Positions 1-64,000 of a DNA stretch of 64,000 bases are shown in pieces. The notes below the pieces were generated by a model. That model made no database searches. It was not told where the DNA came from and worked only from the letters and a program-made list of their open reading frames with translations. The stretch spans positions 52,193,257 to 52,257,256 of the forward strand of contig CP141128.1 in the NCBI GenBank assembly GCA_035236585.1, given 5' to 3'. The translations under genes were made by a program, and so were the position numbers. This DNA comes from Warburgia ugandensis (taxonomy: Eukaryota > Streptophyta > Magnoliopsida > Canellales > Canellaceae). Within the stretch, counting starts at the first letter, position 1. Every line of letters starts with the position of its first letter.

Positions 1-1336
1 AATAAGAACCCCTGTAGCAGCTACTTCAAGGAAGTTTCTTATTTGCTTTACTTTTTTTATGTCTTTACCTTCCATTGTAATCAAGTTATTAGTAAAAATT
101 TCATTTGTTAGTGGCTTGCTTTCTTACTTAGTTTATTTTTTTCTTGTTCACTTGTTTGATTATTTTATTAGGCTACTTATTTATTTTATTTCCTTGTTTT
201 GAACTTGTTTTCTTCATTTAGCTACTTTATTTTAGAATTCTTTCCTCTCTTAGAAGTTGGCAAGGTTATAATATAGTAACTTAGGTTTTAATTAACTCCT
301 TTTATTAAAAGTGTCATTGTTGAATCAACCCTTATTTGAAAATTCTATACTCCAATAAATTCATGAACTTATGATAATTATTAAAGCACAACATTGATTT
401 ATAAAACCAATTGTATGGAATTATGGGGATCAGTGAATCTAGAGATGTCCACAATACTCTAGATTATTGATCAGTAATCAATGGTACAATCTAAGATTCT
501 AGTGAGCAGTGGATGTCTGATTGTTAATCCATGACTAAAAAATTAGATCAACAACCTAAAATGTTAAGATTGTGTGATTTTGACTATTGATCTATAGTGA
601 ATTGTGGAAAATCTTATGGTCCCATGTTTGTTCGATGTTCAAGACTCTTAGATCACAGTTATAATGATAAACTGAGTGATCAAATTGTGAGGCACCATTT
701 GGTAGTGAGATGTGCAAATATGAACATGAATGTGATTCTAGAAATTATATTAAAATAGGTTTTACACATTGCCTAGAGAATTGGATATAAAAAGCTAAGG
801 AAATTGATAAATTTTCCACACAAGTTAGTTAATTCTAACACTGTTAAGTTTTCCTTATATTCGAGTTTTGAATAGATTATTAGTTCTATTAAAATGTGTA
901 TTTTGGATGTATTTTAGATGGAATAATAAATGAAATGTTTACAAAATTGAAATGCACTACTCGTTATAAAATAGGCAATGTATATGATCATTTTGATGAT
1001 AGCATTAAATTAGTACAATGATGCATGGACGTTATTGGTGATTGATGGCTTTGAAATAGTAAAGACTCCATGTTATATTTATATTTTCAAAGTGAAATCA
1101 TAGTTTCTCAAGTGAATCACATTGCATACTTTAAATGCATAGTATTTGAAAAAAAAAAGGAGACTATTGAATTTTTAGTAGTGCTATGGAATTCATTTCA
1201 TTTTCCAACACTTGTATTGCATACCTGCATGATGTGGATTTGATTTCTTATTTAGATTTGATGAATAGACATCAATTGACACACAATTTGTGTTGCTATT
1301 GAAATTTTTTTATACCTTATATCTATATTCTATGCG
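1..1336. other. AT-rich DNA, no gene
   Basis: No open frame of useful length, RNA gene or recognisable repeat domain is visible on either strand. The stretch is the left flank of the nested element that starts at 1342, so before that insertion it was continuous with the DNA from 28560 onward. Confidence 0.6.
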
Positions 1337-1341
1337 CATGC
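1337..1341. repeat. Target-site duplication CATGC, left copy
   Basis: CATGC lies directly before the LTR start at 1342 and again directly after the LTR end at 28554 (28555-28559). A 5-bp duplication is what Ty3/gypsy integrases normally make. It ties together two LTR ends 27 kb apart and defines the outer element. Confidence 0.8.
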
Positions 1342-3556
1342 TATAACACCCCTAACTTTTGTGAGGAGATTGAATAAATAATGAAATTAAAAATTTCAAG
1401 GAAAATCAAGCTAGAACATTAGGGTTATTAAAAATGCATTTCTCAAAGAAGTAAAATCATAGGATAAGACATGTATAATTGAAAACAAACTCAACGAACC
1501 CTTTAGAATGAATGTAAGTACAACAAATTTTGAATTCAAATGAAAAATCCTTCTTTTTCTACATTTTTATGAACAAAAAGGGTAAAATAGTAATTTTACT
1601 CATAACTGAGACCTAGGACATAAAAATTTAGAATGTACTTGAAAATACAAATCCAATGACACTACATATTCTCAATTATGAGTTCATGGGAATAAACACT
1701 ATTTTTCTTCATTTTTGGAATTAAAAGGGCAAAATGGTCTTTTCACACCCGTGGGGCCCACAAGGGACCCACAAAGGAATCCAATGACCAGAAAATATGT
1801 AATCATGAGTCAAACCACTAACACTTGCTAGTGGAGAAGGAGGTGATAGTGGGAATCTAATGAACATTGAATAATAAAAAGAATAAAACATAATAATTAC
1901 ACATAATCATGAAAAACACCGAAAATGCATATAAATACCTCAGGAAAAAAAAAGCCCCAAAAAAATTCATAAAATTCCCCACAAAATTCCTTAGTCTCCA
2001 CCAAAATTTTAGCTCAAAACTCTTCCCCCTTCTCTCTCTCTTTTCTTCCTCCTTTCCCCTCTTTATTTCCTTCTATTAACGCGTCCACAGATGCACCTGG
2101 GAGAATATTCCCCCCTACGATTTTTCGATTAGACATTCTTCATGAACTATTGAAACCTTAATCCACTCCGTCAAAAAGGTTCAACACATCCAAATACACA
2201 AAATCCATATACTTTTGCAACGATCCGTGGAATATTTACCAGCCAAATTGTTGAAAAATAGTAGCTCTATGGACTTATAATCAGGCATGGATTTTCTTAT
2301 TTTTTGGCCTCTGAACACTCTAGGTAGGTGCATCTCCCTCCCCTCTTTCTATTTTGGTATTTAGGTTGTATTTTCCAACCTCTAGGAGATCTCCTCGACC
2401 GTTGATCCATCAGAGAAGATGGATCTGGCAACAAGGTTGAGATTCACATCTTGCATGGCTTAGATGAAATCTCTGAGCTATTGGATGGATTCCTGGGGCA
2501 AAAAAGGAGATGAAATATGGCCGTTGATGGTCAAAGATGGAGGAGATCCGGCCATGAGTGATCTGATGGTCCAGATCTAAACTGTCTCTCCTATAACAAG
2601 TCACCTCCGCCTGACCTCCTGGAATAGGCGGTAACGGGAGCGGGCTGTTGGTCTTCCCTACACCCATACGCCCAGAATTGATCTAGGCCATCCAATTTTA
2701 GACTAAAACTTTATTTTTTCAATTAAGAGCTCTGATTTTAGATTTGAAACTTTTTATAGATTCCTTGTCACTTTTGTAAGCTATTGAACTCATGAAATGC
2801 ATGCTTTAAATTGTATTTTTTTGAGATTATAACAAAAATCCATGGTAACAACCTTGGATCATGATCAAGATGATCCCAAAATTGAAATTTGAACTGATGG
2901 ATGGGTTCAGAGGATCCCAAAACCTTAAGAATAATTATCACATTAAAATTTTTGGGTTTCTATATCAAGTAAATGAACAAAAATAGTAAGATTAAAATTC
3001 AACTTTTAAAACGAGCTGAAATCTTAAAATCCTAATTCTAATCTCAATTTAACTCCAAATTGAGATTGGAAAGTTGGGTTGGATTCCTTTTGATGAGTAG
3101 AACCTACCGAACTTAGAAAATTTATGTTTTGATGCATGTAAAATTCTATTAATAAAGAAAAGTATTACTAATTCTTATGATTAGTGAAATTTGGAGTGAT
3201 CAAACTATATAATTCTGATCTATTGATGATCTTCTGATTTTAAACCATGGAATCAATGGTTATAAGTGACTGATCTATGTTTAATTAAGAGATCTAGCCT
3301 TAAAAGTAGTAAGATCCATAATACAGGGGCTGTGTAAGAGTAAACTACTGGATGATTCCTGGTATTCAATAAAATTTTATTTTATACAAAATGTCTATGT
3401 GTATTATGTGCCTTGAAGTTAGACTTGGGTTTTATTGCAAACAAATTTAAAATAAAAGATTTTCTACTATATTGTTTACAAAATTTTTTTACCATTAAGG
3501 GCCCTGTCTTTGAAAAATGTATTACTAAATGTGTTACAAAAACCCGGGTCGTCATA
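1342..3556 (+). repeat. 5' LTR of element A
   Basis: It starts TATAACACCCC (ancestral TGTAAC) and ends GGGTCGTCATA, just before the primer site. The first ~930 bases match 8148-9115. The last ~230 match 28320-28554, including a shared block with TTACCATTAAG near the end. A TATA box sits at 1930, a pyrimidine-rich leader at about 2020-2075, and a moderately GC-rich patch at about 2400-2660. Confidence 0.83.
1930..1937 (+). promoter_or_regulatory. TATA box in element A 5' LTR
   Basis: TATAAATA is followed about 90 bases later by a CT-rich leader. The matching position in the 3' LTR copy (8725) has the same octamer, so the site is an ancestral LTR promoter element rather than chance. Confidence 0.6.
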
Positions 3557-3558
3557 GT

Positions 3559-3571
3559 TGGTATCAAAGCC
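3559..3571 (+). other. Primer-binding site, element A (tRNA-iMet type)
   Basis: TGGTATCAAAGCC lies two bases after the 5' LTR end. It differs by one base from the TGGTATCAGAGCC found in elements B and C. The sequence is complementary to the 3' end of plant initiator tRNA-Met, the usual minus-strand primer in this lineage. Confidence 0.8.
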
Positions 3572-3681
3572 ATTCATCCAGTCACTCACAGCCCCATTAT
3601 GTCCAAAGGAATAATCCAAATTAGGATATATTAGAAATGGGTTAAGTAGATTACTTATATAGAAATTTGGGTTTTGAGCAG

Positions 3682-4790
3682 ATGCCACCAAAAAGGGCAA
3701 CAAGGCAGATGGCTCAAAGGGAACCAGAGAATATTATGGAAGCATCATCTAGAAATAATCTAGGAGAGGTGATGACTAGGGTATTGAGGAATCTTCTTCC
3801 TCACCTTATACAGCCTCAGGCTACTCTAGTTGAAGCATTAAGTATTTAGGCCCAAGTGCAACCTAACGTGGGACCTAGTGCTCCTATACCCAAATAAGAA
3901 ACTCCAACTCCGGTACAGGATAACTCTTCACCTGTACCTAGTGGAGTGATGGAAACCTCTCAACTAACACCTCAAAAGATAGACAAGATGGTGGAAAGGT
4001 TTCAGAAGATGGTTATCAGCTACAATGGCAAAGGCGATGGTGAGAAAGCTAAAGAATGGATCTATGAAGTAGAGAAGAACTTTAGTGTATTGAGAACTCT
4101 GGAGGATCTAAAGGTCAAGTTGACCACATATATTTTGAAGCAAGAAACAACTTTCTGGTGGAGGTCAGTACAAAAGAATTTCTTCTCCAATCCTGGAGAA
4201 ATCCCATGGGAAAAGTTTAAGGAAATTTTTAATGAAAATTTTTTCCTAGTCCATGTGCAAGTCCAAAAGGAGTTCCTAGATCTACGACAAGGAAACATTT
4301 TAGTTGTTGATTATGAAAATAAGTTCATTCAACTAAAGAGACTTGCAAACCATATACGTGACACTGAAAGGCATATGGTGGATTTTTTTATGGAAGTGTT
4401 ACACCCAGGGCTGAGGACTAAGGTGCTAAGAACCAAACCTACAACTATGACCTAGTGTGTCAAAATGGATTTTGAATTCGATGAAGACTATAGGAGAAAT
4501 CAATTCACCAAACATGGAGGAGGGGGAAATTATCATCAAAAACCCTTCAAGAAGGGCAAGAGACCACCAAACAACTTCAAGCCTTCTAGCCATTAGGGAA
4601 ATCAAGCTCAATGGAAACCATTCCCCACTTGCAGAACATATCATCTAGGCTATGTGTGCCCCCGCCCAACTTCACAACCACCACGACTTCCTATCAAATG
4701 TTACAAATGCAGTGAGTTAGGGAATTTCTCTAATAACTGCAACAAATCCTTGGCAGTTAAGGGTGCAAAGCCTAAGAATGTATTGTGTCA
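3682..4790 (+). pseudogene. Element A gag relic
   Basis: This is the decayed gag reading frame, beginning MPPKRATRQ. Next come a retrotransposon-gag domain (about 3970-4450, with the characteristic NGKGD..KAKEWIYEVEK stretch and a WWRS motif) and a CCHC zinc knuckle (CYKC...C) at about 4690-4740. In life the product would form the virus-like particle and bind element RNA through the knuckle. The same layout is seen in element B at 10166. The frame is broken in several places, and I describe it only as a fossil. Confidence 0.8.
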
Positions 4791-7700
4791 TCAAGGAAGG
4801 GTGTTCGCCATTACTGACAGAGAGGCTAGTACATCTAATGTAGTTATTGAAGGTACATTGCTAGTATCTAATCACCATGCCAAAGTACTGTGGATCTACC
4901 CATTCTTTTATATCATGTGTATTTGTGTCTAGTATACAATTGATAGTGGAGAAATTGGGGTTCTATTTGGATGAGATGACACCAATGGGAAAAACAGTTA
5001 GATTACAAGAATATCTTCAAGATGTACCTGTTGAAGTATAGGAGAAAAGAATGGGTATAGACCTCATTTTACTAAACATGGAAGATTTTGACATAATACT
5101 TGGTATGGATTGGCTAGCAAAATGTGGGCTAATTATGGATTGTTGTAAAAAGAACATCACTTTTAACATACTAAGAGAAGAAATGTTAGTATTGCATGGA
5201 AAACCAAATGGTTCGAACAAATCCATCATATCAGCTATGAAGGCTGCCAAATATGTGTGCAAGGGATGTCAGGCATTTTTAGCAACTGTAGTTGCTTTGA
5301 ATGTTAAATAGCCCAAAATAGAAGAAATCGACATAGTCAGGGAACTCCAAGATGTGTTTCCTGAAGAAATCCTAGGTTTATCACCCCATAGGGAAATTGA
5401 GTTTACCATTGAAGTAATTCATGGTACAACTCCAATTTCTAAAGCACCATATAGGATGGCCCTAGCTAAGTTAAGGGAATTGAAGAATGAACTACAAGAA
5501 TTGTTGGACAAAGGGTTTATTCGACTAAGTAGTTCACCATAGTGAGCACTAGTGATATTTGTGAAAAAGAAAGATGGGCCTATGAGGTTATGTATGGATT
5601 ATCAGATGCTGAACAATGTGACAATAAAAAATAGATACCCTCTACCTCGCATTGATGATCTCTTTGATCAACTCTAATTTGCTAAGGTCTTTTCCAAAAT
5701 TGACCTTAGATAAGGATATCATCAATTGCATATCAAAGGTGAAGATATACCCAAAACTACATTCAGAACCTGGTATGGACATTATGAATTTTTGGTGATG
5801 GCATTTGGATTAACCAATGCTTCTACCATATTCATGGACTTGATGAATAGAATTTTCAAGGAATTTTTGGATAAATTTGTAATCATATTCATCAACTATA
5901 TACTAATTTATTCTACTAGTATACAAGAACATTGAGAACATTTATGGAATGTATTAAACACACTTAGAAGACACAAACAATTTGGAAAATTTACGAAGTG
6001 TGAATTTTGGTTGAAAAAAATAAACTTTCTAGGGCATGTAATTTCCCAGAATGGAGTAGGGGTGGACCCAACCAAGGTGGAAGTAGTAATGAATTGGGCA
6101 CAGCCAAAGACAGTAACTGAAATATGAAGTTTTCTAGGGTTAGCTGGATATTATCATAGATTTATCCAAGGATTTTCCCGTATAGCTCTCCCTTTGACTT
6201 CTTTGACTAGAAAAGGAGTACACTTTACTTGGACTAATGAATATGAAAGGAGTTTTCAAGAATTAAAAAGGAGGTTAATTGTAGCACCAGTATTGTCCTT
6301 GCCATTTGGGAGTGGAGGTTATGAGATATACTGTGATGCCTCAAGGAAAGGATTAGGAAGTGTACTGATGCAAAATGAGAAGGTCATTGCTTATGCTTCA
6401 TGACAAGTAAAGAAACATGAAATTAACTACCCAATACACGACCTAGAACTTGCGGTGGTAGTTTTTGCCTTTAAAATTTGGTGACATTACTTGTATGGGG
6501 AGAAATTCAATGTATTCACTGACCACAAGGGCCTTAAGTATATTTTCACCTAGGGTGATTTGAATATGAGACAAGGAAAGTGGATGGAATATCTTAAGGA
6601 TTATGATTTTGTGATTCAATACCATCTGGAAAAGGCTAATGTAGTGGCTGATGCACTAAGCAGACACACAAAAGTAGTGTTGACTAATGTCATCATTAAG
6701 TTAGCTTTTGTTCAACAAATCCTAAAGGCTCAAGAAGGTGATATAGCTATCCAATAAATGTGTGAAAAGACAGGGGTTAGTTGAGACTCAGACAGGGGTA
6801 TTTGGTTCCAAGGAAGACTTGTGGTTCCCTCGAGTTTAAGAAAAGCACTACTACAAGAAACCCATCAATCCAAATTTTCTATACACCTTGGAGGAACAAA
6901 AATGTACCAAGATTTAGAAAGAAACTTCTAGTGGGAAGGTATGAAGAGAGATATTGGAGAATGTGTGGCTAAGTGCTTAACTTTTCAACAAGTGAAGGCT
7001 AAACATCAAAGACCTACTGGATTACTACAAACCATAGAACTGCCAAAATGGAAATGGGAACATATCACCATGGACTTTGTCATAGGGTTACCAAGGACCT
7101 GGGTAGATCATGATATGATTTGGGTAATAGTTGACAGGCTAACTAAGTCAGCACACTTCCTTTTGACCAAACAAAACCAATCTGTAGATAGTTTAGCCCA
7201 GTTATATGTTAGAGAAATAGTCAGTCTTCATGGGGTCCCACTCTTAATCATATCTAATTGAGATGGAAGGTTTACCTCTAGAAGCTGGAAGAGCGTGCAA
7301 CAGGCATTGGGGACATCACTAAAGTTTAGTATAGCTTTTCATCCCCAAATTGATGGTCAATCAGAAAGGACTAGAAGATAAGCTTATGGCTTGTGCACTA
7401 GACTGAAGAGGAAGTTGGGATGAACATCATCCATTGTTGGAGTTCACATATAATAACAATTTCCATGCAAGTATCTGTATGGCACCATATGAACCATTGT
7501 ATGGATGACCATGTCGATCACCAACCTATGGGGATGACGTGGGAGAGAGGAAGTTGATAAAATCAAAACTAGTAGAACAATGTATAGCCAAGGTGAGAAT
7601 AATAAAGGAAAGATTTTTGGCCACTCATAGTCATCAAAAAAGTTATGTAGATAAAATATGTCGAACCCTTGAATTCGAAGTAGGGGATCATGTGTTTTTG

Positions 7701-8100
7701 AAGGTTTGACCAATTAAGGGAGTAAGGAGGTTCAGAAGTAAGGGTAAACTTAGTCCAAGATATATTGGTCCTTTTGAAATTTTAGAAAGGGTTGGTTTAG
7801 TGGCTTACAAATTAACCCTACCACCCCAACTCTCAGAGGTGCACAACGTAGTTCATGTGTCCATGTTATGAAAATACATTCCAGATGAGACTCATGTGCT
7901 TCAAAGGATACCAAAAGCATTGCATATAGACTTAACCTTTAAAGAAAGGGCAATCTGGATCTTGGACAGGAAAGAGCAATAATTGAGGACCAAATATATT
8001 CCTTTAGTCAAGGTATTATGGCAACATCATACGGTCAAGGAAGCTACATGGGAATTAGAAGAGGAAATGAAAAAGTTGTATCCTAGTTTGTTTGAGTAGT
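4791..8100 (+). pseudogene. Element A pol relic (protease, RT, RNase H, integrase)
   Basis: The domain order is that of Ty3/gypsy. Protease lies at about 4790-5310, and reverse transcriptase at about 5340-6170 (VFSKID-type and FGLTNA motifs). RNase H follows at about 6200-6660 (YCDAS motif), then integrase at about 6780-7560 (WEHITMDFVIGLPRT), and a C-terminal region ending near a LWQHH..EATWE chromodomain-like stretch at about 8010-8090. Integrase after RNase H excludes Ty1/copia. The region is heavily decayed, with more than ten interruptions. Sequence style is closest to the Tekay/Del chromoviruses, judged by remembered family patterns and not by a search. Confidence 0.82.
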
Positions 8101-8131
8101 TGCATATTAGAAATTTTGAGGATGAAATTTT

Positions 8132-8146
8132 TATAAGGGAGGTAGA
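8132..8146 (+). other. Polypurine tract, element A
   Basis: A purine run with AAGGGAGGTAGA lies immediately before the 3' LTR start at 8148, where plus-strand priming takes place in this family. Comparable tracts precede the 3' LTRs of the other elements (23279, 34190 and 52675). Confidence 0.65.
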
Positions 8147-8147
8147 C

Positions 8148-9115
8148 TGTAACAACCCTAACTTTTGTAAGGAGATTGAATAAATAATCAAATTAAAAAT
8201 TTCAAGGAAAATCAGGCTAGAATATTAGGGTTCTTAAAAATACACTTCTCATAGAAGTACAATCAAAGTATAAGACATGTATAATGGAAAACATACTCAA
8301 CGAACCCTTCAGAATAACTGTAAGCATGACAAATTCTGAATTTGGATGAAAAATCCTTATTTTTCTACATTTTTATGAATAAAAAGGATAAAATGGTAAT
8401 TTTATTCATAACCAAGACCTAAGACATAAAAATTTGGAATGTACTTGGAAATATGAATCCAATACCACTAAGTATGCTCAATTTTGAGTTCATGGGAATA
8501 AACACTATTTTTCTTCATTTTTGGAATTAAAAGGGCAAAATGGTCTTTTCACACTCGTAGGGCCCACAAAGGAATCCAATGACCAGAAAATGTGTAATCA
8601 TGAGTCAAACCGCTACCACCTTCTAGTGGAGAAGGAGGTGGTAGTGGGAATCCAATGAACATTGAATAATAAAAAGAATAAAACATAATAATTACACATA
8701 ATCATGAAAAACACCCAAAATTCCTATAAATACATCAGAAAAAAAATTCCCAAAAATGTTCATAAAATTTTGCATGAAATTCCTTAGTTCCACCAAAGTT
8801 TTAGCTCAAAACTCCTCCCCCTTCTCTCTCTTTTCTTCCTCCTTTCCCCTCTTTATTTCCTTCTGTTAGCAAGTCCACAAATGGACTTGGGAGAATATTC
8901 CCCCCCTGATCCATCAGGTGGGTCTGTAGACGCATTGTCCCTGATGAATAGGGTTTTCACCCTACTACTATTTTCAATTAGACTTTCTTCATGAACTGTT
9001 GAAACCTTAATCCACTCCATCAAAAAGGTTTAGCACATCCAAATACACAAAAGCCCTATACTTTTGCAACAATCAGTGAAATATTTACCGGCCAAATAGT
9101 CAAAAAATAGTAGCT
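8148..9115 (+). repeat. 3' LTR of element A, first piece
   Basis: It starts TGTAACAACCC and runs parallel to 1342-2272, sharing the TATA box (8725-8732) and the CT-rich leader. Family-A sequence stops at about 9115, where family-B LTR sequence begins. The end of the same LTR reappears at 28172-28554. Confidence 0.8.
8725..8732 (+). promoter_or_regulatory. TATA box in element A 3' LTR
   Basis: TATAAATA at the position equivalent to 1930 in the 5' LTR. Confidence 0.55.
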
Positions 9116-10034
9116 CTGGTCTCCACCATACGGGCAGTGACATAATATTTTCCACCGTGGTACCAGTGGTGAACAGGGCAGTTATCCGAGCGCTCTAGTA
9201 TGGATCAGACTGCAACATAGTAGCCCTTTTGATTATTTTGCACTATGATGCATATGAGAGTAGGCATAGTGAAATGCCTTATGTTTTAGCATAATGAAAT
9301 GCTAGGTAATTGTATATTACCAATATTTCCCAAGAATGGAAATTCTAAGTGTAAGATTAGCTGAAATACTAAATTCTAATAATAGAGAGAATTGATCAAC
9401 TTAGTTGGGAATGATATTTGACTACTTTCATAAATTTAACTAATTTACCCATGTATAGTATGTACGTATATGGATGTACATAACTTACAAAGTAAAGAGT
9501 AGGGACATGAATATGTTTAGGGATAATGGGATTATGAAGTATTGGAATTACTTTGTCAATTATTATGCTTCTTGAATTTGCTACCAAGCATTGCTTGCTG
9601 AGATATTGTAAATGTTGCAATATCTTAGATATAGGGAAGGAGAGTTAGGAGCTAAAGACGATATAAGACTTGAAGAGAATAATCTTCAAGGTATAGCCTT
9701 GAAGACATGTACTTTGCTTTGTTGAGAGTTTTATTGTATGGTGAGCTTGAGTTTTGGATTATGTAATTTGGACAAGTATTGTAATAGATTTGGCTATACT
9801 GTGAACCACTGGATAGATTCTGGAATTTAATGAAAGTCTATTCCTTCAATGGAATTTTATCTTGTACAAAAAATTCACTTATGTTATGTATAAAGTGATG
9901 ACTTGGGTTTTACAAAACAAGTTCAAAAGAAATGAATTTTTGCTGCTTTGTTTTGCCAATTTTTTTTACACTATTAAGGGCCCTGCCTTTCAAAATACAT
10001 TACAAAATGTGTTACAAAAACTCAGGTCATCACA
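9116..10034 (+). repeat. Partial 5' LTR of element B
   Basis: It begins within family-B LTR sequence (CATACGGGCAGTGACAT) and ends GGTCATCACA next to the primer site. Only about the last fifth of the 4.9-kb family-B LTR is present. Agreement with 27255-28171 is high, about 95% by eye. Confidence 0.8.
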
Positions 10035-10036
10035 GT

Positions 10037-10049
10037 TGGTATCAGAGCC
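10037..10049 (+). other. Primer-binding site, element B (tRNA-iMet)
   Basis: TGGTATCAGAGCC starts two bases after the LTR end. It is a perfect copy of the initiator tRNA-Met primer site typical of plant Ty3/gypsy elements. Confidence 0.88.
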
Positions 10050-10165
10050 ATTCATCCAGTCACAGTACAGTACAAATATGTCCAAAAGAGAAATTATAAT
10101 CCAAGTCTATATTAAGATAGATGTAGTTGTATAGAGGACTGATAGAAATTTTGGTTTATGAGTAG

Positions 10166-11270
10166 ATGCCACCAAAGAGAGTCACAAGGCAGGCAGCTCA
10201 AAATACTCCAGAAGACAATATGGAGAGAATAACCATGAATAATATGGAAGAGATGATGACAAGGATGTTAAGAAACCTCCTTCCTCACCTACAACAACCG
10301 CAAGGTTCATCACCTCCTGTAGAAATACCAACTACATAGGCTCAGGTTTAGCCTGAAGTGAGACATACTACACCAACACCAACACCAGCTACTCCCACAT
10401 TAGCACAAGGGCAATCTTCCCTTGTACCAAGTGAAGAAGTTGGAAAATCCCCATTAGCACTAGAAAAAGTTGAGAAAATGATGGAGAGATTTCAAAAGAT
10501 GACTACAATATATAATGGCAAGGGTGAAGCTGAGAAGGCTAAGGAATGGATATATGAAGAAGAAAAGACTTTTAGTGCAGTACGTACTCCTCCAGAGTTG
10601 AAGGTGAAATTTGCCACATACTTATTCAAACAAGAAGTTGCATTTTGGTGGAGATCAGCTAGCAACACCTTCTCAAATTTTGAAGATATTACATGGGAGG
10701 AATTTAAGGAAGTATTCAACCATAAATATTTCCCTTCTCATGTACAAGAAAGGAAGTTGATAGAGTTTTTGGACCTAAGGCAAGGGAATATGTCGGTGGT
10801 GGACTATGATAACAAGTTCATACAATTAAGGAGATTCGCGACTCATGTGTGTAACATAAAAACACACACCATGAATCGATTCATTGAAGGGCTACACCCA
10901 TGGCTGAAAATAAAGGTGCTAGGTACTCAACCTACTACCTTGGCAGATTGTGTGGAAATGGCCTCCAAGTTAAAAGAAGAGTACAAAAAGAGTCAAATTA
11001 CCAAGTTCAGTGGAGGAGGAAACAATAATCCAAGGCCTTTCCAGAAGAATAAAAGACCTTGGAACAATTTTCAACCTCAAAGAAATCAGAGGAATAATGC
11101 ACCAAGGCCAAATAAACAGCCATGTCCAAGATGTAGAAAATTTCACCAAGGCAATATCTGCCTGTGACCTATACAACAACAAACACAACGATTTCCAATC
11201 AAGTACTACAATTGTGGGGAGTATGGACATGTCGCCACCTATTGTACCAAACCATTGGTAGTCAAGGAGG
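10166..11270 (+). pseudogene. Element B gag relic
   Basis: The reading frame begins MPPKRVTRQAAQ, parallel to the gag of element A. It contains a gag domain at about 10470-10960 (YNGKGEAEKAKEWIYEE, WWRSAS, FLDLRQGNMSVVDYDNKF). A basic, Asn/Pro/Arg-rich stretch follows at about 10990-11130, with a zinc-knuckle region at about 11120-11250. Most of the domain lies in one open stretch of 269 codons (10358-11167), so this is the best-kept gag in the window, although the complete frame is broken. Its role in the element would be particle formation and RNA packaging. Confidence 0.82.
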
Positions 11271-12020
11271 CAAAACTTGAAATTGCTCCTCGACACCAAG
11301 GAAGGGTCTTCGCCATCACTGATGGCCAAGTTGGATCATCCAATGCGGTGATTGAAGGTACACTACTTGTAGTAGACAACTATGCCAAAGTACTGTTTGA
11401 TTCTGGATCTACGCATTCCTTTATATCTTGTGAATTTGCATCTAGTATATAACTATCAGTGAAAAACTTGGGATTTGATCTAGATGTAACAACTCCAGTT
11501 GGAAAAACAGTTAAACTACAAGAATACTTACATAATGTACCTCTAGAAGTATAGGGCAAAAGAATGGACATAGACTTCATTTTATTGAACATGGAGGATT
11601 TTGACATCATACTAGGTATGGACTAGCTAGCAAAATACTGGGTAGTTATGGACTGTCACAAGTAGAAAATCACATTTAGTATACTAAGGGAGAAAGTATT
11701 AGTAGTATATGGGAAACACAATGACTTAGACAAATCTATCATCTCAGCTATGAAGGCAGTCAAACATATGTCCAAGGGGTGTCAGGCATTTCTAGCAACA
11801 GTGGTTGCTTTAGATGTTGAACAGCCTACGATAACAGAAATTGAAGTGATAAGGGAATTCCAAGATGTTTTTCCTGAAGAACTACCAGTGTTACCCCCAC
11901 ACAGAGAAATTGAGTTTACCATTGAAGTAATTCCTGATACAACTCCAATTTCTAAAGCACCTTATAGGATGGCTCCAGTAGAGTTGAAAGAGTTGAAGGG
12001 TCAACTGCAAGAATTGTTAG
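11271..12020 (+). pseudogene. Element B protease and start of RT
   Basis: The aspartic-protease region includes a clear LFDSGSTHSFIS motif at about 11396-11430. The linker to reverse transcriptase follows (about 11840-12020: [37 protein letters not shown]). The reading stops where element C enters and resumes directly at 20778. This is a fossil with a few interruptions. Confidence 0.82.
12016..12020. repeat. Target-site duplication GTTAG around element C
   Basis: GTTAG precedes the LTR start at 12021 and recurs right after the LTR end (20778-20782). The RT sequence of element B is continuous across the pair, confirming a simple insertion of C. Confidence 0.88.
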
Positions 12021-14820
12021 TGTGACGACCTAGGTTTTTCCATGCATTTTTAAATGTAATATCTAAATTCTTAAGGCGGGATGCATCCCTATTTGAAAAC
12101 CATTTTATAAAAACCTTGCAATGCAGTGGAAAATCTTTGGTTTTAAACTCATTTTGAAAACCCCGAGTGTCATTTGCTTTCACAATACTAAAAGCAGTTT
12201 TTGAAAAACTTCAGAAATCATAAATGTTTTTCCCAGGTCTATCCACTCACAAGCATACAGTCCAACTGTAAATAAATACATGTCCAAAGGGTAGAGAGTT
12301 TACTTACATGTATAGTTGTCTCCTTTGTTTATTCACTTGCTCGTAACACTAATATCTCCTGAGACATCTTCTATTTGTGAGTGGAACTATCCTGAAAAAT
12401 GTTAAGGATAGGGTGAGTATATACTATACTCAGTAGGAGTCTATCACTACTAGTTTTGCAATGTATGCTATCTTTAAAATCATATGCTCTTAAAAACATG
12501 GGCATGTTCGAACAACCCTGTTCAATATCGATATTAAAAACCACTGTCGAATTGAAATACTGACGACTTAAAGAATAGCATAATCTAAGTCAAAAGTATC
12601 ATATATCATAAACATAATGATATGCATAAGATGCTCAACTGAATCCAACTCATGGATATCTAGTATGGTATGGTATGGTCGACCAACCTCATATCGTGCC
12701 ATATGCAATGCAAGTAAGTCCACGAAACCATAGGGCCAAACTATGCCCACAACCTCACCGCCATGTGGTCCCCGGGTACCTAGGGACACAGCATCATAGC
12801 CTCCACAGGACGTATGACACATCGACCCAGTGCCGTGACACCAGTGGTAGCCCCTTGTACCACATGCAGTCGACGTAGGGACATTGCCCTTTTTGGGCGT
12901 GGTACCCAATCCACCTAATAGTGGTAGAGGCTGGGAGGCCAACCCAGACCTCTCGGCATAGTGCTTATGAGCTTATTAGCCCAAATCATATAAGATCAAA
13001 CAAGCAAAAACCTCTTTTTCAAAATTTGTCCTCTTTAGGTCCCTCACAACTGCCTACCTAGCATCTTTTGGGCACTCCAACGTCTTTTCGTAACCCTTGA
13101 GGACATGCAATTTTTCAAGAACTCAATGCTCACAAATCATGCAATATATGCAATTGTTTGCAAAACATGTCTATGCATAATGTATATGCAATTGTTTGCA
13201 AAACATGTCTACGCATAATGTATTTGTCATAAGCATGTTGAATTCATTTATAAAACTAAGTCATGCTAAACAAGTCATATAACTTATACTTAAATCATGC
13301 ACTCAAAACAATCATGGGCTCTTTTTAAAAGTCTAGTAGCGATAGAGCACGTACCTCAAAGTCTCCTGGAGTTGCGTCCTTTATCAGTCAACCCGTCCCT
13401 AGGTCTCATTTATAAACTCCTGGGTATGAATGGATACAAGGAGTCCTTATTAATTTCAATCTATTTAGACATTAGATTGCTAGCTCTACCTATTGGGTCC
13501 TTGGTCCTTGCCTAATTCATTTGTCAGGCTAGATCCTATAATATGGATCTACTTTCCAATAGTTAAACTTTGTAATTTATCCTCTAATCCTAACTTTATA
13601 GTCTTATTAGGTCCGTGTGTCCCAGTTCCCAGGACACCCGTGCATCCTAGTTGAACCACGACTGCCTCACGTGCGTGCGTGCCCAAAGGTCGTGCCAGGG
13701 ACTGCGTTTTGCACGCACACATGCATGCTCAAGTGATGCACTATCACGTGCATCATCACATGGATACACCTTGTAACATGGCGCGTCTCAGCTCCCAGGG
13801 CACTCTGTGCATCCTGGTCGAGCCAGGACCCGTGCCCTATGTCACGCGCGCACCTAAAGGCCGCACCTGGGACAATGTACGCACTGTCGTACGCCCGGAA
13901 CCCATCCCTGGGACCTTGTCCCAGGTGCACATGGAGCAAGGCGTTCCTGGGATGCCTAGTTCGTGCAGGGTCATCTAAACCTGGTTTAGGAACGTCTTGT
14001 TCATGCAGGGCCGGCCCAAGCCGGCTTGGAGCATTTTTTGGCCAGGAACCCGGCTGAAAAATGGCTAGAAATGATAGATCCAGTATGGATCTAGCCTGAG
14101 AGGAGGAAAGAAAATGAAAAAGGAAAAAGAACGGCTTACCTAGTAGCCTGGGGAGTGCCCATCGCCAGTGGTAGAGCCCCATTTCATTCTGAATCTTCCT
14201 GCTCGCCGAAAAACTAGAAGAAAGGGGAAATCGTACAAGGCCGGAACAAGGGGAGAGAGGGGCATGGGGAAAAATGGCAATGGTTGGCCTGACTTGGGCC
14301 TGGCAGTTGCCGGAAAATGCATAGAGACGGGTTTCCAGTTTTTGCCGCAAACCCCAGTCCAAACGTTGCCGGTAAACATGTTTTTGTAGAGGAGATGGGG
14401 TTTTTATAGAGGGGAGAAGGCAGTGCCCCTCAATGGCGGTGGCACCCTTTTCCCTTGGGGTGTTCCGGAGAAATCAGGGAAAATGGGATTTTGGAGAAGT
14501 CTAGAGGTGGAAGACGACAAGGGGTGCCGTTATCAAAACGGCACCCTGCATTTTTCGTCCTTTTTCATTTTTTCGTTTTTCTGTTTAATTTATAGAAATA
14601 CCCCTCATCTTTAAACGACCATAACTTCTTCATACGAACTCCATTTTGAGTGATTTTTGAGGCGTTGGAATCTATTTTTTGAGTAGAATCTAATGGTGCC
14701 AAGTTTTCTCACAAATTCCTTTGTTTACTATTTTAAATAAAGTGAAACATTTAACACAATTCATGTCCTATAAGATGTCCAATTTTTGTTAAAAATAGCA
14801 TAAATTGCTCAGGCATTACA
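12021..14820 (-). repeat. Left LTR of element C (its 3' LTR)
   Basis: On the plus strand it runs TGTGACGACC...GGCATTACA. Reading right to left it has a TATA box (14401), a GC-rich island (about 13600-14060), and a block near 12420-12470 shared with the solo LTR at 56902. A ~38-base unit containing GCAATTGTTTGCAAAACATG occurs twice at about 13145-13222 but once in the right LTR. Long open frames here (for example 13667-14362) are by-products of the GC island. Confidence 0.85.
14401..14408 (-). promoter_or_regulatory. TATA box, left LTR of element C
   Basis: Minus strand TATAAAAA, conserved at 20357-20364 in the other LTR. Confidence 0.5.
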
Positions 14821-17800
14821 TTATTACCCCCTTAAAAGAATTTCATCCTCGAAATTCCATAAATTATCATCTTCAAGGTATTTTGTCTCTCATATAACTC
14901 TTTGGTGAATGCATGCTCCCCTTAGGAATAAAATCTAGGCTCATCCTCAATTTGTCATTTCTATTGTTCCTCCTACAAGGCCTTACCTATAAGGGCCCCT
15001 TTTGCTGCGTACTCTGATGCATACTCCCATACGTGCTAGTTTAACAATACTGGTTTCTAGCAGTACTTCATCTATCTCAAAATCCTTAGATTCCTATACT
15101 TTTCTCATCATGTATAGGATAATCCCTTTCATCTAGTGATCTCTTTCATCATCCACAAGTCCAAAAAAAGTTACCTTCTTTCTATTGTGTCTAACTTTTC
15201 TTTTTATCTTTTATATTTGTCCCTAAGATACTTCAATAACTGACATGGTATCATGTGCTCTATAGCCAAACCCTTGATTATCTTCAAGTTTCAACTGTTT
15301 GTCGTTTTCCATATGTGACTTTATTCCCCGACCAAAGTTATATTCAAAAATGAAAGCCAATTAGTAGCATCTTCCATCGAGGACCTTATCATATACTAAA
15401 AGTAAAATGTCCTAACTCTATATCCAGTCTCATAACTATTGAATTCATTAAATGCTTTTCTCCGTGAAGATTTTATCCAAACTCATGTCAAATTCATCAT
15501 CATGGGTCACATGTTCTCCTCCAGAAGCCTATCTCACTATTCACATCAATTTGTCATTAGAATTTTGAATAATGTTCCCATTTATGCAAAGCAAAAAGTC
15601 TCTTATTCATAACCAAGTACCCTTACTAGGTCATGGTTGAATCCTTTGTCATTATCTTCTTTATCTTTTCTTTGCTTGATGGTTTTCAGTAACCTTTCAG
15701 TCCAAAAGTTCTATACTCAATCCAGTAGGGTTAGTCCTTAGGAAATTCCTTCAATTGATTTTTCGTACTTGGTATATGCACATAACAACTATCTTTTTGT
15801 CTAAAGGCAACGTAACATTAAATCTTCACCTTATAGTGTGCTAGCCATCTCATCTTTTCTCTTTCCATCCCCTATGTCAATATATTGTGCAATCTTTTAT
15901 CATGGTTTTATTGTCAATCATGTAGTCTGTATTGTCAGGAGATATCCTCATAAGTAGTGATTTTCTCAATTCCTCAAATTTTATCCTTCGAGTGCCTCCT
16001 CATACTTAGCTTATATTAGTAGTTCTCGTTCAATAGCTACTACATCAAGTTATGCTGAAGCTGTTAAATCATCAAATTTGAAAAAATACTCAGGTAAGCA
16101 TGGAACATTTTTGTAGACATATAGAAAGACTTTATTTGATTGCCTATTGATCTCTTTCCAGATGTATCTTTGTCATAAGCTCAGGGGTCTCCAAATTGAT
16201 CAGTACTTATCTACCTTTCTTTTCAATCCAAGTCAGCAACATCTTTCAGACCCACAGTAATTTCTTCGCCTTGTCATGGTAGCCATTAAGGTTTAAAAAA
16301 AATTTCACATTGGTTAAGATCACTTCTTATTTTTGCTCATATCTCAGTTGCCACTGTCCTCATCAATTGACCTCATACCCTCAAATGACTTAGTCTAACA
16401 AGTACTTCTTTCAGGTAAAACTCATGTCCAAATACTTATAATATACCTCTGAGTATATAACATTGACTACTAACTCATAGATACTAACATACTTGATTAA
16501 TTAGGGTGGGATACCTTTATTTAGTCAACAGTATTCTAAAGGTAATGACTAAATAATGGTCTTAAGATTTTTGGTCTTCCAATCTATGATAGTAAGACCT
16601 CAATTTGATCCTTGATGGTACCCTACTTGCTAAATGGACAAGTCACTGTCCCGACTTAATTCCTTTTTCAATATACTTTATTGGCAAGGTGGGATATCAC
16701 CAAATTTTTCTTTTCATGGACTATATTCGTTGGTGTTCCTCATAAGTTAGTGGATCTAATAAGATTCTAATTACAATAATTGATATAGGCATCAACCATT
16801 TGTAGAATTTAATTTCTAGTTGGTCACCATTCCTCTTCGGATACTTTTGTGCAACATAATGTCCTTTCATTCAATGCTCTACTCAAAGTCTTAAACTCCA
16901 TATACTTTCTCTCTTTTATACTCTTTTACAATAAGATCACCAACTTATCTATCATCATTCCTTCAAAGTTGATTGGTTTATCTTCTCAGATGATTCAAGA
17001 TGAAAGATTTCTATGGATCTATTCTTTCCTCAATAAAGTCATGACCTTTTTCTTTTGAATATTCAATATTCATTGAATACTTATAGTTACATCTCTATCT
17101 CTTTCTTTCTTTTCTTCAAAATCCTCATTTGGTCTACCTGGATCAATGTCTCAATATGCTTTGTTGCATATAATTGATACTTCATCATAAACTAAATGCT
17201 TCTTAGAAATTCTAAACTGTCTTAAGATCATTGAAATCCTCAATTGCCTATAGCCTCAATAAAATTCATACAATGTCTTAATGGCATTGATGTTTTGGTC
17301 ATGCTATACTTTTCTTACAAGTTCATGTTAGGATCAGTCTATTATCACAGATCTATCATCCCCAATATTATCATCAAAAATCTTTTGATAACTCAGTCGA
17401 ATTCATTTACCCATCATAGTTGCGTTATGTTCCTCTCAATTGTACATCTTCTGATTCTCAGGTTGTCATTATTAGATAGCACTTTACTCTTCATAAGACT
17501 CCAATTAAGGTATCCAAAATTGAGCTAAGTCTTTTAGGATCCATACCTTTGTGATCCAGTACGAGTCACAATTATCCCCTGGTATCATCTTGCATTCTCA
17601 TCCCTCTTAGATTGTCATTAAAATTTTCTTAAAGTCTGTCTTTTACATCCCATATCATACTCATGTCGTATCCCTTGTGATAGTGTGCTCATATTCTGAT
17701 ATTCTTTATGATGGTAAGATAGCCATCTAGGTTCTTTGATTTTCTTACCTTTGATAAGATTACTTTATTATAGGTCAGAACTATCTACTAACAAGTTCAC

Positions 17801-18132
17801 TAACATCCTCATTCATCATTCTCATAATATAATCCATACATGAGCTTTTATATTTGCACCACACAACAATCCTTAATCCTTAAGTCGTCTTAGACTGGAT
17901 TTTGGATAAGGGTTGCACTATCCTCTGCTTAATTATTTGTTAAACCAAGCTGGGTTTCACCTATTTATTCATGCTGAACTGCCTTGTGCATTAATATTGT
18001 AATCCTCAAATAGAAGTAGTCATCTCTACTTCTTCTATTTATACTACTTCTTCTTGATTTTCTCTATTGCCTATGACCCTTGGACATGCAGGACTAGCTG
18101 TGAAAGGATAAAACCTGGGCTCTGATACCAAC
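14821..18132 (-). pseudogene. Body of element C: heavily decayed gypsy pol traces
   Basis: The body begins (plus strand) with a reversed polypurine tract, TTATTACCCCCTTAAAAG. Faint similarity to the minus-strand pol of 43700-46900 can be followed by eye in order. Integrase-like pieces lie at about 15030-15450 and RT-like pieces at about 16380-16760. The primer site lies at the far end. No coding stretch of meaningful length survives; it is far more decayed than its own LTRs. Domain placement is tentative, and the remainder (about 16800-18050) would hold protease and gag by position only. Confidence 0.5.
18118..18130 (-). other. Primer-binding site, element C (minus strand)
   Basis: GGCTCTGATACCA on the plus strand is the reverse complement of TGGTATCAGAGCC and sits two bases from the LTR at 18133. 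It fixes the orientation of element C. Confidence 0.88.
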
Positions 18133-20777
18133 TGTGACAACCTGGGTTTTTCCATGCATTTTTAAATGCAATATCTAAATTCCTAACGCAGGATGCATCC
18201 TTATTTGAAAGCCATTTTATAAAAACCATGCAATGCAACGAAAAATCTTTGGTTTTAAACTCATTTTGAAAACCCCGAGTGTCATTTGCTTTCACAATAC
18301 TCAAAGTAGTTTTTGAAAAACTTCAGAAATCATAAATGTTTTTCCCCAGGTCTATCTAGTCACAGCACACAGTCCAATTGTAAATAAATACATGTCCAAA
18401 GGGTAGAGAGTTTACTTACACGTATAGTTGTCTCCTTTGTTTATTCACTTGCTCATAGCACTAATATCTCCTGAGACGTCTTCTATTTGTGAGTGGAACT
18501 ATCCTGAAAAATATTAAGGATAGGGTGAGTATATACTATACTCAGTAGGAGTCTATCACTACTAGTTTTGCAATGCATGCTATGTTTAAAAATCATATGC
18601 CCTTTAAAACATGTGCATGTTCGAACAACCATATTCAATATCGATATTAAAAACCATTGTCGACCAACCTCATATCATGCCATATGCAATGCAAGTAAGT
18701 CCACGAAACCATATGGCCCAACTATGCCCACGACCTCGCCGCCGTGTGGTCCTCGGGTACTTAGGGACACAGCGTCATAGCCTCCATCGGGCATATGACA
18801 CATCGACCCATTGCCATGACACCAGTGGTAGCCCCCTGTACCACATGCAGTCGACGTAGGGACATTGCCCTTTTTGGGCGTGGTACCCAATCCACCTAAT
18901 AGTGGTAGAGGCTAGTAGGCCAACCCAGACCTCTCGGCATAGTGCTCACGAGCTTATTAGCCCAAATCATATAAGATCAAACAAGCGAAAACCTCTTTTT
19001 CAAAACTTGTCCTCTTTGGGTTCCTCACAACTGCCTGGCCAGCGTCTTTTGGGCACTCTAGCATCTTTTGGTAACCCTCGAGGACAAGCAATTTTTCAAG
19101 AACTCAATGCTCACAAATCATGCAATATATGCAATTATTTGCAAAACATGTCTAAGCATAATGTATTTTTCATAAGCATGCTGAATTCATTTATAAAACT
19201 AAGTCATGCTAAACAAGTCATATAACTTATACTTAAATTATGCACTCAAAACAATCATGGGCTCTTCTTAAAAGTCTAGTAGCGATAGAGCACGTACCTC
19301 AAAGTCTCCTGGAGTCGCGTCCTTTATCACTCAACCCATCCCTGGGTCTCATTTATAAACTCCTGGGTGTGAATGGATACAAGGAGTCCTTATTAATTTT
19401 AATCCATTTAGACATTAGATCGCTAGCTCTGCCTATTGGGTCCTTGGTCCTTGCCTAATTCATTTGTCAGGCTAGATCCTATAATATGGATCTACTTTCC
19501 AATAGTTAAACTCTATAATTTATCTTCTAATCCTAACTTTATAGTCTTAGTTGGTCTGCGTGTCCCAGTTCCTAGGGCACCCGTGCATCATGGTTGAACC
19601 ACGACCGCCTCACGTGCGTGTGCACCCAAAGGTCATGCCAAGGATTGCGTCATCCAAAGGTCTTGCTCAAGTTACCCGCCCAAAGGTCTTGCTCAAGTGA
19701 CGCGTTATGACACGCATCATCGCATGGATGCACCTTGCAGCATGGCGTGTCTCAGCTCCCAGGGCACTCTGTGCATCCTGGTCGAGCCAGGACCCGTGCC
19801 CTATGTCACGCGCGCACCAGAAGGCCACACTTGGGACAATGTACGCACTGTCATACGCCCGGAACCCATCCCTGGGACCCTGTCCCAGGCGTACATGGAG
19901 CAAGGTGTCCCTGGGACGCCTGGTTTATGCAGGGTCCTCTGAACCTAGTTTAGGAACGTCTTGTTCAAGCAGGGCCGACCCAAGCCGGCTTGGAGCATTT
20001 TCCGACCAGGAACCCGGTTGGAAATGTTAGATCCAGTATGGATCTAGCCTGAGAGGAAGAAAGAAAAGGAAAAAGGAAAAAGAATAGCTTACCTGGTAGC
20101 TTGGGGAGTGCCCATCGCCGGTGGTAGAGCCCCATTTCATTCTGAATCTTCCTGCTCGACGGAAAACTCGAAGAAAGGGGAAATTGTGCAAGGCCGAAAC
20201 AAGAGGAGAGAGGGGCATGGGGAAAAATGGCTATGGCCGGCCTGACTTGGACCTGGTCGTTGCCAGAAAATGCAAAGAGACGAGTTTCCAGTTTTTTCCG
20301 AAAACTCCAATCCAAACGTTGCTGGAAAACGTGTTTTTGGAGAGGGGGAGATGGGGTTTTTATAGAGGGGAGAAGGCAGTGCCCCTCAATGGCGGTGCCG
20401 GCCTTTCCCCTTGGGTGTTCTGGAGAAATAAAAAAAAAAACGGGTTTCTGGAGAAGTCTGGAGGTGGAAGATGACAAGGGGTGCCGTTATCAAAACGGCC
20501 CCCTGCGTTTTTCGTCCTTTTTCATTTTTTCGTTTTCCTGTTTAATTTTCAAAAATACCCCTGATCTTTAAACGGCCATAACTTCTTCATACGAACTCCG
20601 TTTTCGGTGATTTTTGAGGCGTTGGATTCCATTTTTTGAGTAGAATCTAATGGTACTATGTTTCCTCACAAATTCCTTCATTTAATATTTTAATTAAAGT
20701 AAAACATTTAACATAGTTCATGTCCTATAAGATGTCCAATTTTTGTTAAAAATAGCGTAAATTGCTCGGGCGTTACA
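18133..20777 (-). repeat. Right LTR of element C (its 5' LTR)
   Basis: On the plus strand it runs TGTGACAACC...GGCGTTACA. It is collinear with 12021-14820 except for short length differences, mainly about 120 bases present only in the left copy near 12550-12670. GC island at about 19560-19990, TATA box at 20357-20364, and a conserved block with GAGGCGTTGGATTCC near 20615. Confidence 0.85.
20357..20364 (-). promoter_or_regulatory. TATA box, 5' LTR of element C
   Basis: TATAAAAA on the minus strand, followed in the direction of transcription by a GC-rich segment. This would be the start site for a full-length C transcript. Confidence 0.5.
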
Positions 20778-23264
20778 GTTAGACAAGGGGTTTGTTAGAC
20801 CAAGTAGTTCACAATGGGGAGCACCAATAATATTTATCACGAAGAAGGATGGGTCAATGAGATTATGCATGGATTATAGAATGTTGAACAGTATCACAGT
20901 GAAAAATAGGTATCCCTTACCTCGCATTGATGATCTCTTTGATCAACTCCAATCTGCTAAGGTCTTTTCCTAAATTGACCTTAGATCAAGATATCATCAA
21001 TTGCGTATTAAGGATGAAGACATACCTAAGTCAGCATTCAGAACGCAATATGGGCATTACGAGTTTCTAGTCATGTCTTTTGGCCTGACCAATGCACTAG
21101 TAGTGTTTATGGATTTGATGAATAGAATCTTCAAGGAATTTTTGGATAAATTTGTGATTGTATTTATCTACTCCAAGAATGGAGTAGAAGTGGACCCCAC
21201 CAAAATTGAAGTAGTAATGAATTGGGAGAAACCTAAACCAGTAACAGAAATACATAGTTTTCTTGGACTAGCAGGATACTACCGCAGATTCATTCAAGGG
21301 TTCTCTCGTATAGCTCTTCCTTTGAGTTCCTTGATAAGAAAGGAGGTACAATTCACTTGGACTGAAGAATGTGAAAATAGTTTTCAAGAGCTAAAGAAGA
21401 GGTTAACCATAGCACTAGTATTGACTTTGCCAACTGGGAGTGGGGGATATGAAATATATTGTGATGCTTCAGGAAAAGGGTTAGGAGGTGTGTTGATGCA
21501 AAATGGGAAGGTCATTGCTTATGCATCTAGACAATTGAAGAAACATGAAATAAATTACCCAATACATGACCTAGAATTGGCAGCTGTAGTTTTTGCATTG
21601 AAAATTTGGAGACATTGTTTGTATGGAGAAAAATTCAATGTATTTACAAATCATAAGAGTCTCAAATACATCTTCACTCAGGCTGATTTGAGCATGAGAC
21701 AAAGAAGATGGATAAAGTATATCAAAGACTATGATTTTTCCATCCAATACCACCTTGGAAAGGCAAATGTAGTAGTTGATGCATTAAGTAGACGACCAAG
21801 AGCTCTACTCACAAACATCACAATTAAATCAGCTTTTGTAGAAAGAGTCCTTAAAGCCCAAGAAGAAGATACAACAACTCAGGAATTGTGTGAAAAGAAA
21901 GGATTTATTAAGGGTACAGATGGAAGTATACGTTTTCAGGAGAGATTGGTGGTTCCTTCAAATACATGTCTGAGAAAGGAACTGATACAAGAAGCCCATC
22001 AGTCAAAGTTTTCTATACACCCTGGAGATACAAAGATGTATTAGGATTTAAAAAGAAACTTTTGGTGGGAAGGCATGAAGAGAGAAATAGGAGAATTTGT
22101 GGCTAAATGTCTAAATTGTCAACAAGTAAAAGCTGAACACCAAAGACCAGCTGGAATATTACAAACATTAGAACTTCCAGAATGGAAATGGGACAATATC
22201 ACTATGGATTTTGTAGTGGGATTTCCAAGGACCCGACCAGGCCATGACATGATTTGGGTGGTTGTGGATAGGCTAACAAAGTCAACACATTTCCTTCCAA
22301 TTAGACAAAACCAATTAGTGGACTGTCTGGCTAAGTTATACATCAAAGAAATAGTAAGAATTCATGGGATTCCACTATCCATTATCTCTAATAGGGATGG
22401 AAGATTTACTTCAAGATATTGGAAGAGTGTACAACAAGCCTTGGGAACCTCACTTAAACTCAGTACAGCATTTCACCCCCAAATAGATGGTCAATCAAAA
22501 AGGACTATTCAAACCTTGGAAGATATGTTGAGAGCATGTGCATTAGATTAGAAAGGGAATTGGGATGAATATCTTCCTTTAGTAGAATTTGCAAATAACA
22601 ACAGTTTTCAAGCAAGTATTGGTATGGCACCATATGAAGCATTGTATGGACGGCCATGTCGATCACCAACCTATTGGAGTGAAGTTGGAGAAAGAAAGCT
22701 GATAAAGTTAGAACTAGTGGAATAATGTGTAGACAAGGTTAGATTGATACAAAAGAGGTTGTTAAAAGCACACAGTCGACAGAAGAGTTATGCAGATAAA
22801 AGACGTAGAAACCTCGAATTTGATGTGGTGGAGCACGTATTTCTAAAAGTATCACCTATCAAAGGAGTAATGAGGTTTGGAAGTAAAGAAAAACTTAGTT
22901 CTAGATTCATTAGTCCATTTGAAATCTTAGAAAGAGTTGGTTCAGTGGCCTACAAATTAACCTTACCACCCCAACTCTTAGAAATACATAGTGTCTTTCA
23001 TGTGTCTATGCTAAGGAAATACCTCCAAGACGACACTCATGTACTTCAAAGGGTGTCAGAAGAGCTAAAGCCTGACCTAACCTTTGAAGATAAGGCAATA
23101 CGAATTCTAGACTGCAAGGAACAGAAGTTAAGGACCAAAAGCATTCCATTAGTCAAAGTCCTGTGGCAACATCACTCTGTTGAGGAAGCCACATGGGAAA
23201 CGGAATTAGAAATGAGGAAGACACACCCTAGTTTGTTTGATATAGTATTGTATTACAAATTTTG
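20778..23264 (+). pseudogene. Element B RT, RNase H and integrase, continued
   Basis: Continues the RT interrupted at 12020. RT runs to about 21270 ([16 protein letters not shown]) and RNase H covers about 21440-21790 ([30 protein letters not shown]). Integrase covers about 21960-22740, with a zinc-binding region ([14 protein letters not shown]) and a catalytic core ([37 protein letters not shown]). The C-terminal part at about 22840-23264 has GPFEILERVGSVAYKL-like sequence and a chromodomain-like VLWQHHSVEEATWE. A 347-codon open stretch (21001-22044) is the longest piece. Fossil. Confidence 0.85.
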
Positions 23265-23278
23265 AGGAAGAAATTATT

Positions 23279-23292
23279 GTAAGGGGGGAAGA
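23279..23292 (+). other. Polypurine tract, element B
   Basis: GTAAGGGGGGAAGA lies directly before the 3' LTR (23294). The minus-strand relative at 43692-43705 has the matching tract. Confidence 0.7.
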
Positions 23293-23870
23293 TTGTAATG
23301 ACCCCAATTTTTGTAATTGATTGAGAAAATCAATAAAGTTTGAGTTTCAGAAATTTTGGGCTGAAATATTAGGGTTATTTAGAATATACTTCTTATAAAA
23401 GTATAATCAAATAATAAGACATGTACAATTGAAATTAAACTTAGCAAACCCTTCTGAATGACTATAAGCATGACAAATTCTGAATTCGGATGAAAAATTC
23501 TTAATTTTCTTCATTTCTTGGCCAAAAGGGTAAAATAGTAATTTTTCCCAAAAATCAAAATCTGAGACATCAAAATTTAGAATGTACTCAGAAATACAAA
23601 TCCAACGCCACTAAGTATGCTCAATTCCGAGATCATGGGATTAAATCGTAATTGTTTTATATATAAAGGGCAAAATGGTCTTTTTACGCCATGTGGGGCC
23701 CACAAGGGACCCAAAAACGAATCTTATGGCCAGCCCACTGAAATCATGGGTCAAACTATACCAACTGGTCTTGGGAAAGTAGGTGGAGAATGGGAGAATC
23801 CAATGCTTATTTAATAATAAAAAATTAACCATCATTAATGCATATCATCATGAAAGAAGACCAAAAGGCC

Positions 23871-23878
23871 TATAAATA
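23871..23878 (+). promoter_or_regulatory. TATA box in element B 3' LTR
   Basis: TATAAATA, matched at the same LTR position on the minus strand at 43236-43243. Confidence 0.6.
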
Positions 23879-24499
23879 CAACCCCAAAAATCCTCCAAAA
23901 ATACTCCTAAAATTCCCAAAAAATTTTTTTCACTCTCCCTGAAAAATTAGACCTAGATGCCTCTCCAAAAACCCAAAAATCCTAAAGATCTCTCTCTTTT
24001 CAATTTCTTTTTCTTTTTAGATTGGAACAAGAGACCTAAAATCAATTAGGCACTCTGTTCCAGATCTAATATCACCAATTCCACCATGCAAAACTTCCCA
24101 CCATACCTTAGCTACAAAACCCCCAAAGAAATTTCAAGATCCAACGGTTCAAACAACAACAAACGCAAGAAAGGTGGATCTTGGGCCATATCTTCATCAA
24201 AAGGGTATTTCATTTAAATTGGACATATAACCAACATTTTTTCTCCAATTAGGCAGGTGGAAATGCTTCTTGGACATGTTTACTACTGTTTGTGAAAATT
24301 TTATTTTACTGTAATTGCATTTTGGTAATAAAAAGGTAAAAATAAAGTAAACCACAGAACCTTTAATTCAGGACGATGGAGTACTCAGATAAAAATTATG
24401 ACCATACCAATCGATCCAGAAGGGTCCAAAACCCCTAGGGTAGAAGTTTCACAAAGATCGGATAAGTTTTGGGCCCTCAATTGATAGAGGATTGATTGA

Positions 24500-24850
24500 A
24501 TGGACTGTCCGATCTCCTGATCGAATAGGGCCCAGGATGCATGCATCACACAGTGCAAAAAATGTCGAACGCGGAAGTATTTTGCGTGTGTTGCGTGTGG
24601 GACGTCATCCCAAGTGGGATGACGGTGCTTCACGAAAAGGACGAGTGAACGTGCCCGCTTCGCATCCTGTTTACGAGAGCGCGACAAGGAGCGTTCCACT
24701 CGTCCCACGTGCGTTGGGAGATGTCCCTGGAGGGAGCATCATTATCAACTCTGTGGTAGATGCGCCCGACGAGCGTGAGCCTTCCGCCCAACTCGTTTCT
24801 GTCCAAAAAATCTGGGCCATCCATTCGTTGGGCCCAGAAAAAATCTTGGC
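24500..24850 (+). promoter_or_regulatory. GC- and CpG-rich island in the B LTR with a hairpin
   Basis: A sharply GC-rich patch in AT-rich surroundings. At 24603-24624 a perfect inverted repeat has 9-base arms CGTCATCCC / GGGATGACG and a 4-base loop, placing two TGACG motifs (bZIP-type sites) back to back. A CACGTG G-box lies near 24707. The equivalent minus-strand LTR segment (about 42290-42600) is also GC-rich with several CACGTG motifs. A regulatory role is inference. Confidence 0.4.
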
Positions 24851-27800
24851 CCTAGGAATGACTGTGAACTTCCAGATCTAATTTTGAAGCCATCTGAACT
24901 CCAAATTGAGATCAGAAAGAAGCTATGGAAAGCTTGAAATCTCTATTTTCTGATGAAAGGATAAAATCCAGAAATTATGTAGTAAAATTTTTTGTATTAA
25001 AGAAACAAGTTTCCAATTGCCAAGATCTTGAAGATATGGGATGATCAGATCTTGGAAATATGTTTTAATAATCATAAAATATTGGAATGAATTTATATAA
25101 ATAGTTTATTTGGATAGATCTAAGAGATATAAAGGGATTTACCCACTATGGTAGAAAAACCCTAAAAATTACAAAGGGACCCACTTGATCAATAAGATCA
25201 AGTGTGATCAGATCCTTGAGATGGATGGAATGGATGTTGATATGATGAAATCCAAGAAAATCATGGATGGATTATGAGAAAAATAGATCAATATGATCTT
25301 TGGACATTAATAAAGAAAACCCCCTAAATATAACTAATACCCTTAATCAAAGGAAAAGATCTAAGATCTAATGGTTTGATCATAAGTGAAGGTTTCTAAA
25401 AGTGTTAATATAATTAATTTCATTTTCTATTAATTGAAAACAACATTTTAAATATGATTTATGTTATAAAGCATGATAGTGTAACTTTTAGACTTTAGCA
25501 TGACATGTGATTAGATTGTTATCATAGGTTGCTAGATTTAATTATCCTAGGGGCATGATAGTGTGATTTTATGCAAATGTAACTTAGGACCAAGTTAGTA
25601 TGATTTCATGCCATTATAACTTAAGATCATGCTAGTTTAAGTATAGTTTTATTCCATTAAGTTAAGTTACATTCATAAGGAGCATGTTAGTGTAAATGTT
25701 TGTTAAATTTATATTGGAACCATGCTTTAAAGTTCATGATTTAATTGTTGTCAAATTTTATGTGTAGATCTACTTGTTATGAGATAAAGAGCATAAAACA
25801 CCAAAATGTACTCTAATGAGAAAGTAGAGTTTCATGACACAAATAAGAATGGAGTACTTTGGACTTAATTAGTAAGGGCTATAGTTAGTAGGACAATATA
25901 AGGATTATCAAATCCTTGGTCCAAACTAGGAGAATAATAAACCCCATGAATGACATTGTAAATATTCATGGACTTAATTAAAATCAATTACAAAGAGTAC
26001 TTAGGGTCAACATGCTTATAGGAACCTTATGAAAGGTTGAGCTATGGTCACTCTAGTGAATGTGGAACATAGTGGTTAAGGGTGTTATCTAATAGAGCCT
26101 CATTCTTCTCCTACCTTCTGTTGACGTTTGTGAGGTCTAAACGCCTCCTTACATGAGGATTGAAGTAACCACTTTGTGTTCACCCATTCAGCTAGTAAGC
26201 CTTAGCCAATTGGAAATAAGAGGAGCAGTCTAAACTTAGGCTTAAATAAGTTACCTTCAACCAACAAAACATTAACTAGTCGAATAATAATAGTAAGGGC
26301 ATAAAAGGTTAGTAAATTACCTAACCCTAATAAAAACAGTAAGTAAGATAAGGATGATCAAATAAGATCTATTAGATCTTGGATGATCAAGAACAATAAG
26401 AATAAGAATATTATATTGTACTTAGTATGCATGTTTATTAGTATGCTTGTTCTAGTTCATTAGATTAGATAATCCAAACCCTTGATCAAAGATGATTCAA
26501 GGAAGAAAACCAAGATCATCCTCCTTAGGGTGATCCAATAATTTAACTTAGATCAAAGAAGAACTAGATGATAGAAGATCTAGGACCTTAATATTTATCA
26601 ACATGTGTAGATTGTCAATCAATGGATTTATGAAAGATTAAGATCAAGGAGATGGACACACAAAGACTTAGAGATAGAAAAATACTTAGATATGAATGAT
26701 CTAAAGATCATTCTAAACATCAAATCTAGTGATCAATAGGATTGTTCAAAATTTATATATTGACAATATGTATGGATGTACAGATTACATACATCGTCAA
26801 GATCATGGAAGATTTGGAAAAAGAGATCACTCCTTGAAGGTAGGAGGATTTGATGAATGCATTTACATAGGATATACATGATTTAACTCATGACCTTATG
26901 TTGACAAGAGTAATGTTAATACTTGTATTAAATCCCTTGAAAACCTTATGATCCAACCAAACACATATAAGATGGTTAAGGACTAGACTATAAGTGAATA
27001 GGGAACTAGAAAATATTTCAGCCCTAAGTAAATAGACAGATGGTCTGATATATATGAAATCTATTTTACATACAAGCTTGGAGGCTTGTGAGTTTGTTTT
27101 AATAACCATAAGCCTAGGGGGATGCTATTGCTAGAGGAGTTATAAGGGTTTGGCCACCCGCTCCTTACAATTTGATGATTTGATGATACCTTGCCCTACA
27201 AGAGGTTAAAAGTCGGGTGGGACAATTATGGGAAGGCCTCCACTGTGAAAGTCCTGTCCCCCCCCATATGGGCAGTGACATAATATTTTCCACCGTGGTA
27301 TCAGTGGTGAACAGGGCATTTATCCGAGCGCTAGTACGGATCAGACTGCAGCATGGTAGCCCTTTTAATTATTTTGCACTATGATGCATATGAGAGTAGG
27401 CATAGTGAAATGCCTTATATTTTAGCATAATGAAATTCTAGGTAATTATATATTACCAATATTTCCCAAGAAGGGAAATTCCCAGTGTAAGATTAGCTGA
27501 AATACTAAATTCTCACAATAGAGAGAATTGATCAACTTAGTTGGGAATGATATTTGACTACTTTCATAAATTTAACTAATTTACCCATGTATAGTATGTA
27601 CGTATATGGATGTACATAACTTACAAAGTAAAGAGTAGAGACATGAATATGTTTAGGGATAATGGGATTATGAAGTATTGGAATTACATTGTCAATTATT
27701 ATGCTTCTTGAATCTGCTACCAAGCATTGCTTGCTGAAATATTGTAAATGTTGCAATATCTCAGATGCAGGGAAGGAGAGTTAGGAGCTGAAGATGATAG

Positions 27801-28171
27801 AAGACTTGAAGAGAATAATCTTCAAGGTATAGCCTTGAAGACATGTATTTTTCTTTGTTGAGAGTTTTATTGTATGGTGAGCTTGTGTTTTGGATTATGT
27901 AATTTGGACAAGTATTGTAATAGATTTGGCTATAGTGTGAACCACTGGATGGATTCTGGAATTTAATGAAAGTCTATTCCTTCAATGGAATTTTATCTTG
28001 TACACAAAATTGTACTTATGTTATGTATGAAGTGATGACTTGGGTTTTACAAAATAAGTTCAAAAGAAAAGAATTTTCGCCGCTTTGTTTGGCGAATTTT
28101 TTTTACACTATTAAGGGCCCTGCCTTTCAAAATACATTACAAAACGTGTTACAAAAACCCGGGTCGTCACA

Positions 28172-28554
28172 AGAAGACTTGAAGAGAATAATCAATCAGG
28201 GTATGTCCCTTGAAGACATGTATTTTCATTTGAGAGCATTGTATTGTATTGAGAGTTTTTAATGTAAGGTGAGGTTTGACTTTGAATTATGTAATTTGGA
28301 CAATGGTTTGTAATTATAATATAGGGACTATGTAAGAGTGAACTATTGGGTGATTCCTAGTATTCAATAAAAATTTATTTTATACAAAATGTCTATGTGT
28401 ATTATGTACCATGAAGTGAGACTTCAGTTTTATTGCAAATGAATTTAAAAGAAAAGAATTTACGTTGTATTGTTCGCGAAATTTTTTTACCATTAAGTGC
28501 CCTGTCTTAGAAAAATGCATTATAAAATGGGTTACAAAAACCCAGGTCATTACG
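28172..28554 (+). repeat. 3' LTR of element A, terminal piece
   Basis: Matches the end of the family-A 5' LTR (about 3320-3556) and not the family-B end. It ends GGTCATTACG, followed by CATGC (28555-28559), the partner of the duplication at 1337. This is the right edge of the outer element. Confidence 0.82.
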
Positions 28555-28559
28555 CATGC

Positions 28560-29893
28560 TCTAAATAATTATTTAAGTTCTTATGAATTCCAAAGAAAAA
28601 AATGATCGCTTCATACTCATTTTCTAATGGAAGTGTTTCTGGATCAAAAGTAGGCACGAGATCCACATATTTGAAACAATTGATATTTTCTTATGTTTTG
28701 GAAGAGTATATTATGCAAAAAACATTTGTTTTATAGTACTATATTTTGTTCACATATTTGAGCACTTATGTACATTGAAAACTAATTTGAGTGCTTTTAG
28801 CATTTTATAAATAAGAATTACAATGATTATGATTTTATCCCTCAAAGGTTTATATGTTTTGAACTGTGCACTAAGGGTGCAAGTAGTACCTATGAAAATA
28901 CACAACTCATGATAGTCACTTAGTATCTATTGATTTTTATGGCCCAAGATAGATGTCTTGAGGGATATAAGTCCCTAATGGCACTATGCCAAAAGGATTC
29001 AGATTGGCCCTTAACCTCCAAATAGGATGCCTACACGATAATAGGGCTATTATTATGGGAGTATGTATCCATGGTCAAGCATTGCTAGAAGGTGATTCCT
29101 CTACATGCATAGTAGACCATCCTATTATATAGGCATGAACTAACATGATGGTCATCCTCGAGGGTACAAGCCAGTTGCCAACAAGGCCATGTGGTAGGAT
29201 GTACAATACTACTTAGTAAGATGATATGATACAATAGATACAATAGATTTTCAAGTGCTTTTCCACATCTCCTCATTATAGAAAATTTTGAACTAAATTG
29301 TAAAACTCAAAATTTGATATTGAATGATTATGTGAACACATCTCTTATTTTATGCATATGTACAATAATGTGATTCACATGCTTATGATATTATGAAAGC
29401 ATCATGTTCTTTAGTATTGATTTATAAATGACTTGGAATTCCATATATATATATATATATACATGGTTTTATGTGACCTGCCAAATTAGATGTTAAACAC
29501 CTACACAAGTACAAGATTACTAAGATGTTGTATTGTTTATAATATGCCCAAATTAAAAGAATTTCTCTTGAAAGAAAAGTAGCTTGAGATAGAAGGAATC
29601 TTGTATGAGAATAGCTATAGCTTGAGACAATGCTAACAATGTAAGTATATGACTTCTAATTGATTTTCTAGACATGTATGTGTAAATTTATAAAAGTGGA
29701 TTGTGAGTTGTGACTGGATAAATCCTAGAAACATTAAAAGATGATTTGAACTACTTAAATATAAACATTTGGTACTTCAAAACTTCTGAAATATGTTTAT
29801 CTAATAAAGATGACACTCGGGGTTTTGATTAGAGAACCATTTATAGAAATATGTTTTTACAATTTATTTTAAAAAATAATTTAAACTTCAAAT
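28560..29893. other. Unassigned AT-rich stretch, possible decayed LTR
   Basis: No coding sequence. Some phrases recall the downstream half of the Tekay-type LTRs in plus orientation: GGCACTATGCC near 28980 and GACACTCGGGGTTTT near 29814, comparable to motifs in the LTRs of elements C and E. A perfect AT dinucleotide run lies at 29443-29461. No LTR boundaries or duplication were found, so this reading is weak. Confidence 0.3.
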
Positions 29894-30065
29894 ATGGCAC
29901 CTATTAGAAGGAGTGAGGAAATGCAAGTAGAAGGTTCTAAAGAAAAAGGGGAAGGCCAAAAGAACATGGATAGAAGTGGCGAGAAAAGATTTAAAAACTT
30001 TGGGACTAAATGAAGCCATGGTACTTAATAGAGAGGAATGGAGGAATAGAATCCATGTGCCCAAC
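29894..30065 (+). pseudogene. 3' end of a LINE reverse-transcriptase ORF (RTE-like)
   Basis: Translation from 29894 gives MAPIRRSEEMQVEGSK. After a one-base frame shift near 29945 it continues KRTWIEVARKDLKTLGL and then NREEWRNRIHV. This pattern (basic APIRR..EEIQVEG, then GRPKRTW and DR/NR..WR.RIHVADP) is the C-terminal tail of plant RTE-type LINE proteins. Only about 57 codons remain, ending where the LTR at 30066 begins, so the family-E element landed within the tail (HV|ADP region). No LINE 3' tail or poly(A) was seen. Family assignment rests on remembered pattern, not a search. Confidence 0.6.
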
Positions 30066-30857
30066 TGTGACGACACGGGTTTTTCAATGCCATTTTTAGT
30101 AAGAACACAGCGAGATCGATCTCTAGTTTTAAAACAATTTATGCAGAAGAATGCAGGAAAATTTTCTTCTTTTTCAAAACCATTGTATAAAGAGTCCGAG
30201 TGTCAAAATGAAAGCTCAATGCATAGTGCCATGGCAATTTATAAACCAAATCAAAACAAGTAATTACTCCCAGGATTGTTAGTCACAGCCACAGCTACAA
30301 CAAATACTTACAATCAAGATTACAATAGTTACCAAAGAAATCACTAATTAAATCGTACCTTTGCCTACTTGACTTTGGTCCTAACACCTCCTAATGTTTC
30401 TTCTATTTGTCTTTTCTTTGATCTGAAAAATAATGGATTGGGTTGAGTATTTATCATACTCAGTAGGTAACCTGACACTACTCTTTTTGAAAACACAGCA
30501 ATGCATCATGCAGAGTTCAAAATGGTTCCATGAAAGACATCGGGAATGCTAAATTTGTGATAGGTGTGCATTTGTATGAATAAAATGTAAGTCATGTCAT
30601 CTATTGAAATTCTTTATCAAACTTCAGTATGCAACACTAACAGTATGTCTAGTTTTAGAACGTCGAAATCAATAGATTTACTACGTCAAATCAATGCGTC
30701 ATATAAAACGATCAAGAAATACTTAAAATAGTCTTCATGTGAGGCAAATGTTAGCATCACAAAGTAACATGCACCGGGTCTCAAGTCAATTGGTCAGGAG
30801 TACTCGTTTACGACCATCTTAATGTTATATGCATATTAATACAACTGAAATCATAGG

Positions 30858-31120
30858 GTCACTATGCCCCTCTGCAGGCTACCTCTTTCAGCGATCTGCC
30901 CACTTGGGACTCGAGGTTTTGTTCCTACCACAGGCTGCCTCTTTTGGTGATTTGCCCACTTGGAACTCAAGGTTTTATTCCTACCACAGGCTGCCTCCTC
31001 AGGCGATCTGCCCACTTGGAGCTGAGGGTTTTATTCCCTATGCAGGTTGCCTCATTTGGCAATCTACCCACTATCCCTACGCAGGTCACCTCATTTGGCG
31101 ATCTACCCACTTAGCATAGT
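30858..31120 (-). repeat. Minisatellite in left E LTR (~60-base unit)
   Basis: About five units sharing a core like CAGGCTGCCTC...GATCTGCCCACTTGG, with 50-70 base spacing. The mirrored array lies at 36112-36362 in the right LTR. Confidence 0.75.
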
Positions 31121-31481
31121 GCCCACCAAGCTTAATAGCCCAAAAAGCATATACATAAAGAATCCATATCTTATTCATCGCAACTCATGAAACTTTATGT
31201 AATCATTCTCAATGTTCTCTTTGGGTCCCTCACACTGCCTAGCCCTCACAACTACCTAACGAGCGTCTTTTGGGCACTCTAGTGTCTTTTGGCAACCCTC
31301 GAGGATAGGCAATGCAGTCTTTTTAATTCCTGCAATTTAGGCCATGTATTTTAAAGTATGCAAGCAATGCATTCATAAAATCATCTCAATGCAAATGACC
31401 ACATTCAAGACCATATATTATGAAAACAACTCAATAATAGGAAATCAATAAATCAAGTATATTTGGAAAAGCATAGCAGCA

Positions 31482-31650
31482 TCAGACTACCTAGAAATCA
31501 AGTATATTTGAAAATGCATTAAAAATGTAGTAGTATCAGACTATCTACAAATTAAGTATATTTGAAAATGCATTAAAAATGTAGCAGTATCAGACTACCT
31601 ACGAATTAAGTATATTTGGAAATACATAGCAGCATCAGACAACCAACCTC
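31482..31650 (-). repeat. Second minisatellite in left E LTR
   Basis: Three to four units of about 60 bases, each containing AAGTATATTTG and AGCAGTATCAGACTACC-like cores. Mirrored at about 35600-35800; a single related unit occurs in the family-D LTR near 54265. Confidence 0.75.
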
Positions 31651-32526
31651 GTGCGTTGTTACGTAGCTGGTGTCCCTCTTTCAGTCAAGTCAGAGAGTAC
31701 CTTTGTGGCTCCTGTGTATCATTTAAACATGAAAAATTGGATATTTAGTGTTACAACGTCACGGAAAAGCCAGCTTTTGTCCACTAGGGTCATGCATGCC
31801 ACGGTTCTAGAATGCGTGCTCTACGGTTTCTAGGATGCACGTGCGCCCTGGTTGCACTGCAACCAGGTTGGGTCATGTACGCACGTGCAAATGGTGTGCC
31901 AGGGTGTGCACTCTAGATAGCGTTGCACGAACAGATCTTAGGCATAGCTACGGTGTGCTTTGGCTCCTAGGACATCCCATGAGTCCTGGTCGAGCCAAGA
32001 AAACTATTCGCACGTGACGCGTGCGCAAGGACAGCCCCCAGGGAGCTTAGCACAGGTGTGCGTCAAGCCAGGCGCCCCCTGGACCAGGCCATGCACCTGA
32101 GGACGTCCGCACCCCTGGGACGCCCGTGCATAGGGGCCTTGGACGAGTTTCCACCCGCCTGGTTATCTTCGTTCATGGAGAACTGGTGTTTTTTGATCGA
32201 AAAATTCCCAGATCCGACAAGGATCTGGGCTGGGAAGGAGGGGGAAAGGAGGATCAGTTGGGGCAGCCTGGAACGACACCCTGGTCGTAGGCCTAGGGTT
32301 TTGTAAGGAACCCATCTTCCCTAATGGGTTCTCTGGCCAAGAGATGCCAGATCCGGCTGGATTATGAGGGACAATGGAGGGGAAAAAGAGGAGGAAAGAG
32401 AGGAGAAGAGAAGCATACCTATGAATTCGAGATGGAGTGGGTCTCACGCCTGGGACCCTGCCGAAGATGGTATGGAATTGGGTTTGAACCAGAAATGCTA
32501 TGCTAGGAAAGGGGGAGTGGGAAGAG

Positions 32527-32533
32527 ATTTATA
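32527..32533 (-). promoter_or_regulatory. TATA box in left E LTR
   Basis: Minus strand TATAAAT, within CTCCTATAAATCTC on that strand. Mirrored at 34713-34719 in the right LTR. Confidence 0.55.
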
Positions 32534-33041
32534 GGAGAGGGAAGGCGGTGCCATCCTATGGCGGTGCCGTCATTTTCACTGGCACTGCCTTACAGAGGCG
32601 GTGTTGGAAGTTCTGGAAAAATTGGGAGAGAGGGGGTTTCTGGAGAAATCAGGATGCAGGGTTGGAGGAGGTTGAAGATGGGGTGCCGTTATCAAAACGA
32701 CCCCCTGTGGTTTTTGGCTTTTTCGTTTTTTAGGTGCATTTTACCAAAATACCCTCAATCTTCTAATGCATATAACTTCTTCATACGAGCTCCATTTTTG
32801 GTGTTCTTTGAGGCGTTGGATTCCATTTTGAGAGCAGAATCTAGTGAAAATGAGTTTCTTCACAAATTCCTAAGATTCCTATGTGAATTAGGAGCAAACA
32901 TCCCACCACCTAATAACACCATTAAACATGTAAGAAACATATATTCATTCCCAAAGTAGACCAAGTTACAATATCGTTGACAACGAGCCAATATCATGGC
33001 TGGTTTTTATACAAAATGTCTCCAAAATTTGGGTCATTACA

Positions 33042-33416
33042 TCATTACCCCCTTAAAAGAATTTCGCCCTCAAAATTCTCCAATTCCTTTCTAGAAAATA
33101 GTTTGGGGTACTTTTCTTAGCATTTCCAATTCCACCTCCCAAGTTTCTTCTTCGATGGTCGCATTTTGGCACAAAATTCTAACTAATGGACTGTTTATAT
33201 ATATATATATATATATATACCATAGCAGCTGAATCTTTCTGTCGAAAATCTATATCAGTTTTGTTTCCAAAGTTAAGTCCAGTTGTAGCTCGGCTGGTAC
33301 CTTCTACTACGGCATTAGCTGCCTGAGCATGTCTTGACGTGATGGCATATACTCGTCCTTGACTTTGAGGGATGTGAACTTCCTTATGTTCCTCCTCCTT
33401 CTTCCTTTTAGGGCAA
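33042..33416 (-). pseudogene. Left-arm body of family E (shortened gag-pol relic)
   Basis: Reversed, this carries the start of protease (GRVYAITSRHAQAANAVVEGT) and the far end of integrase (LQLDL...; a WQNATIEEETWE-like chromodomain end), then the polypurine tract. It includes a perfect AT dinucleotide run at 33196-33219. The right arm (33837-34208) holds the same shortened arrangement. Fossil with no coding capacity of its own. Confidence 0.72.
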
Positions 33417-33900
33417 CAGTATGAAAATAAGTTCATAAGTCTTCGTAGATTTCCACCTAATGCTTCTGCCACAGAGGAAGACACTACAAAAAAGTTTGTT
33501 GATGGGTTACACCTGAGTCTTAGGAACCGAGTGATAGGGTTCCAACCCACCACTATAGCAAAGGCAGTAGAAATGGCGTCTCTCTTTGAAAAGGATTATC
33601 AAAGAACATAGGCTGCTAAGGAGGCGAAGCACAACAATGGCGGAAGAAATAATAAAGATCAAAGGCCCAGTCAACCTTCTGGACCTCGACACCCACACAA
33701 GCGACAATTTGATAATAACGAAAAGCACCTAGAATCCAAGACTTGCCCCAGATGCCCCAGATATCACCCAGATAAGCCATGTACCTTCCGTTTTACATGT
33801 TTTAACTGCGGAGAAATAGGACATCCAGCCTGAAATTGCCCTAAGAGGAAGAAGGAGGAGGAACATAAGGAAGTTCACATCCCTCAGAGTTAAGGGCGAG
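33417..33900 (+). pseudogene. Family E gag relic in the foldback centre
   Basis: Plus-strand gag C-terminal half. A NKFISLRRF-type gag-domain end lies near 33425, then FVDGLHLSLRNRVIGFQPTT at about 33495-33555. A basic Asn/Gly/Arg-rich linker follows, and a CCHC knuckle CFNCGEIGHPA..NC lies at about 33799-33840. This sequence is present once and is the asymmetric loop between the inverted arms. It establishes that the right half of the foldback keeps the original gag-to-LTR direction. Broken. Confidence 0.78.
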
Positions 33901-34208
33901 TATATGCCATCACGTCAAGACGTGCTTAGGCAGCTAATGCTGTAGTAGAAGGTACCAGCCGAGCTACAACTAGACTTAACTTTGGAAACAAAACTAATAC
34001 AAATTTTTGACAGAAAGATTTAGCTGCTATGGTATATATAAATATATATATATAAACAGTCCATTAGTTAGAATTTTGTGGCAAAATGCGACCATCGAAG
34101 AAGAAACTTGGGAGGTGGAATTGGAAATGCTAAGAAAAGTACCCAGAACTATTTTCTAGAAAGGAATTGGAGAATTTTGAGGACGAAATTCTTTTAAGGG
34201 GGTAATGA
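33837..34208 (+). pseudogene. Right-arm body of family E with polypurine tract
   Basis: Inverted copy of 33042-33416: protease start, integrase end, then CTTTTAAGGGGGTAATGA up to the LTR start at 34209. It includes an interrupted AT-rich run at about 34032-34055. Shares the shortened arrangement of the left arm. Confidence 0.72.
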
Positions 34209-34712
34209 TGTAATGACCCAAATTTTGGATACATTTTGTATAAAAACCAACCATGATATTGGCTCGTTGCCAACAATATTGTAACTTGGTCTACTTTGGG
34301 AATGAATATATGTTTCTTACATGTTTAATGGTCTTATTAGGTGGTGGGATGTTTGCTCCAAATTCACATAGGAATCTTAGGACTTTTTGAAGAAACTCAT
34401 TTTCACTAGATTCTACTCTCAAAATGGAATCCAACGCCTCAAAGAATGCCAAAAATGGAGCTCGTATGAAGAAGTTATAAGCGTTAGAAGATTGAGGGCA
34501 TTTTGGTAAAATGCACCTAAAAAACGAAAAAGCCAAAAACCGCAGGGGGCCATTTTGATAACGGCACCCCATCTTCAACCTCCTCGAACCCTGCATCCCA
34601 ATTTCTCCAGAAACCCCCTCTCTCTCGATTTTAAACTTCCAGCACCGCCTCTGTAAGGCAGTGTCAGTGAAAATGGCAGCACCGCCATATGATGACACCG
34701 GCTTCCCTCTCC

Positions 34713-34719
34713 TATAAAT
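34713..34719 (+). promoter_or_regulatory. TATA box in right E LTR
   Basis: CTCCTATAAATCTC context, shared with the D-family LTRs (49014, 53225, 55821). Confidence 0.58.
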
Positions 34720-35599
34720 CTCTCCCCACTCCCCCTTCCCTAGCATAGCATTTCCGGCTCAAACCCAATTCCATACCATCTTCTGCAGGGTCCCAGGCGT
34801 GAGACCCACTCCATCTCGAATTCATAGGTATGCTTCTCTTCTCCTCTCTTTCCTCCTCTTTTTCCCCTCCATTGTCCCTCACAATCCGGCCAGATCTGGC
34901 GTCTCCCGGCCAGAGAACCCATTAGGGAAGATGGGTTCCTTACAAAACCCTAGGCCTACGATCAGGATACCATTCTAGGCTGTCCCGACTGATCCTCCTT
35001 TCCCCCTCCTTCCCAGCCCAGATCCTCGTCGGATCTGGGAATTTTTCGATCAAAAAACACTGGTTCTCCATGAACGAAGAGAACTAGGCAAGTGGAAACC
35101 CGTCCAAGGGCCCTGTGCACGGGCGTCCCAGGGGTGTGGATGTCCTCTGGTGCATGGAGTGGTCCGGGGGGCACCTAGCTTGATGCACACCCATGCCAAG
35201 CTCCCTGGGGGCTGTCCTTGCGCACGCGTCGCGTGCGAATAGTTTTCTTGGCTCGACCAAGATTCATGGGATGTCCTAGGAGCCAAAGCACGCCGTAGCT
35301 ATGCCTAAGATGCGTTCGCACAACACTGTCCAAAGTGCACACCCTGGCACACCATTCAGACGTGCGCACATGACCCAACCTGGTTGCGGTGCAACTAGGG
35401 CGCACGTGTATCGTAGAAACCGTAGAGCGGGCATTCTAGAACCCTGGCACATAGGACCCTAGTGGACAAAAGTTGGCTTTTCCGTGACGTTGTAACACTA
35501 AATATCCAATTTTTCATGTTTAAATGATACACAGGAGCCATAAAGGTACTCTAGGACTCGACTGAAAGAGGGACACCAACTATGTAACAATGCACGAGG

Positions 35600-35800
35600 T
35601 AGGTTGTTTGATGCTGCTATGTTTTTTCAAATATACTTAATTCATAGGTAGTATGATATTGCTACATTTTTAATGCATTTTCAAATATACTTGATTTGTA
35701 GGTAGTCAGATACTGCTACATTTTTAATGCATTTTCAAATATACTTGATTTGTAGGTAGTCCGATGCTACTATGCTTTTCCAAATATACTTGATTTATTG
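35600..35800 (+). repeat. Minisatellite in right E LTR
   Basis: Units of about 60 bases with AGGTAGT..GAT.CTGCTA and CAAATATACTTGATT cores; mirror of 31482-31650. Confidence 0.75.
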
Positions 35801-36111
35801 ATTTCCTATTATTGAGTTGTTTTCATAATAGATGGTCTTGAATGCGATCATTTGCATTGAGATGATTTTATGAATGCATTGCTTGCATACTTTAAAATAC
35901 ATGGCATAAATTGCATGAATTAAAAAGACTGCATTGCCTATCCTCGAGGGTTGCCAAAAGACACTGGAGTGCCCAAAAGACGTTGGTTAGGCAATTGTGA
36001 GGGACCCAAAGAGGACATTGAGAATGATTGCATAAATTTTCATGAGTTGTGATGAATAAGATATGGATTCTTTATGTATATGCTTTTTGGGCTATTAAGC
36101 TTGGTGGGCAC

Positions 36112-36362
36112 TATGCTAAGTGGGACGATCGCTGAATGAGGCAACTGGCGTAGGGATAGTGGGTAGATTGCCGAATGAGGCAACCTGCATAGGGACTAAA
36201 ACCTTGAGTTCCAAGTGGGCAAATTGCCGAAGGAGGCAGCCTACGGTAGGAATAAAACCTTGAGTTCCAAGTAGGCAGATCGCCAAAAGAGGCAGCTTGC
36301 TATAGGAACAAAACCTAGAGTCCCAAGTGGGCAGATCACCGAAAGAGGCAGCCTGCAAAGGA
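36112..36362 (+). repeat. Minisatellite in right E LTR (~60-base unit)
   Basis: About four to five units with CCAAGTGGGCAGATCGCC and GAGGCAGCCTGC cores; mirror of 30858-31120. Confidence 0.75.
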
Positions 36363-37163
36363 GCATAGTGACCCTATGATTTCATTTGTATTAATATGCA
36401 TATCACAGTAAGATGGTCATAAGCGAGTACTCGTGACCAGTTGACTTGAGACCCAGTGCATGTTACTTTGTGATGCTAACATTTGCCTCATATGAAGACT
36501 ATTTTAAGTATTTCTTGATCATTTTATACAACGCATTGATTTGACGTAGTAAATCTATTGATTTCGACATTCTGAAACTAGACATATTGTTAGTGTTGCA
36601 TACTGATGTTTGATAAAGAATTTCAATAGATGACATGACTTACATTTTATTCATACAAATGCACACCTATCAGAATTTTAGCATTCCCGATGTCTTTCAT
36701 GAAACCATTTTGAACTCTGCATGATACATTGCTCTGTTTTCAAAAAGGGTAGTGTCAGGTTACCTACTAAGTATGATAAATACTCAACCCAATCCATTAT
36801 TTTTCAAATCAAGGAAAAGACAAGTAGAAGAAACATCAGGAGGTGTTAGAACCAAAGTCAAGTAGGCAAAGGTACGATTTAATTAGTGATTTCTTTAGTA
36901 ACTACTGTAATCTTGATTGTAACTATTTGTTGTAGATGTGGCTGTGACTAACAATCCTGGGAGTAATTACTTGTTTTGATTTGGTTTATAAATTGCCATG
37001 GCACTATGCATTGAGCGTTCATTTTGACACTCGGGCTCTTTATACAATGTTTTTGAAAAAGAAGAAAATTTTCCTACATTCTTCTGCATAAATTATTTAA
37101 AACTAGAGATCGATCTCACTGTGTTCTTACTAAAAATGGCATTGAAAAACCTGGGTCGTCACA

Positions 37164-37685
37164 GTTCATATCAGAGCTAGAACCCGACACGGCAAACCGT
37201 GCCAAGATGGCTTGAGGGTTGGCCTTGTGAGGGGACACAAGATAGTCTGAGGAGGAACACGGGAGGTACTGCTAGGGGGAAGGTGATGGGCCAGGAGTGC
37301 CCGAGACTTCAGTCTCTCACAGTAATCACGCATTTTCCCCTGAGAAGCTGGGGGAGAAACAAAGCCGTGCAGGCCCTGGCCCAAAGCGGACATGTGATTA
37401 CTGTGGACCCCACTGGGGTGGGGTGTGTCACCAACTCCTAATTGGAATAAGGTCTTGATGATGATGATGATGAATTTAAACTAGAGGCCTCATGTTACAA
37501 AATGAATTATAAAAATAATATTTAAAGACTTAGGTGGTCCACATATTCTATGGCCGATCTTGTTCAGATGGTTTGACTGTTAATCTTTAAACTCTAGGTT
37601 AGACCTTCAAGTCTCCAAGTTAGCAAAAATGATTTAATTTTTTAGTCATCTAGCTTAGAATTCTTGGACATCTTTAATTGTAGAT
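37164..37685 (+). mobile_element. Primer site and GC-rich leader of a non-autonomous LTR element
   Basis: Just after the LTR end comes GTTCATATCAGAGCT, a degenerate tRNA-iMet primer site at about 37166-37178. About 270 GC-rich bases follow with no convincing protein. A short hairpin CACGG-CAAA-CCGTG lies at 37188-37201, and a GAT triplet run at about 37455-37472. The position fits the 5' untranslated leader of a large non-autonomous element whose 5' LTR is 34209-37163. After about 37475 the sequence turns AT-rich and ends at the LTR beginning at 37686. Confidence 0.5.
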
Positions 37686-39106
37686 TGTAATAACCCCAAT
37701 TTTTGTAAAGTGATTGAGAAAATCAATTTAGTTTGAATTTTTATAAATTTTGGGCTAGAAATTTTTATAGATATTAAACATGATTTAAAACTTGGAAATT
37801 ATGAAGGTACTCAAATAACTGATTAAAATGACACTAAGTGCATTCAATTTCGAGATAAAATGAAAAATCCCTAATTTTTTTTATTTTTATGAATAAAAGG
37901 GTAAAATGGTAATTTTACCCATAACTGAGATCTAAGCCATCAATATTTAGAATGTACTTGAAAATACAATTCCAACTCCACTAAGTATGGTCAATTCCGC
38001 ATTTGGGAGAATAAAACGTATTTTTTTCCATAAAAGGCAAAATGGTCCTTTCACACCTTTGTGGGGCCCACAAATGAATCCAACGGCTAGAAAACATGTA
38101 ATGAGTGGTTAAACCACTACGAATTGATAGTGGAGAGGGAGGTGTTAGTAGAGGACCCAATGTTAATTTAATATTCAAAAGAATTGAAACATAATTATTA
38201 CAAGTAATTATGAAAAATTCAAAAACATCTATGAATACACCCCAAAAAAATCCTCCAAAAATGTTCATTAAAATTCCTCCAAGATTATCATGCATCCCCT
38301 AAAAACTAGATGTAGATTCATTCCCAAATTTTGAAAATTCCAAAAAATATCCCCTCTATCACTTTCTCTCTCCTCTCTCTAGATTGGAACAAGAGACCTA
38401 AATTCAATTAGGTACTCTGTTTCAAATAAAATATCACAAATTGAACCATTCATATTGTCTTAGACTACCTTATCTACAAAATCCCCTAAGAAATTTCACG
38501 ATCCAATAATGCAATCAATGGGAAATCACAAAACAAGCAGTTATGAGGTGATCTTATCATTAGTAGGATATTTCTTTAAAATTTGCTGTAAAGCCTATGT
38601 TTTTTTCCAATTAGGTAGGTGTAAACTCTTCCCATACTAATTTCATGTTAGTTTACATAATTTTTATTTTTCTAAAATTAAGTTTAGGTTAAAAATTATA
38701 AAAATCAAGTAAGGATAAGAACCCTTCATTTCTGTATGATGAAGGGCTCAAATGGAAAATCTGATCTATCTAATCAATCCAGAAGGGTCCAAAACCTCTA
38801 GGGTAGAAGTTTCAAGTAATTTCATCAAGTTTTGAGCCCTTGATTGAAGAGGAATTGATTGAATGGTCCAAAACGGATTGTCCGATCTTCTTTATAAGAT
38901 CCGGCTCTAGGACACCACAAGGAGACACTGCACAGAAATGCGCCCTATGGGACCATCTCTATACATGGTCTCCGCGTGTGACAATGTCCCGACGGAACAT
39001 CTACACAACAACGCAAGTCTTGGGTAGCGTGTTGTCACTTGCGTCCTAGTCACAAGAGCTCGGTGACTGCTCTGGTGACCAGACCCACTCTGCTCGAATG
39101 ATCATA
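37686..39106 (+). repeat. Head of a forward family-B LTR
   Basis: TGTAATAACCCC start, collinear with 23294-24700: same TTGGAACAAGAGACCTAAA phrase and the same AGAAGGGTCCAAAACC block. Stops at about 39106, where the minus-strand B element begins. A later part of a forward B LTR resumes at 46924. Confidence 0.75.
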
Positions 39107-42100
39107 TTATGACCCAGGTTTTTGGAACATGATTTGTAAAGTATTTTGAAAGGCAGGGCCCTTAAGAGTGTAAAATTTTTTCACAAAACAAAGCAGTGGA
39201 AATTCTTTTCTTTAGAACTTGTTTTGAAAACCAAAGTCACCACTTCATACATAACATAAGTACAATTTGTGTACAAAATAAAATTCCATTGAAGGAATAT
39301 ACTTTTATTAAACTCCAGGATCCATCCAGTGGTTCATAGTACAGCCAAGTCTAGTACAATACTTGTCCAAATTACATAATCCAAAACTCAAGCTCACCAT
39401 ACAATAAAACTCTCAACAAAGAAAAAATACATGTCTTCAAGGGTATACCTTGCAGATTATTCTCTTCAAGTCTTTTATAGTCTTCAACTCCTAACTCTCC
39501 TTCCCTGTATCTGAGATATTACAATAAGTACAATATCTTAGCAAGCAATGCTTGGTAGGGGATTCAAGAAACATAATAATTGATAAGGTAATTCCAATAC
39601 TTCATAATCTCATTATCCTTAAACATACTCTTTACTTTGTAAGTTATGTCTATCTATATACATACATACACTTCATGGGTAAACCAGTTAAATTTGTGAA
39701 AGTAGTCAAATATCATTCCCAACTAAGTTGATCAATTCTCTTCATTTTGAGAATTGAGTATTACAGCTAATCTTATACTGGGAATTTCCCTTCTTGCGAA
39801 ATATTGGTAATATACAATTACCTAGCATTTCATTATGCTATAACATAAGGCATTTCACTATGCCTATTCTCATATGCATCATAGTGCAAAATAATCAGAA
39901 AGGTTGCTATGCTGCAGTGTGATCCGTACTAGTGCTCTCGGATAACTGCCTTGTTCACCACTGATACCACAGTGGAAAATATTATGTCACTGCCTGTATG
40001 GGGGGCAAGCTTTCACAATGGTAGCCTTCCCATAATTGCCACCACCCGACTTTTAGCCTCTCTTAGGGCAAGGTATCATCACATCATCAAATTTCATGGA
40101 GCAGGTGGCCAAACCCTCATGACTCCTTTAGCAATAGCATTCCCCTAGGATTATGCCTATTAAAACAAACTCACAAGCCTCCAAGCTTGTATGTAAAATA
40201 GATTTCATATATATTAGACCATATGTTAGTTTACTTAGGGCTGAAATATTTCCTAGTTCCCTATTCACTTATAGTTTAGTCCTTAACCATCTTATGTGTG
40301 TGTGGTTGGATTATAAGGTTTTCAAGAGATTTAATACAAGTATTATCATTACTCTTGTCAACATAAGATCATGAGTACAATCATGCATATCTCATGTAAA
40401 TGCATTCATCAAATCCTCCTACCTTTAAGGATTGATCTCTTTTCCCCAATCTTCCATGATCCTGACTGATGTATGTAATCTGTACATCCATAGATATTGT
40501 CAACATATAAATTATGAACAATCCTATTGATCACTAGATCTGATGTTTAGAATGATCTTTAGATCCTTCATATCTAAGTATTTTTCTATCTCTAAGTCTT
40601 TGTGTGTCCATCTCCTTGATCTTAATCTTTCATAGATCCTTTGATTGACAACCTACACATGTTGATAAAGATCAGGGTCCTAGATCTTCTATCATCTAGT
40701 TCTTCTTTGATCTAAGTTTAGTTATTGGATCATCCCTATGGAGGATGATCTTAGTTTTCTTCCTTGAATCATCTTTCATCGAGGGTTTGGATTATCTAAT
40801 CTAATGAACTATAACAAGTATACTAATAAACATGCATACTAAGTGCAATATAGTGTTCTTATTCTTATTGTTCTTGATCATCCAAGATCTAATGGATCTT
40901 GTTTGATCATCCTTATCTTACTTACTGTTTTTATTAGGGTTAGGTAATTTACTAACCTTTTGTGCTCTTATTATTATTATTCAACCAGTAAATGTGCTGG
41001 TTGATGGTAACTTATTCAAGCCTAAATCTAGACTGCTCCTCTTATTTCCAATTGGCTAAGGCTTACTAGCTGAATGGGTGAACACAAAGTAGTTACTTCA
41101 ATCCTCATGTAAGGAGGCGTTTAGACCTCACAAACGTCAACGGAAGGTAGGGGAAGTGTGAGGCTCTATTAGATAACCCCCTTAACCACTATGTTCATCA
41201 TTCACTAGAATGACCATAGCTCAACCTTTCATAAGGTTCCTATAAGCATGTTTACCCTAAGTACTCTTTCTAATGGATTTTAATTAAGTCCATGAATATT
41301 TATAATGTCATTCATGGGGTTTATTATTCTTTTCCTAATTTGGGCCAAGGACTTGATAATCCTTATATTGTCCTACTAACTATAGCCCTTACTAATTAAG
41401 TCCAAAGTACTCCATTCTTAATTATGTAATGAAACTCTACTTTCTCATTAGAATACATTTTTGATGTTTTATGCTCTTTATCTCATAACAAGTAGATCTA
41501 CTAATAACATTTAACCATAAATGAATTATAAATTCAAAGCATAAAACTACATAATTTAACATTTAATGATAATGTGGCAAGGTACTTAAAATAATTAAAT
41601 CTAGCACCTTATGATAACAATGAAATCACATATCATGCTAAACTCTAAATGTTATACTAGCATGCTTTATAACATAATTATATTTAAAATGCTATTATAT
41701 AAAATGAAACTAATTACATTAACATTTTTAGAAACCTTTACTTATGATCCAACCATTTGATCTTGGATCTTTTCCTTTGATTAAGGATTTTAGTTATATT
41801 TAGGGAATTTTCTTTATTAAGGTCAAAAGATCATATTGATCTATTTTTTGCATAATCCATCCATGATTTCCTTGGATTTCATCATATCAACATTTATTCT
41901 TTCCATCCCAAGTATCTGATCACGCTTGATCTCATTGATCAAGTGGGTCTCTTTGTATTTTTAGGGTTTTTCTACCATAATGGGTAGATCCCTTGATATA
42001 TCTCATATATATCCAATTAAACCATAGATCTCACTTTATTTCAATAGTATATCATTATTAAAACATATTTTCAAGATATGATCATCTTAGATCTTGAAGA

Positions 42101-43691
42101 TCTAGGTAATTGGAAACTTGTTTCTTTAATACAGAAATTTTTTTACTGAATAGTATGTCCATTTTATCATTTCATCAGAAAATAGAGGTTTCAAGCTTTC
42201 CATAGCTTCTTTCTGATCTCAATTTGGAGTTCAGATGACTCTGGAATTGGATCTGGAAGTTCACAGTCCTTCCTAGGGCCTGGATTTGATCTCGGCCCAA
42301 GGAACGGAAGGCCCAGATCTTTTGGGCGGAAAACCAAGCTAGACAGACACGTTCAGTTCGTCAGGCGAGTCCACTGGGATGAATGGAGGAAGCGCCCTTG
42401 CGGGGCATCCATAGACACAGACGGGACGAGCGGAACGCTCGTCGTCTGCGCGCCCGTAAACGGGGCTGTCGCCTGGCGCGTTCGCTCATGGATTTGATGG
42501 ACGTGCCATCGTCTCGCTTGGGAAGACACCCCACGTGCAACGCACGTGCCATTTCTGACGATGCGTCACGTGTGCGTCTTGGGTGCCATTAGATCCGGAG
42601 ATCGGATAGTCCATTCTAGACCGTCCAATCAATCCTCTCTTAATTGAGAGCCCAAAACGTCTCTAATCATTGTGAAAATTCTACCCTAGGGCTTTTAGAC
42701 CCTTCTAGATTGATTGGTGCAGTCAAAATTTTCATCTGAGCACTCTATCATCTAGAATTAAGGGTTCTGGTGTTACTTTATTTTTACCTTTTTATTACCA
42801 AAATAAATTATAGTAAACTAAAAATTACATAAAACAGTATTAAACATCTATATAAAGTATTTCCACCTACCTAATTGGAGAAAAAACCTCGGTTATATGC
42901 CCAATTTAAAAAGAATACCTTGTTGATGAAGATATGGCCTAAGATCTACCTTTCTTACAAATTTCCATTGTTTGAACCATTGGATCTTGAAATTTCTTTG
43001 GGGGTTTTGTAGAATAGATATGTTGAGAAGTTTTGGATGGTGTAATTAATTAAATTAGATCTGGAACAGAGTGCCTAATTGATTTTAGGTCTCTCGTTCC
43101 AATCTAAAAAGAAAAACAAATTGAAAAGAGAGATGTCTCTTGGAAATTTTGGGTTTTTGGGGAGAGATCTAGGTCTAATTTTTTAGGGAGAGTGAAGAAA
43201 AATTTGCGGGGATTTTATGAGGATTTTTGGGGTTGTATTTATAGGCATTTTGGGTCTTTTTTCATGATTATAATATTTTATTTTTTATTATTAAATGGCA
43301 TGAAAGTCTCCCATGCTCCATTTTTTCTTCCCCATGCCCCATTTTTCTTCCCCAAGACCAGCTGATGTTTGTTGACCCATGACTTCACGTGGGCTGCTGA
43401 TAAGATTGGTTTTTAGGTCCCTTGTGGGCCCCACATGGTGTAAAAAGACCGTTTTGCCATTTATGTATAAAATTTTGGGTTTTATACCCATGATCTCAGA
43501 TTTGAGTGTACTTAGTGGCGTTGGATTTGTATTTCTTATTACATTCTAAATTTTGATGTCTCATATTTTGATTTTTGGGTGATTTTGGTTTTTGGGTAAA
43601 ATTACTATTTTACCCCTTTTGTCCAAGGAAATATCTGAAACTCAAACTTTATTGATTTTCTCAATCAATTACAAAAATTGGGGTTATTACA
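39107..43691 (-). repeat. 3' LTR of the minus-strand B element
   Basis: On the plus strand it runs from about TATGACCCAGG to GGGGTTATTACA. Reverse complement is collinear with 23294-28171, including the U5 end (39160-40000), the GC island (about 42290-42600) and the TATA box (43236-43243). The left border is uncertain by a few bases. Confidence 0.82.
43236..43243 (-). promoter_or_regulatory. TATA box in minus-strand B LTR
   Basis: TATTTATA on the plus strand (TATAAATA in element direction); matches 23871-23878. Confidence 0.58.
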
Positions 43692-43710
43692 ATCTTCCCT
43701 CCTTACAATA
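43692..43710 (-). other. Polypurine tract, minus-strand B element
   Basis: ATCTTCCCTCCTTACAATA on the plus strand reads as a GTAAGGAGGGAAGAT purine tract in element direction, next to the LTR. Confidence 0.68.
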
Positions 43711-43738
43711 ATTTCGTCCTAGAAATTTGTAATACACT

Positions 43739-44980
43739 ACTTACTCAAACAAACTAGGGTGCGTCTTCCTCATTTCTACTTCCGTTTCCTATGTGGCTTC
43801 CTCAACAGAGTGATGTTGCCACAGGACTTTGACTAACGGAATGCTTTTGGTTCTTAACTTCTGTTCCTTGCGGTCCAAAATTCGTATTGCCTTCTCTTCG
43901 AAGGTTAGGTCAGGCTTTAGCTCCTCTGGCACCCTTTGAAGTACGTGAATGTCGTCTTTGAGGTATTTCCTTAGCATAGACACATGAAAGACACTATGTA
44001 TTTCTGAGAGTTGGGGTGGTAAGGCTAATTTGTAGGCCACTAGACCAACTCTTTCTAAGATTTCAAATGGACCAATGAATCTAGGACTAAGTTTTCCTTT
44101 ACTTCCAAACCTCATTACTCCTTTGACAGGTGATACCTTTAGAAATACATGCTCGCCCACATCAAATTCCAGGTTTCTATGTCCTTTATCTGCGTAACTC
44201 TTTTGTCAGTTGTGTGCTGTTAACAACCTCTTTTGTATCAATCTGACCTTCTCTACACATTGTTCCACTAGTTCTGACTTTATCAGCTTTCTTTCTCCAA
44301 CTTCACTCCAACAGGTTGGTGATCGACATGGCCGTCCATACAATGCTTCATATGGTGCCATACCAATACTTGCCTAAAAACTGTTGTTATATGCAAATTC
44401 TACTAAAGGAAGATGTTCATCCCAACTCCCTTTCCAATCTAATGCATATGCTCTCAACATATATTCTTAGGTTTGAATAGTCCTTTATGATTGACCATCT
44501 GTTTGAGGGTGAAATGCTGTACTGAGTTTAATTGAGGTTCCCAAGGCTTGTTGTACACTCTTCCAACATCTCGAAGTAAATCTTCCATCCCTATCCGAGA
44601 TAATGGATAGTGGAATCCCATGAAGTCTTACTATTTCTTTGATGTATAACTTAGCTAAACTATCAACTGATTGGTTTTGTCTAATTGGAAGGAAGTGTGT
44701 TGACTTTGTTAGCCTTTCCACAACCACCCAAATCATGTCATGGCCTGCCCGAGTCCTTGGCAATCCCACTACAAAATCCATAGTGATATTGTCCCATTTC
44801 CATTCTGGAAGTTCCAATGTTTCTAACATTCCAGTTGGTCTTTGGTGTTCAGCCTTTACCTGTTGACAATTTAGACATTTAGCCACAAATTCTCCTATTT
44901 CTCTCTTCATGCCTTCCCACCAAAAGTTTCTTTTTAAATCTTGATACATCTTTGTACCTCCAGGGTGTATAGAAAACTTT
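43739..44980 (-). pseudogene. Integrase and chromodomain-like end, minus-strand B element
   Basis: From right to left: a zinc-binding region ([10 protein letters not shown] to [14 protein letters not shown]), then a catalytic core with [34 protein letters not shown] and HPQTDGQS. Next comes the C-terminal domain (GPFEILERVGLVAYKLALP), ending with a chromodomain-like KVLWQHHSVEEAT at about 43800. In the living element it would join the DNA copy to the chromosome, with the chromodomain steering towards heterochromatin (family knowledge). Broken in a few places. Confidence 0.84.
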
Positions 44981-44982
44981 GA

Positions 44983-46524
44983 CTAATGGGCTTCTTGTAT
45001 CAATTCCTTTCTCAGACATTTATTTGAAGGAACCACCAATCTCTCCTGAAAACGTATGCCCCCATCTGTACCCTTAACAAATCCTTTCTTTTCACACAAT
45101 TCTTGAGTTGCTGTATCTTCTTCTTGGGCTTTAAGGACTCTTTCTACAAAAGCTGATTTAATTGTGATGTTTGTGAGTAGAGCTCTTGGTTGTCTACTTA
45201 ATGCATCAGCTACTACATTTGCCTTTCCAAGATGGTATTGGATGGCAAAATCATAGTCTTTGATATACTCTATCCATCTTCTTTGTCTCATATTCAAATC
45301 AGCCTGAGTGAAGATGTATTTTAGACTCTTATGATCTGTAAATACATTGAATTTTTCTCCATACAAATAATGTCTCCAAATTTTCAATGCAAAAACTACA
45401 GCTGCCAATTCTAGGTCATGTATTGGGTAATTTATTTCATGAGTCTTCAATTGTATAGATGCATAAGCAATGACCTTCCCATTTTGCAGTAACACACCTC
45501 CTAACCCTTTGCCTGAAGCATCACAGTATATTTCATATCCCCCACTCCCAGCTGGCAATGTCAATACTGGTGCTGTAGTTAACCTCTTCTTTAGCTCTTG
45601 AAAACTATTTTCACATTCTTCTGACCAAGTGAATTTTACCCCCTTTCTTGTCAAGGAAGTCATAGGAAGAGCTAGATGAGAGAACGCTTGAATGAATCTA
45701 CGGTAGTATCCTGCTAGTCCAAGAAAACTACGTATTTCTGTTACTATTTTATGTTTCTCCCAATTCATTACTTCTTCAATCTTGGTGGGGTCCACTTCTA
45801 CTCCATTCTTGGAAATTACATGACCTAAAAAATTAACCTTCTCTAACCATAATTCACACTTACTAAATTTACCAAACAATTTATGTGTTCTGAGGGTATT
45901 TAGTACAATTCGTAAGTGTTCTTGATGTTCTTTGATAGTGGTAGAGTAAATCAGTATATCGTCGATAAATACAATCACAAATTTATCCAAAAATTCTTTG
46001 AAGATTCTATTCATCAAATCCATAAACACTGCTGGTGCATTGGTCAGCCCAAAAGACATGACTAGAAACTCGTAATGGCCATATCGAGTTCTGAATACTG
46101 ACTTGGGTATGTCTTCATCCTTAATATGCAATTGATGATATCCTGATCTAAGGTCAATTTTAGAAAAGACCTTAGTAGATTGGAGTTGATCAAAGAGATC
46201 ATCAATGTGAGGTAAGGGATACCTATTTTTCACTGTGACACTGGTCAACATTCTATAATCAATGCATAATCTCATTGACCCATCCTTCTTCTTCACAAAT
46301 ATTACTGGTGCTCCCCATGGTGAACTACTTGGTCTAACAAATCCTTTTTCTAACAATTCTTGCAATTGTCCTTTTAACTCTTTCAACTCTGCTGTGGCCA
46401 TCCTATAAGGTGCTTTAGAAATTGGAGTTGTACCAGAAATTACTTCAATGGTAAACTCAATTTTTCGATGTGGGGGTAACTCTGGTAGTTCTTCAGGAAA
46501 AACATCTTGGAAATCCCTGACCAC
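44983..46524 (-). pseudogene. Reverse transcriptase and RNase H, minus-strand B element
   Basis: One open stretch of 513 codons. [11 protein letters not shown]-like lead-in, [49 protein letters not shown] and the FIDDILIYS active-site motif. RNase [20 protein letters not shown], then [19 protein letters not shown] and [10 protein letters not shown], ending [14 protein letters not shown]. It would copy element RNA to DNA and remove the RNA strand. It is the clearest evidence for the Ty3/gypsy Tekay/Del assignment and is a useful reference for recognising the other relics. The element around it is incomplete. Confidence 0.88.
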
Positions 46525-46923
46525 TTCAATTTCTATTATCCAGGGCTATTCAACATCTAAGGAAAGCACTGTTGCTAAAAATGCCTAACACTCCTTGGAC
46601 ATATGTTTGACTGCCTTCATAGCTGAGATGATGGATTTGTCTAAGTCATTGTGTTTCCCATACAGTATTAATACTTTCTCCCCTGGTATACTAAATGTGA
46701 GTTTCTTCTTGTGAGAGTCCATAACTACCCAGTATTTTGCTAACCAGTCCATACCTAGTATGATTTCAAAATCCTCCATGTTCAATAAAATGAGGTCTAT
46801 GTCCATTCTTTTGCCCAATACTTAACTACCCAGTATTTTGCTAACCAGTCCATACCTAGTATGATTTCAAAATCCTCCATGTTCAATAAAATGAGGTCTA
46901 TGTCCATTCTTTTGCCCAATACT
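46525..46923 (-). pseudogene. Protease remnant, minus-strand B element
   Basis: Contains MDIDLILLNMEDFEIILGMDW, the conserved C-terminal half of the gypsy aspartic protease, then a KSIISAMKAVKHMSKEC linker. Equivalent to 11560-11790 in element B. The upstream part of the element is absent, and family-B LTR sequence in the opposite orientation begins at about 46924. Confidence 0.78.
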
Positions 46924-48816
46924 TATAAATATTTGTTAAACCTATATTGGATTTATGCTTTAAAGTTTATGATTTAATTGTTGTCAGTTTTTATTAGTAT
47001 ATTCAATTGTATAGTAGTTGTTAAGATATAATGAGCATGAATCATCAAAAATGTAAACTAATGGAATATAGAGAATCATGGACAATTAAGATGAGTGAAT
47101 GACTTTGACTTAATATTAGCAAGGGCTATAGTTAGTAGGACAATGTAAGGATTATCAAATCCTTAGCCCAAACTAGGAGAATAATAAACCCCAAAATGAC
47201 ATTTTAAATGTTCATGGATTTGATTAAAATCAATTAGAAAGAGTACTTAGGGTTAAAATGCTCATAGGAACCTTATGAAAGGTTGAACTAATGTCACTCT
47301 AGTGAATGCTGAGCATGGTGGTTAAGGGGGTTCTCTAATAGAGCCTCATTCTTCTCCTACCTTTTATTGACATTTGTGAGGTCTAAATGCCTCCTTACAT
47401 GAGGATTGGATTGAAGTAACACTTTGTATTCAGCTAGTAAGCCTTAGTCAATTGGAAATAAGAGGAGTCGTTTAGACTTAGCCTGGAATAAGCTATCTTT
47501 AACTAGTAAAATATTAATGGGTTGAATAATAATAATAGCAGCTTAAAAGGTTAGTAAATTATCTAATCCTAATGAAATTTTTAAGTAAGATAAGGATGAT
47601 CAAACAAGATCCATGGGATCTTGAATGATCAAGAACAATAAAAGAAATAAATATTTCTTGATGATGATGATATATATATATTTCTTGCTATTTAGATCAA
47701 ATAGAATAGAAAATCTAAACCCTTGACCAAATATGATTCAAGGAAGAGAACTAAGATCATCCTCCTTAGGGATGATCAAACAACTGAACTTAGATCAAAG
47801 AAGAACTAGATGATAGAAGATCTAAACCCTTGATCTTTATCAACAAGTATAAATTGATAATCAAAGGATCTATGAAAGATCAAGATCAAAGAAAGGAATA
47901 CACAAAGACTTAGAATAGAAAATACTTAGATCTAAAAGATTAGAAGATCATTCTAGCCATTAGATCTATTGATCAATAGGATAAACACTATTTGAGGAAG
48001 ATAGATCATGATAGGACAAAAGATCTAGATTCTTTATATCAAAGGACAAGATTAAACAAAGAATATTGATAGGATAAAAAAATATAGGATTATTCAGATT
48101 GTACAAATATTGAAGTATGTATGGATTTACATATTACATATGTCAGTCAAGATCATGGAAGGTCTTAAGAGATGCATCACTACTTGAAGGTAGGAGGATT
48201 TTATGAATCTATCTACATGAGATATACATGTTGAATACATGATCTTATGTCTGGAAATGTTGACAAGTATAATGTAAATACTTGAATTAAATCCATTAAA
48301 AACCCTTATGATCCAACCAAAACACATATGAAATGGTTACGTTAGAATTGAAAAAAAACCTAAGTGAATAGGGAACTAGAAGGTATTCCAGCCTTAGATA
48401 AAAATACAAATTGTTTAATAAGTATAAAATCAATACGTGGGAATCATTCATATAGAACGGTGACCCCTAAACTTATATGAACGTGGGTATCATTCATTGT
48501 AAGTGATGATCCCTAAGTTGAAATGAAATCCTATCTTCGGTATAAGAATACCAAAATATGAGGACGATGATATAAAGAGATAAGACGTCTGATAAGTAAA
48601 AGAATACTTTATATACAAGCAAGCAGGCTTGTGGTTTTTGTTTTAAATAGGTGTATGCCTAGGGATGCTATGCTAGGAGGGTTATCAGGGTTTGGCCACT
48701 CGCTCTCCGAAATGTGATATATATGATGATACCGTGTGCAAAGAGAGGCAAAATGTCTAGTGGGGCAATTATGAGAAGGACACCCCTGTGACGGTGTGAC
48801 TCCCTATATAGACATG
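46924..48816 (+). repeat. Later part of a forward family-B LTR
   Basis: Collinear with about 25700-27250 of the element B 3' LTR (TTTGTTAAACCTATATTGG, GGATTATCAAATCCTT, and the GTTTGGCCACTCGC block near 48694). It has about 170 extra bases near 48430-48600 that the B LTR lacks but 55375-55545 shares. It stops near CTCCCTATATAGA and continues directly into family-D LTR sequence. Confidence 0.72.
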
Positions 48817-49130
48817 ATGTGGGGCTATTTTGTAAATGGCACCCCCATTATGTCATAACCGTGTCATCACCCATGTCAACCTTCATCACTGCCTTGTTGT
48901 CGTCTGTGTCTGCGTCAAAAATCTGGCAAGCACCGACCTTCTATGGTCTTCTTCCCTTACAGCGCCGAGAAAAATGGCAGCAACGCCACAAGGATGGCAG
49001 TTCTCTCCACCTCTATAAATCACCCCCTACTCCTACTCCTCGCATCACACCTCTCTCCCTCCACTTTGACAATCTCTGACATTTAGGGTTTTGGCGACGT
49101 AGAAGACCTCACACCACCTAGAAAACACAA
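48817..49130 (+). repeat. Family-D LTR segment with TATA box and leader
   Basis: GACATGATGTGGGGCTATTTTG through GAAAACACAA. It matches 53010-53330 of the D 3' LTR and 55596-55932. TATA box at 49014-49020. The D LTR sequence ends where protease begins at 49131, so no primer site or gag lies between. Confidence 0.72.
49014..49020 (+). promoter_or_regulatory. TATA box upstream of gag-less D element
   Basis: CACCTCTATAAATC context, identical to 53225 and 55821 and close to 34713. Confidence 0.52.
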
Positions 49131-52100
49131 TGCAGTCATAGAAGGCACACTTCATATCTATGATAGACCTGCCAAAGTATTATTTGATACTGATTCTAGC
49201 CATTCTTTTACACATTGCGAGTTTTCTTCTTCTATTGATAATATAGTTCAAGACTTAGATTTCTCCTTAGAAGTCATGACACTCTTAGGCAAGTCAATTT
49301 CCACACAAACATACTTCCAGGATGTTGCAATTGTAATTGAGGACAAACAAATGAACATAGACTTAATCCACCTAGATATGACAGACTTTGACATCATACT
49401 TGGGATGGATTGGTTAGCCTCACATCATGCAATAGTTGATTGTTGAAAGAAGAGGATTATTTTTACTCTACTTAGAGGAGAAGTGGTTTCCTTGCAAGGG
49501 AGAAGAGATTATTCAGGAGCATGTGTTATTTCTACAATAAAAGCGGCAAAGCACATTGCTTAAGGATGTCAATTCTTTTTGGCTAAAATAGAAGCCACTG
49601 AGGTCACAAAACCCAAATTAGATGACATGGCTGTGGTTCGTGAATTTTCAGATGTGTTCCTTGAAGACCTACCAGAGTTACCACCAAAAAGGGAGATAGA
49701 TTTTACTATTGACCTGATACCTGGCATAGCCCCTATATCAAAACCACCATACCAGATGGCTTTAGTAGAGTTGAAGGAGCTTAAGACCCAGTTATAAGAG
49801 TTGCTAGACAAAGGATTCATCAGACCTAGTGTATCTCCTTTGGGAGTGTCATTCCTTTTTGTTAAGAAAAATGATGGATGAATGAGAGATTGCATTGACT
49901 GTCGAATGTTGAATAGGGTCATAGTGATAAACAAATATCCTTTACCCCGTATTCATAACTTGTTCGATCAACTCCAGTTAGCTCGTGTCTTTTCCAAGAT
50001 CGATGTACGATCTAAATATCACCAACTTAGAGTCAGGGAGAAATATATTCCAAAGACAGCATTCAGAACTAGATACAGACACTATAGTTTAGCTTGATGT
50101 CCTTTGGACTGGCAAATGCACCATCCGCATTTATGGATCTTGTGAACCAAATATTCAAAGCCCATCTAGACAAATTTGTTACAGTATTTGTGGATGATAT
50201 TTTAATCTACTTAGAAAATCTTAAGGACTATAGGGAACATTTATGAGTAGTACTGAATACACTTAGAACACACAAATTGTATGGAAAAGTTTAATAAGTG
50301 TGAATTTTGGTTGGAAGAAGTGAATTTTCTAGGTCATGTTATTTCTAAAAATGGCATTGCAGTCGACCCAGCAAAAGTTGAAGCTGTGGAAAAATGGAGT
50401 ACAACTAAGACATTGACTGAAATTAGGACTTTTCTAGGGCTTGCCGGATATTACCAAAGATTTATTGAAGGATTTTCATGCATTGCCTTACCCTTGATCA
50501 AATTAACAAGAAAAGATAGAAAGTTTGAGTGGGATGAGGCATGCAAAGAGATTTTTCAAGAATTAAAAAGGAAGTTAACCACTGCACCAGTACTTAGTCT
50601 ACCATTTGGAAGTGGAGCATTTGAGATCTATAGTGATGCTTCTAGAAAAGGACTAGGCTGTATGCTTATGCAAAATGGAAAAGTAATCACCTGTGCCTCT
50701 CGATAATTGAAAAAGAATGAGATCAATTATCCTAGCCATGACTTGGAGCTTGTTGCAATAGTCTTTGACTTCGATATTTGGAGACACTATCTGTATGGCG
50801 AAAATTTTGAAGTTTTCACAAATCACAAAAATCTTAAGTACATCTTTTCACAACAAGACTTGAACATGCCACAAAGGAGATGGATGGAGTATTTGAAGGA
50901 TTATAACTTTTCCATTCAATACCATCCAGGGAAGGCTAATGTAATATAGATGCTTTAAGTAGAAAGACACAAGGAATGTGTGCAAGTTTACTTTCCAAAA
51001 GATGGAAGTTATTACAATAGGTAATAGAATGCAGACTTGAAGTAGGTCATGGGAGATCCTTTATAGAAAATTTGACTATGAGATCCACTATCAATGAGAA
51101 AGTTAGGCAGATGCAAAAGGATGACACTGAAATATAAGCATTAGTTGGAAAACCAAGATTCGTCAAGGAGACAGATGATAGTGTTCTCATGCGAGGAAGA
51201 TTAGTAGTGCAAGCCAATGATGAAATAAGGCAAGAAATTATGAAAGAGGCACATCAATCTAAGTACATTGTTCATCCTGAGGGAACAAAGATGTATCAAG
51301 ACTTGAAGAGACACTTCTGGTGGAATGGTGTGAAAAGGGATGTAGGAGAATTTGTAGCACGATGCTTGACTTGTCAACAAGTTAAGGCTGAACACTAGAG
51401 ATAGGCAGGATTTTTACAACCACTTAAGCTACCAGAATGGAAGTGGGACCATATTACAACTGACTTCATATTAGGATTACCTAAGATATCTAGGGGACAT
51501 GATATGATATGGGTAATCGTTGATTGACTAACTAAATCGACACACTTTCTCCCAATCCAACAAAATCAATCCACTGATAGCCTATCTCAATTGTATATTA
51601 AGCAAGAGGTAAGTTTGCATGGGATACCACTTAGCATTAATTTTGATAGATATGATATGGGTAATCGTTGATTGACTAACTAAATCGACACACTTTCTCC
51701 CAATCCAACAAAATCAATCCACTGATAGCCTATCTCAATTGTATATTAAGCAAGAGGTAAGTTTGCATGGGATACCACTCAGCATTAATTTTGATAGAGA
51801 CAGTAGTTTTACCTCACAATTATGGAAGTCGGTGCAGACGTCATGGGAATCTTCATTAAATTTCAGCACTACTTTTCATCCTCAAACTGATCACTAATCT
51901 GAACATGCAATTCAAACATTGGAGGATATGTTACGGGCATTTGCAATAGCCTAAAAGGAGAATTGGGATGAGAGTTTACCCTTAGTTGAATTTGCATATA
52001 ACAATAGTTTCCATTCAAGCATTGGTATGGCTCCATACAAAGCGCTCTATGGAAGACTTTGTTGTTTGCCTATGTGATAGAATGAAGTGGGTGACAATAG

Positions 52101-52671
52101 AATTATGCAGTCAGAGTTTGTAAAACAATGTGCAGACAAGGTGAAGCTTATAAGAAGACGACTCCTCGTAGCTCAAAGTCAGCAAAAGAGTTACACCAAT
52201 AAATGAAGAAGACCATTGGAATTTCAAGTTGGAGATCATGTTTTCTTGAAGATACTCCAACTAAGGTGTTATGAGGTTTGGTTTGAAAGGAAAACTCAGT
52301 CCTCGATTTATTGGACCATTCAAAATCCTAGGCAGGATTGGGATGACTACCTATAGGATAGCATTACCACCACAGTTATCAGAAATTCACAATGTTTTTG
52401 ACATATCCACATTGGGAAAGTATATTCCTGACCACACACATGTACTTGAGTAGGTACCAGTCGAGCTACAACTAGACTTGACCTTGGAAACAAAACTAGT
52501 ACAAATTCTTGATAAGAAGATCAAGAAGCTACGAAGGAAAGGAATTTCATTAGTTAGAGTTCTGTGGAGGAATGCATCTATTGAAGAGTAAAACCAAGGA
52601 AGTGGAATCCAAAATGAGGGATAGATACAATGAAATCTTTATGAGTAAGGAATTGTAGATTTTCTAGGATG
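49131..52671 (+). pseudogene. Family-D pol relic, first copy (protease to integrase)
   Basis: Starts with the protease phrase AVIEGTLHIYDRPAKVLFDT, then RT at about 49640-50440. RNase H covers about 50530-50950 (DLELVAIVF region) and integrase about 51190-52050 ([32 protein letters not shown]). A C-terminal integrase region and chromodomain-like end follow at about 52270-52600. gag is absent. Its sequence is distinctly different from families A and B (for example [20 protein letters not shown]). Heavily broken, probably twenty or so interruptions. Confidence 0.8.
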
Positions 52672-52693
52672 AAATTCTTTAAAGGGGTAATGA
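52672..52693 (+). other. Polypurine tract, family D
   Basis: TTCTTTAAAGGGGTAATGA precedes the 3' LTR at 52694, very like the tract of family E at 34190-34208. Confidence 0.68.
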
Positions 52694-53224
52694 TGTAATG
52701 ACTCAAAATTTTAAGATATTCTGGTCAAATAATAGTAACCCTCTTTCAATCACAATCAATCATAGTATTTGTAATTTATGAAATTTTTACATCTTATTTA
52801 TTATGAAAAATGATTATATTGGATGGTTGGATAAATGTTCTATTTTATTTTAAATAAGTAAAGAGAGAATTTGATTAAAATATCTCCATAAATAAATTCT
52901 ACTCGAGAAATGGAATGTAATGCCTCAAAGAACACTAAAAAAGGAGTTCGTACGAAAAAGTTATGAGCATTGGGAGATGAAGGGTATTTTGGTAATTTAA
53001 AGTTTTAAAAAAAAACACATGGGGCTGTCTTGTTAATAGCACCCCCATTACATCATAATTGTGTAATCCATGTGTCATCACCTGCGTTAGCCTTCATCAC
53101 CACCTCGTTGTCGTCCGTGCCTGTGCCAGAAATCTGGCAGGCGCTGACCTTCTATGGTCTTCTTCCTCTACGGCGTTGAAAAAAATGGCAGCACCGCCAC
53201 GGGGATGGCACTGCCCTTCACCTC

Positions 53225-53231
53225 TATAAAT
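53225..53231 (+). promoter_or_regulatory. TATA box in family-D 3' LTR
   Basis: TATAAATC in a CACCTCTATAAATCTCCCCC context conserved with 55821. Confidence 0.55.
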
Positions 53232-54537
53232 CTCCCCCTACTCCTCCTCCCATTGCATCTCTCTCCCTCTACTCCGACAATCTCTATCACCTAAGGTTCT
53301 AGCAATGTAGAAGACCTCGCACCATAAGGAAAACACAAATCTACTCTCTCTCCAACCACCCAGGTAAGCCCCTTTCCCTTTGCTCTTCTATTTTTTTCAG
53401 CAGGTTTCCTTCAGATCTAAGCCAGATCGGTCATCACTTGGCCAGCAATATGTCGGTGAAAATAGATCTGTCAGATCTGTTGAGGATCATCTCCAGGGTA
53501 ACTTTGATGGATGATCCGAGCCATCTGATGAAAGTAGGGGACCCCAAAACCCTAGGATCCATAAAGACAAGAAAATTTTGGGCTATCTCTAGCGTTGATA
53601 GGGACCAAGTTGATCAGATAGTCCAGATCAAACTGTTCCATCCTGGTCCACTTGATCTGCAACAAGGACACCTTGCGTGAAGCACCCTCAGGAATTGCTC
53701 ATGCAAGAGCACCGTCATGTGTGTGCACGTGTGTGGGAGGTGTTTCAACTTGGCCATTGCATTGTAGTGTCCCAGAAATAACGACCCGCAGGACTCGCCT
53801 TGTCCCTATTGATCTGATCCATAAATTCTTAAATTTTAAAAGTTGTACAACTCTGATTAGTAATCTGAAAGGTCCATTAGAATCGTATTGATGACACAGA
53901 CCTAATTATGCAATAAAATCTAGGATCAAAGAAAGATTTTATCTACTTGTGGCCTAAAATCGTTAGGAATCTCATAGATATGGTAGATCAAAGATGATCT
54001 AAACCTAATAAGTGGTCTATTAGACAACTTAGAAGCTTTAGATATCCAATTCCACCCTGAATTAAGGATGATCACCCTTCAATCATAGATCCGACCACTT
54101 ATGGATGGGATTGGAGTCTAAATAGATGATCTAGGTCATTAAGTTATGAACCTAATTAATGATTGGGAAATAATAGTTAGATTCTTATGTATAGGATACC
54201 ATAAAGACCTTGAAGAAGATCCAGGATTTACGCTAAAGGAGGACACAAATTACGTGACATCTTTCAAAGTAGGTAGTCTGATACTACTAAGTTTTCAAAT
54301 GCATTCCAAAATGTAATTGATTTACTTGACTCTATTATCATGTTTAGTATGCTTTTTAAGATATGATATTCTTATAACATGCATGCAGAATTGTCTTCAT
54401 GATTTATGGTCTTGAATGCTATTACTTGCATTGAACATATTTTATGTACGCATTGCTCACATGTTTTGAAACTAATTACATAAATTGCTTGATTTACGAT
54501 GATTGAGATTTGGATTATCTGTATATATGTTTTCCAG

Positions 54538-54859
54538 CCTAATGAGCGTCATAGGCATTATGCTGAGAGGTTATTTATGTATGGGGTTGGCCCACTGGCC
54601 TCTAACCACCAAAGGTGGTAGTTAGCACTGCCCAAAGCGGCATTGTCCCTTCCTTGACTACTGTGCTAAATAGGGACTACCACTTGAGGTTTCGGGCTAA
54701 TGAGCCTAATGGGCACTATGATGAGAGGTTGTTTATGTACGGGGTTGGCCTCCCAGCCTCTAACCACCAAAGGTGGTAGGTATCACTGCCCAAAGTAGCA
54801 TTGTCCTTTCCTCGACTATTGTGGTAAATAACGACGACCACTGGAGGTGTTCACAACAC
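54538..54859 (+). repeat. Two tandem ~170-base units in the D LTR
   Basis: Each unit holds CTAATGAGC, GGGGTTGGCC, CTCTAACCACCAAAGGTGG and CACTGCCCAAAG phrases. CCACCAAAGGTGG is itself a short inverted repeat (CCACC / GGTGG). Occupies the place where E LTRs carry the 60-base minisatellite. Confidence 0.8.
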
Positions 54860-55035
54860 CCTTTTCGAGGAAATATCCATAGCTATTGTAGAGGCTATGG
54901 TGGGTTGGTCTCTAGATACTAGAGACACATGATTTTAGAATAGGTTTTGGTCGTGAGCATAGTTGACCCTATGATTTCAGTTTTGATATCAATATACATA
55001 TTGCATTGAGATGGTTGCAGACGAGTACTCATAAC

Positions 55036-55110
55036 TAGTCGGCTTGATGTGTTTGCTAACCTGTTGGCTTGATATGTTCGCTGACCCATCAGCTTGATGT
55101 GTTCGTTGAG
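55036..55110 (+). repeat. Short tandem repeat in D LTR (~25-base unit)
   Basis: Three units around GGCTTGATGTGTTCGCTGACC, with a fourth isolated copy near 55227. Confidence 0.7.
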
Positions 55111-55374
55111 ATATCCACATGCATGATATCTATCCTGGGGTTGGAATTTTATCATTTGATTTGATTGATTACTACTTTAAGATTTGTAGTAATTATTACT
55201 ATTGTACGAAATATTGATTTTGAGCAGTTGGCTTGATATGTTTGCTGAAAATTCTAGTGCATGAATTGATTGACTCTTACTATTTTTGTAATGTTTATAT
55301 TATTAATTAATGGATTCGATAAAAGTTCCATGGTTTGGAAATGGGTAAATGTGTTTTATAATTTATGTATAAAT

Positions 55375-55932
55375 ACCCATGGTGATCCCTCAACTTATAT
55401 GAATGTGGGTAGCATTTATTGTAAGTGATGATCCCTAAGTTGAAGTGAAATCCTATCCTCAGTATAAGAATACCAAAATATGAGGATGATGATATAAATA
55501 GACAAGATGACTGATAAGTAAAAGAATACTTTATATACAAGTACGAAGGATTGTGGTTTTTGTTTTAAATAGGCATATGCCTAATGATGGTTTGTCTCCC
55601 CATATAAACATGATGTGGGGCTATTTTGTTAATGGCACCCCCATTACGTCATAAGCATGTCATCCATGCGTCATCACCTACATCAGCCTTCATCACCGCC
55701 TTGTTGCCATCAGTGTCTACGCCGAAAATCTGGTAGGTGCCAACCTTCTACAGTCTTCTTCCTCTGAAGTACCGAGAAAAATGGTGGCACCACCACGAGG
55801 ATGGCACCATGCTTCACCTCTATAAATCTCCCCCTACTCCTCCCATCGTAGCTCTCTCCCTCCACTCTGACAATCTCCAGCATCTAGGGTTTTGGCGATG
55901 TAGAAGACCTTGCACCACTGGAAAAACCCAAC
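55375..55932 (+). repeat. Second hybrid B/D LTR module
   Basis: 55375-55595 matches the family-B-type stretch at 48446-48816 (shorter by about 150 bases). 55596-55932 matches the D LTR segment 48817-49130, with a TATA box at 55821-55827. The order, and the entry into protease afterwards, are the same as in the first copy. Confidence 0.72.
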
Positions 55933-56901
55933 GCAGTAGTAGAAGGCACACTTCATATCTATGAATGACCTGCCAAAGTATTACTTGATACTAGTTCCAC
56001 TCATTCTTTTATATCATGTGAGTTTTCTTCTTCTATTGATAATATAGTTCAAGACTTAGATTTCTCCTTAAAAGTCACGACACCCTTAGGCAAGTCAATT
56101 TCCACACAAACATATTTCTAGGATGTTGTGATTGTAATTGAGGGCAAACAGATGAACGTGGACTTAATCCACCTAGATATGACAGACTTTGACATCATAC
56201 TCAGGATGGATTGGTTAGCCTCACATCATGCAACAGTTGATTGTTGAAGAAGAGGATTACTTTTAACCTTCTCAGAGGAGAAGTGGTTTCCTTGTAAGGG
56301 AGAAGAGATTATTCAGGAGCATGAGCTATTTCAGCAATAAAAGCAGCAAAGCACATTGCTTAAGGATGTCAATTCTTTTTGGCTAAAATAGAAGCCACTG
56401 AGGTTGTAAATCCTACATTAGATGAGGTGGTTGTGGTTCATGAATTTTCATGTGTTCCCTGAAGACCTACTAGGTTTACCACTAAAAAGGGAGATAGGTT
56501 TTACTATTGACCCGATACCTACCACAGCCCCTATATCAAAAGCACCATACTAGATGGCTCTAATAGAGTTAAAGGAGCTTAAGACCTAGTTACAAGAGTT
56601 GCTAGACAAAGGGTTCGTCAGGCTCAATGTATCTCCTTGGGGAATGCCAGTCCTTTTTGTTAAGAAAAATGATAGATCAATGAGACACTACATTGACAAT
56701 CGAATGTTGAATAGGGTCACAGTGAAAAACAAATATCCTTTACCCTGTATTGATGACCTGTTCAATCAACTCTAGTCAGGATGTGTCTTTTCCAAGATCG
56801 ATTTATGATCTAAATATCACCAACTTAGAGTCAGGGAGGAAGATATTCCAAAGAAAACATTTAGAACTAGATGCAGACACTATAAGTTTTGAGTGATGTC
56901 C
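55933..56901 (+). pseudogene. Family-D pol relic, second copy, first part
   Basis: Protease (starting AVVEGTLHIYE) and the first half of RT, collinear with 49131-50100 at about 91-92% identity by eye. Interrupted by the solo LTR at 56902 and resumed at 58528. Heavily broken. Confidence 0.78.
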
Positions 56902-58527
56902 TGTAATGACTCCATTTTTCTAACCTTGAAATCCCATGTTGGTAATGAAAAGTTCACTTTTTGAGATAAGGGTATTTTGGTCATTTCACTGTTCACCCTA
57001 ACTAGACCCAGAAATTTGGTCCTTAGAATAGTACCCTTAGGTGCGTCTTGGAAAAAGGAATCTAATAAGACCAGAATCACCCAAAATGGAGTTAAAATGA
57101 GCAAGTTGTGGCCCTTTGAAGTTCAAGGGAAAAATTATAATTAAATTTAAAATGAATTGGCCTGAGAAAACAGGGACCCGTTTTGATATGGGAACCCCCT
57201 TCTTCCCAAACATACTGCATCACCGACATTCTAGAATGTCAGTGTGCAGGGTTTAAAGCACCGCCATTCTAGAGGTTTCTCCATCGCCATTCCATGGCGG
57301 TGGAAACCCCCCTCCAGAACCCTCCTTAAGCCCTATAAATAAAGCTCTTGGGCACCTCCAATGGCAGCCCAAAACCCTGAGAAAAACCAGTCTTGGAGTT
57401 GCAGGCAAGAGGAGAAACCGTGAAAAATATCCAGCCACGAACCAGGCACGTCTTAAACAACTCCAAACCCATCTCCCCCTCAGTCTTAGGTTGAATGTCC
57501 CTAAGTTTTTGCATGAGAAACCATGCAAAATGGGGCTCTAGGGAGCCACAACAAACCCAGGGCAGGTGCCTGGGGCGTTCTGGTTCGACAGGGTCAAACT
57601 AGGGTGTTCTGAGGATGCCCAGGTCACCACAAAACCAAAACACACCCAGTGCGTTAAAGGGAAACCGACGAGCACGTCCGTGGACTTGCTCGCAAAAGAG
57701 AAAAGGGGCGGAGGTCTGGTGTGTTGATGAACGCACCCTGTGGGGTGCGCCGCTGATGCGGGATGCGTTAGCGTCCCAGGTGCCCGCCTCGTGTGGGCCC
57801 GCGACGGTGACACCGCTCATTTCGCATAAAGCGGAATGCACCGCCTGATGACACCCAGGAGCGTGCGACATTGAGGTCGTGGGCATAGTGTGCCCTATGT
57901 TTTTGTGGATTTACTTGCATGCATATGGCATGACATGAGTATGGTCGACCATAGATCCATGAGTTGGATTCAATTGAGCATCTTATGCATATCATAATAT
58001 ATTGACTTGGATTATGCGATTCTTTAAGTCGTCAGTATTCTATTTTGACATTGGCTTTTAATATCAATATTGAACATGAGTGTCCCAACATGCACATGGT
58101 TTAAAGAACATATGGTTTAAAACATAGCATGCATTGTAAAACTAGTAGTGATAGACTCCTACTGAGTATAGTGTATACTCACCCAATCCTTAATATTTTT
58201 CAGATACAAGTAAACACTTAAGGATAGGATACACCTGTGGTAGAGAACATCCAAATTAAGTACAAGTAAACCCCTACCTTATCTTTTAGTGAATGTTACT
58301 TGATTGTAGTTACTCTCTGTAGAAATTTGTGACTAACACTTTCATGGGAATAGAGTTGATTTAAAACTATGCCATGGCTATATGATTTGAAAATGTGTTT
58401 TGACACTCGATGTTTTATATGAAAGATTGCTTTCCAAAACAAAAGATTTTCATGCATTTCATATTTCTAAAGCAAGAGATCTAGCCTTTTTATGAAATTT
58501 GCATCATATGAAACCCAGGTCATCACA
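56902..58527 (+). mobile_element. Solo LTR inside the second D pol relic
   Basis: TGTAATGACTCC...CCCAGGTCATCACA, 1626 bases, flanked by the 5-bp duplication TGTCC (56897-56901 and 58528-58532). RT sequence is continuous across it. Contains a TATA box (57334-57340), a GC island (about 57540-57880), and a block at about 58140-58200 that is the reverse complement of 12420-12480, which makes it a relative of element C's LTR, shorter by about 1 kb. A solo LTR is the usual product of recombination between the two LTRs of a full element. Confidence 0.88.
57334..57340 (+). promoter_or_regulatory. TATA box in the solo LTR
   Basis: CCCTATAAATAAAGC, placed as in the other LTRs ahead of a GC-rich leader. 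Confidence 0.55.
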
Positions 58528-59343
58528 TGTCCTTTGGACTGGCAAACGCTCCAGCCACATTTATGGATCTTATGAACTGAATATTCAAAGTCTATCTAGA
58601 CAAATTTGTTATAGTATTTGTGCATGATATTTTGATCTACTCAAAAAATCATTAGCACTATAGGGAGATTTACGAGTAGTACTGAATACACTTAGAACAC
58701 ATAAATTGTATGCAAAGTTTAATAAGTGTGAATTTTGGTTAGAAAAAGTGAATTTTCTAGGTCATGTTATTTCTAAAAATAGCATTGCAGTCAACCGAGA
58801 AAAAGTTGAAGCTATGGAAAAATGGAGTACACCTAAGACATTGACTAAAATAAGGAGTTTTCTAGGGCTTGCTGGATATTACCGCAGATTTATTAAAGGA
58901 TTTTCATGGATTACCCTACCCCTGATCAAATTATCAAGAAAATATAGAAAGTTTGAGTGGGATGAGGCATGCAAAGAGAGTTTTCAAGAATTAAAAAGGA
59001 AGTTAACCACTGCACTAGTACTTACTCTACCATCTGGAAGTGGAGGAATCAAGATCTATAGTGATGCTTCTGGAAAAGGACTGGGCTATGTGCTTATGCA
59101 AAATGGAAAAGTAATCACCTGTGCCTCTCGACAATTGAAAAAGAATGAGGTCAATTATCCTATCCATGACTTGGAGTTGGCTGCAATAATCTTTGCCTTC
59201 AAGATCTAGAGACACTATCTATATGGAGAAAATTTTGAAGTTTTCATAGATCACAAAAGTCTTAAGTAAATCTTTTTACAACAAGACTTGAACATGCCAC
59301 AGAGGAGATGGATGGAGTATTTGAAGGATTATAACTTTTCTAT
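58528..59343 (+). pseudogene. Family-D pol relic, second copy, second part
   Basis: Rest of RT and RNase H ([64 protein letters not shown]), collinear with 50096-50918. Similarity stops near 59343, so integrase and the 3' LTR are missing. Fossil. Confidence 0.8.
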
Positions 59344-62300
59344 CAACACCTATAGGGCTAGCAGTAGTGGAACAATGTGGTTTCGCCTAGTGGAAACCAT
59401 TCAAGGAAAGATTGAAAAACTTGTTTCTAGCTTCCCCTTTTTTAAATTTGTGGATTTATCCTCTTACTTACTGATATTCATAGCATTTAAAGGCTACGAT
59501 AATAGTAGTAGTATGTGAAAGATATGAATTGGTAGCATCACCCAATCTACATTGAACGAAGCTTCACAACAAGATAACAAAGAGAGAAACTTTTAAAGAA
59601 CAATTACATTTACTTAACTCCAAGCTATTACCAAGAGAAAATCATACAAAACTACAAAAATCAATAGGAACAATGTACAACTACCTATTGGATCGGATCT
59701 GGAGTTGGAGTTTACTCCTATCTTCAACTAATCCACACATTATTCTCCTCTCTCTACACAATCCTTTGGATGTCCAAGCCTCTTCCTTTCATAAAGAGTG
59801 AGCAACTACAATTATCAAGTACTCCCTATCTCCTTAAACCCCTCATGCACCTACAATTGACTCTCTCCTCCAATCACACCATCCATTCATGAAAGTAGAA
59901 TGTCTCTAGGTGTTTTCTTTTCATAGCATTAGTACCTCTCTCTTGTTTGCAAGAGGTCAGGCAATTAGATTGCTACTAGCTAGCAGCTATTGTTGTGGCA
60001 CATGGCTCAACATTGAGCTACCATCCTTAAGATCCCAACCCTTTGCTACTAGCTACCATACTTAATTTTGACTTGACCATCACTTTGCGAAACCGTCAAG
60101 TGAAATTCCTTATCATCACATTATATCCCATACACTCCCTTATCATCTACATGTTATACATTCTCATCCTTGTGGGGCCCTTAATGTGTGTAAGATTGAA
60201 GGAGTGTGTGGAACCCATGTATAATCACCCACTTTCACACCATAATGTGAGTGATCTAACCTTGCATAAGCTTGGTCGTGAAATACATGGAATGGTCCTC
60301 AAAGACTTGGGCTTTTGCCTCTTCAATTGATCTGGATCATCAAAATTATAATGATATATGCTGTGCATTTATATTCAAGCTTGAGCATTGAATAAATTTT
60401 TGATCGGCATGATCTCTCTACTTGGATATTAGCATACAACCTACAAAGCATAGAAAATTCCTAATTATTGTTATTTTATCATTGGTTTTGAACATATTTA
60501 CCTTTGGATGGAGATCTAACCCTTAAATACATCATATTATGGTTTATATGAAATTTAATGAATTTAGTGCAAATCCATCATATGAGTGTAAAATTGATCA
60601 ATTTAAAACAATACAAAATTTGGGATTTTTTAAATGTAATATTAAACATTCGACAAGCACCCCAACCAGCATTTTATTGGTCTTAAGCAAAGCATGTGAA
60701 AACCATTTTATAAAAAAAATAAAAATTACCATTTTTACAGGTACTCACAATTGCATTTAACCTATACAATGAGCCCTAGGTTACTCTTAGGGCACAAGTT
60801 AAAACTCTTGAGCATTTGTAGTGAATTTAGCCACAAAATATGAAAAGAGGTCAATTCTTAAGTTTATCTAAAAGAATTCCCATTTATTAGGATTCGGTAA
60901 CTTTAGCAAGCTAATAAGAATTGATGAAATGTTCAAATCCTTCTCTTATGCTAAAGATATTCCACTTAAACCTGTATCTTGGAGTGTAGTGTGTGTACAA
61001 ATTACATACACGATAGATTTTTACTTCTAATTTGATTATGACTTAAAATTTCCTTCAAAAATGTGTTTCGACCTCAAATCTCATAATCAAATGTACATCT
61101 AGGAATAAAACTCTTGGAAAAAGTGTTAAGAGTATCTCTCAGTTATGTGAGCAAAGTTTTTAGAGTTCTAATAGCTCATGTATTATTTGAAATAATGAGA
61201 ATACAAAGGAAATATTATGATCCCTTTATAAATGATGCAATTACCAAGAGAAATTTAAGGAATATAACACCCTAACTTCTATCTATTTGTATCACCATTA
61301 AGACCATATTCAGCGTAAGATCAATAAGTCTTTAGTTAGGATGAAACAAAGGCTTAGAACAAGGTGATGAAAAGAACAGACATGGTTTTCAAAGTCTATA
61401 AAAATAAGTAGAGGTCTTCTACTAAACATTGATAATTTTACATCATTGCACTAAAGTTAACATTCTTTTGTACTTTTCTATTGTTCTTCTTTTCTTCTTT
61501 ATTTTACATTTTTTGAATCTTTTTAAATGTATTTGAAAAACTTTGTTTTCTTGATATTCACTTCCTTTCTTGAATTGTAATTTAAAGATATTTCTTCAAC
61601 CATCTCTAACTTATTTTTCAAGAAAATTGATAATGGATTTTTAATATTGGGTTTGTAAAGGTGTAGGTAATTGGATTCATAAGAAAAAAAGGCTTGTATA
61701 AAAGCTCAAAAGGTCTAAGTAGTGGTAAAAGTATCATTGGGTAGTTTTTTATGCCTTTAGGTTTTAGTAAGGATGGCCTAAATCATTTCTCAGGTTTAAT
61801 ATTTTCTACCAATTTTAACAAACTTCTACAAGATTAAAGCTAATACCCAGTAAATACTCTTGGTAATTGACCAAATCAAAGAATACTAAGATCAACTAAA
61901 ATTTAAGCACACTAAAGAAAATTTTAGAATTCCATGTATAACCCTCATAAAAAATGAGTAGCTCAAATAATCACATGGCTTATAGGTCTCCACTAGTTTT
62001 CTTCAAAGTTTCAAAGTCATAACCACTTATTAGTTAAAAATAAGTACATGTGACTATGCTCATAAGAGTGTCTGAGATTAGTTGTCATGAAACACTTTAT
62101 AAAATGAGTAAAATAAGGAATTAATCATATATTATTCTATAAATATGCTAAAGTAATGAAAAAGCACTAAAATTTAGAAAGGTCAATTCTCATCACAGTA
62201 TAGGAATTGACCTTGAAATTCAAAAATATATGCAAAATTTCTCAATTTTCTTATATAAATAAAAATATAAAAAGACCAAACTTTTCACGAATTCTACACC

Positions 62301-62400
62301 CCCAACTGAAGGGAAACATTGTTCACAATTTTGAAAAGTAGGATGATAAAACAACATTAAGAAATTAAGAATGGATTATGTACAAAAAGACAGTACTAAA
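59344..62400. other. Unassigned, AT-rich, no gene
   Basis: No convincing coding sequence. Segment 59510-60350 has slightly higher complexity and might be an old LTR of another superfamily, but I cannot show ends, primer site or duplication. A possible coding role for short frames such as 60043-60330 is unsupported. Confidence 0.4.
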
Positions 62401-62403
62401 AGA

Positions 62404-62930
62404 CTAGGATACATAAATATTACAAAGGCATAGGATCGACTCAATTACTAGGTCCCAAACGAAATTAGAGTGGTGCTTCACCCAATTTAGCATCAAAATT
62501 TCCCCCTTGCATTGGTTTAATACTTTAATAAATTTTGTGGAGCATATATCAAAAGAATCCTCAAAAATAAAGAAGCTATCCACGTAAACCTTTAAAAGGT
62601 TCTCTACCATAACATTGGAGATGCCCAACATATGTTAGTGAAAAGTAGCTGGAGGGTGGTCTCTTAGATATACATACTTGAGATCGAAAGGTAGAGATGG
62701 AAACTCAAGTTTAAGAGGTTCAATTGAGGATGGAAAGGGAGTGGATCCCCTTAGGGGAAATTCCCAAAAATGAGGTTCCTAGTTGTTTATGTCCATGATG
62801 GGCATAGAATCAAGGAGCGTATCAAATTATTCTATCAATTTATCCTCATTGAACCCATTAGAATAGTCCAAATAGGTGTCACGTGGATCCAAAAAGGAAG
62901 ACTATTTAAATTGATTTAGCACCACTAAAT
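62404..62930 (-). pseudogene. Athila/Tat-like gypsy pol relic
   Basis: Minus strand, right to left. The region before RT (about 62660-62720) resembles FPSLPFDLKYVYL, as in the ELKPLP.HL.YAYLG motif of Athila/Tat pol. An RT piece follows (62480-62631): VENLLKVYVDSFFIFEDSFD, then VLNQCKGEILMLNWVK, recalling VFMDDFSVFG.SFD and LNWEKCHF. This is a different gypsy branch from the Tekay-like elements. Very decayed and short; no LTRs found. Assignment is by remembered motif only. Confidence 0.5.
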
Positions 62931-64000
62931 TTATTATGTTATCATTGTGCAAGTGAATAGAGGATTTGTATGGTATATTGGATTATTTTTATGAACCTTC
63001 CAATTTCATTGTGCACCCAAATATGCAAACAATTTAATTTCTTTGAGCTTTGCATACAATGGAAGAGTAATTTTTCTTTTTCTTTTTCTTTTTTCCTTGT
63101 ATGTAATAAAAGGGTTTTCTTTTGTACACATTGTTTACTTTTTATCTTCTTCTTCTTCTTTTTTTTTTGGAAAACTAAACTAAAGTAAGCAACTTAAGAT
63201 GATGAACAAACAAAGGACATGGTTAACAAACCCATTCCTAACAAGCTGAATGATGTTTTGATTATCTTGATTTTGGCAAGGTGAGTAGCTTTTAGATTAA
63301 CATACTCTAGACAACTCCTCTTTTTCAAACTTGTCCTATTGCTTACCAAGTAGATCCTTCCTAAATCAACTACTTCATATCATCCTTAGTTAGAAGAAGG
63401 TAATCTAAATTACAAGATGTATTGGTAGAGTAAGTCATTTAAATACCAACAAGGTGATTTAGCTTGGGGCCACTAGAATGACAGTACTTACCTCCTTTCA
63501 GGAGAGTCCTATGAGCTTGAAAGCCTCTATAGGCCTCTTCTAATTTATTTTAATTCAAACTTAAAGGCTAGGGTATATGAAAGGTGATAATTAACCTAGG
63601 TGGGAAAGAGGTGGTGATGAAATCCACCCTTGATCTTGTAGGGTGTGATGCCCTTACTAGTCAATTTTGATTCACCATGGCACAGAAAATCCCCATAAAG
63701 TAAATAAATGTGTCCTAATAATGCAAGAAAAATAATAAACTAATGCAATAGCCTAGAAAATATGCAAGAATTAAAATATTAATGCTATATATATATATAT
63801 ATGAATAATACTACTAAACAATTATATAAATCTACATTAATAATGAAAATCCTACATCTATAAAAAAAAACAAAAGAATGTGTAGATCTCATAGTGGGAT
63901 CCTAAAGCTAAATCTTCTTGTACAAGGGTAAACCATTTACAAACCACCTCTACTTCTAAGCAACGATGGTTTACCCTTGACCTATATTATTACAACCCTT
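62931..64000. other. Unassigned AT-rich end of window
   Basis: No gene seen. Simple repeats: a pyrimidine run of T5C-like units at about 63070-63097, CTT units followed by a T run at about 63137-63169, and a perfect TA run at about 63786-63802. Confidence 0.5.

Follow-up and report, generated by a model that had tools for sequence, protein, structure and literature searches.

Retroelement complexes in which several parts share a single target duplication have been described before. Sabot and Schulman (2007; PMC1950507) reported insertions that each contain several LTRs and bodies and have one 5-bp target duplication, and attributed them to template switching between co-packaged RNAs. Their complexes are direct repeats with three LTRs, in which an internal LTR is shared by two complete direct cores and the outer LTRs are identical. 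Gao et al. (2016; PMC4717578, Fig. 2C) presented an inverted tandemly arrayed TRIM of maize, with two inverted retroelements inside one 5-bp target duplication and a length of about 0.56 kb by its coordinates; according to the same text, the maize TA-TRIMs are supported by PCR and sequencing. For HIV-1, second-strand transfer between molecules is described in PMC5651808.

The locus analysed here is a variant of these published structures. It lies in a 64,000-nucleotide stretch of Warburgia ugandensis DNA (contig CP141128.1), which is called the window and to which all positions refer. As in the complexes of PMC1950507, one target duplication surrounds the whole structure. However, the two large LTRs are inverted, the cores of the family involved (family E) are incomplete, so that no internal LTR is shared by two complete ones, and the left end is an E LTR, whereas the right end is an unrelated tail. 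Like the maize pair of PMC4717578, the locus has two copies in opposite orientation enclosed by a single target duplication, but these copies are not TRIMs, and the unit is 7.4 kb long and consists of a gag-bearing Ty3/gypsy element with a different short end. Among the matches listed in a literature search, judged by title and opening of the abstract, none describes two families combined in an inverted complex that has a single target duplication. We consider it fairly probable that positions 30066-37430 (Table 1) are one integrated aberrant cDNA, for which cDNAs of family E and of a short element became linked at the primer site during reverse transcription and the copying then reversed direction within gag.

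Table 1. Coordinates of the inserted unit, its parts and its flanks in the window
Feature	Positions	Strand	Remarks
10-bp target duplication of LINE-like fragment, left copy	29878-29887		AATTTAAACT
LINE-like fragment, 3' end of reading frame, interrupted	29888-30065	+	open frame to ...WRNRIHVPN at 30065
5-bp target duplication, left copy	30061-30065		CCAAC, flanks the inserted unit
Inserted unit	30066-37430		7365 bp, TG...CA
Left LTR, family E	30066-33041	-	2976 bp; U5 end is the outer end, at 30066
Left arm, internal part	33042-33418	-	polypurine tract, integrase C-terminus with TA run, deletion joint, gag end
gag spacer (capsid C-terminus and zinc-knuckle region)	33414-33833	+	continuous with right arm
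Centre junction, left arm	33416-33418		CAA, 3 bases matching both arm and gag spacer
Right arm, internal part	33834-34208	+	gag end, deletion joint at about 33946-33956, integrase C-terminus with TA run, polypurine tract
Right LTR, family E	34209-37163	+	2955 bp; U5 end at 37163
GT, primer-binding-like site and short internal stretch, presumed short element	37164-37225	+	TCATATCAGAGC from 37166
Candidate LTR, presumed TRIM-like element	37226-37430	+	205 bp, TGTGAGG...GTGTCA; start picked by eye on the usual TRIM layout, end set by the target duplication
5-bp target duplication, right copy	37431-37435		CCAAC, the only one within 37166-37500
LINE-like fragment, continuation	37436-37472	+	short 3' end and GAT-repeat tail
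10-bp target duplication of LINE-like fragment, right copy	37473-37482		same as 29878-29887

The initial annotation had proposed inverted arms of about 3.35 kb around a gag spacer, and this was borne out. The left arm (30066-33418, read on the minus strand) aligns with the right arm (33834-37163) at 93.2% identity over 3330 columns, with 226 differences (168 transitions and 58 transversions) and four small gaps (2, 4, 16 and 1). Blastn gave the pairing 30063-33416 / 37166-33836 at 92.8% identity, and a repeat search of the window returned the same pairing as ungapped blocks. The divergence of the arms (K 0.072) is near that of the LTR pair of element D (K 0.087). Positions 30066-37163, previously given as the extent of the structure, hold as boundaries of the arms, but the inserted unit reaches 37430 and is flanked left and right by a target duplication. 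Assemblies and libraries are known to produce long palindromes as artefacts. Such a foldback should have near-identical arms, and target duplications that match on both flanks would be an unlikely accident; we regard it as the least probable of all the explanations weighed here. The arm divergence of 6.8%, which is dominated by transitions, and the matching duplications thus weaken the worry about an assembly error, but do not close it.

Read outward, each arm begins in the last part of gag and continues through a fragment of the integrase C-terminus and a polypurine tract to a full LTR, which starts with TGTAATGACCC and finishes with GTCGTCACA. The joint of an internal deletion is common to both arms. 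The TA run was ruled out as the mark of the pol deletion, as comparison with element F places it within the integrase C-terminus. Family E has kept gag and LTRs and is without protease, RT, RNase H and most of the integrase; the window contains no complete copy. Its assignment to Ty3/gypsy is based on the gag zinc knuckle, integrase end, polypurine tract, TG...CA LTR and 5-bp target duplication, all of which were found, the gag and integrase pieces being short and their Pfam scores under the cut-offs. TR-GAG-type elements are a class of non-autonomous LTR retrotransposons; E, a putative family in a window that has no complete copy with two direct LTRs, resembles them in having gag and LTRs without most of pol.

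Both arms stop exactly at the U5 end of the LTR, the left one at the target duplication and the right one at GT and the primer-like site. The description of the pair as two outward-facing 3' LTRs is accurate for what lies inside each LTR, but on the right a primer-binding-like site then follows. The right LTR thus lies between a polypurine tract and the primer-like site, the arrangement expected of a strand-transfer joint.

The spacer between the arms measures 415 to 419 bases, a range set by the 3-base overlap at the centre. It reads as gag on the plus strand and runs on unbroken into the right arm. It is therefore part of the right copy, and this fixes which strand turned round. In tblastn the spacer matched the gag of C1 (10805-10993) with 44% identity (E 4e-16), while the Pfam scores for Ty3_capsid (20.1 bits, cut-off 29.1) and zf-CCHC (19.7 bits, cut-off 20.8) were both below cut-off. 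No LTR terminus was found at the inversion centre, where gag is joined to gag. Autointegration was ruled out, as no LTR end is joined to an internal site there. Simple self-priming of E's own minus strand was rejected as the whole story: it predicts a spacer that runs on into the left arm, yet the spacer joins the right. The overlap at the centre is short, which counts against the best explanation.

Beyond the right LTR, the last part of the inserted unit is a 267-bp stretch (37164-37430), which looks like the end of a different, short TRIM-like element. The primer-like site at 37166 has the same spacing from CACA as the sites in elements B (10040) and D (18127, minus strand), and differs by two bases from their TGGTATCAGAGC. 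All TATCAGAGC sites in the window (3 of 3, both strands) lie five bases past a terminal CACA. A TRIM is shorter than 1 kb and has two direct terminal repeats that enclose a primer site and a polypurine tract; of these features, the tail shows a primer-like site and one candidate LTR. Its naming as a TRIM is tentative, because searches of the window and of viral_contigs found no second copy, and the window contains no relative. A search of 29800-37600 against Rfam was negative. In viral_contigs, 19 stretches fitted a 15-base pattern taken from the tail; when the tail and the whole window were compared with these stretches by blastn, three matches of 19, 24 and 31 bases resulted, each of them to the tail, which we judged to be chance.

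The same 267 bp would be E's own leader if a single E RNA had been primed within it. Minus-strand synthesis would have started at 37430 and proceeded through leader, primer site and U5; after a jump to the 3' end it would eventually have turned back within gag, giving one cDNA and one integration without a second family. This requires just one kind of RNA and places the tail directly after the primer-like site, where a leader belongs, in a window without a complete E copy to show the real one. We nevertheless consider it unlikely: the right terminus must end in CA and be accepted by the integrase by chance, the GC content of the tail is 57% versus 42% in the E LTR, and the leader of D, an LTR-related element, has nothing in common with the tail beyond the primer site.

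The 5-bp duplication CCAAC flanks the entire unit. Random 5-mer pairs in the window agree with a frequency of 0.0014, and the ordinary element D, used as a positive control, has a 5-bp duplication GTTAG. The interrupted host copy is LINE-like, presumably of RTE type, in keeping with its duplication and GAT tail; its 45-residue piece had no Pfam match. The 10-bp duplication around it occurs just twice in the window (both strands searched), and random 10-mer pairs agree with a frequency of 1.4e-5. If the two LINE-like halves are put together with a single CCAAC, an immediate stop follows HVPNS, while a join one base shorter stays in frame; either the host copy must therefore contain a small indel, or the boundary has been placed one base too far. 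Past CACA, three extra bases (GTT) agree on both arms (chance 1 in 64), which could hint that the left flank is other than plain target DNA.

Because one CCAAC pair brackets a TG...CA unit inside one interrupted LINE-like copy, the foldback and the 267-bp stretch most likely entered by one integration, and single integration of 30066-37430 is well supported. This argues against an assembly foldback, against two head-on insertions and against an inverted duplication at a later time. Among the origins suggested in the initial annotation, template switching is the one that agrees with the data; two head-on insertions and later break repair both agree badly with a single 5-bp duplication around the whole structure and with the single interrupted host copy. 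Nesting is common in the window, and if E had inserted twice head-on, or into a resident TRIM, with the middle parts deleted later, a pair of this kind would remain once each copy had lost its 5' half. But one E end would have had to hit the left target duplication exactly and another the position exactly before the primer-like site, the outer flanks would have to share CCAAC, and the right LTR would have to lie between a polypurine tract and a primer-like site, which makes independent insertions very unlikely. An inverted duplication at the DNA level, through break repair following an ordinary insertion, accords with arms of one age (K 0.072). It is highly improbable, since it leaves unexpected both the outer ends lying exactly at U5 and the shared target duplication, and blastn detected no flanking DNA common to both arms past three bases.

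For a single aberrant cDNA, we infer the following route, strand by strand. Within one virus-like particle, the pol-less, gag-bearing Ty3/gypsy family E and a short TRIM-like element would be reverse transcribed side by side. The minus strand of the short element, ending in primer-binding sequence, would pair with the identical sequence with which the E plus strand terminates at its 3' end, which amounts to a second-strand transfer between molecules, and would be extended across the E LTR, the polypurine tract and the body as far as gag. At that point it would jump, with an overlap of about 3 nt, onto the E minus strand and be copied back to the 5' end of that strand, which is E's U5 end. Both termini would then be 5' ends of tRNA-primed minus strands and thus normal substrates for the integrase, which would place the molecule in the LINE-like copy and make the 5-bp duplication. 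The fuller claim, that two unrelated co-packaged retroelements were joined via a shared tRNA primer site by intermolecular second-strand transfer, turned in gag and integrated as palindromic DNA by unlike U5 ends, is more tentative, and we give it somewhat less than even credence. The host might also have joined two broken E cDNAs head-on before integration, one of which was by then linked to the short element. End-joining, too, typically leaves an overlap of 3 bases, and the single target duplication would be preserved, so that sequence alone cannot separate this possibility from the best explanation; it is distinctly unlikely, as both cDNAs must have been broken and a strand-transfer chimera must have formed independently.

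In each LTR, the sense strand contains two TATAAAT motifs and the antisense strand none; for a looser TATA pattern, the counts per LTR are three (sense) and one (antisense). By LTR polarity, both promoters may fire outward, away from the centre, but the evidence for this direction is weak because the looser pattern is present on both strands. If they do so, a hairpin transcript across the arms would probably need an outside promoter. The initial annotation suggested that such a hairpin might be a source of small RNAs, which would entail a transcript across both arms and siRNAs that map to them. The arms share 52 perfect runs of at least 21 bases (1953 bases in total).

The autonomous elements that mobilise TRIMs have yet to be established, and the interactions between the two still need experiments, according to PMC4717578. 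Where the joint of a chimera lies at the primer site, it provides physical evidence that the elements concerned had a particle and enzymes in common. If our reading is true, the locus would preserve, like a fossil, the co-packaging of a large gag-only element and a TRIM, and a plant integrase would be able to use unlike ends. The boundaries enable a simple genome-wide search for inverted LTR pairs with their U5 ends outward and one target duplication. The proposed route would also be a one-step way to long inverted repeats, which plants can convert to silencing RNAs.

A short reading frame to the left of 30066, which looks like the 3' end of a LINE, stops at ...CATGTGCCCAAC. From 37431 rightward this interrupted sequence resumes: first CCAAC, then a short 3' end, and last a tail of GAT repeats. 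The LINE-like fragment is bracketed by the 10-mer AATTTAAACT, which has no other occurrence on either strand of the window and fits the target duplication that a LINE would leave. Because it lies on both outer flanks, the two sides are one interrupted LINE-like copy. The interrupting unit begins with TG, ends with CA, is 7365 bp long and has CCAAC on each side. Random pairs drawn from the window agree by chance at a rate of 0.0014 for 5-mers and 1.4e-5 for 10-mers. When the LINE-like halves are joined with one CCAAC, a stop follows soon past the joint; with one base less at the joint the frame stays open, and the fragment may thus hold a small indel. The 5-bp duplication around the ordinary retrotransposon D is of the same kind as CCAAC.

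Coordinates of features in the window
Feature	Position	Strand	Content
LTR between elements B and C1	8148-10034
Element C1, in the inverted pair with C2	11547-28165
Element D, complete LTR retrotransposon	12021-20777 (12016-20782 with target duplication)	minus	LTR pair, primer site, target duplication GTTAG
AATTTAAACT	29878-29887; 37473-37482
LINE-like fragment	29888-30065; 37436-37472
Interrupting unit	30066-37430
E arms	30066-33418; 33834-37163		outward, both arms: gag end, deletion joint, integrase C-terminal end with TA run, polypurine tract, complete LTR
E LTRs			left 2976 bp, right 2955 bp
TA runs in E arms	33193-33220; 34030-34057
Tail	37164-37430
Element C2, in the inverted pair with C1	39111-46823
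Tandem duplications	46722-46925; 51501-51798		about 101 bp x 2, 100%; 148 bp x 2, 99%
Element F	48459-59350		related bodies 48459-50923 and 55381-59350

The initial annotation had described an inverted repeat built from a retrotransposon, and this was borne out: the arms, which belong to a pol-less, gag-bearing Ty3/gypsy family (E), are 93.2% identical (3330 alignment columns; 168 transitions, 58 transversions). Since the deletion joint is identical in position in both, protease, RT, RNase H and most of the integrase were lost before the inverted structure formed. Stops are present in the gag frame of spacer plus right arm. The gag pieces score below the curated Pfam cut-offs, the short integrase piece gave no match in a Pfam search, and the putative identity of both rests on tblastn to neighbouring elements. 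Inside the integrase C-terminus both E arms carry a TA run that F and C1 lack at this position. With K 0.072 between them, the arms have diverged about as far as the LTR pair of D (0.087), as expected for a structure ageing after one insertion. The arms also agree over three bases (GTT) past CACA, which is taken as chance.

The right E LTR does not touch the target DNA directly, but is adjoined by GT and then TCATATCAGAGC. TATCAGAGC, presumably the initiator-tRNA-Met primer site, occurs three times in the window (both strands), in each case five bases past an LTR-terminal CACA; the other two sites, after the LTRs of B and D, read TGGTATCAGAGC. The primer site of D is at 18130. The tail has 57% GC, compared with 42% in the E LTR, and ends in GTGTCA at the target duplication. 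It resembles TRIMs of plants, and a candidate LTR of 205 bp would start at 37226. No relatives of the tail were found within the window, and no second copy in the window or in viral contigs, which makes the TRIM-like reading the least secure point of the argument.

A single integration needs a single linear DNA molecule, bounded on the left by the U5 end of E and on the right by the end of the tail; should the tail be an LTR, both ends would be what a tRNA-primed minus strand carries 5'. The junctions are read directly in the sequence; the strand-by-strand steps we infer. The U5 of E meets the tail at the primer-like site, and it is at the primer site that second-strand transfer takes place; intermolecular transfer there would yield this join. 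Because the gag of the spacer runs without a break into the right arm, it would be the strand carrying that arm that reversed direction, passing from gag near 33416 to gag near 33836; up to three bases are shared there. Copying would then have run back as far as the U5 end of E and stopped, as expected if the template was the minus strand of E and not the growing strand itself.

For HIV-1, Cappy et al. 2017 (PMC5651808) suggest that second-strand transfer may be intramolecular or intermolecular. Sabot and Schulman 2007 (PMC1950507) described direct complexes with one target duplication (two in ~7 Mb of Triticeae sequence, a single case each in rice and maize, none in Arabidopsis) and proposed template switching between co-packaged RNAs. 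The unit shares the single target duplication, but is inverted and has unlike termini; with neither direct orientation nor similar outer LTRs, it is not a member of their class, though it may have the same way of working. One inverted TRIM pair within one target duplication is figured for maize by Gao et al. 2016 (PMC4717578), where the passage concerned gives no mechanism; the unit has the single duplication in common with it, but is of a different size and combines two kinds of element.

The window consists of nested Ty3/gypsy-type retrotransposon DNA (GC 36.8%), of plant type to judge by the LTR structure. D sits within the pol region of C1 (insertion point 12018/20778). A single LTR has the pol end and polypurine tract of B on one side and, on the other, C1 with its primer site (10037) and gag (10352); this is an LTR-sharing tandem complex. 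F, with two bodies in direct order (pieces 86-91% identical) and an LTR-like start between them at 52694, is perhaps another. C1 and C2 flank the E unit on either side, inverted and tail-to-tail (pieces 91-94% identical, one LTR piece 80%). The two tandem duplications, amid much older repeats, are either very recent or assembly artefacts.

The two E arms match perfectly in 52 runs of 21 bases or longer, which add up to 1953 bases. Each E LTR contains TATAAAT twice on the sense strand and never on the antisense strand (three and one for a looser TATA pattern). By LTR polarity the predicted promoters face outward, so that a transcript across the unit would probably have to start outside it; given the perfect runs, such a transcript could, in principle, be a Dicer substrate.
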